Part shown: piece by piece, positions 1 through 51,061 of the stretch
Numbering within the stretch: position 1 is the stretch's first letter
Layout: every line of letters begins with the position of its first letter
NCBI RefSeq assembly: GCF_019037185.1
Contig: NZ_JAHHXM010000026.1
Span: 1 to 51,061, forward strand
Origin: Oceanobacillus caeni
Lineage (GTDB): Bacteria; Bacillota; Bacilli; Bacillales; Amphibacillaceae
Reading direction: 5' to 3'
Length of the DNA stretch: 51,061 nt
The notes under the pieces: model-generated
The model's database searches: none
Seen by the model: the letters and a program-made list of their open reading frames with translations, nothing else
What the model was told of the DNA's origin: nothing
Program-made: the position numbers and the translations under genes

Positions 1-52
1 GTTAAACTTTTATAATTTTATATAGAATGAAGTGTTGTGAAATCCACGTATA

Positions 53-91
53 ATTTTACGTAAAATAATGGTATAATACTAACAAAAGGAG
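53..91 (+). promoter_or_regulatory. Promoter and palindromic operator of the toxin-antitoxin pair
   Basis: A perfect 14-bp palindrome, ATTTTACGTAAAAT, lies at 53-66. A consensus -10 box TATAAT follows at 72-77, and a strong ribosome site AAAGGAG at 85-91 sits 8 bases before the antitoxin ATG. The palindrome overlaps the expected -35 position. That is where toxin-antitoxin complexes of this type usually bind to repress their own operon. The operator role is inferred. Confidence 0.6.
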
Positions 92-99
92 TTGATATT

Positions 100-348
100 A
101 TGCCTAATATTAAGCCGGTGTCTGATTTAAGAAATTATAATGATGTTTTAAAAGATATATCTATGGGTGATCCAGTTTTTTTAACAAAAAATGGAAGAGG
201 GAGATTTGCTATTCTTGATATAGAGGAATATGAAAAAAACCAATCTACAATCAAGCTTCTTTCAAAATTAATGGAGGCTGAGAGGGCCATAAAAGAGGGG
301 GATGAATGGCTAACTGAGGAACAAGTTAAAAAAGACTTAGGAGTATAA
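100..348 (+). CDS. Type II antitoxin, Phd/YefM-like
   Basis: An 82-residue protein with the Phd/YefM layout. The N-terminus runs PVSDLRNYNDVLKDI, followed by GDPVFLTKNGRGRFAILDIEEYE, broken here only for description, which is the beta-strand/DNA-binding half of the fold. The acidic, charged C-terminal tail (from about residue 50) would wrap around the toxin. Family members bind and neutralise the toxin and repress the operon through an upstream palindrome, which is present here. The toxin gene begins 4 bases after the stop codon. The ATG start has a good ribosome site 8 bases upstream. Family assignment is from motif and gene order. Confidence 0.85.
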   Translation: MPNIKPVSDLRNYNDVLKDISMGDPVFLTKNGRGRFAILDIEEYEKNQSTIKLLSKLMEAERAIKEGDEWLTEEQVKKDLGV

Positions 349-352
349 TTTT

Positions 353-688
353 ATGTGTCAATTAAGAATCAATCCCCTTGCAAAACAAGACTTGTTTGAT
401 ATCAGAGAATACATTACCAAAGAGCTTGACAATCCTGGTGCTGGGGTAGATACAATTGAAAATATCATGGGGTGTTACGAAAAGCTGAAGGGTTTCCCTA
501 TGCTAGGTATTGAGTTATCATCGAAAATGGATGTTCCAACAGATTATAGATATTTAATTTGTGGAAATTACCTTGTTTTTTACAAATTAGATAAAGTCTA
601 TGTATCCATTTATCGAATTCTTTATTCAAAACGAGATTATATAAAAATACTTCTTGGTGAAGAAAAAGGTGAAATGAATAGTGAATAA
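353..688 (+). CDS. Type II toxin, RelE/ParE superfamily
   Basis: A 111-residue protein with the RelE/ParE pattern: an N-terminal strand, then LAKQDLFDIREYI (about residues 9-21), a central PMLGIEL segment, and a C-terminal strand pair including YRYLICGNYLVFYKL and YVSIYRILYSKRDY. The last part, R-I-L-Y-x-x-R-D-Y, is typical of ParE/RelE folds. Members are either ribosome-dependent mRNA endonucleases or gyrase inhibitors, and the sequence alone does not decide which. Its AGGAG ribosome site lies inside the end of the antitoxin gene, so the two are translationally coupled. The pair could be a stable genomic addiction module. Confidence 0.85.
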   Translation: MCQLRINPLAKQDLFDIREYITKELDNPGAGVDTIENIMGCYEKLKGFPMLGIELSSKMDVPTDYRYLICGNYLVFYKLDKVYVSIYRILYSKRDYIKILLGEEKGEMNSE

Positions 689-970
689 CAAGGGATCTAC
701 AGGGACAGACCCTTCGTCCCAACTTGCTCTGAGTGCGCACTATTAGGAATTTTCGGATCTGGTCCGCATCTTTTTATGCTTTTATTTAATAGGCATCCAC
801 ACATTAATGTTGGTTTAGATGAGTTTTCAATGTATGAGAAGGTATTTTGAGAAAGGGTCTTCTCCAATTTTTAATTAAATCGTTGAAGAAAGTTGATTGG
901 AGAGTTGTTTTTTATCTGAAGCAAGGTCGGTTACGTGGCTGATTAGTATTAGTATGACAGAGAGTAGTTC
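689..970. other. Intergenic region with a GGGAC/GTCCC hairpin
   Basis: No convincing gene. A short hairpin GGGAC...GTCCC lies at 702-720 just after the toxin gene and could serve as a weak terminator without a T-run. A related string beginning TAGGGACAGG recurs near 8428, which suggests a small dispersed extragenic repeat. Nothing else was recognised up to the terminator at 971. Confidence 0.35.
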
Positions 971-1005
971 AAAAAAAGAAGCAGGAGTGGTACCATTCCT
1001 GCTTC
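971..1005 (-). terminator. Rho-independent terminator of the hydantoinase cluster
   Basis: On the minus strand a 9-bp stem GAAGCAGGA/TCCTGCTTC closes a loop of about 10 bases and is followed by a run of T (A at 971-977 on the plus strand). It lies directly after the stop codon of the hydantoinase gene. Confidence 0.9.
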
Positions 1006-1012
1006 CCGCTAG

Positions 1013-2575
1013 CTATACCTGAATTGCCAAGTCCCCAGCTGCTTTAACTTTAACTCTTGTTGCATTACCAGGAAGATAAGCAAGTGGTACGCTCTCCATA
1101 TCTACAATTCCTACCTTTTCACTATCTGCTCCAGCTTTAATCGTTTCTGAAATAGCGAGCTCTTTTGCTTGTTTTAGTATTTCTTCTCTATTTTCTTTGC
1201 TGATGGAATAAATTTTTTCAATTTCCCCACTGATTTGTGAAATAGCTGAACCAATTGCATTTGCAACACCGCCATTTTCGGGTTGGTATACTTGAGATGC
1301 GCCTTTAATTTCATTTGGAAATAAGACACTTCCTCCACCGACAAAAACTACTGGCATATCGGCTGCGCTTGTTTTTATCTTGTCAACAGCTTCTTCTATC
1401 ATTTCCACCATACGCTTGTAAATCGCTTCTAATAGATTTTTGTCAAGTTGTGCGACATTTTCCGGATTTCCTAGTTTTACTTTACCTAGGGCAACTGCTA
1501 CATCTGTCGTAGTTAGAGTGGAACCGCCGAATACAAGTGCTTCTTCCAGAAGGCGGTGACCTACACTGTCAGGACCAACTGTAAATGTATTGTCCTCAGC
1601 AACGCGAATAATGGTTCCGCCTCCTAATCCAATGGAATTAATATCTGGCATACGGAAATTAGTACGAACGCCACCTAACTCGACCGCGAGAGATGATTGT
1701 CTTGGGAATCCTTTTACTAATACACCAACATCTGATGTGGTACCTCCGACGTCAACAATAATTGCATCCTTATTATCCGATAGAAATGATGCTCCACGTA
1801 AACTATTTGTCGGCCCACATGCAACGGTTAGAATTGGATATTTTAACGTATATTCTTTGGACATTAATGTTCCATCGTTTTGACAGAAAAAGACTTTAGC
1901 ATGAATACCGTTATGTTGAAGTGCTTTTTCAAAACCTTCTGCAGTTGTTTTCGCTACATTGATAATAGAAGCATTTAATATGGTTGCATTTTCTCTTTCT
2001 AGTAAACCAATGCTTCCTACTTCACTAGAAAGAGAAATCGAAATATCATTTCCTAATACTTCACGTAAAATCTCCTCGGCCTTCGTTTCATGTGTTTGGT
2101 CTACAGGGGAGAAGATGGACGTAAGAGCAATCGAATCTACTTTTCCTTTAATTTCCTCCGCAATGGAGCGAATTCTGTCTTCATTTAACGTATTAATTTC
2201 GTCTCCATTATATTCGTGTCCGCCTTCAACCATATAGGTGTGTCCTCCAAGAATTGCTTGTAAATCTTCTGGTACACCGGCAAGTGGCTTAATGGCTGTC
2301 GCGGCAGGAGCACCGATTCGGATAGTGGCTACTCGATTTAGTTTTTTTCTTTCTACAATAGCATTCGTACATTGGGTTGTACCAAGCATGGCAAATTCAA
2401 TATTTTCAACATTTACTTTAGCTTCTTCTACAAGTTGATGGATTGTATTATAAATGCCTGTTTCTACGTCTTCTGTAGTTGGAGTTTTTAAGGAATGAAT
2501 AACCTTCATATTTCGGTCTAAAAGAACTCCATCCGTATTTGTACCACCTACATCAATACCTAAACGATAATTCAT
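1013..2575 (-). CDS. Hydantoinase/oxoprolinase family protein (HyuA-like, ATP-dependent)
   Basis: The 520-residue protein starts with the ASKHA-type phosphate loop LGIDVGGTNTDGVLLD (residues 5-20) and has the second nucleotide motif DVGGTTSDVG (about 275-284). It also carries ERENAT (193-198), typical of the hydantoinase A/5-oxoprolinase family, and a glycine-rich GLGGGT near 316. Such proteins use ATP to open cyclic amides such as hydantoins or 5-oxoproline. The length is that of the stand-alone short form that pairs with DUF917 proteins rather than with HyuB. The gene lies 3 bases after the DUF917 gene, so they form an operon. The precise substrate is unknown. Confidence 0.85.
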   Translation of the reverse strand: MNYRLGIDVGGTNTDGVLLDRNMKVIHSLKTPTTEDVETGIYNTIHQLVEEAKVNVENIEFAMLGTTQCTNAIVERKKLNRVATIRIGAPAATAIKPLAGVPEDLQAILGGHTYMVEGGHEYNGDEINTLNEDRIRSIAEEIKGKVDSIALTSIFSPVDQTHETKAEEILREVLGNDISISLSSEVGSIGLLERENATILNASIINVAKTTAEGFEKALQHNGIHAKVFFCQNDGTLMSKEYTLKYPILTVACGPTNSLRGASFLSDNKDAIIVDVGGTTSDVGVLVKGFPRQSSLAVELGGVRTNFRMPDINSIGLGGGTIIRVAEDNTFTVGPDSVGHRLLEEALVFGGSTLTTTDVAVALGKVKLGNPENVAQLDKNLLEAIYKRMVEMIEEAVDKIKTSAADMPVVFVGGGSVLFPNEIKGASQVYQPENGGVANAIGSAISQISGEIEKIYSISKENREEILKQAKELAISETIKAGADSEKVGIVDMESVPLAYLPGNATRVKVKAAGDLAIQV

Positions 2576-2578
2576 GAT

Positions 2579-3670
2579 TTATTTTCCTGCCTTTCTGTTC
2601 AATTCTTCTACTGGTGTATAGTCGTTGTCATATCCAAAATAACGTGGACCAGCAACTTCAATTCCTCTTTCGGTACGCCATTTTTTATCAGCAGGAATGC
2701 CAATTATTGTCGTTCTTGCTCCATATCTCAATCCTTCTGTTGTGAAAGGAAGGGAAGTTTCCGTATCTAATGCACAGATTAAATCAGGTGTCATGCAGAG
2801 GATATTGTTATTTGTTTTTGCCATAAGATTTTCATTTTGAAATTCCAAATAACATTGCTCCCCTTTATCTTGACCTAGTCCTTCGATGGTTGCCATCCCG
2901 CGTACAAAGCCACCATCCGTTTTCCGTTCAATATCAGTAACTTTTCCAGTAAATAGTTTAAATCCACCTAAAAGTTTTAAAATCTCGTCGATTGGATTTT
3001 GTTTATTCTGTTTTGCTTCTCGAATGGTACGGCCGATTTCCTCTTCCAATGTTAAGGAACGGTAGATACTTGATTCTTTTACTTGTTTTCCAGTCATTGG
3101 GTAAATAGCGTTTATGACCGATCCACCCATAACCATTGTTGCAGAACGAGCTATGTTTTCTGCCCATTTTCCATTCACTGTATTTAATACCATATTATTT
3201 CCTTTTTCATCAGCCAGAACCATTGGTGTTGTACTGACATCATTTAAATAAAAAGTAACCATTTGTAACTCTGGAAAGGCTCGTCCCATACCATCTGCAT
3301 CGACAACGGGTAATCCAATAGATGCAGCTAATGCGAGTGGTAACAGGGAGTTCACACCACCAGCTTCAATTGGCATCGTTGCTTTAATATTTTTATTTAA
3401 TACTTTTTCTAATGATTTAAAAGCTTGTTGTGCTTGATCGGCGCTAGGGATTTTCTCTACTAATACAGTAGGGGCGCCCATCATTGCAGATGGGACAATC
3501 ATATCATCATCTTCTATTTCATCGACATCAAGTAATTTCACTGGTCCGTGTTCTTCAATGGCTTGAAGTGCCATCATTTTTCCAACGAATGGGTCTCCAC
3601 CACCACCAGTACCTAATAAAGCTGCTCCGATAGCAATATTTTCTATTTCTTCTTTCCCGATTAATCTCAT
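2579..3670 (-). CDS. DUF917 domain-containing protein
   Basis: The 363-residue protein shows the DUF917 hallmark N-terminus with ALLGTGGGGDPFVGK (about 17-31), followed by GAPTVLVEK and a VVDADGMGRAFPE segment (about 141-153). DUF917 proteins are regularly encoded next to hydantoinase/oxoprolinase proteins and nucleobase permeases and are thought to act with them on a cyclic amide, but their reaction is not established. The start ATG overlaps the stop of an upstream permease remnant (ATGA). It has a GGAGG-type ribosome site (AAGGAGGA) that lies inside that remnant. This shows the gene was once translationally coupled to the lost permease. Confidence 0.85.
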   Translation of the reverse strand: MRLIGKEEIENIAIGAALLGTGGGGDPFVGKMMALQAIEEHGPVKLLDVDEIEDDDMIVPSAMMGAPTVLVEKIPSADQAQQAFKSLEKVLNKNIKATMPIEAGGVNSLLPLALAASIGLPVVDADGMGRAFPELQMVTFYLNDVSTTPMVLADEKGNNMVLNTVNGKWAENIARSATMVMGGSVINAIYPMTGKQVKESSIYRSLTLEEEIGRTIREAKQNKQNPIDEILKLLGGFKLFTGKVTDIERKTDGGFVRGMATIEGLGQDKGEQCYLEFQNENLMAKTNNNILCMTPDLICALDTETSLPFTTEGLRYGARTTIIGIPADKKWRTERGIEVAGPRYFGYDNDYTPVEELNRKAGK

Positions 3671-3795
3671 GCTGCATCCTCCTTGATAGTTGCATTTTTA
3701 TTTTTTTGAACAAATCCAATAATGATTTGGATGATAAAAGCTACTAAGAATGCATCGATACCTGATGCACCTGTTTTTGTAAATAATCCAAATCC
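3667..3795 (-). pseudogene. C-terminal remnant of a membrane permease (nucleobase-permease-like)
   Basis: Directly after the TetR stop codon, in the same frame, 42 codons read GFGLFTKTGASGIDAFLVAF then IIQIIIGFVQ and a polar KNKNATIKEDAA tail before a stop that overlaps the DUF917 start. The stretch is a glycine-rich turn, one hydrophobic helix and a charged tail, as at the end of a permease. There is no start codon or ribosome site. DUF917/hydantoinase operons commonly include a cytosine/purine-type permease, so this is best read as the 3' end of that gene left after an internal deletion. The family is inferred from context. Confidence 0.6.
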
Positions 3796-4407
3796 TCAAT
3801 TAAACTTTTGTCCTTCATCTATATCACTTCCAAACCTATGAATTAAGTATTGATTCATTAAATATGTCGCTTGTTTCAGATTCCTTTGGATATCGTCCTT
3901 TTCATAAATGATAATTCCCCAAAATAAACCATTTCCGAGAAAAATAAAATAATCGATGATTTCTTTTATTTCTTCTGTGTCTAAATGTGGATATCTTATA
4001 ACGATTATTTCCATCAATTGGGTAACCAACCAAGAATCATAGGTTTCTAAATAGTGACGTACCTCTTCTTTTATATCAGGAATTGAGGAGTTCACCATTA
4101 ACACATATGCTTTAGTCTCTTCCTGGTTTGAAGTATGATGGAAAGTTATCTTGTTCAATAATTCAGAAAATAATATGTGCAATGAATCACTTTGATATTG
4201 TTCAAAGGTCTCTTTCATGCTAGAAAAGTGATGGTTTAGAATTACTTTTATCGCTTCGATAAACAATTTCTGCTTGTTTTCGAAAAAATGATAAATCGAT
4301 GCTGGCTTAATTCCTACATCTTCCGCTATTTTTCGCATTGAAGCCCCTTGATAACCATGTTCTGCAAAATTCCTAATTGTCGCTTCGATAATTCTGTCCT
4401 TTGTCAT
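3796..4407 (-). CDS. TetR/AcrR family transcriptional regulator
   Basis: The N-terminus carries the TetR helix-turn-helix: RIIEATIRNFAEHGYQGASM, then RKIAEDVGIKPASIYHFFENK, followed by a variable ligand-binding domain. I chose the ATG at 4407 (203 residues) because it has a strong AGGGAGGA site 6 bases upstream. A longer reading to 4443 runs into the promoter. A perfect palindrome just upstream is a likely autoregulatory operator. The gene precedes a permease remnant, DUF917 and hydantoinase genes on the same strand, so it probably senses their substrate. Its stop codon abuts the deletion that removed the permease, yet its length is normal for the family. Confidence 0.9.
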   Translation of the reverse strand: MTKDRIIEATIRNFAEHGYQGASMRKIAEDVGIKPASIYHFFENKQKLFIEAIKVILNHHFSSMKETFEQYQSDSLHILFSELLNKITFHHTSNQEETKAYVLMVNSSIPDIKEEVRHYLETYDSWLVTQLMEIIVIRYPHLDTEEIKEIIDYFIFLGNGLFWGIIIYEKDDIQRNLKQATYLMNQYLIHRFGSDIDEGQKFN

Positions 4408-4416
4408 TTTTTCCTC

Positions 4417-4462
4417 CCTAACGTTTGTTAGGTATAATAGCACTACTTTTTAGTATCGTCAA
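4417..4462 (-). promoter_or_regulatory. TetR promoter with overlapping operator
   Basis: On the minus strand there is a -35 box TTGACG (4462-4457), a 17-bp spacer, and a -10 box TATTAT (4439-4434). A perfect inverted repeat CCTAAC-GTTT-GTTAGG at 4417-4432 covers the predicted transcription start. The arrangement is classic for TetR self-repression. With the permease deleted, this promoter probably drives the DUF917 and hydantoinase genes too. Confidence 0.75.
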
Positions 4463-4594
4463 TATTTTTTAAAAATTTATTTTTAGTAAAATAGTGGAAA
4501 CCAACTTAATATTGAGTGGATTGTAAAAGTAGGTGAAGCGGCGGAGTTGTGGGGGGTACCTCATCCCAGCTTACTGAAAAGGAATTGTCATCTG

Positions 4595-5032
4595 GATATC
4601 AGCACACATGGTCAAGATATCGGTAAACACCGTTGGAATATCAGCACACACGGGCGAGATATCGGTAAACACCGTTGGGATATCAGCACACACGGGCGAG
4701 ATATCGGTAAACATTGTTGGGATATCAGTACTCATGTACAAGATATCAGTAAACACCGTAGGAATATCGGCAGTCATGGGCGAAATATCGGTAAACATCG
4801 TTGGGATATCAGCACACACGGGCGAGATATCGGTAAATATCGTTGAGATATCAGCACTCATGGTCAAGAAATCGGTAAACTCTGTAGGGATATCAGTACT
4901 CATGAGCAAGACATCAGTATAAACCTTGGAATATCAGCTCACGGTCAAGAAATCAGTAAACACCGTAGTAATATCAGTACTCATGTGTAAGATATCAGCA
5001 TACACCGTAGGGATATCAGTACTCGGGGACAA
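4595..5032. repeat. Tandem array of 21-bp modules (21 copies, alternating A/B types)
   Basis: The region is built from 21 consecutive modules, each opening with (G/A)ATATC. All are 21 bp except one of 20 and one of 19 near the right end. Two types alternate: type A continues AGCACACACGGGCGA and type B continues GGTAAACACCGTTGG, giving a 42-bp double unit. Modules diverge towards the right (AGTACTCATG variants). Because 42 is divisible by 3 and the modules lack stop codons, long reading frames run through on both strands, but none has a ribosome site. No spacer-like unique sequence is present, so this is not CRISPR. Confidence 0.9.
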
Positions 5033-5081
5033 CCGTGTAAATGGTATCTCGGCTTTAAAAGGTGAAAAAAAGACTAAATAG

Positions 5082-5119
5082 AAAAAGCTATTCTCTAAAT
5101 AAACAGAGAATAGCTTTTT
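5082..5119. terminator. Bidirectional terminator after the repeat array
   Basis: A perfect 15-bp stem (5082-5096 with 5105-5119) with an 8-base loop is flanked by A5 on one side and T5 on the other. It would stop transcription from either direction and separates the repeat array from the minus-strand gene that ends at 5254. Confidence 0.85.
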
Positions 5120-5253
5120 AAACAAACGTTTTCAGAATGGATCTCCTATAAAGTTATTTTTCTAGTTTTTCTATACGCTTTATTAGCATTTTAGTTGTTT
5201 TCAATTATGACCAATTTTCGCCAATTCATTTAAGTTATTCATGAATCGGCCGA

Positions 5254-5964
5254 TTATTCATTGGCTTTATTGTCCTCCAATATAAACCGGAAATGGCAGT
5301 TACCTTCTTTTAAAATATATTTATCATGTTCCACTTTGAAATCGGGATTAAATCCTCTAGCTACTGCAGGATCAATCATTTCACAATATAAAATTCCATA
5401 TTCATGCATATCATCATCTGCCCATTGTTGGCCAAAGGGGCATACGGTGAAGTTTTGTTCAATTTCTCCTTCTTTATATTCCGTTGTGTAGGTGAATAGT
5501 TCACTTCTACCCATATCATAGTTTGTTAGGTAGTTTTCTCTCGTATTTTCTTCTCCATTTGCGCGAGCGCGTTGTGCGATTCCGCGACCGCGTTCCTCAC
5601 CAAAAGTACGGACACCTTCCCGGATTGCATCTTTTCCTTTTTCTCCGAATCTATCAACAATAACTTTAGAGATTTGTGCAAAGAGCTTTGCCATTAAAGC
5701 ATAATTTGTTAGATTTTCATATTTCCTCTCCGCTTGGTGATTTCTAGGAATATAGCTATATAATCGATGAATTACGCCTTCTTTAGTAGCCTGAAGAGCA
5801 ATTTCTTCCGCATCTTTATATCCGAATTTTTGAACTCCTTGTTGAAACAAAGCCTTTCCTTCTTCTCCAAACTGGGTGATGACTGATTTTTCTAAGTGTG
5901 TAAAAAGTTTGGCAGTAATGTTATCCATTGACAATGGTGGTATATGAACTTTTGTTTCACTCAA
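5254..5964 (-). CDS. L-2-amino-thiazoline-4-carboxylate hydrolase-like protein with a duplicated N-terminal motif
   Basis: The 236-residue protein ends with the pattern of the ATC-hydrolase family: Y-G-I-L-Y-C (about 191-196), a MIDPAVARGFNP segment and EGNCHFRF near the C-terminus, with two conserved cysteines. ATC hydrolase opens a thiazoline ring on the way to cysteine, but many family members have unknown substrates. Residues 18-63 and 92-137 are two ungapped 46-residue copies of the same motif (AKLF...FGE-GK...GV--FG). The start is TTG with a GGAAG site upstream. The gene is transcribed away from a symporter gene from overlapping promoters, suggesting one pathway of uptake and hydrolysis. 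Confidence 0.75.
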   Translation of the reverse strand: MSETKVHIPPLSMDNITAKLFTHLEKSVITQFGEEGKALFQQGVQKFGYKDAEEIALQATKEGVIHRLYSYIPRNHQAERKYENLTNYALMAKLFAQISKVIVDRFGEKGKDAIREGVRTFGEERGRGIAQRARANGEENTRENYLTNYDMGRSELFTYTTEYKEGEIEQNFTVCPFGQQWADDDMHEYGILYCEMIDPAVARGFNPDFKVEHDKYILKEGNCHFRFILEDNKANE

Positions 5965-5992
5965 AATAATACACTTCCTTCAAATTAATAGA

Positions 5993-6040
5993 TTGACAAT
6001 ATTCTTATCTATATTATACTAATTCTATTATAAATGTAAA
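5993..6040. promoter_or_regulatory. Overlapping divergent promoters for hydrolase and symporter
   Basis: For the plus strand: TTGACA (5993-5998), 16 bp, TATACT (6015-6020). For the minus strand: TTTACA (6040-6035), 16 bp, TATAAT (6018-6013). The two -10 boxes overlap by 4 bp, so RNA polymerase can occupy only one promoter at a time. A regulator bound here would affect both genes. Confidence 0.65.
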
Positions 6041-6075
6041 TATATCCGTTTACTAGGAATTGTGGAGGAGTAATC

Positions 6076-7539
6076 ATGAATTTGACAACAGAGAGCATTA
6101 TCATTTATGCAGAAATAGCTATTTATCTTCTTATTGTATTAGGAATCGGTGTATATTTCAGTCGAAAAAAGATGCAATCATCCGACTACTTTCTAGGTGG
6201 GGATAAGATACCTGGATGGGTTTTAGCCTTCTCTGAGAGAGCAACTGCAGAATCAGCTTATATGTTCTTAGGGGCGGTTGGTTTCATTTATTTAGCTGGT
6301 TTGTCTGGGGTTTGGCTATTGTCTGGAATGTTTATCGGGATTATATTTTCTTGGAGTTTCTTAGCAAAAAGATTTTACCAAGAGAGGAAAAGGTATAATG
6401 TCTATACATTGCCAGATTATTTCGCAGTAAAATACCCAGAGCATGGTAGAGCGATTCGACTATTATCTGCCATTATTATGGGAGCATTTTCCCTATTTTA
6501 CATAGCGGGGCAGTTTTCAGGAACAGGAAAAACGTTGTATTCGATTTCTGGTATTGATATTACTTTAGGCACAATCGTTGTCGCTATAATTGTTATTGCA
6601 TATTCCTGCATGGGTGGATTTATGTCCGTTGCGTGGACAGATGCTGTTCAAAGTGCACTAATGTTACTTGCCTTTATTATCGTGCCAATTGTAGCTTTCA
6701 TAGAAATACAGCAAAACAATTTATCGATAAGCGAGTCGCTAGCTTCGATGGGTAATGGAGGAAACAGGTGGTTAGGTGGCCTTTCTGGATTAGCACTTGG
6801 AGCGATGTTATTAACAAACTTTTCTTGGTTTTTTGGCTTTCTTGGTGGTCAACCACAATTGAGTACACGCTTTATGGCAATTAAAAACGAGAAAGAACTA
6901 AAAACTGCGAAATGGGTGGCGTATTTATGGACCATTGTCGTGTATATTGGTGCTTTCTTGGTAGGTATTTTCGGATCGGTTCTATATAAACAAGGCACGA
7001 TTGCAGATTCGGAAATGATTTTACCTCACATGGTTTCTGAGCTATTGCCACCTTGGATTGCAGGAATCATTTTTGCTGCTATTTTAGCTGCAATTATGTC
7101 GACGGCGTCCTCTCAATTATTAGTTGTGATGACATCTGTTAGTGAGGATATTATTCATAAGACATTTGGAATTAAAGCTAACGAACGCAACATTTTAAGA
7201 ATATCAAGGATTACGGTTATTGTAAGTGGGATACTTGGAATTGCTATTTCATTGTTATCCGAATCATTTGTCGGTGGTGTCGTCGGTTTTGCTTGGGCTG
7301 GAATAGGGAATACATTTTCTGTCGTCGTACTTTTAACGTTCTTTTGGAAAAAAGCATCTGGAATTGGTGTCATAGCAACAATCATAACAGGCTTTTTTAG
7401 CGCGATTATTTGGACTCTTTCTCCACTGGAGGCTATCGTATCAGCCAGAGCTGGAACCTTTTTTGTGTGCCTAGCAGTTGGAATTGTATTTAGTCTATTA
7501 TATCCAGATCGTAAATCAAAAGGAGAAACAACTGTTTGA
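6076..7539 (+). CDS. Sodium:solute symporter family protein
   Basis: A 487-residue polytopic membrane protein of the SSS family (PutP/PanF type). The N-terminus has YFLGGDKIPGWVLAFSERA (about 38-56), the usual DY-LGG segment after the first helix. The core AYSCMGGFMSVAWTDAVQSA (about 176-195) is the family signature around the helix that lines the sodium path. IFAAILAAIMSTASSQLLV (about 333-351) is a second signature. It would import an organic solute with sodium. The neighbouring divergent ATC-hydrolase-like gene suggests the solute is that enzyme's substrate or a related heterocyclic acid. The ATG start has a GGAGGAG ribosome site. Confidence 0.88.
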   Translation: MNLTTESIIIYAEIAIYLLIVLGIGVYFSRKKMQSSDYFLGGDKIPGWVLAFSERATAESAYMFLGAVGFIYLAGLSGVWLLSGMFIGIIFSWSFLAKRFYQERKRYNVYTLPDYFAVKYPEHGRAIRLLSAIIMGAFSLFYIAGQFSGTGKTLYSISGIDITLGTIVVAIIVIAYSCMGGFMSVAWTDAVQSALMLLAFIIVPIVAFIEIQQNNLSISESLASMGNGGNRWLGGLSGLALGAMLLTNFSWFFGFLGGQPQLSTRFMAIKNEKELKTAKWVAYLWTIVVYIGAFLVGIFGSVLYKQGTIADSEMILPHMVSELLPPWIAGIIFAAILAAIMSTASSQLLVVMTSVSEDIIHKTFGIKANERNILRISRITVIVSGILGIAISLLSESFVGGVVGFAWAGIGNTFSVVVLLTFFWKKASGIGVIATIITGFFSAIIWTLSPLEAIVSARAGTFFVCLAVGIVFSLLYPDRKSKGETTV

Positions 7540-7924
7540 GGAATGTACGATCCGAGGGACAGGGATGTTTATATTAAAATTACTGATAATTAAAACGAAC
7601 GTTTGATTTATTAGGAGTTCATTGGTTTAATATGTCTAATTTACTATGAAATTGTAGTAAATAGTTCTAAATAAATGGTAATTATCACCATAAATGTTAA
7701 AGTCTTCTCTAGCTATGACTTGTTGTGATTTAGGAAAATTTGGCTATGGTCAATCTTCCGCAGCTTGTGTTACCCTCATCCTAGATGGTCGTTATTCCTG
7801 AATGGCTCCCTTTTCTATAATGATGGATAGGGAAGCGTGGATTAACATTATCTGTCTTTTAAAAAGTCGCCTAAATGATATTTTAGGTGAAATTTGTGAA
7901 AAATACTTGGAGAGGATGGGAAAC
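7540..7924. other. Intergenic region without recognisable genes
   Basis: About 385 bases between the symporter and the small secreted peptide. It has a short GAGGGACAGGG string near 7554, like those at 702 and 8430, and no clear terminator after the symporter. No gene or strong promoter was recognised. Confidence 0.4.
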
Positions 7925-8152
7925 TTGAAAAAATTAGGTAGAATCACAGCTGTTTTAGTAATAGCAGGAGCTTTAGTTATTGGAACTAACTTCTCTGCAA
8001 ATACGGTAGAAGCAGCGTCAACTAGTAAAACGATAGGATCTACCTCCCTTGGAAGTAAGTGGAGAGATGGTGAGATTGGATTCCAGGCGGGGTGTGCATT
8101 ATCAGAATGGCTTGGTTGGTTTAAATGCCATCCTTCACAGGTTCCTTGGTAA
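7925..8152 (+). CDS. Small secreted two-cysteine peptide (possible bacteriocin-like or signalling peptide)
   Basis: I place the start at TTG 7925 because GGAGAGG lies 9 bases upstream. This gives 75 residues. Residues 1-31 form a signal peptide: KKLGR, a hydrophobic core ITAVLVIAGALVIG, and a likely cleavage site after VEA or VEAA. The mature part is about 44 residues with a tryptophan-rich C-terminal half: GFQAGCALSEWLGWFKCHPS, then QVPW. Its two cysteines (57 and 68) could form one disulfide. A terminator follows 40 bases later. No processing, immunity or export gene is adjacent. I do not recognise the family, and antimicrobial or signalling roles are only possibilities. Confidence 0.65.
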   Translation: MKKLGRITAVLVIAGALVIGTNFSANTVEAASTSKTIGSTSLGSKWRDGEIGFQAGCALSEWLGWFKCHPSQVPW

Positions 8153-8193
8153 TTTCGAAGGGGAAAGGTTTTAAAATGGATGACGTAAAGGAA

Positions 8194-8224
8194 AGCGAGT
8201 AGCAATAGTGGCTACTCGTTTTCT
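8194..8224 (+). terminator. Terminator of the small secreted peptide gene
   Basis: An 8-bp stem CGAGTAGC (8196-8203) pairs with GCTACTCG (8211-8218) across a 7-base loop and is followed by TTTTCT. It supports the peptide gene as an independent transcription unit. Confidence 0.85.
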
Positions 8225-8557
8225 AGTTGCTGCGTAATTTTTATTCTGTCCTCTAAAATATTTACCTTCGTTAATCTCATCCAAAATGGAAATATTATAA
8301 GAGGGGTTGGAGGTTATTAGGTGTAGCACCAATTGGCTTATCGTGCAGCAGGGGATTTTTAAAGTTTAGGGAAAATAACGGACTACTTGTTAAAGCGAAG
8401 GACATGGTGCTAGAACGTAGAGACTTGTAGGGACAGGCCCCCGAATCCATCGTAGCGCTAACGGCTGAAAGGTCTGCTAGTTCAAAATGCATAACCATTT
8501 TACAAGTCTGAAATAAGCTATAAGAAGGTGTGAACCTGTGGAAAGGAAGAAAAGAAT
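8225..8557. other. Leader region of ybaK with a dispersed-repeat fragment
   Basis: No gene seen. At 8429-8448 the string AGGGACAGGCCCCCGAATCC resembles the GGGACAG element at 702, here without its pairing arm. A GGAAAGG ribosome site at 8541-8547 serves the following gene. Confidence 0.35.
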
Positions 8558-9043
8558 GTGGCAAAAAAGGTAACCAAAACAAATGCAGTTCGTTTGATTG
8601 AGCAGCAAAAGATTCCCTATGAATTATTAGAATATAACACTGAAGACGGAAAACCGGTAGATGGTATTTCTGTTTCTGAAAAAATCGGTTATCCTCATGA
8701 ATACGTTTATAAAACATTAGTTACTACAGCTGGTGCAAATCGTTACTACGTCTTTGTTGTGCCTGTTGCAAAGGAATTGGATTTGAAAAAAGCAGCTAAG
8801 GCGATAGGTGAGAAGAAAATTGAAATGCTTGCAATGAAGGATTTACTAAATCTAACTGGTTATATTCGTGGTGGTTGCTCACCAATCGGTATGAAAAAGC
8901 TGTTTCCAACCTATATTAATGTAAGTGCAGAAAAGTTGGAGTTTATGATTGTTAGTGCAGGAAAAATTGGAATGCAGTTAATAATAGCACCACAAGATTT
9001 GGCTAAAGCTTGTCGGGCAAAGTTTGCGGATGTTATTTCTTGA
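8558..9043 (+). CDS. ybaK: Cys-tRNA(Pro)/Cys-tRNA(Cys) deacylase, YbaK family
   Basis: The 161-residue protein matches YbaK in length and in motifs: a conserved [11 protein letters not shown] start, [11 protein letters not shown] (about 47-57) with the key lysine, and [11 protein letters not shown] (about 107-117) near the active site. YbaK removes cysteine mischarged on tRNA(Pro) by prolyl-tRNA synthetase, a housekeeping proofreading step in the cytoplasm. The start is GTG. The ATG two bases earlier is in another frame and leads nowhere. It stands alone and converges with glpT on a shared terminator. Confidence 0.92.
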
Positions 9044-9083
9044 AAATAGGTGAGAATTACTAACTTACAGATAAAATAACAAA

Positions 9084-9110
9084 AGCTGCCTAATAAAATA
9101 TTAGACAGCT
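9084..9110. terminator. Shared terminator between ybaK and glpT
   Basis: The arms AGCTG-c-CTAATA and TATTAG-a-CAGCT form a near-perfect hairpin with a 3-base loop, with A-rich sequence to the left. It sits between the two convergent stop codons. Confidence 0.8.
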
Positions 9111-9122
9111 ACCCTAAGATTA

Positions 9123-10487
9123 TTAGTATTTTTTAATGACTTCTTGTCCACGGACATTCCATGTAAGAGCAAATAAAACAACAGCTAGGGCACAAGAAAT
9201 AGTTAGAAGAATAAATCCAGCATTCCAACCAGATCCTTCTACTACTGCCCCCATAATAGCGTTTGCTGCAACAGAACCACCAAGGTAACCGAATAAACCG
9301 GTTAATCCAGCAGCGGTACCTGCAGCTTTTTTAGGAACAAAGTCAAGTGCTTGTAAACCGATTAACATTACTGGCCCATAAATTAAGAATCCAATAGCAA
9401 TTAATGCAATATGGTCAATCAATGGATTTCCAGCAGGATTTAACCAATAAACAAGAACTGCAATTAATACTCCTAGCATGAAAACCACACCAGCTGGTCC
9501 ACGGCGCCCTTTAAATAATTTGTCAGAAATCCAGCCACATAATAATGTACCTGGAATACCAGCCCACTCATATAAAAAATAAGCGACACCAGATTCATTC
9601 ATATTGAAGCCTTTTTCTTCACTTAAATAGGTTGGAGCCCAGTCTAGAACGCCGTAGCGAACAAAATAAACAAAAATGTTCGCAATTGCAATTGCCCAAA
9701 CCCATTTGTTATTTAATACATACTTAAATAAAATTTCTTTTGTAGTTAACTCTGTTTCAAACGTTTTCTTCGATTTACTTGGATAATCATTACGATGTTC
9801 TTCAATTGACGGTAAACCAACTGATTGTGGAGTATCACGAATAAGCATATATGCAACAATGGCTACTAAAATAGCAACAATTGCAGGTATAATGAATACC
9901 CCTTCATATCCGATAAAGTGTGCACCAAAATATGTGGAGATTATGGAAACACCTGCAATAGCCAATGGAGCCATTAGCCCTCCACCAACATTGTGTGCCA
10001 CATTCCATATTGCGGTTTTACTACCTCTCTCATTAACACTGAACCAGTGTACTAACACGCGACCTGATGGTGGCCAGCCCATACCTTGAAACCAACCATT
10101 TATAAATAACATAATAAACATAATAGCAACTGTCGATGTAAAGAATGGAACAAATCCCATTAATAAATTAATGATAGCAGATAAGATTAAACCAGCTACT
10201 AAAAATATCCTGGCGTTACTCCTGTCCGAAACAGTACCCATTACAAATTTACTAATTCCATATGCAATAGATATAGCTGATAAGGCCAGCCCTAATTCCC
10301 CTTTTGAAAATCCTTCTTCTTGTAGATATGGCATTGCTAAAGAGAAGTTTTTACGAATTAAATAATAAGCTGCGTAACCGATAAAGATACCAATAAATAC
10401 CTGTAACCTTAGCTTCTTATACTCAGAATCAATTTGATCCTCAGGTAATCTTTTCACTGCTGGAGCAGGTTTAAAAAGTTTTAACAT
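9123..10487 (-). CDS. glpT: Glycerol-3-phosphate transporter, MFS (OPA) family
   Basis: The protein belongs to the organophosphate:phosphate antiporters. The N-terminal half has [15 protein letters not shown] with the conserved arginine, and [10 protein letters not shown] in the loop of the MFS fold. The middle has [20 protein letters not shown], the OPA signature, followed by NVAHNVGGG. These are hallmarks of GlpT, which exchanges sn-glycerol-3-phosphate for phosphate at the membrane. I start at ATG 10487 (454 residues) because TAGGAGGG lies 5-6 bases upstream. The earlier in-frame start lacks a ribosome site. Its promoter has a CcpA-type site and its leader an intrinsic terminator, which fits regulation by carbon catabolite repression and GlpP antitermination. 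The glpQ partner is not adjacent. Confidence 0.9.
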
Positions 10488-10610
10488 ACTAACCCTCCTA
10501 AGATGAAATATACAAATAGATGAAATATACAAATAGATGAAATGTTGTTAATTGCGAGGAATAAAAAAGAAACTAATTAAGTTCTAACCCCCTTTGTAAT
10601 AGAAAGAACG

Positions 10611-10665
10611 AAAAAAATTCAACTAAAATCTACACACTTGTTGGGTGTACAATTATTAGTTGAAT
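10611..10665 (-). terminator. Leader terminator (attenuator) upstream of glpT
   Basis: On the minus strand, ATTCAACTAA (10665-10656) pairs perfectly with TTAGTTGAAT (10626-10617), with an inner TACAC/GTGTA pair, and six more T follow (10616-10611). It lies between the glpT promoter and its ribosome site, about 125 bases before the start codon. In Bacillus the antiterminator GlpP acts on such leader terminators of glp genes. GlpP control here is inferred. Confidence 0.75.
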
Positions 10666-10699
10666 CTCCAAATCTCCATCACAATTAACTTGTACTGTT

Positions 10700-10728
10700 A
10701 TTGTAAACGCTCTTTTGTATGAGGTCAA
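10700..10728 (-). promoter_or_regulatory. glpT promoter with internal cre site
   Basis: On the minus strand there is TTGACC (10728-10723), a 17-bp spacer and TACAAT (10705-10700). The spacer and -10 contain AAAGAGCGTTTACA (10715-10702), which matches the CcpA consensus TGWNANCGNTNWCA at all positions except the first two. CcpA binding would block transcription when glucose is present. Confidence 0.7.
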
Positions 10729-10740
10729 TATATTTTGTAG

Positions 10741-11049
10741 GAATTAGGGTCAGCCCCAACCACTTAGTTTATTGTCAATCTTTTGAAATTCGTAGGTTAA
10801 ATTGCTGAGTTTTACAAAATTTATTTCTGGATCCGGAAAAGGGTGCTGAAAAAGGGCTTTTCAATGGTCTCAAAACTGTCACTGTGTTCCATGGAAAAAA
10901 GAAGTATTCCTTAACTCTTCTCTAATTAAATTCCGAATATTCACCTGTTGCTTGGTTTTCAATGTTATTAATCTATTTAAAATTATATAAATAGTGGTAC
11001 AATAGCGCTAAGTATATCTAGAAATTTGTCAAAAAGAGGTGATAGGTTG
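10741..11049. other. Intergenic region upstream of the sigma-54 activator
   Basis: About 310 bases with no gene seen. A possible -10 box TACAAT at 10998-11003 and the ribosome site AGAGGTGAT at 11035-11043 belong to the following regulator. No good -35 box was found. Confidence 0.35.
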
Positions 11050-12456
11050 GTGAATGAATTAGAGCTTCTAAAAATGGAATTGGATGGGATCCTTGATGCA
11101 TCCAACGATAATATTGTTGTAACAGATGGAGAAGGAAGGGTTCTACGGGTTAGTTCCAATTGTACCAGCATTTATGGAAAGGAACAGGACGATTTAGTTG
11201 GTAAAACGATATTCCACTTAGAAAAGGAGCACATTTTTTATCCCTCGGTAACGGCATTCGTCTTAAAAGAGAAAAAGGAAGTTCAGGTCATGCAAAGGAC
11301 CCCGACTGGTAAGGTTATTATGGCTACTGGGATTCCTGTATTTGACTGGAAACGTGATATTGTTCGGGTTATTAGTTTTTCCCATGATTTAACGGAAATC
11401 CAACAGTTAAAAGAAGACTATGAACAATTACGTACAAAAATGGTGAAATATGAGTCCGAGATAGAAGAATTAAGAGAAAAAGAATCAAAACCTGATCAAG
11501 TTGTCATTAAAAGTAAAGCGATGATGGAAATACGTGAATTATTGAATCGTGTAGCAAAGTCGGATGCAACTGTTGTTTTACTTGGGGAGTCAGGAGTTGG
11601 GAAAAATGTCTTTGCCCGTTCTTTACACGATGGAAGTGATAGACATAAGGCTGAGTTTATCGAGGTAAATTGTGGAGCGATTCCGGAGACGCTTTTTGAA
11701 TCTGAATTATTCGGCTATGAACCTGGGTCTTTTACTGGTGCTAGTAAAAATGGTAAAGCAGGGATGATTGAGCTTGCCCATCAAGGAACGTTATTTCTTG
11801 ACGAAATTGCTGAATTACCACTTGCGATTCAAGTTAAATTATTAAAAGTACTACAAGATAGGAAGGTTACCCGTATTGGCGGTTCTAAGTCAAAGAATGT
11901 TGATTTCAGGCTTATTGTTGCAACCAATCAGGACTTGGAGGAAATGGTTAATCAAGGGAAGTTCAGAAAGGACTTATTTTATCGCTTGAATGTGATACCG
12001 ATTACAATTCCTCCATTGCGTGATAGGAAAGACGATATTTATCATCTAGCTCAAAATTATTTGTCTATTTTCAATAAGAAATATAACATGAAAAAATTTT
12101 TTCATTCGTCGACAATAGATGCTTTTCAGCAATATGAATGGCCTGGAAATGTCCGAGAACTTGAAAATCTTGTTGAACGTTTAGTATTAACTTCCGATAC
12201 AAACGTAATTTATCCGTCCAGTCTACCCTTTGTCAAAGAGATGGAAACGTTTGAGCAATATAGAGAGGAATGGCCGCTTGAAACCTTTGAACAACGAGGA
12301 TTGACATTGCAGGAAGCATTGGAAGAAGTTGAAAAAAGTTGGTTGAGACGTGCTTATAGACAATATAAAACTACGTACGAAATGGCCGATTATCTTGGCT
12401 TGAGTCAGCCGACAGTTGTCCGCCGTTTGAAAAAGTACAATATTAATTCAAAATGA
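11050..12456 (+). CDS. Sigma-54-dependent activator with PAS domain (RocR-like)
   Basis: Domains in order: an N-terminal PAS sensor (about 10-115, with DASNDNIVVTDGEGRVL), a coiled-coil linker rich in charged residues (about 117-150), an AAA+ domain with GESGVGKN (about 179-186), GSFTGA (about 226-231) that contacts sigma-54, and LFLDE (about 248-252), and a C-terminal Fis-type helix-turn-helix (YEMADYLGLSQPTVVRRLKK). I chose GTG 11050 because the ribosome site AGAGGTGAT ends 7 bases upstream; TTG 11047 is also possible. A -24/-12 promoter and three matching palindromes follow the gene, so it most likely activates the amidinohydrolase-symporter genes in response to the guanidino substrate. 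Confidence 0.88.
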   Translation: MNELELLKMELDGILDASNDNIVVTDGEGRVLRVSSNCTSIYGKEQDDLVGKTIFHLEKEHIFYPSVTAFVLKEKKEVQVMQRTPTGKVIMATGIPVFDWKRDIVRVISFSHDLTEIQQLKEDYEQLRTKMVKYESEIEELREKESKPDQVVIKSKAMMEIRELLNRVAKSDATVVLLGESGVGKNVFARSLHDGSDRHKAEFIEVNCGAIPETLFESELFGYEPGSFTGASKNGKAGMIELAHQGTLFLDEIAELPLAIQVKLLKVLQDRKVTRIGGSKSKNVDFRLIVATNQDLEEMVNQGKFRKDLFYRLNVIPITIPPLRDRKDDIYHLAQNYLSIFNKKYNMKKFFHSSTIDAFQQYEWPGNVRELENLVERLVLTSDTNVIYPSSLPFVKEMETFEQYREEWPLETFEQRGLTLQEALEEVEKSWLRRAYRQYKTTYEMADYLGLSQPTVVRRLKKYNINSK

Positions 12457-12508
12457 ATCAAATAATTCATTTTGAATTAATAGATTATGTTTTGATTCAA
12501 TAATGAAT
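12443..12508 (+). promoter_or_regulatory. Upstream activating sequences for the sigma-54 activator
   Basis: Three copies of ATTCA-N3/4-TGAAT occur at 12446-12458, 12465-12477 and 12495-12508. The first two lie within one large perfect inverted repeat with 16-bp arms (12443-12458 and 12465-12480) that overlaps the activator's stop codon. They lie about 70-130 bp upstream of the expected start of the sigma-54 transcript, the normal distance for enhancer sites. The large hairpin may also terminate the activator transcript. Confidence 0.65.
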
Positions 12509-12551
12509 TGATTTTTTAAAGAAGTAGCTTGATAATACAACTTTTTATAAT

Positions 12552-12567
12552 TGGCATGAAATTTGCA
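12552..12567 (+). promoter_or_regulatory. Sigma-54 (-24/-12) promoter
   Basis: TGGCATG-AAAT-TTGCA matches the consensus TGGCACG-N4-TTGCW at all but one position, with exact spacing. It lies 41 bases before the amidinohydrolase ATG and directly downstream of a sigma-54 activator gene. It is the only such promoter recognised in the window. Confidence 0.9.
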
Positions 12568-12608
12568 ATCTATAATTTACAAAAATAATAATTTGGGGAG
12601 GAATTAAA

Positions 12609-13565
12609 ATGTATCAACCAAAAGATTCATCAAAATCACCGCGCTTTACAGGACCGCGTACATTTATGCGATTGGAACATATTGAAACAACAGACAATGT
12701 AGATTTTGTAGTTATGGGGGTACCATTCGATACAGCTGCATCTAACCGAACTGGACAAAGATATGGCCCACAACATATTCGGGATTTTTCTGTATTGCTT
12801 CGTCCTTATAACCCTGATCAGGATATAAATATTTTTGATTATTGTTCTGGAGTAGATTACGGGGATGTAGATGTCATTCCAGGAAATATTCATCGAACTT
12901 ACGATAACATTGTAAATGCACTTGAACCAGTCCTAGATAAAGAGATAATTCCGGTTATAATGGGTGGCGATCATTCTATTTCATTGGGTCATTTACGAGC
13001 TTTTGCAAAAAAATATGGACCGATTGCACTTGTTCACTTTGATTCGCACGGTGATACATGGGACAATTATTTCGGTGAAAAGTATATGCACGGAACACCA
13101 TTCCGTCGAGCTGTAGAAGAAGGATTGATTGATGTTGATCATTCCATTCAGGTAGGTATGCGTGGGCCACTTTATGGTCCAGAAGATATTGAAGATGCGA
13201 GGAAGCTTGGATACGAAGTTATTCCAATGAAGGAAGTAAGAGAAATCGGTTATGAAAAGGTGATTGAGCGAATTCATGCCCGCGCAGGAGATAGACCGGT
13301 ATTTGTTACATATGACATCGACTTCCTTGATCCTGCCTATGCACCAGGAACAGGTACACCTGAGGTAGGCGGTCCAACTAGTTATGAGGGGCTAGAATAT
13401 GTCAGAGGTTTACACGGGCTTGATATTAAAGGTTTTGACCTTGTTGAAGTTTTACCGACATATGACAGTGGTGAAATTACAGCTGTAGCAGCATCTTCAA
13501 TCATTTTTGAGATGATCAGTTTGATAGCTATGAAAAAACGTACACAGCAAGAAGAAAATAAATAA
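12609..13565 (+). CDS. Arginase/agmatinase-family amidinohydrolase, probably guanidinobutyrase
   Basis: The 318-residue protein has all manganese-ligand motifs of ureohydrolases: GGDHS (119-123), DSHGDT (145-150), the substrate-loop histidine in MHGTPF (160-165) and DIDFLDP (236-242). These enzymes cleave a guanidino group to urea and an amine. Its sequence type is agmatinase-like. The same region encodes GabT, GabD and GabR, so 4-guanidinobutyrate, giving GABA plus urea, is the best substrate guess; agmatine, guanidinopropionate or guanidine remain possible. It is expressed from the sigma-54 promoter 41 bases upstream, and a symporter gene follows on the same strand. Confidence 0.85.
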   Translation: MYQPKDSSKSPRFTGPRTFMRLEHIETTDNVDFVVMGVPFDTAASNRTGQRYGPQHIRDFSVLLRPYNPDQDINIFDYCSGVDYGDVDVIPGNIHRTYDNIVNALEPVLDKEIIPVIMGGDHSISLGHLRAFAKKYGPIALVHFDSHGDTWDNYFGEKYMHGTPFRRAVEEGLIDVDHSIQVGMRGPLYGPEDIEDARKLGYEVIPMKEVREIGYEKVIERIHARAGDRPVFVTYDIDFLDPAYAPGTGTPEVGGPTSYEGLEYVRGLHGLDIKGFDLVEVLPTYDSGEITAVAASSIIFEMISLIAMKKRTQQEENK

Positions 13566-13723
13566 AGGTATTATGAGGTGAGAATTTCTACTTATAGGGT
13601 TCTTTACCTCCTTCTATTATATTCATTCAAATGGTAGGGAATTATTATAAATAACGGATGTGGTTTTCTGAATATTCTGTTGTGGATCTATATTAAAAAA
13701 GTTATAAGGAAGGTGAGACGGAA

Positions 13724-15133
13724 ATGACATGGATTGATATGATGATTATTATTATTTATTTCGCTATCCTTGTTGTAGTCGGTATAATTGGTACCATTAA
13801 AGCGAAAACATCAGAAATCTATATTTTAGCAGGGAGAAATCTTGGCGTTTTCATGCTCTTTGGTTGTTTGACTGCTGTTTTTCTTGGTGGTTCTTCGACA
13901 ATAGGGTCAGCCCAACTCGGTTATGAAATTGGATTTTCAGGAGTTTGGTTTGTCTTTTCAATGGGCCTAGGTATTACCTTTTTTGGTATTTTTTTGCTTA
14001 AAAAGGTAACTGGCTATAAATTAATGACTATTAGTGAGTTACTTGGTAAACTCTTTAATGTTGAATCAAAATTAATTGGAGCTGTAATCGCCGCTATTTA
14101 TGCCCTAATGGTAAGTGTTACCCAAGTAATTGCTATTGGTGCGCTTTTAAGTGCTATTTTCGATTGGAATTTGGTTTTCTCCATGTTAATCGGTGGGGGA
14201 GTCGTGTTTTTCTATACCATTCTTGGTGGTATGTGGTCTGTGTCCATGACAGATATTATCCAGTTTTCGATCATGACAGCTGGTATATTTTTAATCATGC
14301 TACCAACCAGCTTGTCAAAAGTAGGAGGTTTTGCTGAATTAACAGCACAATTGCCTAGCTCGTACTTTGATTTTTCTGCTATTGGGTTTAAGGAAATTAT
14401 CCAATATCTCTTGACCTTTACACTTGGAATGATGGTAGGGCAGGATATTTGGCAGCGCTATTTTACTGCAAAGAACCTTAAAACAGCCCGTACTGGGGGA
14501 ATACTTGTCGGAGTCTATAGTCTATTATATTCTTTAGCAATGGTTATTATTGGTATGTGTGCGCTTATTGTCCTTCCAAGTATAGAGAATACACAAAATG
14601 TCTTTACAAGTATGGCCTTTGAAACATTACCTACGGGGCTTCTAGGCATCGTTTTTGCGGCAGTGGCAGCAGCAATTATGTCAACCGCATCTGGTACATT
14701 ATTGGCTTCTTCAACCTTAATTACTAAAGATATTTTAAAGGATCATTTTTTTAAAGATATATCGGATAGGCAATTTTTGTTACTATCACGTGTAACTACG
14801 TTGGTTATTGGTATCGTTGCCATTGTTATTGCACTATGGATTCAAGAGCTTCTTGTTGCAATTGATGTAGCCTATGCCCTGTTAGCGGGATCCATTTTCA
14901 TTCCGATAGTGTTTGGTTTGTTTTGGAAAAGAGCTACTGCAAAAGCTGCATTTTATTCGATTGTGATTAGTGCGGTGGTTGTTTTAGCCGGCCTTGCTAT
15001 TGAAGGGCTCTCTTCAAGTAACCCGATATTATATGGAATCGCTGTCAATATTATTGTGATGATTGTTGTTTCAATGATGGATCGAACGGAAAAACCGGAA
15101 GAAGTGCAGACCAACGAAACGATGGATGCGTGA
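13724..15133 (+). CDS. Sodium:solute symporter, probable guanidino-compound importer
   Basis: A 469-residue SSS-family protein with about 13 hydrophobic segments. It has IYILAGRNLGVFML near residues 32-45, LGGMWSVSMTDIIQFSIM (about 167-184), the family core motif, and IVFAAVAAAIMSTASGTLLAS (split: IVFAAVAAAIM and STASGTLLAS, about 309-329). It should couple sodium entry to uptake of an organic solute. It follows the amidinohydrolase by 158 bases with its own GGAAGGTGA ribosome site and no clear terminator between them, so both probably share the sigma-54 promoter. That makes the hydrolase's guanidino substrate its likely cargo. Confidence 0.85.
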   Translation: MTWIDMMIIIIYFAILVVVGIIGTIKAKTSEIYILAGRNLGVFMLFGCLTAVFLGGSSTIGSAQLGYEIGFSGVWFVFSMGLGITFFGIFLLKKVTGYKLMTISELLGKLFNVESKLIGAVIAAIYALMVSVTQVIAIGALLSAIFDWNLVFSMLIGGGVVFFYTILGGMWSVSMTDIIQFSIMTAGIFLIMLPTSLSKVGGFAELTAQLPSSYFDFSAIGFKEIIQYLLTFTLGMMVGQDIWQRYFTAKNLKTARTGGILVGVYSLLYSLAMVIIGMCALIVLPSIENTQNVFTSMAFETLPTGLLGIVFAAVAAAIMSTASGTLLASSTLITKDILKDHFFKDISDRQFLLLSRVTTLVIGIVAIVIALWIQELLVAIDVAYALLAGSIFIPIVFGLFWKRATAKAAFYSIVISAVVVLAGLAIEGLSSSNPILYGIAVNIIVMIVVSMMDRTEKPEEVQTNETMDA

Positions 15134-15235
15134 TCAACGTTGTTAGTTGTTTCAGAATTAAATAATTCCAATTAGGAAATTAACTTCTCTGAAATTAGTA
15201 TTTTACTTTCAAAAAGATAGAATTAAGATTTGCCC

Positions 15236-15274
15236 CATTTTAGAGGGTAGTAACACTACTATCCTCTAAAAATG
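15236..15274. terminator. Terminator between convergent symporter and gabR
   Basis: CATTTT-AGAGGGTAGT pairs with ACTATCCTCTAAAAATG through a 6-base loop with one G-T pair and one bulge. It separates the two convergent genes and could work in both directions. Confidence 0.75.
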
Positions 15275-15330
15275 AGACTATGGAGATTCCCAACTCGAAA
15301 AAGGGATATTTCCGTGATCCCCAATTTTCC

Positions 15331-16749
15331 CTAATAAATTACCCGATACAACCGCTCCACAGCTTCTCCAATATCTTCTTCTTGGATAGTTGCAAACCCA
15401 ATGATTAACGTTATTTTATTTTCATTTGCAGGAATCTCTTTTAACATAAATCGGGTAAGGGAATAGATTTCTAGTTTTTCCTCTTTAGCCTTTGCCTCTA
15501 CTTCTTCATAGGTTTTGTTTGTTTTGAATTCGGCAAGAAAATGAAGACCCGCTGGAATATCCTGGATGGTAATGTCTTGTTTGAATCGAAACCTAAGCTT
15601 TTGAATAAGTTGTTTTCTTTTATTTTCATAATGATGGTTCATTCGTTTGATGTGCTTTGCATACTCCCCAGTTTCTATAAAATAATGGAGCGTGAACAAA
15701 TTTAATGAATTGCTTCCTTGTATCCAGCTGGAATAATGACGTTTATATTCTCTTAATAGTTTTATAGGCAAGACAAGATAACTTATCCGAAAACTTGGCA
15801 GCATTGTTTTGGAAAAGGTACCGGCGTAGATGACACGTTGATTGCGGTCAAGACTTTGTAAGGAAGGGATGTTATCGGTTCCATATTTAAATTCACTATC
15901 ATAATCATCCTCCACAATATAGGCATCATGAGCATTAACAACCCAATTTAGTATTTCAATTCTTCTTGATATAGGCATAATATTGCCTGTTGGGAATTGA
16001 TGAGATGGTGTAATAAAAAGAAAGTTAGGGTTCAATGCTTCGACTTTTTCTACGTTAATGCCTTGCTCATCTAACGGAATCGGTGTGACTCTAAAATTCA
16101 TATTCTCTAACAGTTGGTAGAAGCGAAAGTAACCGGGATTTTCCATAGCAACTTTTGTGTTTTGCTTTTGCATACTCATTAGTTGACGAATAAGTGGTTG
16201 TGTTCCAGGTCCAATAATGACTTGTTCTGGTTCACAAACTACCCCGCGACTCCTTGCAATTAAACGTGAAATAGTTTGACGAACAAGATAAGGACCTTGT
16301 GGATGGGCGATTTCCGAAAGCTCTTCTCCGTGATTTTTAATTGCCATCTTTTCGCATTTCATCCATTCCTTGAAGGGAAACATGGTAATATCCGCCGTCA
16401 TATGGGATAAAGAAAGCCAAGCTGATTTATCCTCTGTATGCTTTTCCCTTAAATCAAGTGGGAAATCCATCTGTTTGGAAAATTCATTTGGACTTTCAAA
16501 TTTCGTTATTTTTTCTACATAGTATCCTTTTCTTTCAATGGTATAAATATATCCTTCAGCAAGTAGCTGTTCATATGCATTAGAAACCGAATTGATGCTT
16601 ACCCCCAGTTCCTCCGCTAATTTCCTTTTAGAAGGGAGTTTTTCATCGGTGAGAAGCTTTTTATTTAAAATCAATTTCCTAATTTCCGTATAGATTTGTT
16701 GATAGATGAACTTTTTTTGATTATTGGTGTTGATTTTAATAAAAATCAT
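15331..16749 (-). CDS. gabR: GabR-like regulator (MocR family, GntR HTH fused to aminotransferase)
   Basis: An N-terminal GntR winged helix (about 5-70: IYQQIYTEIRKLILNKKL, then LPSKRKLAEELGVSINSVSN) is fused to a fold-type I aminotransferase domain of about 350 residues. That domain includes VEDDYDSEFKYG and the PLP-lysine segment AGTFSKTMLPSFRISYL. Such proteins bind PLP and an amino acid, not for catalysis but to switch transcription; GabR responds to GABA. I chose ATG 16749 because GGAG lies 8 bases upstream. The ATG at 16800 overlaps a TATAAT-like box and has no ribosome site. It is divergent from gabT, with tandem TCTGGTAC repeats between. Confidence 0.87.
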   Translation of the reverse strand: MIFIKINTNNQKKFIYQQIYTEIRKLILNKKLLTDEKLPSKRKLAEELGVSINSVSNAYEQLLAEGYIYTIERKGYYVEKITKFESPNEFSKQMDFPLDLREKHTEDKSAWLSLSHMTADITMFPFKEWMKCEKMAIKNHGEELSEIAHPQGPYLVRQTISRLIARSRGVVCEPEQVIIGPGTQPLIRQLMSMQKQNTKVAMENPGYFRFYQLLENMNFRVTPIPLDEQGINVEKVEALNPNFLFITPSHQFPTGNIMPISRRIEILNWVVNAHDAYIVEDDYDSEFKYGTDNIPSLQSLDRNQRVIYAGTFSKTMLPSFRISYLVLPIKLLREYKRHYSSWIQGSNSLNLFTLHYFIETGEYAKHIKRMNHHYENKRKQLIQKLRFRFKQDITIQDIPAGLHFLAEFKTNKTYEEVEAKAKEEKLEIYSLTRFMLKEIPANENKITLIIGFATIQEEDIGEAVERLYRVIY

Positions 16750-16762
16750 TCTCTCGCTCCAA

Positions 16763-16793
16763 TCTGGTACCTTTGGAATTTGAATTCTGGTAC
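16763..16793. promoter_or_regulatory. Putative GabR operator (direct repeats)
   Basis: TCTGGTAC occurs at 16763-16770 and again at 16786-16793, a direct repeat with 23-bp period. On the other strand this reads GTACCA twice, close to the ATACCA direct repeats known for Bacillus subtilis GabR. It covers the gabR promoter region (a TATAAT-like box at about 16795-16800, minus strand) and lies about 60 bp before gabT. Binding is inferred. Confidence 0.55.
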
Positions 16794-16852
16794 TTTTCAT
16801 TATAACAGAAAATTGTAAAATTATAACATATTAACATTTTAGGGGGCGAATA

Positions 16853-18160
16853 ATGATGACAACAACAGTTGGAATGGAAGAACTTCAAGAAAAAAGGAAA
16901 AAATATATACCTAAAGGTGTAAGTAATGGTAATTTGAATGTGGCAAGTTACGCGAAAGATGCAACCATTACAGATATGGACGGGAAAGAGTGGATTGATT
17001 TTGCTGGGGCCATTGGAACATTAAATGTAGGTCATACTCATCCTAAGGTAACGGCTGCCGTAAAAGAACAAGTGGATAAATTCTTGCATCCTGGTTTCAA
17101 TGTCATGATGTATGATGGATACATTAACTTGGCAGAAAAATTATGTGAAATTACACCAGGAAATTTTGATAAGCAGGCACTTCTCTTAAATTCAGGAGCA
17201 GAAGCTGTTGAAAATGCAATAAAGGTATCACGTAAATATACAGGAAGGCAAGCTGTTGTTTCATTTGTTCGCGGGTTTCATGGAAGAACCAACATGACAA
17301 TGAGCATGACAAGTAAAGTGAAACCATATAAATTTGGATTCGGCCCTTTTGCACCAGAAGTGTATCAAGCGCCATTTCCATATTTATATCAGAAACCAGC
17401 AGGATTAACGGATGATGAATATGTGGATCTAACCATTCAAAACTTCAAAGATTTCTTTGTAGAAACGGTAGCACCGGAAAACGTTGCATGTGTGGTTATG
17501 GAACCAGTTCAAGGTGAAGGTGGATTTATTATTCCTCCGAAGAAATTTGTTCAAGAAGTAAGAGATTTCTGTTCCGAACATGGCATTGTTTTTGTAGCAG
17601 ATGAAATCCAAACTGGCTTTGGACGTACAGGAAAACTTTTTGCAATGGAACACTTTGATGTCGTACCTGATCTTGTAACGGTTTCCAAGTCACTTGCTGC
17701 AGGACTCCCACTAAGTGGTGTCGTTGGTAGAAAAGAAATTTTAGATGCAGCGAACCCTGGAGAACTCGGCGGAACCTATGCTGGTAGCCCTGTAGCTTGT
17801 GCTGCTGCATTAGCGGTTATCGATATAATTGAGGAAGAAGATTTACTCACCAAATCTGAACTTCTTGGACAAAAATTGGAAGACAAACTTCAAGAACTTC
17901 GAAAAAAATATGAATTCGTTGGTGATATTCGTCGTTTAGGATCCATGGTAGCGGTGGAAATCGTGGATAACCAAATAGACAAAAATCCGGATAAAGCAAG
18001 AACAGGAGCAATAACAACATACGCTAATGAAAATGGTCTCTTACTACTTTCCGCAGGGATTAAGGGTAATGTCGTTCGTTTCCTTGCACCACTTGTAACG
18101 ACAGATGTAGAATTAAATAAAGGGTTGGATATTTTAGAAGATGCCTTCCACAATGCGTAA
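16853..18160 (+). CDS. gabT: 4-aminobutyrate aminotransferase
   Basis: The 435-residue class-III PLP aminotransferase has [20 protein letters not shown] (about 103-122), binding the cofactor phosphate, and [12 protein letters not shown] (about 247-258) with the PLP-stacking aspartate. The Schiff-base lysine lies in [18 protein letters not shown]. These features fit GabT, which transfers the amino group of GABA to 2-oxoglutarate to give succinate semialdehyde. It is divergent from gabR and runs directly into gabD (13 bases), so both act in one pathway. The start has a GGGGG ribosome site; the second codon is also ATG. Confidence 0.92.
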
Positions 18161-18173
18161 AGGGGGAAAACAA

Positions 18174-19562
18174 ATGACTGTGATTCAGGTTAAAAATCCA
18201 GCAACTGGTGAACGAATAAGCGAAGTAAAAGTCAATACCAAAGAAGAAATTAATGAAGCTATTTTAAGAGGCCACGAAGGTTTTAAAACATGGTCCAATG
18301 TAAATGCTCATGAACGCTCAAAACTCCTAAAAAAATGGTCTGATCTTATTCAAAATAATAAAGAAGAAATTGCAAAGGTTATGACGTTAGAGAGTGGAAA
18401 ACCGATTAAAGAATCCCTTGGTGAAGTGGATTACGCGACAAGTTATATCGATTGGTATGCAGAAGAAGCCAAACGATTATATGGCCGCACTATTCCTGCA
18501 AATACGGAATCGAAGCGAATTGTAATTACGCGTAAGCCAGTAGGTCTGGTTGCAGCCATTACACCATGGAACTTTCCTGCTGCTATGATGACAAGAAAAG
18601 CGGCGCCAGCACTTGCTGCTGGATGTACTTTTATTGTGAAGCCAGCGGAAGATACACCACTGACTACAATCAAATTAATTGAACTTGCACATGAAGCAGG
18701 TATTCCAGAAAATGTCGTTCAATGTGTGAATGGATATGGTAGTGAAGTAGGAAAATTGTTTACGGACAGTAAATATATCCGAAAAATTACGTTTACTGGT
18801 TCTACTCCCGTTGGAAAACTGTTAATAAAAAACAGTGCAGATACTGTCAAACATGTGTCCATGGAACTTGGCGGACATGCCCCAGTTATTGTTGCAAAAG
18901 ATGCCGATGTTGATTTAGCTGTTGACCAAACAATCGCATCGAAATTTCGCAATGCTGGACAAACATGTATTTGTGCCAATCGTTTACTTGTTCACGAGAG
19001 TATTGCTGATGAGTTCTCTGAAAAATTAGCTGCGAAAGTTCGTGAATTAAAAGTAGGAAACGGATTAAATGAAGATACACAAGTGGGACCTGTAATTAAT
19101 GAAAAGGGCTTTAACAAGATTGTTTCCCAGGTTGAAGATGCCACTGCAAAAGGTGCTGAAGTAATTTGTGGAAACGAGTATAATGCCGATGCAGAAAAAG
19201 GCTTTTTCTTCGTGTACCCAACCGTTCTTAAAAATGTGAATCTTGATATGAACATTATGCAAGAAGAAACATTTGGCCCTGTTCTACCTATCACGACTTT
19301 TGAAACGTTAGAAGAAGCTGTAGACATTGCTAACGGTACACCTTATGGCTTAGCTTCTTACTTCTTTACCAATGATTATCGTACAGGTGTGTATCTGAAT
19401 GAAAATCTAGAATTTGGAATCGTTGGATGGAATGATGGTGCTCCTTCCGCTGCGCATGTACCATTCGGCGGTGTGAAAGAAAGTGGAATTGGACGTGAAG
19501 GTGGAATAGAAGGTATTGAACCGTATCTGGAAACGAAATATTTATCTATCGGGAATTTATAA
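18174..19562 (+). CDS. gabD: Succinate-semialdehyde dehydrogenase
   Basis: An aldehyde dehydrogenase of 462 residues. It has the NAD(P)-binding region [20 protein letters not shown] (about 128-147), the catalytic glutamate in MELGGHAPV (about 230-238) and the catalytic cysteine in [11 protein letters not shown] (about 261-271). The substrate-loop pattern and the adjacency to gabT identify it as succinate-semialdehyde dehydrogenase, feeding the product into the TCA cycle. I chose ATG 18174 because AAAGGGGG lies just upstream; an upstream in-frame ATG at 18141 would overlap gabT and has no ribosome site. A terminator follows at once. Confidence 0.92.
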
Positions 19563-19590
19563 AGATCTCTCTTAATAGGGGGGATCTTTT
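19561..19590 (+). terminator. Terminator after gabTD
   Basis: AAAGATC (19561-19567) pairs with GATCTTTT (19583-19590), extended by CTC/GGG pairs, and is followed by TTTTCTCCCTT. It overlaps the gabD stop codon. Confidence 0.75.
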
Positions 19591-19721
19591 CTCCCTTATT
19601 ATTATAGATATAGAAGGTTGAAACATTTTCTTTTCGTTAATGTACAGATCCTTCCTTCGTATTTGGATGGTCTTATTTCAATGATAAAAAACGCACGAAC
19701 AATATAACAAAGGGTGTTTGG

Positions 19722-21116
19722 ATGAAAGAAGAAAAAAAGTTAACAAAGTCGATGTCAATGACGGACGTCCTATTCCTCTCCATGGGGGCAATGCTTGGTT
19801 GGGGATGGGTGGTTTTATCAGGTGATTGGATTAGTCAAGCTGGTTTCTTAGGAACAGCAATTGCTTTTGGTTTAGGTGGTTTATTGGTTATTTTTATCGG
19901 GCTAACCTATGCCGAACTTGCAGCAGCAATACCAGAAACAGGTGGTGGCTTAGTATTCGTTGTACGTGCCTTTAATAAGCGATTAGGATATATCGCTGCA
20001 TGGAGTGTACTGTTTGGATATGTATCCGTTATCACATTTGAAGCGGTAGCATTGCCAACTGTTATCGATTACGTGATTCCAGTTAATCACTTTGGATATT
20101 TATGGTCCATGGGAGGATTTGATATCTATCTTACCTGGGCATTGATTGGTTCCGTGGGAGCTATTATACTTACATCTCTTAACTATTTTGGAGTTAAACC
20201 TGCAACTATTATGCAAAATATTTTAACTGCAGCGGTTGTACTTATTGGTTTAGTACTAGTTGTTGGCGGATTTGGAAGCGGTAACACACCGATTCTCCAA
20301 TCATTACATGGGGACGGAATAGGTGGTGTAATGACCGTACTTATTATGGTTCCATTCCTATTCGTTGGATTCGATGTCATACCACAGATTGCATCAGAAG
20401 TAAAAGCACCACCCAAATTTATCGGCCGAATATTAATTATATCGATTATTGTATCGATTGTTTTCTATGTATTAATTGGCTTCGGTGTATCTGTTGGTTT
20501 ATCACCAGCAGAACTAACAACTACAAATCTAGCAACTGCAGATGCGATGGGGAATCTATTTAATAGTCGGGTATTTGCTAATATTATCGTTATCGCAGGG
20601 GTTGCTGGTATTATTACGAGTTGGAATGCATTTATTATCGGTGGAAGTCGTATCCTATATGCGATGGCAATACGAGATATGATTCCAAGCTGGTTTGCTT
20701 ATATTCATCCCAAATATAATACACCAACCCACGGCATTATTTTCTTAGGATTGCTCGGATTTCTTGCCCCTTTATTAGGACATTCAGCGTTAAATTGGTT
20801 TGTAAATGCAGGCGGAATTGGAATTGTAGTCGGATACTTGATTGTATCACTTTCTTTTATGAAACTACGAAAGGCAGAACCAAAATTAGAACGTCCATAT
20901 AAAATTAAGTACTGGAAAACTACTGGAATTCTAGCAATTGTTTTAAGTGCACTATTTATAACACTATATTTGCCAGGAATGCCTTCATCCTTGTTATGGC
21001 CTATTGAATGGCTAATCGTCGGAGGATGGTACCTAATCGGATTAGCACTATACTTCATAGGGTCTGGTAAAAATTCAAAGCAAGGAAATAAAGAAGAATA
21101 TAATGAAGTTGTTTGA
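19722..21116 (+). CDS. APC-family amino acid permease, probable GABA/amino acid importer
   Basis: A 464-residue polytopic protein beginning with TDVLFLSMGAMLGWGWVVLSGD (first helix, with the G-x-G-W break that binds the substrate backbone in APC transporters) and AELAAAIPETGGGLVFVVRAF (split for length; the family consensus P-E-T-GG near 68-80). It has about 12 hydrophobic segments. It follows gabTD after a terminator, so it may be separately transcribed. GABA or another amino acid is the likely cargo, by position only. The ribosome site (AAAGGGTG) is modest. Confidence 0.82.
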   Translation: MKEEKKLTKSMSMTDVLFLSMGAMLGWGWVVLSGDWISQAGFLGTAIAFGLGGLLVIFIGLTYAELAAAIPETGGGLVFVVRAFNKRLGYIAAWSVLFGYVSVITFEAVALPTVIDYVIPVNHFGYLWSMGGFDIYLTWALIGSVGAIILTSLNYFGVKPATIMQNILTAAVVLIGLVLVVGGFGSGNTPILQSLHGDGIGGVMTVLIMVPFLFVGFDVIPQIASEVKAPPKFIGRILIISIIVSIVFYVLIGFGVSVGLSPAELTTTNLATADAMGNLFNSRVFANIIVIAGVAGIITSWNAFIIGGSRILYAMAIRDMIPSWFAYIHPKYNTPTHGIIFLGLLGFLAPLLGHSALNWFVNAGGIGIVVGYLIVSLSFMKLRKAEPKLERPYKIKYWKTTGILAIVLSALFITLYLPGMPSSLLWPIEWLIVGGWYLIGLALYFIGSGKNSKQGNKEEYNEVV

Positions 21117-21128
21117 TTAGGACGATTA

Positions 21129-21170
21129 AAACAACACTGGGGGTATTTTCCTTGGTGTTGTTTTTTTTGG
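21129..21170 (+). terminator. Terminator after the APC permease
   Basis: AACAACAC (21130-21137) pairs with GTGTTGTT (21155-21162), with further pairing towards the loop, followed by a run of eight T. Confidence 0.9.
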
Positions 21171-21318
21171 TGATCCCCCAATAGTCTACTAATTCATTGA
21201 CTATAACTGCAAATGGGCATATGTAAATAGGTAATATCTATTATTTTCGAATTATTTGGAGGGTTCTAACAAAATAACTAGAATATAACTATAGATTAAT
21301 AAAAAATGGAGGGTTTTC

Positions 21319-22371
21319 ATGAATAAAATGAACAAAAGATTATTAACATTAAGTCTTACGGGGGCCATCGTACTTGGTGGAACATCTATCGCTTCTCCGG
21401 TAGTCAATGCGGTTGGGAATGGTCCCAATTATGGCGGCAATGAAACCGTAAATACCTCTATCCTTTCTACCTATCAGGAGTTGGTAGATTATCTAAAGAA
21501 ACAAGAAGCAAAACAAGAAAAGATGGAATTAGAAGTCATTGGCCAAACTGTAAAAGGCCGGGATATTCACCTTGTGAAATATATCTCTAATCCTGAAAAT
21601 CCAACGATTCTATATGTAACCCAACAACATGGGAATGAACAATTAACTACAGAAGGAGCACTAGAATTCATAAAACATCTTGGAACAGGAAAAACAAAAG
21701 GTGTATTAGATAACGTTAACGTTCTAGTATTACCAATGCTAAATGCAGATGGTGCCATGGGAGACGTTGATTTTCCATTAGACGATTATATTGCAAGTGG
21801 CGATCGTCATTTAACTAGATACAATGCTACTGGTACGGATCTAAATCGTGATCATATTGATAAAATCCAACCAGAAACGCAAGCTTTGCATGAAAATGTT
21901 TTACAAAAATATGATATAGATTACATGATTGACCTACATCATCAAGGGGCTGACAGGGTAATTAATGGGGATGAATTGGTTTCTGGTTCCATTCTTTACC
22001 CAACTACACCTAATGTCGATCCAGAGGTCGTGCATAAGTCTAAACAATTGGGTGCTGTAGTCTACAATGAAATTAATTCAACTGGTTGGGGAAATATTGG
22101 AAAATACCAAGGTGGAAGCGCTGAAACAATTGCTCGTAATGGAATTGCCGTCCAATACGATATTGCCACTCTATTATTCGAAATGCGTGGTATGTCTGAC
22201 CATTCTAATGAATCATCCGTACTTGGCCAAAAGAGTAATGGTTACTTAATAAAACAGACTATCAACACACTTGATTCCACACTAAGAGCTGTTGCAAATG
22301 GATCCGTGAACGAACAAGACGTATCTTTCTGGGATACATTACCAGAGCAAACTAGTAAAGATACGGAATAA
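21319..22371 (+). CDS. Secreted M14 family zinc carboxypeptidase
   Basis: Residues 1-32 are a signal peptide (KRLL, hydrophobic core, VVNA cleavage region). The mature domain holds the M14 metal site: H104 and E107 in QQHGNEQ and a histidine at 207/208 in DLHHQG. It also has the substrate-binding DLNRD (174-178) and the catalytic glutamate E288 in LLFEMRG. Such enzymes remove C-terminal residues from peptides outside the cell, or cleave peptidoglycan stem peptides. At 350 residues it is a bare catalytic domain without cell-wall anchors. It stands alone with a GGAGGG ribosome site. The GABA genes just upstream are separated by a terminator. Confidence 0.87.
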   Translation: MNKMNKRLLTLSLTGAIVLGGTSIASPVVNAVGNGPNYGGNETVNTSILSTYQELVDYLKKQEAKQEKMELEVIGQTVKGRDIHLVKYISNPENPTILYVTQQHGNEQLTTEGALEFIKHLGTGKTKGVLDNVNVLVLPMLNADGAMGDVDFPLDDYIASGDRHLTRYNATGTDLNRDHIDKIQPETQALHENVLQKYDIDYMIDLHHQGADRVINGDELVSGSILYPTTPNVDPEVVHKSKQLGAVVYNEINSTGWGNIGKYQGGSAETIARNGIAVQYDIATLLFEMRGMSDHSNESSVLGQKSNGYLIKQTINTLDSTLRAVANGSVNEQDVSFWDTLPEQTSKDTE

Positions 22372-22406
22372 AGATCTTCTTAGAATCTCGTGACTTTAGT
22401 CATAAG

Positions 22407-22499
22407 AGGTACAGTGCGACTGGTATTATGGTATTTTTAATGGCGTGGGAAGAGTTCTTTTATGCATTAATTCTCACTAAATGTTACGTTAATTGCTAA
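22407..22499 (+). pseudogene. Remnant of a MalG-type sugar ABC permease
   Basis: A 30-codon stretch reads RYSATGIMVFLMAWEEFFYA then LILTK before drifting into a stop. This strongly resembles the conserved end of MalG-like ABC sugar permeases, whose consensus is roughly F-x-x-x-W-N-E-F-x-F-A-L-I-L-T. No start, ribosome site or other part of the gene is present. It is a degraded relic, possibly of a sugar importer once controlled by the LacI regulator downstream. The assignment rests on this motif alone. Confidence 0.5.
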
Positions 22500-22543
22500 T
22501 GATGCGTTATCCCTATGTAAGGGTATGAATAAAAAGGGACTAT

Positions 22544-22576
22544 AAAACGATTACAATGGTTTGTAGTCGTTTTTTT
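22544..22576 (+). terminator. Orphan terminator after the permease remnant
   Basis: AAAACGA-t-TACAA pairs with TTGTA-g-TCGTTTT around a short loop, followed by TTTTTTT. It lies just past the ABC-permease relic and may have been that operon's terminator. It now ends the carboxypeptidase transcript. Confidence 0.8.
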
Positions 22577-22892
22577 GCATGAGTATAACGATTAATCAAA
22601 ATGGGGGTCTTCCTTTTTAATCAGGTCTATGCTGTCTAGTCTTTATTATCCAATTAAAATGAAATGTAACTTTTCAATTAGTTCTGTTATTTGGTTAGTA
22701 AGTGTATTCCTCTCTTTCTAAAACGCATCCTTATTCTTTTTGAAAGAAACTATCTTTTCCTTATATTTCACCTTCTTTCTCTTCCAATTCGGTAATAATA
22801 GTTAAATCATAGATGAATAGAAAGTTAGGAAATTTTAAGTTGTTCAACAGGGTCTGTTACATAAGGGGAGTTTAATTTAAATTAAAAAGTGG
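22577..22892. other. Intergenic region without recognisable genes
   Basis: About 315 AT-rich bases between the orphan terminator and the LacI promoter. I see no gene, RNA or repeat in it. Confidence 0.4.
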
Positions 22893-22952
22893 TTGTAAAA
22901 CGGTTACATTTATATTATACTTTTACTAAATCGATTTACTAAACCGGTTTAG
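22893..22952 (+). promoter_or_regulatory. Promoter and twin LacI-type operators
   Basis: A promoter TTGTAA (22893-22898), 17 bp, TATACT (22916-22921) is followed by two adjacent perfect palindromes: TAAATCGATTTA (22927-22938) and CTAAACCGGTTTAG (22939-22952). Both have the central CG of LacI-family operators. A cre-like TGTAAAACGGTTACA (22894-22908) overlaps the -35 box. The layout suggests self-repression by the LacI protein plus possible catabolite control of the whole operon to 30369. Confidence 0.7.
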
Positions 22953-22977
22953 CAACTAGAATATGGGAGAATTATAT

Positions 22978-23982
22978 ATGAAGAGGATTACAATTTCTGA
23001 TGTAGCTGAGCATGCGGGTGTATCTAAAAGTACGGTATCTCAGTATTTGAATAAACGATATGATTATATGGGACAAAAAACCAAAGAACGTATTGAACAA
23101 GCAGTAAAGGAGTTGGGCTATAGTCCAAATATAATTGCAAGAAGTTTAAAGCAGAAATCAACAATGACAATAGGTGTGATTGTAGCAAATATTTTACATG
23201 TTTTTTCGACACAGGTTATACGCGCTATTGAGGATTTCTGTAATGAGAAAGACTTTCATGTAATTATCTGTAATGCTGATGATGATCCTAAGAAAGAGAA
23301 GCGTTATATTGAAATGCTTCAATCTAAGCAAGTGGATGGAATTATTGCATTTCCAACGGGAGGTAATGTGGAGCTATATAAAACATTAATCGAGGTCCAA
23401 TTTCCCGTGGTTTTTATGGACAGAATTATTCCTGGGTTAGAAATTGATACGGTTGCGCTGGATAATGAGAAGGCCTCCTTTCTAGCCGTGGAAGAGTTTT
23501 TAAGGAAAGGGTATCGGGAAATAGGAATGTTATCTCCTCCACTAAGAGAAAATGTTACACCAAGAATGGAGCGAATAAATGGTTTTAAAAAGGCATTAGA
23601 CAATAACCAAATTTTATTTAATCAAAACTATCTTATGGTTGACGAAATTAATAATATTCAGGGGGCCATGAAGAAAATGTTAGAACAAGATAACCCTCCG
23701 AAGGCGCTCCTAGCCCTAAATGATAGAGTTTTACATGAAGTATTAGCCTTTACAAAAAAACATCGAATGCATTTACCGGAAGATTTGGCGGTAATTGGAA
23801 TTGATGAGGTATCCTATGCAAAAATCTATAGTCCGGCATTGACCACTATTCAACAGCCGGCTTTTGATATGGGAAAAAAGGCGGCAGAATTATTATTTAA
23901 TCGAATTACAAATAAAAATAATTGTACGGGTCCTAAAATTTATCGGTTTGAACCGAAGTTAAATTCAAGGGAATCATGCTAA
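22978..23982 (+). CDS. LacI family regulator of the sugar-acid operon (KdgR-like)
   Basis: The N-terminal LacI helix-turn-helix is clear (ITISDVAEHAGVSKSTVSQY, then LNKRYDYM). It is followed by the periplasmic-binding-protein-like sensor domain (TIGVIVANIL, VDGIIAFPTGG, DLAVIGIDE). I chose ATG 22978 because GGGAG lies about 8 bases before it; the ATG at 22963 has none. The gene is first in an operon of about 7.4 kb with no internal terminator seen, so it likely represses its own operon through the palindromes upstream. The inducer is probably a sugar acid or its phosphate such as KDG or KDPG. Confidence 0.87.
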   Translation: MKRITISDVAEHAGVSKSTVSQYLNKRYDYMGQKTKERIEQAVKELGYSPNIIARSLKQKSTMTIGVIVANILHVFSTQVIRAIEDFCNEKDFHVIICNADDDPKKEKRYIEMLQSKQVDGIIAFPTGGNVELYKTLIEVQFPVVFMDRIIPGLEIDTVALDNEKASFLAVEEFLRKGYREIGMLSPPLRENVTPRMERINGFKKALDNNQILFNQNYLMVDEINNIQGAMKKMLEQDNPPKALLALNDRVLHEVLAFTKKHRMHLPEDLAVIGIDEVSYAKIYSPALTTIQQPAFDMGKKAAELLFNRITNKNNCTGPKIYRFEPKLNSRESC

Positions 23983-24001
23983 ATCAAAAGGGGAAATAAC
24001 G

Positions 24002-24553
24002 ATGGAACAAATGATAAAAACAGTTGCAACTGAAGTTAATGAGATTGTACAGCAAATAGACGCAGATGAAACAAAGGTATTAGCAGAAGAGATTCAGAAG
24101 GCAAAGCGAATTTTTATTTCAGGTACAGGTCGTTCCGGATTAGTCGGAAAAATATTCGCTATGCGTTTAATGCACAGTGATTACCCTGTCTATGTTGTAG
24201 GTGAAACCATTACACCTAGTATTGAACCAAATGATCTTTTGCTTATTATTTCCGGATCCGGAAGCACGGGTTCACTTGTACAGTATGCAAAAAAGGCAAA
24301 AGAAGCAGATGCAAAAGTAGCACTAGTAACAACCAATAAGGATTCCGCTATTGGTCAAATCGCCGATCAATCTGTACGGATTCCAGCTGCAACTAAGAAA
24401 CGTTTGGAAACAGAGCCAAATACAATTCAACCATTAGGAAGTCAATTTGATCAGTCGGCCCACTTATTATTAGATGCGATTGTTGTTTATTTATTACAAC
24501 ATTATCCAAAGGAAAGTCAAAATTTAAATCAAAAACATGCAAATTTAGAATAA
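24002..24553 (+). CDS. hxlB: 6-phospho-3-hexuloisomerase (PHI)
   Basis: A single SIS-domain protein of 183 residues, as is typical of PHI. It has FISGTGRSGLVGKIFAMRLM (about 37-56), the phosphosugar-binding loop, and IISGSGSTGSL (about 82-92), the second. The C-terminal PLGSQFDQSAHLLLDAI matches PHI rather than other SIS isomerases. PHI interconverts D-arabino-3-hexulose-6-phosphate and fructose-6-phosphate in the ribulose monophosphate pathway. Its usual partner, HPS, is the last gene of this operon, 5.2 kb away, instead of adjacent. The partner's distance is unusual. Confidence 0.88.
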   Translation: MEQMIKTVATEVNEIVQQIDADETKVLAEEIQKAKRIFISGTGRSGLVGKIFAMRLMHSDYPVYVVGETITPSIEPNDLLLIISGSGSTGSLVQYAKKAKEADAKVALVTTNKDSAIGQIADQSVRIPAATKKRLETEPNTIQPLGSQFDQSAHLLLDAIVVYLLQHYPKESQNLNQKHANLE

Positions 24554-24572
24554 GGATAGGAGATATGAATTC

Positions 24573-25208
24573 ATGTCAATTATAGATGAAATTAAAAAGA
24601 ATAAGATTGTTGCTGTAATTCGTAAATCAAATAAAGAAAATATCGTCCCTATTCTTAAAGCCTTATCCAACGGTGGTGTCAAATCTGTTGAAATTACAGC
24701 GGAGACACCAAATGTTGGGAGTATAATTGAAACCGCTGTAAATCAAATTGGAGAAGAAGTTAATATCGGTGCAGGGACTGTATTAGATCCGGAAACGGCA
24801 AGAACAGTAATCATGGCAGGTGCCAAATTTATTGTCTCTCCAACATTGAATACAGAGACGTTAAAGCTGACCAATCGTTATGGCATTTTAAATATACCTG
24901 GCGTCATGACACCGAGTGAAATCTTAACTGCTTATGAAAATGGGGCACAAATGGTCAAAGTATTTCCAGCAGAAATTTTAGGACCAAATTATATTAAAAA
25001 TATTCTTGGACCACTTCCATATGTACAAGCAATGGTAACAGGTGGGATTACAATTGAGAATATGAATGAATATCTTGCTAAAGGAAGTGTCGCTGTAGGA
25101 ATTGGCAGTAATCTAGTAAATGCAAGCAAATTAAAGACCAAAGAAGACTATAATGATTTAACGAAAAGAGCTAATCAATATACTAGTAAGCTAAAAGAAC
25201 TTGAATGA
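24573..25208 (+). CDS. kdgA: 2-keto-3-deoxy-6-phosphogluconate (KDPG/KHG) aldolase
   Basis: A 211-residue class I aldolase with the family residues: R17 in AVIRK, E40 in VEITAETP, GAGTV (66-70), and the Schiff-base lysine K129 in MVKVFPAE. It splits KDPG to pyruvate and glyceraldehyde-3-phosphate. KDG kinase in the same operon provides its substrate. The ribosome site AGGAGAT is 9 bases upstream. Length and motifs are normal. Confidence 0.92.
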   Translation: MSIIDEIKKNKIVAVIRKSNKENIVPILKALSNGGVKSVEITAETPNVGSIIETAVNQIGEEVNIGAGTVLDPETARTVIMAGAKFIVSPTLNTETLKLTNRYGILNIPGVMTPSEILTAYENGAQMVKVFPAEILGPNYIKNILGPLPYVQAMVTGGITIENMNEYLAKGSVAVGIGSNLVNASKLKTKEDYNDLTKRANQYTSKLKELE

Positions 25209-25239
25209 TAACTTCTGACGAAAAAGGGAGGCAAAAAAG

Positions 25240-26265
25240 ATGAATAAATTTAAGGGTGCTTTCATTGCGGCTATTCTTTTAGGTATTATGGTCTTGACTG
25301 GATGTAATACACAACAGGTCGATGCGGATGGGGATGGAAAAATTAAAATTATTGCAGCTCATAACCAAACATCACCGGATAATCCATATCAGACTGGTTT
25401 ATTAAAATTTAAGGAAGTTGCCGAAAAAGAATCGAATGGGACAATTGAAGTTGAAGTACATGCTGGGACAATTGGAACCGAAGAATCACAGCTTGTAGAG
25501 AAACTTCAATTGGGTGCTGCTGATGTCATCGTTGTTTCACCTGGTTTTATGACGCAAACAGGGATCAAGGAAGTAGATTTATTTTCAGCGCCATATTTAT
25601 TTAATAGTTACGACCATTGGTTACAAGCGGTTGATGGTGAAGTAGGAAATAAGATGGCGGAAATTATCAATGAAAAATCAAATAATTCCTTTAAAGTACT
25701 AGGTTATTGGACAGCTGGAGTTAGACATTATTATGGAAAGAAACCGATAGAAACAGTAGAAGATCTTAAAGGTGTTTCACTTCGTACCCAAACATCTGGA
25801 GTTGTTTCCGACTTTTGGACTACAACTGGTGCAATTCCATCCTCTATTTCTTGGGGGGAACTTTACCAAGGCTTGCAGCAAGATGTTGTTGATTCTTCAG
25901 AAAACGCCTATCCGTTCTTTGTGCAACAAGCTCATCATACCACTTCAAACGGCAAATACATTACAGAAACAGCACATGATTATACAACCAGATTTTTCTT
26001 AATAAATGGAGAAAAGTTTGATCAGTACTCCGGCGAACAGCAAGAAATAATTCTAAAAGCTGCAAAGGAATCTATTGAAGCAGAGAGAGAATCAACACTT
26101 TTGCAGGACGAAGAATATAAGAAAAAGGCGATTGATGATGGTGCGATTGTTAATGAGATTGATAGACAACCATTTATTGAGATTGCTAGACCAATCTTGA
26201 ATGATTTCGCAAAAGAGATAGGTGTAGAAGATTTATTAAAGGATATTTATGAACTAGATAAATAA
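25240..26265 (+). CDS. TRAP transporter substrate-binding lipoprotein (DctP family)
   Basis: The N-terminus is a lipoprotein signal with lipobox LTGC (Cys22). The mature protein is a DctP-type binding domain: LQLGAADVIVVSPGFM (about 86-101), DLFSAPYLFNSYDHW (about 108-122), LRTQTSGVVSDFWTTTGAIP with the conserved carboxylate-binding arginine near 185, and YQGLQQDVVDSSENAYPF. It captures an organic acid outside the membrane for the two membrane subunits encoded next. Operon partners point to a sugar acid such as 2-keto-3-deoxygluconate or a uronate. Confidence 0.9.
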   Translation: MNKFKGAFIAAILLGIMVLTGCNTQQVDADGDGKIKIIAAHNQTSPDNPYQTGLLKFKEVAEKESNGTIEVEVHAGTIGTEESQLVEKLQLGAADVIVVSPGFMTQTGIKEVDLFSAPYLFNSYDHWLQAVDGEVGNKMAEIINEKSNNSFKVLGYWTAGVRHYYGKKPIETVEDLKGVSLRTQTSGVVSDFWTTTGAIPSSISWGELYQGLQQDVVDSSENAYPFFVQQAHHTTSNGKYITETAHDYTTRFFLINGEKFDQYSGEQQEIILKAAKESIEAERESTLLQDEEYKKKAIDDGAIVNEIDRQPFIEIARPILNDFAKEIGVEDLLKDIYELDK

Positions 26266-26290
26266 AGCGTTATCATAAGGAGGTAATACC

Positions 26291-26776
26291 GTGAAACGTT
26301 TCGTACAGGCGCTTGATAAGATACAAATGATTGTTGGTTCTATATTTCTATGTATTTTCTTCCTCGTTATTATATTACAAATTGTCACAAGGCATTTAGG
26401 AATTTCTGTTATTTGGACAGAAGAAGTAGCAAACTATTCTTTTATTTGGGCGATATTGATGGGATCTTCTGTGATGGTAAATCGTAGAGAACATTTTAAT
26501 TTTGACTTTATTCAACGAAAATTAACGGGGGCTAAAGGTGCAACATTGAATATAGTAATTGATTTGATTCTTGTTGCATTTAATATTGTTATCTTTTTAT
26601 TAGGTATTCAAGTTGTAACAGAGTTCTGGAATTATACATGGGTAACGATCCCCGAAATGAAGATGGGTTATATTTGGATTGCTATTCCAATAATGGCTGG
26701 AACCATGATTATTTATTCCTTTTCTCATTTAATGAATCATATGAAGGCGTTAAAATCGGGGGAGGTAAGTAGCTAA
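26291..26776 (+). CDS. TRAP transporter small membrane subunit (DctQ)
   Basis: A 161-residue protein with four hydrophobic segments and the DctQ features: VIWTEEVANYSFIWAILMGS (about 37-56) and a tail helix with GYIWIAIPIMAGT. The start is GTG with an AGGAGGT ribosome site. Its stop codon overlaps the ATG of the large subunit (TAATG), a translational coupling typical of TRAP operons. Confidence 0.9.
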   Translation: MKRFVQALDKIQMIVGSIFLCIFFLVIILQIVTRHLGISVIWTEEVANYSFIWAILMGSSVMVNRREHFNFDFIQRKLTGAKGATLNIVIDLILVAFNIVIFLLGIQVVTEFWNYTWVTIPEMKMGYIWIAIPIMAGTMIIYSFSHLMNHMKALKSGEVSS

Positions 26777-28065
26777 TGGCTATATTATTAGTAGGATTAT
26801 TTCTTATTCTAATGTTCATCGGTGTTCCAATTGCTTTTGTAATTGGGATAGTAGCCTTATTAGGTATCTTCGGAATGCCATATACACCGGAAGCTACCGT
26901 ACCAATGAAAATGGTGAATGGTCTGGATTCATTTGTACTGCTAGCTATTCCATTATTTATTCTAGCCGCCAACTTGATGAATTCCGGAAAAATATCAGAA
27001 AAGTTAATCGACTTTGCTATGTCGATTGTTGGACCGATTCGTGGGGCATTGGCACATGCGAATATTTTGGTATCCATGATGTTTGCTGGGGTTTCAGGTG
27101 CAGCTCAAGCAGACGCTGCAGGTATGGGTAAAATTCTTATACCAAGTATGGTGAAGAAAGGCTATGACAAGGAGACAGCTGTTGCGGTAACGGCTGCATC
27201 CTCTACGATTGGAGTAGTAATTCCGCCAAGTATACCAATGATCATTTTCGCGGGATTAACAAATGCATCTATTGGTGCTTTATTCCTAGGTGGAATCGTT
27301 CCTGGAATCTTAATCGGTCTTGGGATGATGTTATTCGTTTATTTTATTGCTATAAAAAGAAATTATCCAAAAGAAAAACGTGTTCCGATAAAGAGAATTG
27401 CTAAATTATTTTTAGAGTCTTTACCTGCATTATTCACACCTATTATCATTATTGGTGGAATAATCAGTGGGTTTTTCACAGCTACAGAAGCAGCAGCTGT
27501 TGCATCCGTTTATACATTATTAATTAGTATGTTTTACTATAAAACATTGAAACTCAATGATCTTCCAAGAATAATAATGGACACGCTCGCACTAAGTTCT
27601 CTTTCGTTATTTGCCTTGGCAACAGCAAGTGCACTTGGTGAATTAATGAGCTACTACCAATTGGGAACGATTGCACAAGACTTCTTCGCTAATAATGTAG
27701 GTTCATCTTGGATATTCATTCTTATTGTTATACTTTTCTTCTTATTTATTGGTACTTTTATGGATGCGATTCCAGCAATGATTTTATTTGTTCCAATGAT
27801 TTTACCAACTGCTATTGAGTTTGGAATAGAACCAGTTCAATTAGGATTAATTATCGTTATTACATTAGCAATTGGACTAGCTACCCCGCCATATGGGCTT
27901 GTCTTATTAATTTCAGCTAAAATCGGAAACTTATCTATAGAAAGGTCATTTGTTGCTGTTCTTCCGTATTTAGCGATTATATTAGTTATCTTATTATTAA
28001 TAGCTTTTCTACCGGGCTTGGCATTTGCTATCCCAAAATGGTTGAATCCTAGCCTATTTGGTTAA
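26776..28065 (+). CDS. TRAP transporter large membrane subunit (DctM)
   Basis: A 429-residue polytopic protein with the DctM signatures: GVSGAAQADAAGMGKILIPS, near residues 109-128, then KGYDKETAVAVTAASSTIG and VIPPSIPMIIFAG, in which the PP-S-x-P motif forms the substrate and sodium site. There are about 12 hydrophobic segments. This sodium-driven subunit carries the substrate delivered by the DctP lipoprotein. The start overlaps the DctQ stop. Confidence 0.92.
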   Translation: MAILLVGLFLILMFIGVPIAFVIGIVALLGIFGMPYTPEATVPMKMVNGLDSFVLLAIPLFILAANLMNSGKISEKLIDFAMSIVGPIRGALAHANILVSMMFAGVSGAAQADAAGMGKILIPSMVKKGYDKETAVAVTAASSTIGVVIPPSIPMIIFAGLTNASIGALFLGGIVPGILIGLGMMLFVYFIAIKRNYPKEKRVPIKRIAKLFLESLPALFTPIIIIGGIISGFFTATEAAAVASVYTLLISMFYYKTLKLNDLPRIIMDTLALSSLSLFALATASALGELMSYYQLGTIAQDFFANNVGSSWIFILIVILFFLFIGTFMDAIPAMILFVPMILPTAIEFGIEPVQLGLIIVITLAIGLATPPYGLVLLISAKIGNLSIERSFVAVLPYLAIILVILLLIAFLPGLAFAIPKWLNPSLFG

Positions 28066-28082
28066 TAAAAGGAGTTCTGTAA

Positions 28083-28784
28083 ATGATAGATAAAGAGATT
28101 CTTGATAAAAAGTTAGCCGCGGAAGCATCACTAGAATATGTGGAAGACGGAATGGTTATTGGATTAGGTTCAGGTTCCACGGTTAATTGGATGTTAAAAA
28201 AACTAGGTGAACTTGTTAAAGACGGGCTATCTATTCAGGGTATCCCTACCTCACAAAGGACGGAGCGCCTAGCAAGAGAATTGGGTATCCCTTTAACAGA
28301 CTTTTCCGAGGTAACAAAGGTTGATATCGCAATTGATGGTGCGGATGAAGTGGATGGAAATCTAAACCTTTTGAAAGGTGGGGGTGGATCCCTTGTTAGG
28401 GAGAAAATCGTGGATTCAGCCAGTGATAAGCTGATTATCATAGTTAATGATAAAAAAATAGTATCTACATTAGGTGATTTTCCATTACCAGTTGAAGTTG
28501 TACCATTCGGTTGGGAAGTGACCGCTAGAAAACTTGAGGCACTGGGATGTGCCCCAACGTTAAGAAAAGGGAAAAATCAAATCTTTATCTCGGATAATGG
28601 TAATTATATTCTAGATTGTAAGTTTGAAAAAATAAGCAACCCAAAAGAACTACATGAATCATTGAAAGAAACAGTAGGTGTTGTTGAAACTGGTCTATTT
28701 ATTTCGATGGCAGATCAAGTCATTGTTTCTGTTAATAATGATATAAAAATATTGACAAATGAAAAGGGATTTGGAGGTAGCTAG
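28083..28784 (+). CDS. rpiA: Ribose-5-phosphate isomerase A
   Basis: The 233-residue protein has the RpiA motifs GLGSGSTV (27-34), the catalytic DGADEVD segment (about 82-88), and LKGGGGSLVREKI (about 93-105), with the usual lysine. It interconverts ribose-5-phosphate and ribulose-5-phosphate. Ribulose-5-phosphate is both acceptor and product in the HPS reaction, so its presence with hxlA and hxlB is metabolically consistent. RpiA is usually housekeeping; a copy within an inducible sugar-acid operon is noteworthy, and a second copy elsewhere in the genome is likely. Confidence 0.92.
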   Translation: MIDKEILDKKLAAEASLEYVEDGMVIGLGSGSTVNWMLKKLGELVKDGLSIQGIPTSQRTERLARELGIPLTDFSEVTKVDIAIDGADEVDGNLNLLKGGGGSLVREKIVDSASDKLIIIVNDKKIVSTLGDFPLPVEVVPFGWEVTARKLEALGCAPTLRKGKNQIFISDNGNYILDCKFEKISNPKELHESLKETVGVVETGLFISMADQVIVSVNNDIKILTNEKGFGGS

Positions 28785-28785
28785 G

Positions 28786-29736
28786 TTGAATGACGTAATT
28801 ACAATTGGGGAAGCAATGATTACATTTAATCCCGAATCAACTGGTCCATTGAAATTTATTAATCGATTTGAAAAAAAGGTAGGAGGAGCAGAGCTAAATT
28901 TAGCCATCGGTGTTTCCCGATTAGGTCTGAAAGCTGGTTGGATTAGTCGATTAGGAAATGATGAATTTGGAAAATATATTAAAACTTTTGCTCGTGGCGA
29001 AGGAATTGATGTATCACAAGTAGCACACGTGAATGGGTATCCAACTTCCTTGAACTTTAAAGAAATCAGAGAAGATGGAAGTGGAAAGACATTCTATTAT
29101 CGTAACCAATCACCAACATTGACATTAGGTCCAACTGATTTGGATGAAGTATTTTTTAAGCAAGCAAAGATCTTACATCTTACTGGTATCTATCCAGCAA
29201 TCGGCGAAATTAATAAACAGGTTATTTTTAAAGCCATTGATTTAGCAAAGAAACATAGCTTAAAGATCTCCTTTGATCCGAATATTCGACTTCGCATGTG
29301 GAGTAAAGAAGAAGCTAGTAAGGTCTTATATGAAATTCTCCCACATGTTGATATTTTATTGGCCGGCGCTGAGGAAATGGATATCATTATTGGAGAAAAG
29401 GATCCTGACCGTATCATTGAAAAGGCTAAAGAACTTGGTATCTCCTATGTTGCCATTAAACAAGGGGATAAAGGCTCCGTTGGATATCACGACGGGGAAA
29501 CGATTCTTTCCCCAGCTATTAAGGCAAGCAAAGTTGCTGATACAGTAGGGGCTGGTGATGGCTTTAATGCAGGTTTCTTATATGGCATTATAAATGGATG
29601 GACACTAGATAAAACCCTACATTTTGCTAATACGATTGGATCAATGGTAGTTAGCGTGTTAGGTGATAATGAAGGATTACCATATTATGAAGATATTCAG
29701 GAAAAGCTAGGTGAAATTGAAGCAATTGAAAGGTAA
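28786..29736 (+). CDS. kdgK: 2-keto-3-deoxygluconate kinase, PfkB family
   Basis: A PfkB-family sugar kinase of about 316 residues. It opens VITIGEAMITFNPESTGPLK, typical of KDG kinases, then VGGAELNLAIGVSRLG. The second signature DTVGAGDGFNAGF holds the catalytic aspartate. The best start is TTG 28786, one base after the rpiA stop, because GGAGGT (28773-28778) sits 7 bases upstream; an earlier in-frame start lies inside rpiA with no ribosome site. It phosphorylates KDG to KDPG for the aldolase in the same operon. Other 2-keto sugar acids remain possible substrates. Confidence 0.85.
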   Translation: MNDVITIGEAMITFNPESTGPLKFINRFEKKVGGAELNLAIGVSRLGLKAGWISRLGNDEFGKYIKTFARGEGIDVSQVAHVNGYPTSLNFKEIREDGSGKTFYYRNQSPTLTLGPTDLDEVFFKQAKILHLTGIYPAIGEINKQVIFKAIDLAKKHSLKISFDPNIRLRMWSKEEASKVLYEILPHVDILLAGAEEMDIIIGEKDPDRIIEKAKELGISYVAIKQGDKGSVGYHDGETILSPAIKASKVADTVGAGDGFNAGFLYGIINGWTLDKTLHFANTIGSMVVSVLGDNEGLPYYEDIQEKLGEIEAIER

Positions 29737-29751
29737 AATAGAGGTGCAACC

Positions 29752-30369
29752 ATGAAATTACAGTTAGCATTGGATAGGTTAACGAAAGAGCAATGTTTTC
29801 AACTCGTAACGGATACAAAGGAAAGTATTGATATTATTGAAATAGGTACAGGTGTCATTAAGGAATACGGTATGTCCATTGTTCGAGACATGAGGGAGCA
29901 ATTTCCTGATAAAGAAATTTTGGCTGATATGAAAACCTGTGATGCCGGGAAACATGAAACTCTACAAGCATTTGATGCAGGTGCAGATATTACGACGGTC
30001 ATGGCATTTTCCGCCATCCCTACTATTAAAGACACGTTGAATGTAGCGAAGGAAATGGACAAACGAATCATGATTGATTTATTAGAATGTCATTCCAAAG
30101 ATAGAATAAGAGAGCTAGAGAATATTGGAACTGATCTAGTAAGTTTACACGTTGGGAAAGATAAGCAAACAGAGGGAACGTTTAATACAGAACTATTTAC
30201 TTTGGTTAATGGATTTAATTTTGAAGTTGCGGTTGCTGGAGGAATTAACTTAGATACCATCCCAGAAATTGTAAAGGAAAAGCCGGATATTATTATCGTC
30301 GGAAGTGCGATAACTAAGGCAGAGGATCCAGCAAAAGTAGCCAAAGAAATGCGACAAATGTTAGTTTAA
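29752..30369 (+). CDS. hxlA: 3-hexulose-6-phosphate synthase (HPS)-like protein
   Basis: A 205-residue TIM-barrel protein of the OMP-decarboxylase superfamily. LQLALDRL begins strand 1, EIGTGVIKEYG follows, and ADMKTCDAGK (about 58-67) is the metal/catalytic motif in its HPS form (D-x-K-T-x-D-A-G) rather than the D-x-K-x-x-D form of KGPDC/UlaD. The phosphate site AVAGGIN and IIIVGSAIT are present. HPS condenses formaldehyde with ribulose-5-phosphate; related enzymes decarboxylate 3-keto-gulonate-6-phosphate. The sequence favours HPS, and hxlB in the operon agrees. KH follows the motif where canonical HPS often has other residues, so some divergence is possible. Confidence 0.78.
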   Translation: MKLQLALDRLTKEQCFQLVTDTKESIDIIEIGTGVIKEYGMSIVRDMREQFPDKEILADMKTCDAGKHETLQAFDAGADITTVMAFSAIPTIKDTLNVAKEMDKRIMIDLLECHSKDRIRELENIGTDLVSLHVGKDKQTEGTFNTELFTLVNGFNFEVAVAGGINLDTIPEIVKEKPDIIIVGSAITKAEDPAKVAKEMRQMLV

Positions 30370-30451
30370 CATTCTTGGAAATTCAATATGATATGCTGTG
30401 GTGAGTTTTATTTTGAGAATGTTACTTTTATAAACTACCTAATATATTGGC

Positions 30452-30484
30452 AGTCTGCAGAATTATATTTCTGCAGACTTTTTG
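30452..30484 (+). terminator. Terminator of the LacI/TRAP/HPS operon
   Basis: AGTCTGCAGAA (30452-30462) pairs perfectly with TTCTGCAGACT (30469-30479) through a 6-base loop, and T5 follows. It marks the operon's end and supports one transcript from 22920 to 30480. Confidence 0.95.
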
Positions 30485-30560
30485 ATGTGGAATCTTTATT
30501 TAAAGGTTGAAAATGAAGACAATAAGGACCTTTATTTAAAAAATAAGGGAGGTAGGAAAT

Positions 30561-30706
30561 ATGAACGAAAAATTAGACCAATAAAAAAGGATTTAACAGA
30601 AATTAAATTCAGTCAACGACGATTATCTAAAGATAACGTTACTAGTCTCAGACAATATTCTAGTAAGTTTGAAAAATATGTTGAAAGCACAACAGGATTA
30701 TTTTAA
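30561..30706 (+). pseudogene. Frameshifted small coiled-coil-type gene
   Basis: A strong ribosome site (AAGGGAGGT) precedes an ATG at 30561 reading MNEKLDQ and then a stop. One frame over, next to a run of six A, the reading continues IKKDLTEIKFSQRRLSKDNV and onward for about 35 more codons to 30706. A one-base loss near the A-run joins these into a small protein of the MNEKLDxI-x-x-xLxEIK type found in many short coiled-coil proteins. The function is unknown. It could be a sequencing indel instead of a real frameshift. Confidence 0.4.
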
Positions 30707-31019
30707 ACAGCGGGTTATAAACTAAACTTGAATCGGAAATGGAGCGATTTACCCACCAATGAAATTAAAGGAGACATATTGGCCAATGGTAACAGATTCT
30801 TAACTAACCACCTTACACAGTCGTACTGTTGTGCTTATTATTATTATTTTGTGTTGAACATGTTTTATATTTCCGAATTTCTACAAATCAATTGAATGGA
30901 TTGTCGATATTCCCCGGGAAATGAAATATTTCCTCATGGATTTTTGGGGAATGATGGTGAATATGGGGATTCTTGTTCCTTTGCACAGTACTACTCGCAT
31001 TTTTCGATATAAATAGCTG
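30707..31019. other. Intergenic region without recognisable genes
   Basis: About 310 AT-rich bases. A small inverted repeat GGAAAT-gaa-ATATTTCC occurs near 30919-30935. No gene, promoter or terminator was recognised. Confidence 0.35.
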
Positions 31020-31199
31020 TTAATGTTTAATAAAGTAATCATATTTATTATCTGGATAAATAGAAAAGCCTTGTTTCTTAAAATACGTTTGAATGGAATC
31101 TTTAAGGTAAGCCGCTATAGGTGGAAGTTCAAAGGTATTCCTCATATCGTCTAACTCTAATAAGGATTGAATTGCTGATTTTCTTTATAGTAAATTCAT
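31020..31199 (-). pseudogene. Unknown gene with an in-frame stop at codon 5
   Basis: The ATG at 31199 begins two bases after the stop of the antitoxin-like gene and reads MNLL, then TAA, then an open, protein-like stretch of 54 codons (RKSAIQSLLELDDMRNTFEL followed by PPIAAYLKDSIQTYFKKQG) ending YFIKH. Balanced composition and tight coupling suggest a second gene of a pair broken by a nonsense mutation. It would be the toxin if the neighbour is an antitoxin. I do not recognise the family. Confidence 0.45.
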
Positions 31200-31201
31200 A
31201 G

Positions 31202-31432
31202 CTATCTTCTTAACATTTCATTTATTTCTTCTTCAGAAAGAATGGGATTATGTTTATTCAAACCTTCCTGTAACTTTTTTTCCTCAACTGAGTCTGAAAC
31301 AATATAATAATCATTTTTATTTACTTCCTCAATTTCTAACAGTACATACTTTTTGTTGTCGACTTGAAAATAAGAATGGCCATTTTTAATTGCCTCTTTA
31401 AGATCTTCTTGTTCAATCTTTATAGGTTTCAC
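31202..31432 (-). CDS. Small hypothetical protein, antitoxin-like
   Basis: A 76-residue acidic protein, MKPIKIEQEDLKEAIKNGHS at the start, a beta-type middle (YVLLEIEEV, YYIVSDSVEE) and a C-terminus with LSEEEINEML. The small size, acidity and tail resemble antitoxins of Firmicutes type II modules, but I cannot name the family. The following reading frame starts two bases after the stop and is broken by a nonsense codon. If the neighbour was a toxin, this is an orphaned antitoxin. The start lies near 31432 and its ribosome site is only moderate. Confidence 0.55.
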   Translation of the reverse strand: MKPIKIEQEDLKEAIKNGHSYFQVDNKKYVLLEIEEVNKNDYYIVSDSVEEKKLQEGLNKHNPILSEEEINEMLRR

Positions 31433-31735
31433 TTTTCTTCAGCACTCCTAAAAAAAAATATTACCATAATTATAAATGGTTTTAATAAAAAAGAAAGGTG
31501 AGAAGAGCCAGGAAATCCAAAATGTAAAAGGGTTGGGGGGGGATTTCGGATACAGAACCATTAGATTCAGATTAAGGTTACCCCCCTGTTTAAAGTTTTC
31601 CTCTCTCTTTTATGCAAAAACTCTATATCTACAATCCAACCCCTCCAAATTTTACATTCCAACTACACCAAAACAATAAAATAGCCTTTCATTACAAATC
31701 CGTTTTCATAATTTAGCTTTTTGACACATTCCTAA
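31433..31735. other. Intergenic region with a G8 tract
   Basis: About 300 bases. A run of eight G at about 31536-31543 is unusual in this AT-rich sequence. An open frame of 67 codons spans part of it without a ribosome site or protein-like composition, so I do not call a gene. Confidence 0.3.
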
Positions 31736-32020
31736 TACTTCAGTATTTTTTATCTAGATGTTAGAGAAGGATTGGTTGGAAACGGTTTAGGTTACGAACA
31801 AGTAATAAGAGCAATAAAAAGAGCTGCTGCAGGAGGGCATAATGTACAAATAGTTGATACTCCCGGATGTGAAAAAGTTTGCTTTCTGAAACATTTCCTT
31901 CGATTCTTCCACCCTACAACAGGAAAGTCACAAGATGATGATATAGGTCAAATTCCACTACCTTATAAAGAAAAAAGGTTTACTATAAAGATTTACAAAT
32001 TTTATAGAAAGGAAATATAA
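31736..32020 (+). pseudogene. Possible gene fragment of unknown origin
   Basis: An open stretch from just after a stop at 31733 reads YFSIFYLDVREGLVGNGLGY and continues EQVIRAIKRAAAGGHNVQIV, then loses protein-like character after a cysteine. It has no good start codon or ribosome site (a TTG at 31772 lacks one). The first 45 residues look like real protein. I do not recognise the family. It could be a remnant trimmed by rearrangement next to the following gene. Confidence 0.3.
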
Positions 32021-32021
32021 T

Positions 32022-32978
32022 ATGTCAGAGTTTTGGATAAGCTACACTATTGGTTTAATTATTATTGTAATCATTTTATTAATACTTCATAACGTGTATC
32101 AAAAATACTTTAAAAAAAGTACCACTGATTTTTTAAAATATATGATCCCGATTGTCTGCATAGGTTTTGCAGTAGTTATTATTATTGGAAACTTGGATAC
32201 AATCATTTATCCAGAACCAATAGGTGATCAAACTCTAGGGGGATATTTAATTAGCAATAAAGCAATCTTACACCTATTGTTGTATATTGGTATACTTATA
32301 TTGTTATCAGTAGTTTGGTTAATCACAACGTTCCCATTTGCTACAAGTGGATTAAAAAAATTCTCGGGTTTTGGCGTAACGGCAGAATTTAGAGAAAAAT
32401 TGAATGAGGTTGTTGAAAGTCGCTCTATTATAAACGAAATGGCTAATGTGAGAGAAACAATTCTAAACCTTGTTACTTCCAAAGCGTACTTTGAAGAAAC
32501 ATTAAGCCCTGCTATTGATCAAAATGGAAATATCAATACGGATATGTTATTTAATGGGGTATTAAAAACCTTTGAAAGTTTCTATAAAAAAAGCCAGTCG
32601 GAAATTAAAATCAAATATCATTTGCAATTAATTGATAATAATAATCTAGCGGCTTCAAAAGAAACCGTTAAAGAATTACAACAAGAAATGACTATTGCTT
32701 TTAATGAAGTGATGAGAAAGAGACAACCCTATTTGTGGCAAGCTACTTTAGCTATTCCATTCTCTCCATTTGATATGGAAGAAACGCAGAATTCATATTA
32801 TATTTTATGTATGCACTCTGCACATATCTACTTTAATGATAGTGATATTGATTTTATAAACTCTATTATAAAGATTATAGAAAACTTTGTGGATTTGGAA
32901 TGGTATAAAGGAAGCGGAAAAGAGGTTGAAAATGAGGCCGGAGAAACAACTGAATCTAGTGGAGTTACCGAATATTAA
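32022..32978 (+). CDS. Membrane-anchored protein with a GAF-like C-terminal domain, unknown function
   Basis: The 318-residue protein has three hydrophobic segments: about 6-26 (TIGLIIIVIILLILHNVY), 40-57 (YMIPIVCIGFAVVIIIGN) and 82-105 (AILHLLLYIGILILLSVVWL). A cytoplasmic part of about 200 residues follows. Its last third (LWQATLAIPFSPFDMEE, YYILCMHSAHIYF, DIDFINSIIKIIENF) looks like the end of a degenerate GAF domain. A signal-sensing membrane protein is plausible, but no output domain is present. The ATG start has GAAAGGA 7 bases upstream. Two small related genes follow on the same strand, apparently as one cassette. Confidence 0.6.
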   Translation: MSEFWISYTIGLIIIVIILLILHNVYQKYFKKSTTDFLKYMIPIVCIGFAVVIIIGNLDTIIYPEPIGDQTLGGYLISNKAILHLLLYIGILILLSVVWLITTFPFATSGLKKFSGFGVTAEFREKLNEVVESRSIINEMANVRETILNLVTSKAYFEETLSPAIDQNGNINTDMLFNGVLKTFESFYKKSQSEIKIKYHLQLIDNNNLAASKETVKELQQEMTIAFNEVMRKRQPYLWQATLAIPFSPFDMEETQNSYYILCMHSAHIYFNDSDIDFINSIIKIIENFVDLEWYKGSGKEVENEAGETTESSGVTEY

Positions 32979-33010
32979 ATGATATAATTTTTTTTAGGAG
33001 GTCGATTTTT

Positions 33011-33262
33011 ATGTCTGATTCCCAATCTGTAGTACTGGACACTAAGAACAGAGAAGGTAGAGAAAATAGAAGACGAGGAATAAGAAGGATTGTTAATTCT
33101 GCTTCCAATAATCAACAAGTAAATCATTTGTCTAGTGAGGTTGGAAGAAACATTGACAGATTAGTTGATGAAGAAATTAGAAAAAATGGTTACAGACGCG
33201 AAAATGACCCATTTGTACGAGATATGTATAAGCTGATGAGAAAATATGGAATGAGATTATAA
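33011..33262 (+). CDS. Small basic protein with N-G-Y-x-R-E-N-D-P motif, unknown
   Basis: An 83-residue, strongly charged protein with an arginine-rich middle (GRENRRRGIRRIV, about 17-29) and the C-terminal motif NGYRRENDPFVRDMYKLMRK (about 59-78). The same motif recurs in the next small protein. It has no membrane segment or signal peptide. AGGAGG precedes the ATG by about 9 bases, a strong site, so it is almost surely translated. It lies 32 bases after the membrane/GAF-like gene. I do not recognise the family. Confidence 0.65.
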   Translation: MSDSQSVVLDTKNREGRENRRRGIRRIVNSASNNQQVNHLSSEVGRNIDRLVDEEIRKNGYRRENDPFVRDMYKLMRKYGMRL

Positions 33263-33326
33263 ATAAAAATAGAAAATCATAAAATAACCAAAATAATCAT
33301 ACAATAAGCGAAGGGGGTGTGATGTT

Positions 33327-33509
33327 TTGGTTATTTTAAATTTCCCAAGAAGAAAAGTTATAACTAGTGAAAAAAAGCTCATTTTAGGTTCGAACAAACA
33401 AGCATATGTGAATCAGCAACGTATTCAAGAAATGATGGATAAGAAAGGTTATAAAAGAGAAAATGACCCTTTAGTTAAGGCTATGAATAGTCTCCTTTCG
33501 AAATTATGA
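33327..33509 (+). CDS. Second small protein with K-G-Y-K-R-E-N-D-P motif, unknown
   Basis: A 60-residue protein with TTG start and an AAGGGGGTG ribosome site 7 bases upstream. Its C-terminus KGYKRENDPLVKAMNSLLSK (about 40-59) matches that of the preceding protein at GY-REND-P-V--M--L--K. The N-termini differ. The shared motif shows two divergent paralogs in tandem, perhaps binding the same partner. The ATG at 33322 is in another frame and ends at once. Confidence 0.55.
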   Translation: MVILNFPRRKVITSEKKLILGSNKQAYVNQQRIQEMMDKKGYKRENDPLVKAMNSLLSKL

Positions 33510-33747
33510 ATAGGCGAATAAAAAAATTAGAAAAAGGTGTTAGATCCCATAGGCATAAAATGCCATATCACCAGTCAAGTCATTGCCATCGAATGGCTTT
33601 AACAAAAGGAGGATGGGAGAGGTAGCTTAGGAAGACGCTATTTTAAAATGTAAAAATAGAACAATAACATTTCGAAAACCAGTAGAATTATTCTACTTTT
33701 CATTAATCATAAGTTATCAATCATAAACCAAACACGGTAGTCCAAAG

Positions 33748-35427
33748 TTAAAATGCGCCAGAACCTCCACCACCTCCACCAACACCTGTACCAGTACCCG
33801 GTGTAACTGTTGACGATTGGGCAGAAATTTCGGTTGCTGAATGAAAGCTTGTGGTAGCCGAACTAGATATGGCCAAAAGTAAGAACATGTTTGTTGGACT
33901 AGCCAAAGAGTCATTCATCGCATAGATCAACGATTTGTTTTTTTCTATTAATTTATTATCATTTAATCCCGTGCAAAAGATAAGCGCACGCTCTTTGTCA
34001 TCATCTGGCCATGTGTCCCAAGTGTGTGATGTTGTTGTTTCAAATTTCTCCTTTAACTGTTTCCATTGATTTTTAATGGTATATCCCTTTACTGTCATTG
34101 GGCGATAGGTGATCGAAAACATAAATAACGCTCCCATTAATATAGCAAATAAGAAAAACCACATATATAATTCATGAATAATGAAGATAATCATTATTGA
34201 AATACATAAGAAGCCAACTATTCCTGTCAACCAACGGAGTTTTAACTTTTTCTCAGTTAAGCCGTGAGAGTGAATCTCTTCTTTTACTAGCGTTAGCCAA
34301 TGCCGTATTTGATTTTGGAGGCTTTGTTGATTTTTACCTTTATTAACATACTCATCCAATTTTTCGAATGTAAATACACCGTTTTTTCCCACTTTATCAA
34401 ATAAGAAGTGGATAAGGTGGTCCTCATGATGGTAGTCTGTCATTGGATTGAATAAATGATAATTATCCTCTTTTTTCTTTTGTATATTTCCCTTTCTCAC
34501 AAGGTCCATTAGCCCTACTGTTAGCATTTCTGCATATGGAATAGAATTATTTCGATAAAAGTAAACCGTTGCTGGCATACTCATTACTTGTTTAGGGACA
34601 AAGGAATAAAAGGAATTTTTACGTTGTGCTTCTAGAGCAATGTGTTGGCGTTTCCTCCAAGCAGAGAATAATAAAACCAACAAATAGAGTGTGAAAGCCG
34701 TGAATAGGTAAGGAGCTATCCTACTTAGCCCTTCTTTTCGATTTTCGAAGGCTACTTGTTTGTCAATCATTGCTTGTTTTTCTAATAATAGTTTTTCACG
34801 AATCGGAACGTTATTGTGTACAGGGGCAGTTGGAAATAATTCCTGATCATAGGCGACACGGATATCTCCTTTTTCGCCATTATCTACCATTCCCATTTGA
34901 AAAATTACCGTTCCATTATCCTCCATATGTTCCGTGCCTTCTGCTTCGTCATAACCTATGGCAATGGCATCATCGGTTTCTTGAGGTGGGTGAACATAGA
35001 TGGTTAGATTTTCGTAATCTGACTCATTACTCGTATCAAAGAAGGGCCAATAAAATTGAGCCATATCAGAATATACTTCGATCCCATTCTCAATCAAATA
35101 GGAAAGCTCAATCGTTATCATTTCATTTTTCCCGGTACGGTAAATCTTATATGTTTCTCCTTCTTGTTCCATCTTTAAAGGTGATCCATTTTCTGTGGCT
35201 TCAAAATTCGTGATGGAAGTTCCATCCTGTGGAATAAGACTACGTATGATTCCATTAAACTTTCCGTCAAATTCATATGTGTGAGTCTCCCTTACTTGTA
35301 CACTACCATTCTCTTTTAGATAGGCATGAATATCGGATTGGTTGATGGAAAAATCAACTGCGAATACTTGTAATGGAAAAAGAAGTGTGGCCATGGCTAT
35401 AAAAAGAAATCCAAATGTTTTTTTCAT
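33748..35427 (-). CDS. DUF2207 domain membrane protein
   Basis: A signal peptide (FGFLFIAMATLLFPLQVFA) leads into an extracellular DUF2207 domain (SINQSDIHAYLKENGSVQV, with the T-Y-E-F segment typical of the family). A membrane segment near 245-265, a large cytoplasmic part, two close helices near 400-440 and a glycine-rich tail (GTGTGVGGGGGGSGAF) follow. DUF2207 proteins are widespread in Firmicutes and have no established function. I chose ATG 35427 because AGGGGGA lies about 5 bases upstream. It is transcribed alone on the minus strand. Confidence 0.85.
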   Translation of the reverse strand: MKKTFGFLFIAMATLLFPLQVFAVDFSINQSDIHAYLKENGSVQVRETHTYEFDGKFNGIIRSLIPQDGTSITNFEATENGSPLKMEQEGETYKIYRTGKNEMITIELSYLIENGIEVYSDMAQFYWPFFDTSNESDYENLTIYVHPPQETDDAIAIGYDEAEGTEHMEDNGTVIFQMGMVDNGEKGDIRVAYDQELFPTAPVHNNVPIREKLLLEKQAMIDKQVAFENRKEGLSRIAPYLFTAFTLYLLVLLFSAWRKRQHIALEAQRKNSFYSFVPKQVMSMPATVYFYRNNSIPYAEMLTVGLMDLVRKGNIQKKKEDNYHLFNPMTDYHHEDHLIHFLFDKVGKNGVFTFEKLDEYVNKGKNQQSLQNQIRHWLTLVKEEIHSHGLTEKKLKLRWLTGIVGFLCISIMIIFIIHELYMWFFLFAILMGALFMFSITYRPMTVKGYTIKNQWKQLKEKFETTTSHTWDTWPDDDKERALIFCTGLNDNKLIEKNKSLIYAMNDSLASPTNMFLLLAISSSATTSFHSATEISAQSSTVTPGTGTGVGGGGGGSGAF

Positions 35428-35689
35428 AAAATTCCCCCTAGTTTTCCTACTATACATACGATTGAAAGAAGAAGAGGTTTCATTAAAGTCACGGAGCCAG
35501 ATTCCATGTCTTGATAATAACGGATAAGTTTGTAGGTCTATATACCTGTGTTTTTAATTTTATCCCCTTACATAATCCCATTGTCCTATGTTATAGTGTT
35601 TTAGAATGAATTTTTTCCATGGAATTCCAGTTGGAGGGTGTAAAAGTTCATATAAAAAATATTTATTTAGAAAGGTGTTGGTGAGAAGA

Positions 35690-36262
35690 GTGAGAAGAAG
35701 TTGGACTTCGGATGAAATTACATATTTAAAAGATAATGTAGGTTTATATAAACTTACAACGATTGCCCAAAATCTAGATCGTTCTTATGAATCTGTGAGG
35801 GTTAAGATGACGAGAATTTATCTATCAAATACAAAATCACAGACGGGTTATCTCACATTTCACGAATTGGCTACACTTTTAAAGGTAGATCGAAATACTG
35901 TCAAGGGCTGGGCGGAGAATCATAACTTACCATACTTCAAAAAAGCCACAAGAGCACGTAAATATTTCTATTTTGTAGATCCGTCTGATTTTTGGGAATG
36001 GGCAGAGCAACATAAAGATAAAGTTCAATTTTCCGATATTGATCCCCACAGCATCCCCCCTGAACCGGAATGGGTAGAGAACGAAAGAAGGAAGGATAAG
36101 TGTACTACGAAGAAAAGGCGTTATCAAAAATGGACAACGAAAGAGGAAACCTTACTTATAAAGTTACGTGAGAAGGGGTTATCTTATAAAGAAATTGGGG
36201 AACAAATGGGGAGGACTGCCATTAGTGTTGAACGGCGATATAAAAGGATTTTGGGAAAATAG
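35690..36262 (+). CDS. DNA-binding protein with two Myb/SANT-like domains and a central HTH
   Basis: Domains: an N-terminal Myb/SANT-like helix bundle (RRSWTSDEITYLKDNVGLYK, then SVRVKMTRI), a middle helix-turn-helix of excisionase/MerR type (LTFHELATLLKVDRNTVKGW) with a wing FYFVDPSDFWEW, and a C-terminal Myb/SANT-like repeat (KWTTKEETLLIKLREKGLSY, then GRTAISVERRYKRIL). GTG 35690 is the best start, since GGTGAG lies 5 bases upstream and the protein then begins just before the first domain. The frame stays open back to 35606 without a ribosome site. It is likely a transcription factor or phage/plasmid-derived regulator. No target is evident. Confidence 0.7.
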   Translation: MRRSWTSDEITYLKDNVGLYKLTTIAQNLDRSYESVRVKMTRIYLSNTKSQTGYLTFHELATLLKVDRNTVKGWAENHNLPYFKKATRARKYFYFVDPSDFWEWAEQHKDKVQFSDIDPHSIPPEPEWVENERRKDKCTTKKRRYQKWTTKEETLLIKLREKGLSYKEIGEQMGRTAISVERRYKRILGK

Positions 36263-36277
36263 GTTGAAAGATTAAAG

Positions 36278-36312
36278 AGGTCAATTCCGTATAAAGGGAA
36301 TTGACCTTTAAT
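36278..36312 (+). terminator. Terminator of the Myb/SANT-like gene
   Basis: AGGTCAATTCC (36278-36288) pairs perfectly with GGAATTGACCT (36297-36307) through an 8-base loop, followed by TTAATTT. Confidence 0.85.
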
Positions 36313-36420
36313 TTCACTATTATATTTTGATTGCTGAAATCTAGGAAATGTACCGACAAGCAGCTGTAATTCCCCTGAATGTGCGATAGCTGTCCATTTA
36401 ATCGTGCCGTGATCATTCAC
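36310..36420 (-). pseudogene. YolD-like gene remnant
   Basis: From GTG 36420 the minus strand reads MNDHGTIKWTAIAHSGELQL, close to the N-terminus of YolD-like proteins (D-R-G-x-I-K-W-x-A-M-x-x-x-E-H). It soon loses similarity and runs into the terminator of the neighbouring gene. YolD-like genes usually lie near Y-family DNA polymerases, and none is here. It is probably a truncated relic. Confidence 0.4.
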
Positions 36421-36713
36421 TTCTCACATCATACACACCCTTTATTAGAATATTGATTATAACACCAAAATAATAAATGGATGTTAGAACAATCACAAAA
36501 ACTAATGGTGTTTAAATCAATAAAATGATGGTTTATTGCATGCATGTAGTCATGTTGGTCATGTCACTTTGGAACAGAAGTAAATCTGTAATACACCCAA
36601 AAGTTAGATGTCTACTCTAACTTTTGGGGGGAGCGTACTATGCTTGTGTCTCCTCCCGTTCTATGGGATAATAAAACCACTGTTTAAAAATGCAACAAAC
36701 GAGGTGTGTTCTG
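36421..36713. other. Intergenic region with an IS-end-like inverted repeat
   Basis: About 290 bases. A perfect 12-bp inverted repeat CCCAAAAGTTAG / CTAACTTTTGGG (36596?-36607 exact arms 36596-36607 and 36617-36628) with a 9-base loop lies here. It has no T-run on either side, so it is not a normal terminator. The arm sequence resembles ends of IS3-family elements, suggesting a relic of paired ends. The ribosome site GAGGTG of the next gene is at about 36701-36706. Confidence 0.45.
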
Positions 36714-38444
36714 ATGATAAAAGCACTTTTTATTGCTCCCTATACAGGGTTAGCGGAAACGGTTAAAAAGACCAATGTTCCTAATGATTTTGATATAGAT
36801 GTTGAGGTTGCTAACCTAGAAGATGCGATTGATATTGCTGAACGTGCCGAAAAGGACAAGTATGACATAATCATAAGTCGTGGTGGTACCGCCTCGCTGA
36901 TTCAGGAAATTGTATCCATTCCAGTTATTCATGTCGATATTAGTGGGTATGATTTGCTTCGTGTTTTTACGTTTATTCGGGAAATGAATGAAGGGGTGGC
37001 ACTTGTAGGGTTTGAAAACATTACCCGAGGTGCTGGGATATTGTGTAATATAATGGAATACGATGTCCAAGTGGTTACTGTGAAAAATAGCAATGACGTG
37101 GTCCCAACATTGGAAAAGTTGAAGAACCAAGGATTTACCGTTGTACTAGGAGATACGATTACGATACAGGAAGCGGAAAAAATAGGTTTACGGGGGATAT
37201 TAATTACGTCTGGAAAAGAAGCTGTTATGGATGCGTATGATGAGGCTAGGCGGTTATACCGTTTATTTAAAGGTGTAACAAGACAAATAAATGAATATCA
37301 TCATATCTTACAATCCCTGCCATTCCCGTTTGTTTTAGTTAATAATGAGAAAGAAATTTTGGATAAAAATAGTTTATTTGATAATGAACTCCTTCAACAT
37401 AATGTGTTGATTCCTGATGTTTGGAAAGTTGTGAAGCGTGTTTTAGAACGTGGACAAAATGAATGGGCTGAAATAGAAGGGGAATCTAAAGGATATGTGG
37501 TACAGGTTTTTCCTGTTAAAGAGAAATTGATGGCAGGAATTATTGTACACTCCTCCTTTAAATTAGTTAAGAAAAGTTATCAAATCAATCACTGTTCTGC
37601 TCGTTTACCAATTATTGGTGACAGTCGTCAGGCGGAAAGTTTGCGGAGTAATTTAAATAAATATGCATTGACGGATGTCCCTATTATGATTGTGGGCGAA
37701 GCCGGAACAGGGAAAAGCACGATAGCTCAGGCTATACATTTTGAACGATTTGGACAGGATCATCCCATTGTTTTTGTGTGGGGGAACCGTTTAAATGATT
37801 TGGAGTGGGAAGAGCTCAACCGTACATTGTTCAAGATACAGAAAGGGACTCTTCTTATCAAGAACATAGAAGAACTTTCCAAACAAACACAGTATAAATT
37901 ATTGGATCTTTTAAATCAAATTCCAGGAAAAATAAAAGTAATCTCTTTAGTAAATTATGCCTTGGATTCCAAGGTTCAACAAGGACAATTTCTTAAGGAA
38001 TTATATGAAAAACTATCTAACCTTCCTTTGTACGTAGTTCCATTAAGAGAAAGGAAAGGGGATATCGCAACATTTATAGGCTATTTTCTATCCGATTTTC
38101 ATGCAGAAAGTGGAAATGAAACATTAGGTATGAAAAAAGAAGCGATGGATTATTTGAAACAATTTGATTGGCCAGGGAACTTTACCCAGTTGAAAAATGT
38201 GATTAATGAATTAAGTATGACGACTTCAGATTTATATATAGAACTGAATCATGTAATAGACGTTCTGTCACATTTAGAAACAGGAGATACTGTTGAAGAA
38301 AATGTACCAAGTAACCAAACATTAGAAGAAATAGAAAAAGTGGTTATTAGAAAAGTGCTTGAAGAAGAGAATCATAATCAAACCAAAGCGGCGAAACGAC
38401 TAGGGATTAGTCGAACGACATTATGGAGAAAATTAAATTCATAG
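36714..38444 (+). CDS. PrpR-type regulator with an AAA+ domain lacking GAFTGA
   Basis: An N-terminal PrpR_N receptor domain (about 1-180: AERAEKDKYDIIISRGGTAS, IPVIHVDISGYDLLR), a linker, an AAA+ domain with GEAGTGKST (about 328-336) and a Fis-type helix-turn-helix (NQTKAAKRLGISRTTLWRKL) at the C-terminus. The GAFTGA loop that contacts sigma-54 is absent and Walker B is degraded (TLLIKNIEEL), so it probably acts with sigma-A. I chose ATG 36714, with GAGGTG 7 bases upstream. It precedes a KdgT permease and an acid-sugar kinase, which it likely controls in response to their substrate. Confidence 0.83.
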   Translation: MIKALFIAPYTGLAETVKKTNVPNDFDIDVEVANLEDAIDIAERAEKDKYDIIISRGGTASLIQEIVSIPVIHVDISGYDLLRVFTFIREMNEGVALVGFENITRGAGILCNIMEYDVQVVTVKNSNDVVPTLEKLKNQGFTVVLGDTITIQEAEKIGLRGILITSGKEAVMDAYDEARRLYRLFKGVTRQINEYHHILQSLPFPFVLVNNEKEILDKNSLFDNELLQHNVLIPDVWKVVKRVLERGQNEWAEIEGESKGYVVQVFPVKEKLMAGIIVHSSFKLVKKSYQINHCSARLPIIGDSRQAESLRSNLNKYALTDVPIMIVGEAGTGKSTIAQAIHFERFGQDHPIVFVWGNRLNDLEWEELNRTLFKIQKGTLLIKNIEELSKQTQYKLLDLLNQIPGKIKVISLVNYALDSKVQQGQFLKELYEKLSNLPLYVVPLRERKGDIATFIGYFLSDFHAESGNETLGMKKEAMDYLKQFDWPGNFTQLKNVINELSMTTSDLYIELNHVIDVLSHLETGDTVEENVPSNQTLEEIEKVVIRKVLEEENHNQTKAAKRLGISRTTLWRKLNS

Positions 38445-38463
38445 AGCAATAAAAAGAAGAGAT

Positions 38464-38483
38464 GGGAGACTGTCTCCTTTTTT
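38464..38483 (+). terminator. Terminator after the PrpR-type regulator
   Basis: A compact hairpin GGAGA-CTG-TCTCC is followed by TTTTTTAT, and the upstream A-rich side extends the pairing. It separates the regulator from the kdgT transcript. Confidence 0.8.
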
Positions 38484-38588
38484 ATTTGTTTAAAAATGTA
38501 ACGAAAATATCTTTATTGAGATCATTCAATAGGTTCGTTTTTTATAAATAGTGTTGCAATATATATATTTTTAGTATAGAATTGCTTA

Positions 38589-38633
38589 TGCAAACGCTTA
38601 ATAAAATAATAATCGTTACATAATTAAACGATT
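38589..38633 (+). promoter_or_regulatory. Control region of kdgT: cre-like site and inverted repeat
   Basis: TGCAAACGCTTAAT (38589-38602) matches much of the CcpA consensus but has three mismatches. AATCGTT (38611-38617) and AACGATT (38627-38633) form a 7-bp inverted repeat with a 9-base spacer just before the ribosome site, a candidate operator for the regulator upstream. No -24/-12 promoter is present, in line with the missing GAFTGA motif. Confidence 0.45.
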
Positions 38634-38654
38634 CGTATAAAAGGGGAGATATTT

Positions 38655-39641
38655 ATGAAAATTAAAGCTACATTAGAAAAGATTCCAGGTGGTATGATGG
38701 TTGTTCCATTGTTGCTTGCTGCAACAATCAATACGTTTGCGCCGGATTTATTAAGGATAGGAAACTTTACAGAAGCGTTATTTGTGGATGGAGCAAGTAC
38801 ATTAATCGCTTTGTTCTTACTATTTACAGGTGCACAAATTAACCTAAAAAACGTAGGGGTTAGTCTTGGGAAAGGGGCAACCCTCTTATTAACGAAATGG
38901 GTTGTTGGTGCAATTGTTGGTTTAATTGCGTTTATGTTTGCTGGTGATGATGGACTATGGTTGGGACTTGCACCAATTGCCATTATTGCTGCGATGACCA
39001 ATAGTAATGGTGGTTTATATGTTGCGTTAGTTGGACAGTACGGAGATAAGACAGACCGTGCGGCGTATTCTTTATTGGCATTAAATGACGGTCCGTTTTT
39101 AACGATGGTTGCATTAGCTATTTTTGGCGCAATGGGATTTGTTGATGGTATGTTCTCCATTGTTTCCTTTATTTCCGTATTATTACCAATCGTTATTGGT
39201 ATGGTTTTAGGTAATCTAGACGAGGATATGCGCGACTTCTTTAATCAAGGAAGTTCTGTACTAATTCCATTTTTTGCATTTGCATTAGGAATGGGAATTA
39301 ACTTTGAGAGCATTATCGAAGGTGGATTATCCGGTATTATAGTTGGTTTATTAACTGTATTTGTTACTGGTACTGCGGGTTACTTTGTATTTAAAGCTAT
39401 GAAATGGAATCCGATTGCTGGCGTTGCTGAAGGATCCACAGCTGGTAATGCTGTAGCAACACCTGCTGCTATCGCTGCAGCTAGCTCTGCATTTGCTGCA
39501 AATGTTGAACTTGCAACTGTTCAAGTTGCTGCATCTGTAGTGACAACGGCCATTTTACTACCTATTTATCTTGGATTTCTTGTGAAAAGACTGGAGAAAA
39601 AAGGTATTCGAGTGCCAGATGATTATGTGGTCGATAAGTAA
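38655..39641 (+). CDS. kdgT: 2-keto-3-deoxygluconate permease (KdgT family)
   Basis: A 328-residue, about 10-segment membrane protein. It begins KATLEKIPGGMMVVPLLLAA, the usual KdgT start, and has TNSNGGLYVALVGQYGD (about 114-130) and a C-terminal EGSTAGNAVATPAAIAAAS (about 258-276), characteristic of the family. E. coli KdgT imports KDG by proton symport. The neighbouring kinase belongs to the DUF1537 acid-sugar kinases, not to KDG kinases, so the real cargo may be a four-carbon sugar acid or a related compound. Confidence 0.87.
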   Translation: MKIKATLEKIPGGMMVVPLLLAATINTFAPDLLRIGNFTEALFVDGASTLIALFLLFTGAQINLKNVGVSLGKGATLLLTKWVVGAIVGLIAFMFAGDDGLWLGLAPIAIIAAMTNSNGGLYVALVGQYGDKTDRAAYSLLALNDGPFLTMVALAIFGAMGFVDGMFSIVSFISVLLPIVIGMVLGNLDEDMRDFFNQGSSVLIPFFAFALGMGINFESIIEGGLSGIIVGLLTVFVTGTAGYFVFKAMKWNPIAGVAEGSTAGNAVATPAAIAAASSAFAANVELATVQVAASVVTTAILLPIYLGFLVKRLEKKGIRVPDDYVVDK

Positions 39642-39670
39642 TTCATAAAAGCTGAGGGTGATGGAACAAC

Positions 39671-40963
39671 ATGGATAGACCGATAGGAATTATTGCGGAT
39701 GATTTGACAGGTGCAAATGATAGTGGAATTCAATTAACGATGAAGGGAATCCATACATCGGTTTACTTTGAAATTCCAACTCATCATCATCATTTATCAA
39801 GTGGGATTGTGATTGACACGAATTCTCGAGCGTTATTAAAGGAAGAAGCTGTTTCCGCTGCGAAACACGCTTCCTTGTTTTTAAAAGAAGCTGGATATAA
39901 CCATATTTATAAAAAAATGGATTCTACATTAAGAGGACATACAGGGTTAGAGTTAAAGGCAATTAGGGAAGTTTTTGATCCTGAATATGTTGTTGTTGCT
40001 CCGGCGTTTCCGGCGCTTGGTCGAACAACAAAGGATGGAATACATTATGTAAATGGGGAGAAAATAGTGGATACGGAATTTTCCAAGGATCCAAAACACC
40101 CTGTTACAACTTCTTTTATTCCAGCTTTACTTGAAAATGAAACGAAAGAGCCAATTGGTCAATTAACAAGGGCGGACTATGAGAAAGACTCGTCCAAATT
40201 TCAAGAAAAGCTAAAGTCTTGGAAAGATCGTGGCGTAACGTATATTGTTTGCGATGCGGAAACACAGGATGATTTACGAATGGCTGCAAAACGTATCGCC
40301 TCCATATCCAAAAATGTGATATGGGCAGGATCTGCTGGGTTAGCAGAAGTGCTTCCAGAAGTACTGGGATTCGGTCAACAGGTTGGGGAGCAAGAATTTT
40401 CAATATCTCAACAAGTTATGACCGTTTGTGGTAGCCTGTCGCAAGTAACACAAAATCAAGTCAAATATGCTGCGAAGCAATCTAATATCACGGCTGTTGA
40501 GGTAAATACGGTAGAAATATTTACTGAAGAATGGGATATACATAAGAATCACTATATAAAAGAATGTCTAACTGGATTACGCCAAGGAAATGATATTGTT
40601 CTTTTCGTGCCTTCGAATGAAACGATTCGACAAGTAGTGAAACAGGTTGGAAACAGTTTAGAGCTAACTGGTAACCAAATTGGGGAAAAGATATCTCACG
40701 CATTAGGAGAACTTACTGTTAGAGTAGCGGAAGAAGCGGAGCAACTCACTGGTTTTGTACTTACAGGTGGGGATACGGCAAAAGATATTTCTCGTCAATT
40801 GGGTGGTATCGGTTTTCAGTTGGTGAAACAGATAGAAGCGGGAATTCCATTAGGATCTTTAATTGGAACTGAAAAGGAATATTTCGCGGTAACGAAAGCT
40901 GGTGCATTTGGGAAAGAAGATTCTATTTATCGTGCTATGCAAGAATTAAAGGGAGTTCGGTGA
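39671..40963 (+). CDS. Four-carbon acid sugar kinase family protein (DUF1537)
   Basis: The 430-residue protein has the DUF1537 N-terminal motif IIADDLTGANDSGIQL (about 7-22) and IYKKMDSTLRGHTGLEL (about 80-96). AGSAGLAEVLP is near 220, and the C-terminal nucleotide-binding domain has FVLTGGDTAKDI (about 357-368). Members phosphorylate threonate, erythronate or 3-oxo-tetronates. Family partners such as PdxA2 or OtnC are not adjacent, so the pathway must be completed elsewhere or differ. It is 29 bases after kdgT and shares its control region. Its product is uncertain among acid-sugar phosphates. Confidence 0.85.
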   Translation: MDRPIGIIADDLTGANDSGIQLTMKGIHTSVYFEIPTHHHHLSSGIVIDTNSRALLKEEAVSAAKHASLFLKEAGYNHIYKKMDSTLRGHTGLELKAIREVFDPEYVVVAPAFPALGRTTKDGIHYVNGEKIVDTEFSKDPKHPVTTSFIPALLENETKEPIGQLTRADYEKDSSKFQEKLKSWKDRGVTYIVCDAETQDDLRMAAKRIASISKNVIWAGSAGLAEVLPEVLGFGQQVGEQEFSISQQVMTVCGSLSQVTQNQVKYAAKQSNITAVEVNTVEIFTEEWDIHKNHYIKECLTGLRQGNDIVLFVPSNETIRQVVKQVGNSLELTGNQIGEKISHALGELTVRVAEEAEQLTGFVLTGGDTAKDISRQLGGIGFQLVKQIEAGIPLGSLIGTEKEYFAVTKAGAFGKEDSIYRAMQELKGVR

Positions 40964-41101
40964 AAATCGATTGTTTGGATAAGGTGAAGAAGAGGGACAT
41001 TTGACTGTCACTCTGGATATAAATCTTTTTGTACATAAGTTTTTTTCATAATAAATATAGTTCTATGAAATTCAACGTATATTTTTATATAATGCTATAA
41101 A

Positions 41102-41136
41102 ACAGTAGACCAGTTTTGCTAGTCTACTGTCTTTTT
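41102..41136. terminator. Terminator between the kinase and the PIG-L gene
   Basis: ACAGTAGAC (41102-41110) pairs perfectly with GTCTACTGT (41122-41130), with a TTTTT run after it and A-rich sequence before. It can serve both convergent genes. Confidence 0.85.
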
Positions 41137-41143
41137 ATCTAAC

Positions 41144-43642
41144 CTACTCTACACCATAGCTAATAAGGTTAGTAAAGATTCTATAGGCACCCGGTACTTG
41201 GTTGTCGATTTGTCGATAGAATACGAGGTTGGTGTATAGATAGGTTCCTTCACCGTATTCAGCTAAAAGTATTCCACTATCAAATGGTTCCTCACCAGGG
41301 TCATTCATTTTTACGAATGTTTCGTAGTGATCATCCCATTTCATAGGAAAATAAAGTCCTCTTTCCTGTACCCAGTTATCCCAGTCATTATCTGTAATTT
41401 TGTTCGGGTAATGGAATAGTTTATGATCTGGTTTGGTTACGGTAACTTTGGCGTTTTCATCTGTTACACGCCACTCTATAGATGGATTTCCTATCTCCAA
41501 TGGGTATGGTGCTGACTTTTCAATATCCCAGTTATCTCCTGGTTTGTGGTATTGCACAACCAAATGCCCGCCGTTTTTAACATATTCTAGTAAGCGATCA
41601 TTATGATGGACAAGGTCTTCTCGTGATAGATTAGCTCTAATTCCAGTTATAATTGTATCGTATTGAGAAAGGTCACCAGAGGCTAAGTCTTCCTCTTGAA
41701 GATTGGTAATATCAAATCCGGCGTTTTTTAAGTAATTACTCACTTCATCAAAACCACTTTCAATATATCCTACTTTTAATTTTTCAGGTTTTAATAGCTC
41801 AAATGCCTCTCCATCAATGACGGATTTATAGGCATAGTAAGAATTACGAATGTGATCATATGAAATTTCTTGTATGGTTGTGTTGTACTGTTTTCCATTT
41901 GCTTCTGCGATTGTTTCCATGTTTATCTCTCCCTCTTCTATGTTAGAAGGTGGTGTTAAAGTAAAGGAAACCTCATTTTCCTCCATTCGTTCCGTAAATT
42001 TAATTTCCTTTTGTTTAGGCTCACTATTCCAGCCTTCAGGGAGATTTAATGAAACAGTGGCTTTATTTTCACCTTTTACATAGTTTTTCACTTTAACCTT
42101 TACAGGGATTTGATCCTGAATCTCATCGGTATTTACGAACAGATTCTTAGGTTCGGCACTAATACTAATTTCTGGCAGTACTGCAACTGTATTATCTAAA
42201 TCTAGTATTTTTGTTGATTCTACACCATTTTCTTTGAATGTAATTTTTGTTTGAATAATGGGTTCTTCATAGGGGTTAAAGTATTCTGCATCATCTGGAA
42301 TGTTGACAGTGTATGTTACGGATTTCGATTCTCCCGGTTTTAAGTGCTTGATGTTTCCATCTCCGCTCACTTTCCAATTGTCCGGTGTGACTAATGATGA
42401 ATTAATATGTTGAATTTTCTCCTTTCCATTATTAGTGATTTCCATCGTAATATTTGCTTGTTCTCCTCGTGTTAATGTGTAGCTTTCCATAGACGTTTCA
42501 ACCTTGAGGCTAGATGATACAAAACTTACTTGTTGCAGTTGTTCTTCTTTTATTTCTAATTTATGAAGAAGATCATTTTTTACATCATCGTCTATTTTTG
42601 CTTTCTCTACTGAATGATAAATCTTTTGCACTTGTTTTAATGCTTGTTGGGACTCTGGTAGAATGGCTTCTCGGTTAGGATAAAGTTCTATAATGTGGTC
42701 TAGCTTTTCTTGTAAATTTGCTAGTTTTCCTTGAAGTTCCTTATTTTGAATAGCTTCTGACCATTCTTTGAAATCATATGGAATACCTGCGAATAGATCT
42801 GTGTTTTTCTCTGAAGATGAGGAGTTCATAAGTTCTAGATGAAATTGCCTAGGTTCTGCTGGGACTTCCTTTCCCATCCCCTGACTCTTATGCATCATTC
42901 TAGATTCTTCCCCAAGTTGTGGGTAGGTCATCTGATAAATTGGGTCCATGTCACCAATTTCTATGGATGTAGTAGCTGTTTCTTCTGATTCAGCTGGTAG
43001 GTAAAGTTTCTTTATTTGCCATACAGACAATCCATTTTCCAACTGTTCTGGGAAAACATTTGGATCTGCGGCATCTGTAAATGCACGTTCACTTAAGATA
43101 GTCATTATTCTGTGGTGACCATGTTGACTATTTACGTTTCTGAAAGATGGCATCACTATATCTGGTTGAAAAGTTCGAATAAATTTAATTAACCGCTCAT
43201 ATGTTACTTCTTCTCCCCATTTTTCAAGGGTTTCTTCTGGAGATTTCGAGAAACCAAAGTCATAAATGGTATCATCTGTTGTTTCGCTTAAATGGTAAGC
43301 TTTAACGCCGGTAATTTTTGCGGCTTCTATCATTTCATTGGAGCGAATGATACCTAATGCACTTCCTAATTCACTACCAATTTCATTTTGCCCACCTTCT
43401 CCACGGTTTGCAATCATACTTGCAGTTTTTACTCCAAGACCTCTAGAAAGATAAGCGAGAAAATCACTCCTTTCATCGTCAGGATGTGCTCCGGTATTTA
43501 AGAAAGTTATTGTTGTATCTAGAGGTTTTACTACATTCCAAAGTTCAACGTCTTGTTCTTTGCTATTGTTTGCAAATGCTGTTATAGGAAAATAAGCTGT
43601 GATGAGGACAATAGAAAGAAGCAAATAGAACCCCTTTTTCAT
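41144..43642 (-). CDS. Secreted PIG-L family deacetylase with extra C-terminal domains
   Basis: A signal peptide (residues 1-24) is followed by a PIG-L/LmbE de-N-acetylase domain with zinc motifs GAHPDDE (51-57) and HGHH (174-177). Then come an alpha-helical linker (about 300-380), two immunoglobulin-like NEW3-type domains (about 385-610, ITMEITNNGKEKI, TPDNWKVSG, NLPEGWNSEP) and a C-terminal glutamine-amidotransferase/ThuA-like domain (DLSQYDTIITG, LLEYVKNGGHLVVQYH). PIG-L enzymes remove acetyl from N-acetyl sugars. A 19-bp palindrome upstream matches one at the divergent ROK gene, so it is probably co-regulated with the importer and lyase. Confidence 0.83.
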   Translation of the reverse strand: MKKGFYLLLSIVLITAYFPITAFANNSKEQDVELWNVVKPLDTTITFLNTGAHPDDERSDFLAYLSRGLGVKTASMIANRGEGGQNEIGSELGSALGIIRSNEMIEAAKITGVKAYHLSETTDDTIYDFGFSKSPEETLEKWGEEVTYERLIKFIRTFQPDIVMPSFRNVNSQHGHHRIMTILSERAFTDAADPNVFPEQLENGLSVWQIKKLYLPAESEETATTSIEIGDMDPIYQMTYPQLGEESRMMHKSQGMGKEVPAEPRQFHLELMNSSSSEKNTDLFAGIPYDFKEWSEAIQNKELQGKLANLQEKLDHIIELYPNREAILPESQQALKQVQKIYHSVEKAKIDDDVKNDLLHKLEIKEEQLQQVSFVSSSLKVETSMESYTLTRGEQANITMEITNNGKEKIQHINSSLVTPDNWKVSGDGNIKHLKPGESKSVTYTVNIPDDAEYFNPYEEPIIQTKITFKENGVESTKILDLDNTVAVLPEISISAEPKNLFVNTDEIQDQIPVKVKVKNYVKGENKATVSLNLPEGWNSEPKQKEIKFTERMEENEVSFTLTPPSNIEEGEINMETIAEANGKQYNTTIQEISYDHIRNSYYAYKSVIDGEAFELLKPEKLKVGYIESGFDEVSNYLKNAGFDITNLQEEDLASGDLSQYDTIITGIRANLSREDLVHHNDRLLEYVKNGGHLVVQYHKPGDNWDIEKSAPYPLEIGNPSIEWRVTDENAKVTVTKPDHKLFHYPNKITDNDWDNWVQERGLYFPMKWDDHYETFVKMNDPGEEPFDSGILLAEYGEGTYLYTNLVFYRQIDNQVPGAYRIFTNLISYGVE

Positions 43643-43709
43643 AATTGTTACTCCTCCTATCCTTAATTAAGTAGGCCTGTATGAATATTTCCTCCTTTCC
43701 TTAGATGTT

Positions 43710-43728
43710 GTTAGTAAGTTTTACTAAC
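43710..43728. promoter_or_regulatory. Palindromic operator on the PIG-L side
   Basis: GTTAGTAAgttTTACTAAC is a perfect inverted repeat with 8-bp arms and a 3-bp centre, about 70 bp upstream of the PIG-L start. It has the same plan as the site at 43886 (G-T-N-A-G-T-A-A arms). It is the likely target of the ROK regulator. Confidence 0.75.
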
Positions 43729-43885
43729 TAACATGCTAGGCCGATTTACTGCTTCATAAACAAAATAACATATGAGTCAGAAATGTAAATATTAGGAAGG
43801 TCCTAATTATTACTAATAATTCCGAAAATTTGTACTTTACAAACGTTTGTCCAATCACTTAATATAAAAGTTGATATGGAATTAG

Positions 43886-43904
43886 GTAAGTAAACTTTAC
43901 TTAC
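43886..43904. promoter_or_regulatory. Palindromic operator on the ROK side
   Basis: GTAAGTAAactTTACTTAC is a perfect inverted repeat with 8-bp arms and a 3-bp centre, 34 bp upstream of the ROK gene and just downstream of a possible promoter (TTTACA 43836, TAATAT 43860). Its centre is 176 bp from that of the 43710 site, close to 17 helical turns, so both could be bound at once with looping. A further palindrome ACAAACGTTTGT lies at 43839-43850. Confidence 0.75.
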
Positions 43905-43937
43905 TTAATTCCAAATGATAAGTAAGGGGCCTATGAA

Positions 43938-45110
43938 ATGCTAAAGGGAAACTCAGCTAATTCTACTTACATACAGCAAATGAATAAAAAATTAATTTTA
44001 AAGTGCATTATGGAAGAAGATCTTATTTCACGTGCATCTATTTCAAAAAAATTGTCTATATCTAAACCTACTGTGTCTACTATCGTTGACCAGTTATTAG
44101 AGGAGGAATGGGTTTATGAAACAGGAGTTGGTGAGGTTCCTAAAAAAGGAGGTAGACGCCCCGTAAACTTAAGATTCAATCCTCAAAAAGGTTACATTAT
44201 TGGTGTAGATATTGGTGGGACGAAGGTAGCGGTTGGAATCACTGATTTAAGTGGGAAGGTTTATGATATGACGGTGTTCCCTACAAAGAAAATAAAAGGG
44301 GAGCGGTTATTTGATGAAATTAAAACTGAAATGGAACAAATTAGAGAGCGCCTACAAATCAGCGAATCTAAATTGATGGGGATGGGGGTAGGTGTTCCTG
44401 GAATTGTTAATGTAGAAAGTGGGACAGTAATCGAAGCACCTGCACTTGAGTGGAACAATTACCCCATACTTGACGTGCTTAGAAGTAGATTTAACCTTCC
44501 TATTTTCGTTGACAATGATGTCAATATTAGTGTTCTTGGGGAACATTGGAAGGGAATTGGTAGAAAAAAGGACAATTTAATCTATATTGCTATTGGAACT
44601 GGAATTGGCAGCGGCATCATGATTAATGGTGATCTGTATCGTGGGAAATCTTATGCTGCTGGAGAAATCGGCTATATGGTCACCGATAGAACATTAGCTA
44701 AAAATTATCACCCTGTTTTTGATGGATATGGCTTTTTAGAAAGTGTTTCTGGTGGATTATCTATTGGAGAACAGCTGTCCAAACGGTTAGGGAGAAAGGT
44801 AGAAGCAAAAGAGGCATTTGAGCTTTACCTAAAAAAGGATCATGATGCTATGAAGGTTATTGATATTGCGATTGAGAATTTGTCATTAGGCATTGCTAAT
44901 TATATTTCCTTGTTAGACCCTGAGTTAATTATTTTAGGGGGTGGTGTCAGTGAATCGTACCATGTCATAAGCAATAAGATGCAAGACATCATACAACGAT
45001 TCACGCCAAGAAAATGTGATGTAGTGCAAACTACTTTTGGTGAGGAGGCAGGGGTCATTGGTGCTGTCGCTTTGTTTTTACGGGAGTATGACAGTGTGTT
45101 AAACATTTGA
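43938..45110 (+). CDS. ROK family transcriptional regulator (NagC/XylR-like) without zinc motif
   Basis: An N-terminal winged helix (SRASISKKLSISKPTVSTIV, about 33-52) is fused to a sugar-kinase-like ROK domain with IGVDIGGTKVAVGI (about 88-101), DNDVNIS (about 194-200), and GTGIGSGI. The usual zinc cluster C-x-C-G-x-x-G-C, expected after GEIGYMV, is absent: the region reads YHPVFDGYGFLESVSGG. It is therefore an unusual ROK regulator that may bind its ligand differently. It heads an operon with an ABC importer and a lyase and is divergent from the PIG-L gene, with one palindrome before each. Confidence 0.87.
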   Translation: MLKGNSANSTYIQQMNKKLILKCIMEEDLISRASISKKLSISKPTVSTIVDQLLEEEWVYETGVGEVPKKGGRRPVNLRFNPQKGYIIGVDIGGTKVAVGITDLSGKVYDMTVFPTKKIKGERLFDEIKTEMEQIRERLQISESKLMGMGVGVPGIVNVESGTVIEAPALEWNNYPILDVLRSRFNLPIFVDNDVNISVLGEHWKGIGRKKDNLIYIAIGTGIGSGIMINGDLYRGKSYAAGEIGYMVTDRTLAKNYHPVFDGYGFLESVSGGLSIGEQLSKRLGRKVEAKEAFELYLKKDHDAMKVIDIAIENLSLGIANYISLLDPELIILGGGVSESYHVISNKMQDIIQRFTPRKCDVVQTTFGEEAGVIGAVALFLREYDSVLNI

Positions 45111-45129
45111 TTGAAGGGGGAGACTTTTT

Positions 45130-46245
45130 TTGAGAAGTATGAGAAAAAGTTGGCTATATCTGATGGTACTTGGACTATTTATATTCCTTGCCGGTTGTAT
45201 GGCAGGAGAATCAGATCATACAAGTGGTGATTCTGGTGAAGCGGAAACAAATGATAAAGCTGGGGAAAAGTCCGGTGATTTAGAGGATACGGTTGTTGTT
45301 TATTCTCCGCATGGAAGCGATATACTTGGTGAATTTGAAAAATTATTTGAGGAAGAGTATGGGATTGATATGCAATTTTTAGATATGGGATCCCAAGAGA
45401 TTTTGGACCGTGTTCGTTCGGAAGCTAATAATGTTCAAGCAGACGTTTGGTGGGGAGCACCTCAATTAAATTTTGATCAGGCTAAGGCCGATGGTTTACT
45501 AGCGGAATATAAACCATCTTATGCAGATACTTTAGATGAAATGTATTATGATGAGGACTTTATGTGGACTGGAACATCCATTACACCAGAAGTAATTCTA
45601 TATAACACAAATGAAATATCAGAAGATGAAGTTCCGAAAGATTGGGATGATTTACTTGATCCAAAATGGGAAGATGAAATTATCGTTCGGTACCCATTAG
45701 CATCTGGAACAATGCGCACTATTTATTCAGCTATGATTTATAGAACTTATAAAGACACGGAAGATCCACAAAAAGGTTATGAATGGTTGGAGAAATTTGA
45801 TCATAATACCAAAGAATATTCGGCTAACCCAGAAATAATGTATAACCAAGTGGCCAAGGGGGTAGGTAGTCTATCTGTATGGAATATGCCAGATACTGTT
45901 ATGTTAGCAGAAGAGAAGGACTATCCATTTGGTTATGTTATCCCTGAAAGCGGTACACCAGTTTTAACGGAGGGAATTGCTATTTTAAAAGATGCGCCAC
46001 ATCCTAAAGCGGCTGAGGCTTTCTATGAATTCGTTAATACAAAGGAAGCGGCAAAACTCTTGGCAGAAAAATATTATCGTATTCCGACGCGTGATGATAT
46101 AGAAGAACTTCCAGAATGGATTACGGAAACAGAAATTAAACCAATGGACATTGATTGGGAATTATTTGATGAGAAGCAATCCGAATGGATGGAATACTGG
46201 GATAATAATATTAAAAATACAGAGAAAGATTTAAGCGAAGAATAA
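45130..46245 (+). CDS. ABC transporter substrate-binding lipoprotein (iron/spermidine/phosphonate type)
   Basis: A lipoprotein signal with lipobox LAGC (Cys23) and an acidic, serine-rich linker precede a type-2 periplasmic-binding fold: VVVYSPHGSDILGEFEKLFE (about 57-76), DVWWGAPQLNFDQAKADGLL, the hinge NTNEIS and KDAPHPKAAEAFYEFV (about 277-292). This family (extracellular solute-binding family 1) binds ferric ion, thiamine, polyamines, 2-aminoethylphosphonate and other small charged solutes. The cargo is not readable from sequence. The start is TTG 45130, with AGGGGGAGA 7 bases before; ATG 45139 is an alternative. Its ATPase and fused permease follow. Confidence 0.87.
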   Translation: MRSMRKSWLYLMVLGLFIFLAGCMAGESDHTSGDSGEAETNDKAGEKSGDLEDTVVVYSPHGSDILGEFEKLFEEEYGIDMQFLDMGSQEILDRVRSEANNVQADVWWGAPQLNFDQAKADGLLAEYKPSYADTLDEMYYDEDFMWTGTSITPEVILYNTNEISEDEVPKDWDDLLDPKWEDEIIVRYPLASGTMRTIYSAMIYRTYKDTEDPQKGYEWLEKFDHNTKEYSANPEIMYNQVAKGVGSLSVWNMPDTVMLAEEKDYPFGYVIPESGTPVLTEGIAILKDAPHPKAAEAFYEFVNTKEAAKLLAEKYYRIPTRDDIEELPEWITETEIKPMDIDWELFDEKQSEWMEYWDNNIKNTEKDLSEE

Positions 46246-46350
46246 ATACTTCCACCACTTAATTTACTAACAAAAACTTGAAGAGGGGGATGAAGGTAAA
46301 CCCCCCATTGATGAAGTCTACTTTATGACAGATTAAAGGGAGTTGTTGGT

Positions 46351-47448
46351 ATGTCAACTGTCAATTTATCTAAAATAACAAAGCAATTTGGTAGTGTAAC
46401 AGCTGTGAAAAATCTAGATCTGTTAATAAATGAAGGTGAATTTTTTACTTTTCTAGGTCCGAGTGGATGTGGTAAGACAACAACTCTTCGTATGATCGCA
46501 GGTTTCTACTATCCTACGAAAGGTAAAGTTTTGTTTAATGATAAGGATATGACTGCCGTACCACCGGAGAAAAGGAATACAGGCATGGTTTTTCAAAACT
46601 ATGCCTTATTTCCACATATGACTGTTTTTGAAAATGTCGCCTTTGGGCTAAAGGTAAGAAAGTTAAATAGAACGGAAATGAAAAAGCGAGTAGAAGAAGT
46701 GCTAAAGAAAGTTCGTTTGGAGCAATATATGGATAGACAAGTAAGTCAACTAAGCGGTGGTCAACAACAACGCGTTGCATTGGCTCGGGCTTTGGTAATT
46801 GAGCCAGATATTCTTTTGCTTGATGAACCATTAAGTAACTTAGATGCTAGGTTACGAGATGAAATGCGAAATGAAATTTTACGTCTACAGAGAGATTATG
46901 CGATAACCACCATTTATGTTACGCATGATCAGGTAGAGGCGTTGACAATGAGTGACCGGATTGCTGTTTTTAATATGGGGGTCTGTCAGCAAATTGGTAG
47001 TCCGATAGAGATTTATAACGAGCCGGTTAATGATTTCGTAGCGGAATTTATTGGAGAGACTAATCTACTCCCAGTCATTTTTGAAGAACAAGCGGATAAG
47101 CAAAGAGTATATCGAACACAAGATTTAGATGTTTCGATTTATGTAGTAGATGAGAAACCTCATATTGCCAATTATAAAGATTCGGATGAACTTGTCATGT
47201 CCATTCGGCCGGAAGCGGTTCAAATTGTGGGAGAGGAGAAAGAAGGGGAAAACATTCTTCGAGGGGAAGTATCCTTAGTACAGTTCACAGGTGCCTCTGT
47301 TCATACTTATGTAACACTAGAAAATGGAGTAACCATTAGAACAACAGATTTGAATAAAGGCCCTAGTATATATCTACAGGAAGGTAAGAAAGTAAATGTA
47401 CAATTACCAGCTAATCAAATACGTGTGATTCCAAAGGCAAGGATGTGA
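46351..47448 (+). CDS. ABC transporter ATP-binding protein (PotA/FbpC type)
   Basis: A 365-residue ATPase with Walker A GPSGCGKTT (36-44), the Q-loop, signature LSGGQQQR (about 132-139), Walker B LLLDEP and switch histidine in THDQVEAL. A C-terminal TOBE-like domain follows (about 240-360, SIRPEAVQIV). It powers the importer whose binding protein lies upstream. It is 8 bases before the permease gene. The 105-base gap from the binding-protein gene has no clear terminator. Confidence 0.92.
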   Translation: MSTVNLSKITKQFGSVTAVKNLDLLINEGEFFTFLGPSGCGKTTTLRMIAGFYYPTKGKVLFNDKDMTAVPPEKRNTGMVFQNYALFPHMTVFENVAFGLKVRKLNRTEMKKRVEEVLKKVRLEQYMDRQVSQLSGGQQQRVALARALVIEPDILLLDEPLSNLDARLRDEMRNEILRLQRDYAITTIYVTHDQVEALTMSDRIAVFNMGVCQQIGSPIEIYNEPVNDFVAEFIGETNLLPVIFEEQADKQRVYRTQDLDVSIYVVDEKPHIANYKDSDELVMSIRPEAVQIVGEEKEGENILRGEVSLVQFTGASVHTYVTLENGVTIRTTDLNKGPSIYLQEGKKVNVQLPANQIRVIPKARM

Positions 47449-47455
47449 AGAACAC

Positions 47456-49141
47456 ATGTTAAATGCACAAAAAAGAAAAACGATTCTTTTATTGATACCA
47501 ATTATTCTCGTATTAGTTGGCTATGTACTTTATCCATCTATTGAAACAATGATTGAAAGTTTTAAAAGGAATGGTACCTTTTCTTTAGAAAACTATCAAG
47601 ATTTCTTTGGTGAAAAGGCTAATGCCAATTTAGAGGCTTTATGGAATTCGGTTTGGATTTCTTTATTATCTGTGTTTTTTAGTGCGTTAATCGGAATACC
47701 GTTAGCTTATATTTTTAACCGCTATGATTTTCCAGGGAGGAAATTCTTCTCGAGTATTGCAATTATGCCGATCGTTTTACCATCTCTTGTAGGGGTTATG
47801 GCATTCATGTATTTATATGGAGAAGCAGGATTGATTCCTAACATGATTAAGGACTTATTTCGTTTATCAGAGGTTCCCTTTAGTATCGGTGGGATTAGCG
47901 GTATCCTCATTGTTCACGCCTATACGATGTATCCATATTTTTATATGACGACTTCATCTGCACTAAATAATATTGATCCTTCTCTGGAGGAGTCCGCCTA
48001 TAATCTTGGCGCAAACCGCTTTGAAGTATTCTGGAAGATTACTTTTCCTTTATTAACCCCTGGTTTGGTAGCAGCTTCCTTACTTGTCTTTATGGTTTCC
48101 ATGGCATCATTCAGTGCACCATTTCTATTAGCTGGTGGATTCCGAGTATTAAGCTTACAAATCTACTTTTCTAAAATGAATGGCGATCTAGAAATGGCGG
48201 CAACACAGTCTATCATTCTAACTGTTGTGTCTATATCCTTCCTACTGTTTATGCGATGGTATCAAAACAGACGAGATTACAGGATGGCAAGTAAAGGGAT
48301 TGGCGCGCATCGTAGTGAGGTCAATAATCCATTTTTAAAATGGTGTATGGTGACAATTGGAATTTTAGCCATGATTATTCTGCTGTTACCACATGCTACT
48401 TTATTTATTCTATCTCTTGTTCCAGAAGGCGGATGGACTTGGCAAACGTATCCTCAAATCTTTAATTTAGATAATTACCGATTATTGTTTGATGATCCAA
48501 ATATTTGGGATCCTGTTAGAAATAGTTTAATCATGTCCTTTATTGCTTGTATTGGTGTATTTGTTTTTGGCATTATTACTTCTTATGCTTTGGTAAAGCG
48601 TAAGTTTGTTGGTAAAAATTTATTAGATATACTTGTGATGATTCCATGGGTGTTACCGGCAACAGTAGTAGGGATGAACATGATATTGGCCTTCAACAAA
48701 GCCTCTATATTTTCTTTTGGTCATATTTTAGTCGGTACATTTTGGATATTACCACTTGCTTATTTTGTTCGATTTATTCCATTAGTCGTCCGTTCCACAA
48801 CAGCTGTCCTTGAACAAATGGATGATTCGATTGAGGAGGCAGCACAGAATTTAGGTGCCAAATGGTTTTATACCTTTAGAAGGGTAGTTATCCCCATTAT
48901 TATGCCGGGGGTATTAAGTGGAACATTGTTAGCATTTGTGCAAGCAGTTGGGGAATTTCCAACCTCTGTCCTTCTTTATACATTAGGAAATCGACCGATA
49001 TCTATTGAAATCATGAATCAGCTGAGAATGTTTAATATGGGGCAGGCAGCGGCATACGGAATGATTCAGGTTGGACTAATTGCTATCGTCATGATTATTT
49101 CGAGTAAATTCTTTAAGGTAAAGGCGGATAATGCTTTATAA
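47456..49141 (+). CDS. ABC transporter permease, two permease domains fused (FbpB type)
   Basis: A 561-residue protein with two BPD-permease halves. Each has the ATPase-docking EAA motif: ESAYNLGANRFEVFWKITFP (about 178-197) and EEAAQNLGAKWFYTFRRVV (about 459-477). Such fused permeases are typical of iron- or phosphonate-type importers, in which one gene replaces two. There are about 12 hydrophobic segments. It forms the channel with the upstream ATPase and binding protein, and the lyase gene follows after 22 bases. Confidence 0.9.
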   Translation: MLNAQKRKTILLLIPIILVLVGYVLYPSIETMIESFKRNGTFSLENYQDFFGEKANANLEALWNSVWISLLSVFFSALIGIPLAYIFNRYDFPGRKFFSSIAIMPIVLPSLVGVMAFMYLYGEAGLIPNMIKDLFRLSEVPFSIGGISGILIVHAYTMYPYFYMTTSSALNNIDPSLEESAYNLGANRFEVFWKITFPLLTPGLVAASLLVFMVSMASFSAPFLLAGGFRVLSLQIYFSKMNGDLEMAATQSIILTVVSISFLLFMRWYQNRRDYRMASKGIGAHRSEVNNPFLKWCMVTIGILAMIILLLPHATLFILSLVPEGGWTWQTYPQIFNLDNYRLLFDDPNIWDPVRNSLIMSFIACIGVFVFGIITSYALVKRKFVGKNLLDILVMIPWVLPATVVGMNMILAFNKASIFSFGHILVGTFWILPLAYFVRFIPLVVRSTTAVLEQMDDSIEEAAQNLGAKWFYTFRRVVIPIIMPGVLSGTLLAFVQAVGEFPTSVLLYTLGNRPISIEIMNQLRMFNMGQAAAYGMIQVGLIAIVMIISSKFFKVKADNAL

Positions 49142-49163
49142 CTTGGATTGAGGTGCATAGTTC

Positions 49164-50561
49164 ATGGTTACGACAAAGAAACAGTTTGAATCTGTTGATG
49201 GAAAAAAGTTCCCTGGAAAAACATATGTAGAAGCATTATTAAAACCCGTATTCTATGATCAAAAAGAACATCTATTTGATTCCATGTTTTTGATTCATAA
49301 AGCCCATACGACCATGCTTAAAGAACAAGGGATTTTAACAGAAGAGGAAGCGAAAAAAATTCTAGATGGGGTGAAACATGTAGAATTAATGGACCGTGGA
49401 GAAATAGAGTATTCACCTGAATACGAAGATTTATTTTTCCTAGTAGAGTCTCGTATAGGAGAACGGATTGGTGATGATTTGGCGGGGAAAATGCATATCG
49501 CAAAAAGTAGAAATGATATGGGCGAAGCTATGTATCGAATTGTTATTCGTGATTATTTAAAGCAAACCATTGACAATGCGGAAAAGTTAGCAGAGACAAT
49601 TCTTTATCAGGCAGAGCAACATGTTGATTCCGTTATGCCCGCGCATACACATACTCAACCAGCACAGCCCACAACGTTTGGACATTATTTCGTCGCAATT
49701 CATGATAATCTGCGAAGAGATATCCAAAGGTTAAAGGAAGCATATAAAACAGTGAATCAATCTCCAATGGGGGCGGTGGCTATTACGACTACTGGTTTTC
49801 CCATTAATCGAATGCGGGTTGCTGAGCTCCTTGGCTTTGATGGATTGGTAGAAAATTCTTACGATGCTATTGCTACTGGAGATTATCTAATTGAAGCAGC
49901 ACAGGTATTAGTAAGTTTAATGACAAACATGGGCCGGTGGATTCAAGAATTATTGCGAATGGCGTCAAAGGAAGTTGGTTTAATCCAGGTTTCTGATGCT
50001 TATGTACAAATTAGTAGTATCATGCCACAAAAAAGAAATCCTGTTTCCATCGAACACTCACGAGCAATTAGTAGTAGTGCAGCAGCGGAAGGAATGGCAG
50101 TGATTCATATGATTCATAATACGCCATACGGGGATATCAATGATACGGAAGATGATCTGCAGCCACACCTTTATACTGGCTATAAAAAGGCAAATCGAGT
50201 CTTGTGTTTAATGAGAGCGGTAATTCTAACGATGGAAATTCATACGGATCGGGCTTATCAACAAGCTAGGGAAAATATGATTACCATCACGGAACTTGCA
50301 GATGTTCTTACAAGAGATTATGGGGTCCCTTTTCGAAAAGCCCATTCAAAGGCTAGTGTCATTGCAAAGAGGACGAATGCGGAAGGAAAGCAATTATATG
50401 ATCTATCTGTTCGCCAAGTGAATGAGTGGTTAGAAGATATCCAATTAACGAATGAAGATTGGGCAGCAATCGTAGACCCTATGTGCTTTGTTGAAAGAAG
50501 AAAAATAACAGGCGGCCCTAATCCGGAAGTAGTAAGGGCAATGATTAGGGCGAGGAAATAG
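49164..50561 (+). CDS. Argininosuccinate-lyase superfamily enzyme, probably not ArgH
   Basis: A 465-residue fumarase/aspartase-superfamily lyase. It has the flexible catalytic loop SSIMPQKRNP (284-293) and HTHTQPAQPTTFGHY (161-175), which align with ArgH. In place of the ArgH consensus H-T-G-R-S-R-N-D-Q it has AKSRNDM (113-119), which suggests another substrate. These enzymes eliminate fumarate from N- or O-linked succinyl groups. It is encoded with an importer and a ROK regulator, not with arginine genes, so it probably splits an imported succinyl-type compound; EDDS-lyase-like activity is one possibility. Length and all catalytic regions are complete. Confidence 0.8.
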   Translation: MVTTKKQFESVDGKKFPGKTYVEALLKPVFYDQKEHLFDSMFLIHKAHTTMLKEQGILTEEEAKKILDGVKHVELMDRGEIEYSPEYEDLFFLVESRIGERIGDDLAGKMHIAKSRNDMGEAMYRIVIRDYLKQTIDNAEKLAETILYQAEQHVDSVMPAHTHTQPAQPTTFGHYFVAIHDNLRRDIQRLKEAYKTVNQSPMGAVAITTTGFPINRMRVAELLGFDGLVENSYDAIATGDYLIEAAQVLVSLMTNMGRWIQELLRMASKEVGLIQVSDAYVQISSIMPQKRNPVSIEHSRAISSSAAAEGMAVIHMIHNTPYGDINDTEDDLQPHLYTGYKKANRVLCLMRAVILTMEIHTDRAYQQARENMITITELADVLTRDYGVPFRKAHSKASVIAKRTNAEGKQLYDLSVRQVNEWLEDIQLTNEDWAAIVDPMCFVERRKITGGPNPEVVRAMIRARK

Positions 50562-50630
50562 ATGAAGAAAGCTATCTATCTTGACTGTAGAGTGGGATGG
50601 GTAGCTGTTTTATTTGTTCTGTGGCGCGAA

Positions 50631-50754
50631 TGCTGATAAATGGAAGGTGATTACTGATATATGAGATTGAGTGCTGATAAATGGAAGATGATTGCTGATA
50701 TATGAGGTTGAGTGCTGATAAATGGAAGGAGATTACTGATAAATGGAGTGCGAG
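50631..50754. repeat. Second 21-bp modular repeat array (6 modules)
   Basis: Six modules in three pairs: TGCTGATAAATGGAAGGTGA-type units of 21 bp alternate with TACTGATATATGAGATTGAG-type units of 20 bp, giving a pair of 41 bp. The last unit is again 21 bp. Every module opens with T(G/A)CTGATA. On its minus strand the array at 4595-5032 has the same core, T(G/A)CTGATATC, at the same 21-bp period. So two distant intergenic arrays share one modular plan. Confidence 0.8.
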
Positions 50755-50840
50755 CTTTTAAGCCCCCTTAATCCATTGGACACGTAAATATATAAAAAGT
50801 ACAATACTTTTAATCGTGTACCACTTGGGAAAGGGGTGAA

Positions 50841-51061
50841 ATGATGGCTAGAAAAAACATAGAAATATTTGAGGATCTAAAGAGGAAATACGTGAGAATG
50901 GCTCTTGAAACAAATAAGTATACAAGTACAGCTAAGGCTGCGGGAGTTCATCCTGATACTTTAAGAAAGTGGATAAAAAAGTATGAGACGGAGATCCGAG
51001 ATCAGATGGAGGAAGAAGGAGTGGGCCTTACTTCTCCGGAACCAACTGAAAAGGAATATAA
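50841..51061 (+). CDS. Transposase OrfA-like helix-turn-helix protein, cut by window end
   Basis: From ATG 50841 the frame reads ARKNIEIFEDLKRKYVRMAL, then STAKAAGVHPDTLRKWIKKY with the helix-turn-helix common to IS3-type OrfA, and stays open to the last base (73 codons). AAGGGGTGA lies just upstream. Near 50777, TGGACACG is a possible left terminal repeat of the element. The remaining transposase lies outside the window. It shows recent or past IS insertion beside the lyase operon. Confidence 0.7.
   Translation, partial: MMARKNIEIFEDLKRKYVRMALETNKYTSTAKAAGVHPDTLRKWIKKYETEIRDQMEEEGVGLTSPEPTEKEY

Follow-up and report, generated by a model that had tools for sequence, protein, structure and literature searches.

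An operon with HPS and PHI relatives in Oceanobacillus caeni and a candidate route from 2-ketohexonates to ribulose-5-phosphate

The window analysed here is a 51,061 nt stretch of Oceanobacillus caeni DNA (GCF_019037185.1, contig NZ_JAHHXM010000026.1, positions 1 to 51,061, forward strand). At 22963-30369 it contains nine genes, all on the plus strand, with no gap longer than 31 bases; two neighbouring pairs overlap, DctQ and DctM by 1 base and RpiA and PfkB by 26. The first encodes a LacI-family regulator (22963..23982; identified by family models and the LacI tree, with a second in-frame ATG at 22978), and is followed by PHI (24002..24553; SIS fold, 240 bits against TIGR03127, cut-off 160) and the KDPG/KHG aldolase Eda (24573..25208; 183 bits against TIGR01182, cut-off 156). 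The central genes encode a TRAP importer composed of the solute-binding protein DctP (25240..26265; family models and structure matches), the small permease DctQ (26291..26776; GTG start, family models) and the large permease DctM (26776..28065; 391 bits, cut-off 268). Ribose-5-phosphate isomerase RpiA (28083..28784; 287 bits, cut-off 192), a PfkB sugar-acid kinase (28759..29736) and HPS (29752..30369; HUMPS fold, 269 bits against TIGR03128, cut-off 200) complete the series. The best match of the kinase is the 'KDG/KDGal kinase' model (247 bits, below the cut-off of 400), with IolC at 225 (below 300), so its substrate cannot be read from the models. The single strand, the small gaps and the agreeing family scores bear out the nine-gene operon described in an earlier sequence-only reading, and its gene naming and its KDG/KDPG branch are supported.

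Two operators precede the genes: CTAAATCGATTTAC at 22926..22939 and CTAAACCGGTTTAG, a perfect palindrome, at 22939..22952, both recovered by a repeat count and a palindrome scan. The window contains two copies of TAAANCGNTTTA (22927-22938 and 22940-22951) against 0.13 copies expected, with two copies in 1 of 100 shuffles. Of 67 relatives, 58 have a 14-base near-palindrome centred on CG in the roughly 220 bases preceding lacI, versus 5.4% of letter shuffles; the twin operators proposed previously are thus real. The promoter assigned by the same reading, TTGTAA-17-TATACT (22893..22921, plus strand), is plausibly placed just upstream of the operators, but matches of this kind are no commoner in the region than chance would give (33 found, 33.7 expected). 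Behind HPS, a terminator scan places an intrinsic terminator with an 11-pair stem and a T run at 30452..30479 (plus strand), as had been claimed; no other of the 8 terminator-like sites (4.6 expected) is as strong. A scan of the window genome with the operator pattern gave 16 matches including the two in the window, the reversed pattern also gave 16, and three other matches that were inspected as candidate regulon sites lay by or in unrelated genes and were rejected.

Comparison with relatives, a check that the sequence-only reading had proposed, showed that the arrangement is kept and is not due to chance: LacI, kinase, HPS, PHI and TRAP stand in one run in at least 61 of 69 relatives, with the aldolase (50/69) and RpiA (20/69) as optional members. 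PHI and HPS bracket the operon in the window, but among 67 relatives in which both genes could be called, 48 have them side by side. Eda is absent from 19 of the 69 runs; its genome-wide absence was discarded as proof against a KDG role, since each of 20 genomes searched, 16 of which represent the 19 runs lacking it, encodes an Eda somewhere, and several carry a separate kinase and Eda pair.

HPS and PHI both fall in a subfamily whose residue changes are linked (HPS R9/K37; PHI D150/H154) and were unseen in the canonical pairs compared, a set picked for high model scores. All 70 window-type HPS sequences carry R9/G34/K37/Y39/C63/K136, versus L/P/I/E/M/Y in 30 of 30 canonical ones, and PHI has L145/D150/H154 in 68 of 68 window-type sequences versus M/E/L in 27 of 27. 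The window proteins themselves lack the canonical residues (HPS L9/I37/M63/Y136; PHI E150/L154) and have R9/K37/C63/K136 and D150/H154. R9/K37 together with L145/D150/H154 is present in every sister locus in which both genes were checked (13 S1, 3 S2 and 3 LAB pairs), and in a class sample R9/K37 recurs in 13/13 HPS and L145/D150/H154 in 11/11 PHI sequences. In a structural model (mean pLDDT 93.6; about 70 around K136), the HPS signature positions lie on the catalytic, C-terminal side of the barrel, level with the strand ends or slightly past them. K136 aligns with the site occupied by R in 1xby and by V in 1xbx, two structures that, by their titles, differ by the KGPDC change R139V. Several pathway members have I or V here (3/3 in S2; 6/13 in the class sample, among them the window-type locus L200), so K136 cannot be essential, and it was dropped as a sole diagnostic residue because it varies across the sister groups. 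The subfamilies form separate branches, and the residue changes could therefore partly reflect ancestry. A plasmid-record search with HPS returned 203 records, all below 60% identity (39.7% for the best among those listed).

The same HPS and PHI subfamily is found in sister operons encoding LacI, KguE, KguK, KguT or another permease, HPS, PHI and often Eda. According to PMC11678583, the Gram-negative 2-ketogluconate operon is ptxS-kguE-kguK-kguT-kguD; in the sister operons HPS and PHI occupy the place expected for the KguD reductase. The S1 kinases share 49-58% identity with Klebsiella KguK, and the S1/S2 transporters 62-67% with Klebsiella KguT. In a quick, midpoint-rooted tree a 99% branch sets the S1, S2 and LAB kinases apart together with Klebsiella KguK. 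Among 249 Bacillales genomes kguE is present in 19, in 18 of which an HPS, each with R9/K37, lies at most 9 kb away. No KguD was found in 23 kguE loci carrying HPS, and the four Gram-negative kguE operons inspected each encode a KguD-type reductase and lack annotated HPS or PHI. KguD-like dehydrogenases (41-50% identity) are encoded elsewhere in 23 of 25 genomes checked; an argument from genome-wide KguD absence was accordingly abandoned, and the reductive route is not excluded by the absence from the operon. KguT similarity alone was likewise set aside as substrate evidence, weakened by 8 other records that have KguT relatives (61-72% identity) without an annotated kguE.

Several loci connect the two operon types. 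L217 reads kguE-lacI-PHI-eda-dctPQM-rpiA-pfkB-HPS, which is the window gene order with kguE at its head, and L219 reads dctPQM-lacI-kguE-kguK-kguT-HPS-PHI; a kguE homologue lies beside a window-type operon in L217, L005, L009, L011 and L012, and the TRAP relative at the bridging loci is 44% (DctP) and 61% (DctM) identical. The operator 2 14-mer also precedes kguE and/or HPS-PHI in the sister loci L147, L153, L157 and L158, and the exact operator is absent from several others that were scanned (e.g., L146, L152, L140, L162). Window-type LacI proteins group with the kgu-type regulators of S1a (98% branch) and Klebsiella PtxS with those of S1b, so the window regulator is not PtxS itself. The window operon and the kgu operon (PMC11678583) resemble each other in having a LacI-type regulator, a kinase and a sugar-acid importer, and they share a AAACCGGTTT-centred palindrome (CTAAACCGGTTTAG in the window, TGAAACCGGTTTCA in the kgu system). 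Unlike the kgu operon, the window type imports through TRAP, has no KguE and uses a kinase that belongs to a different group.

From this context we infer, and consider reasonably probable, a LacI-controlled operon for 2-ketohexonates in which PHI and HPS form an isomerase-decarboxylase route to ribulose-5-phosphate. DctPQM would import 2-keto-D-gluconate, and probably KDG too, and the PfkB protein, a putative KDG/2-ketohexonate kinase, would phosphorylate O6 to yield 2-keto-6-phosphogluconate or, from KDG, the KDPG that Eda would split. PHI, a candidate 2-keto/3-keto 6-phosphohexonate isomerase, would convert 2-keto-6-phosphogluconate to 3-keto-6-phosphogluconate by the C2/C3 ketose shift that it performs on fructose-6-phosphate, with COO- replacing CH2OH at C1. 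HPS, as the proposed 3-keto-6-phosphogluconate decarboxylase, would turn this beta-keto acid into D-ribulose-5-phosphate and CO2, losing C1 as in its reverse reaction with CO2 in place of formaldehyde. RpiA would feed the product into the pentose phosphate pathway, an output that the additional transaldolase and transketolase of L140 would fit. In net terms, PHI plus HPS would equal KguD plus 6-phosphogluconate dehydrogenase without a redox cofactor. Eda recurs in these operons and is unneeded for the HPS/PHI branch, which we counted against the scheme. Since the operon looks built for the import and phosphorylation of a keto sugar acid and its conversion to ribulose-5-phosphate and CO2, the database names of HPS and PHI are probably wrong here.

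Known systems offer partial precedents. KGPDC of the ula and yia/sgb pathways is a HUMPS decarboxylase that acts on a 3-keto-hexonate 6-phosphate alongside a kinase, and the yia pathway has a TRAP importer. The window HPS shares the DxKxxD motif of UlaD/SgbH (D59/K61/D64), has H133 at the position of H136 and a basic K136 at that of R139, but carries D109 and A162 where KGPDC has E112 and T169, and scores below the KGPDC model cut-offs (NF009832, 130 against 250 bits; NF009831, 109 against 294); unlike KGPDC, it would use a D-series substrate, made by PHI, and release ribulose-5-phosphate. The Bacillus kdgRKAT operon joins a LacI regulator, a KDG-type kinase, KDPG aldolase and the KdgT importer, a combination that the window operon repeats with TRAP replacing KdgT and with HPS, PHI and RpiA added.

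2-Ketogluconate can be assigned less confidently to the window operon than to its sisters, because neither KguE (E 1e-15) nor KguT (E 1e-40) matched in the window genome and the kinase lies outside the KguK group, across a separate 99% branch of the same tree. KguT is found in 14 of 15 sister-type genomes (63-68% identity) and in none of 10 window-type genomes, the window's own included, and KguD is absent from the nine genes. Structure matches of DctP were to many TRAP proteins, whose titles as listed mostly break off before the ligand name, and gave no assignable ligand. Gracilibacillus timonensis, which carries the operon (L028), is API-negative for 2-ketogluconate and also for glucose (PMC6485780); phenotype papers covered three species, all 2-ketogluconate negative, with operon carriage known here only for G. 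timonensis.

The window-type (TRAP) operon might instead apply the same isomerase-decarboxylase logic to another hexonate, for example a keto acid derived from a uronate, or a 2-ketohexonate that the Ldh_2 dehydrogenase would make after import of an aldonate. Its kinases group with those of uxuAB operons (L104, L115), HPS is embedded in Ldh2-TRAP-ZnADH-Eda-UxuA-UxuB operons (L022, L044, L199, L202), Ldh2, HPS and PHI adjoin in L159, and 20 of 69 runs contain a small cupin that may resemble KdgF, a small cupin of uronate pathways. The S1a grouping of the regulator with its recurring operator, the tie of gene order and TRAP relative to kguE/kguK/kguT in L217 and L219, and RpiA, which calls for D-ribulose-5-phosphate, speak against it, and we regard this alternative as possible but doubtful.

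A canonical RuMP function, in which an imported compound such as an O-methyl uronate frees formaldehyde that HPS and PHI fix on ribulose-5-phosphate supplied by RpiA, seems improbable. The folds are those of hxlAB, the conserved HPS residues D8/D59/K61/D64/H133 are kept, both scores exceed their cut-offs, RpiA and the Tal/Tkt of L140 would suit a RuMP cycle too, and the window genome has no other HPS above cut-off. Beyond the family names, little supports it: the residues at the HPS catalytic face and in PHI are distinct, the context is one of sugar acids with kguE/kguK/kguT association, and 17 genomes, counted by score among the listed matches, have a canonical-scoring HPS besides a lower-scoring one. 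Among the recurrent accessory families of the 69 relatives, surveyed by reading them rather than by a name search for methanol dehydrogenases or demethylases, none looked like a formaldehyde source. Archaea use HPS and PHI in reverse for pentose phosphate supply, and KDG catabolism alone yields no pentose phosphate; drawing pentose phosphate from fructose-6-phosphate during growth on KDG would however release formaldehyde and leave both the kgu association and the residue changes unexplained, which makes this version very unlikely indeed. Of the two explanations offered by the sequence-only reading, formaldehyde fixation thus fares poorly, and stronger support goes to HPS as a decarboxylase of a 3-keto acid phosphate, with the residue changes, sister operons, shared operators and bridging loci all pointing to it; the link to 2-ketogluconate and PHI as a possible supplier of the 3-keto acid had been missed.

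Taken more broadly, we lean towards a widespread, unrecognised 2-ketohexonate shunt in Bacillota, commonly annotated as RuMP, in which HPS and PHI would have been recruited from formaldehyde chemistry as a redox-cofactor-free bypass of KguD and 6-phosphogluconate dehydrogenase, on chromosomes and lactic-acid-bacterial plasmids. Literature searches found no papers linking HPS or PHI to KdgR, KDG with TRAP, uronate or ketogluconate, and none on 3-keto-6-phosphogluconate decarboxylation; subscription papers were mostly outside their coverage, so a prior description cannot be excluded. If correct, the proposal would extend the functions of two enzyme families that serve as markers of methylotrophy and formaldehyde detoxification, and HPS R9+K37 with PHI D150+H154 would tell the two functions apart in annotation. 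It would also explain a capacity for 2-ketogluconate use in many Gram-positives whose operon lacks KguD, and would add a decarboxylating route that leads from a common sugar acid to pentose phosphate and needs no cofactor.

The nine genes at 22963-30369 on the forward strand (LacI, PHI, KDPG aldolase (Eda), DctP, DctQ, DctM, RpiA, a PfkB kinase and HPS) lie in one run, with two near-palindromes upstream and a terminator with an 11-pair stem downstream; the genes, palindromes and terminator proposed by the sequence-only reading are present, and the promoter-like site ahead of them is only plausible. The genome spans 3.57 Mb in 87 contigs and is 99.9% complete; it has no other HPS above the family cut-off, a second Eda lies on contig C34 close to a UxuA-like gene, and there are nine other PfkB matches, of which neither of the two placed in the kinase tree (one from C6, one from C11) belongs to the KDG/KguK group. 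Approximately 6 kb past the operon terminator, the window carries a second sugar-acid locus (36690-40963) with a 2-keto-3-deoxygluconate permease of the KdgT family (PF03812, 379 bits) and a kinase with PF07005/PF17042 domains; the gene ahead of the permease looks like a sigma-54-type activator. At 4571-4922, a short-unit tandem repeat, probably non-coding, creates long open frames on both strands, the minus strand giving repeats of a TDIPTVFTDIS-like peptide.

A scan of genome contigs that used the HPS of the window as query yielded 69 named window-type loci, from Bacillus-like genera as judged by their titles. When genes are tallied only if they belong to a single unbroken run on the same strand as HPS, which makes the figures lower bounds (the rule left out an Eda present at L054, and two loci, L010 and L035, are short ends of contigs), HPS occurs in 69, PfkB and PHI in 67 each, DctM and LacI in 65 each, DctP in 64, Eda in 50, and RpiA and a small cupin in 20 each; ten more loci have RpiA nearby on the opposite strand. 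LacI, PfkB, HPS, PHI and DctM share a single run in 61 of the 69 loci; the neighbourhood is conserved, and the refuting case named in the sequence-only reading, HPS and PHI standing here only by chance, does not hold. These counts make regulator, kinase, HPS, PHI and importer the constant core, and Eda and RpiA accessories. Nineteen runs lack Eda (L054 is counted among them though it has one), and an Eda was present somewhere in all 20 genomes tested (16 of these nineteen plus four with Eda in the run), in several of them beside another kinase, so the operon kinase need not be a KDG kinase there. The L007 operon has no kinase, but a uxuAB operon of that genome (L104) encodes one of the window group, with 61% identity, so window-type kinases may also serve KDG. 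The cupin (about 93 aa; e.g. L016, 14774-15055) follows DctM in the 20 runs that have it and may resemble the uronate-opening KdgF; the single one scanned had no NCBIfam match.

The HPS of the 69 loci and the window was compared with 30 canonical HPS, those of the loci with the highest scores in a sample of 249 Bacillales genomes. Fixed differences (70/70 versus 30/30) include R9/L9, G34/P34, K37/I37, Y39/E39, C63/M63 and K136/Y136, and D8, E30, D59, K61, D64 and H133 are common to both sets. Columns 9, 37, 39, 63 and 136 are unselected, as the short peptides used in finding the 69 loci miss them, although they cover 79-86. In a structural model (mean pLDDT 93.6; about 70 at residues 131-140), the changed positions are predicted to lie at or just past the C-terminal ends of strands 1, 2, 3 and 6, on the catalytic face. 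K136 aligns with KGPDC residue 139, which is R in structure 1xby (E112D/T169A mutant) and V in structure 1xbx (E112D/R139V/T169A mutant), both with D-ribulose 5-phosphate bound according to their titles. PHI has L145/D150/H154 in 68/68 window-type loci and in S1 (13/13), S2 (3/3) and LAB (3/3), the groups of sister operons with the same HPS/PHI subfamily; canonical PHI have M/E/L at these positions (27/27), and no PHI was seen in three of the 30 canonical loci. Both signatures are of the pathway type or both canonical in every locus with HPS and PHI that was checked. K136 is replaced by V or I in all three S2 HPS and in six of 13 from the class sample, window-type L200 included; R9 and K37, unlike K136, are kept throughout. 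The Glu-to-Asp change in PHI and the new basic residues in HPS could be what a substrate with a C1 carboxylate asks for.

Low-scoring HPS matches among the Bacillales genomes pointed to 20 additional loci, the source of most sister operons, of which 14 have a KguE homologue, 13 a KguT-like MFS transporter and 11 an Eda, with LacI, PfkB and PHI also in most (L143, L144 and L145, fetched in the same way, are other types). The KguE homologue of L148, the only one scanned, is a PF01261 TIM barrel. Through the epimerase family, we reached plasmid-borne Klebsiella aerogenes genes annotated as PtxS, 'Epimerase KguE', '2-ketogluconate kinase', a transporter and '2-ketogluconate 6-phosphate reductase'. 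K. pneumoniae KguK and KguE are 49-58% and 32-38% identical to the S1 set, KguT is 62-67% identical to S1/S2, and PtxS is 37-39% identical to the LacI of L148, L149, L151 and L152. In quick trees (SH-aLRT support, midpoint roots), these four regulators cluster with PtxS (98% branch), the window LacI with S1a regulators (98% branch), and the S1, S2 and LAB kinases with KguK (99% branch), a group that also holds the Cytobacillus gottheilii kinases L106 and L107. Within the KguE-KguK-HPS-PHI operon of L140, 2723-5509 encodes a transketolase (918 bits, cut-off 682) and a transaldolase (362, cut-off 282); L141 also has a transaldolase. The KguE-HPS-PHI cluster of L196 includes a hydantoinase/oxoprolinase-like gene (708 aa) and a 226-aa neighbour (2515-5302).

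Three lactic-acid-bacterial plasmids carry KguE-permease-kinase-HPS-PHI-Eda and a LacI gene, divergent in Tetragenococcus; one (of L162, L163 and L164) is typed conjugative and two mobilizable, and two have IS elements near the operon. The LAB HPS matched in 18 of 348 genomes of the class sample, and six of the 13 contexts fetched have kguE. Overall, kguE and HPS occur together in 23 loci, found via HPS save for the LAB loci, which were found via KguE; all 23 have PHI and none has KguD. In four kguE operons of Gram-negatives, a KguD-type reductase is present and no HPS/PHI is annotated (in one, from K. aerogenes, ptxS is annotated as two pieces); a fifth record, Serratia symbiotica, lists no kgu genes, and a Ligilactobacillus match (22% identity) has another gene context.

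As a test independent of HPS, KguE was used as query against the 249 Bacillales genomes. It is present in 19, and 18 of these have an HPS no more than 9 kb away from it, always with the R9/K37 signature (18/18, G191 included); in the nineteenth, G227, the genes are split between two contigs, with kguEKT-eda at L215 and a pathway-type HPS/PHI pair at L142. KguT at 63-68% identity occurs in 14 of 15 sister-type versus none of ten window-type genomes, so the TRAP importer appears to take its place in the latter. Other loci bridge the two types. L217 reads kguE-lacI-PHI-eda-dctP-dctQ-dctM-rpiA-pfkB-HPS, the window order with kguE at the front, and has operators ahead of kguE and PHI; L219 joins dctPQM-lacI-kguE-kguK-kguT-HPS-PHI in one locus, with operators ahead of the TRAP genes and kguE, and its DctP, DctQ and DctM share 44, 41 and 61% identity with their window counterparts. 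Four window-type loci (L005, L009, L011, L012) have a divergent KguE homologue beside the operon. The window operator CTAAACCGGTTTAG recurs exactly ahead of kguE in L147 and L153 and ahead of HPS in L153, L157 and L158, with a near form ahead of HPS in L147 and L156, and was not found in the remaining loci scanned; L148 has the PtxS-like TGAGACCGGTTTCA.

PHI cannot act on KDPG, which lacks a hydroxyl at C3. The HPS/PHI branch would need a 2-keto acid with a C3-OH, and 2-keto-6-phosphogluconate would fit. In the most likely reading, PHI would shift its carbonyl to C3 and HPS would then remove C1 as CO2, giving ribulose-5-phosphate for RpiA, while Eda would handle KDG entering via the same importer and kinase. 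Every catalytic step is extrapolated from established reactions of the enzyme families. Several observations count against this pathway: 23 of the 25 genomes checked have a KguD-like dehydrogenase (at least 41% identity) outside the operon, the exceptions being G151 and the L140 genome (G014); the KguT family is not specific; and G. timonensis (L028) is API-negative for 2-ketogluconate, as it is for glucose. Since the window genome yielded neither KguE nor KguT and the operon's kinase belongs to a different group than KguK, the window-type operon possibly takes a related 2-ketohexonate, through the same isomerase-decarboxylase logic, rather than 2-ketogluconate itself. HPS inside Ldh2-TRAP-ZnADH-Eda-UxuA-UxuB operons (L022, L044, L199, L202) likewise suggests aldonate-derived 2-keto acids. 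In L159 (5525-7975), an Ldh_2-family dehydrogenase, possibly an aldonate-to-2-keto-acid feeder, immediately precedes pathway-type HPS and PHI.

The open literature searched yielded no paper that connects either HPS or PHI with ketogluconate. With 2-keto-6-phosphogluconate as substrate, the window operon would work like the kgu pathway and its last step like KGPDC, without belonging to either by membership tests, and the net reaction would equal the successive action of KguD and 6-phosphogluconate dehydrogenase, but with no NADP involved.
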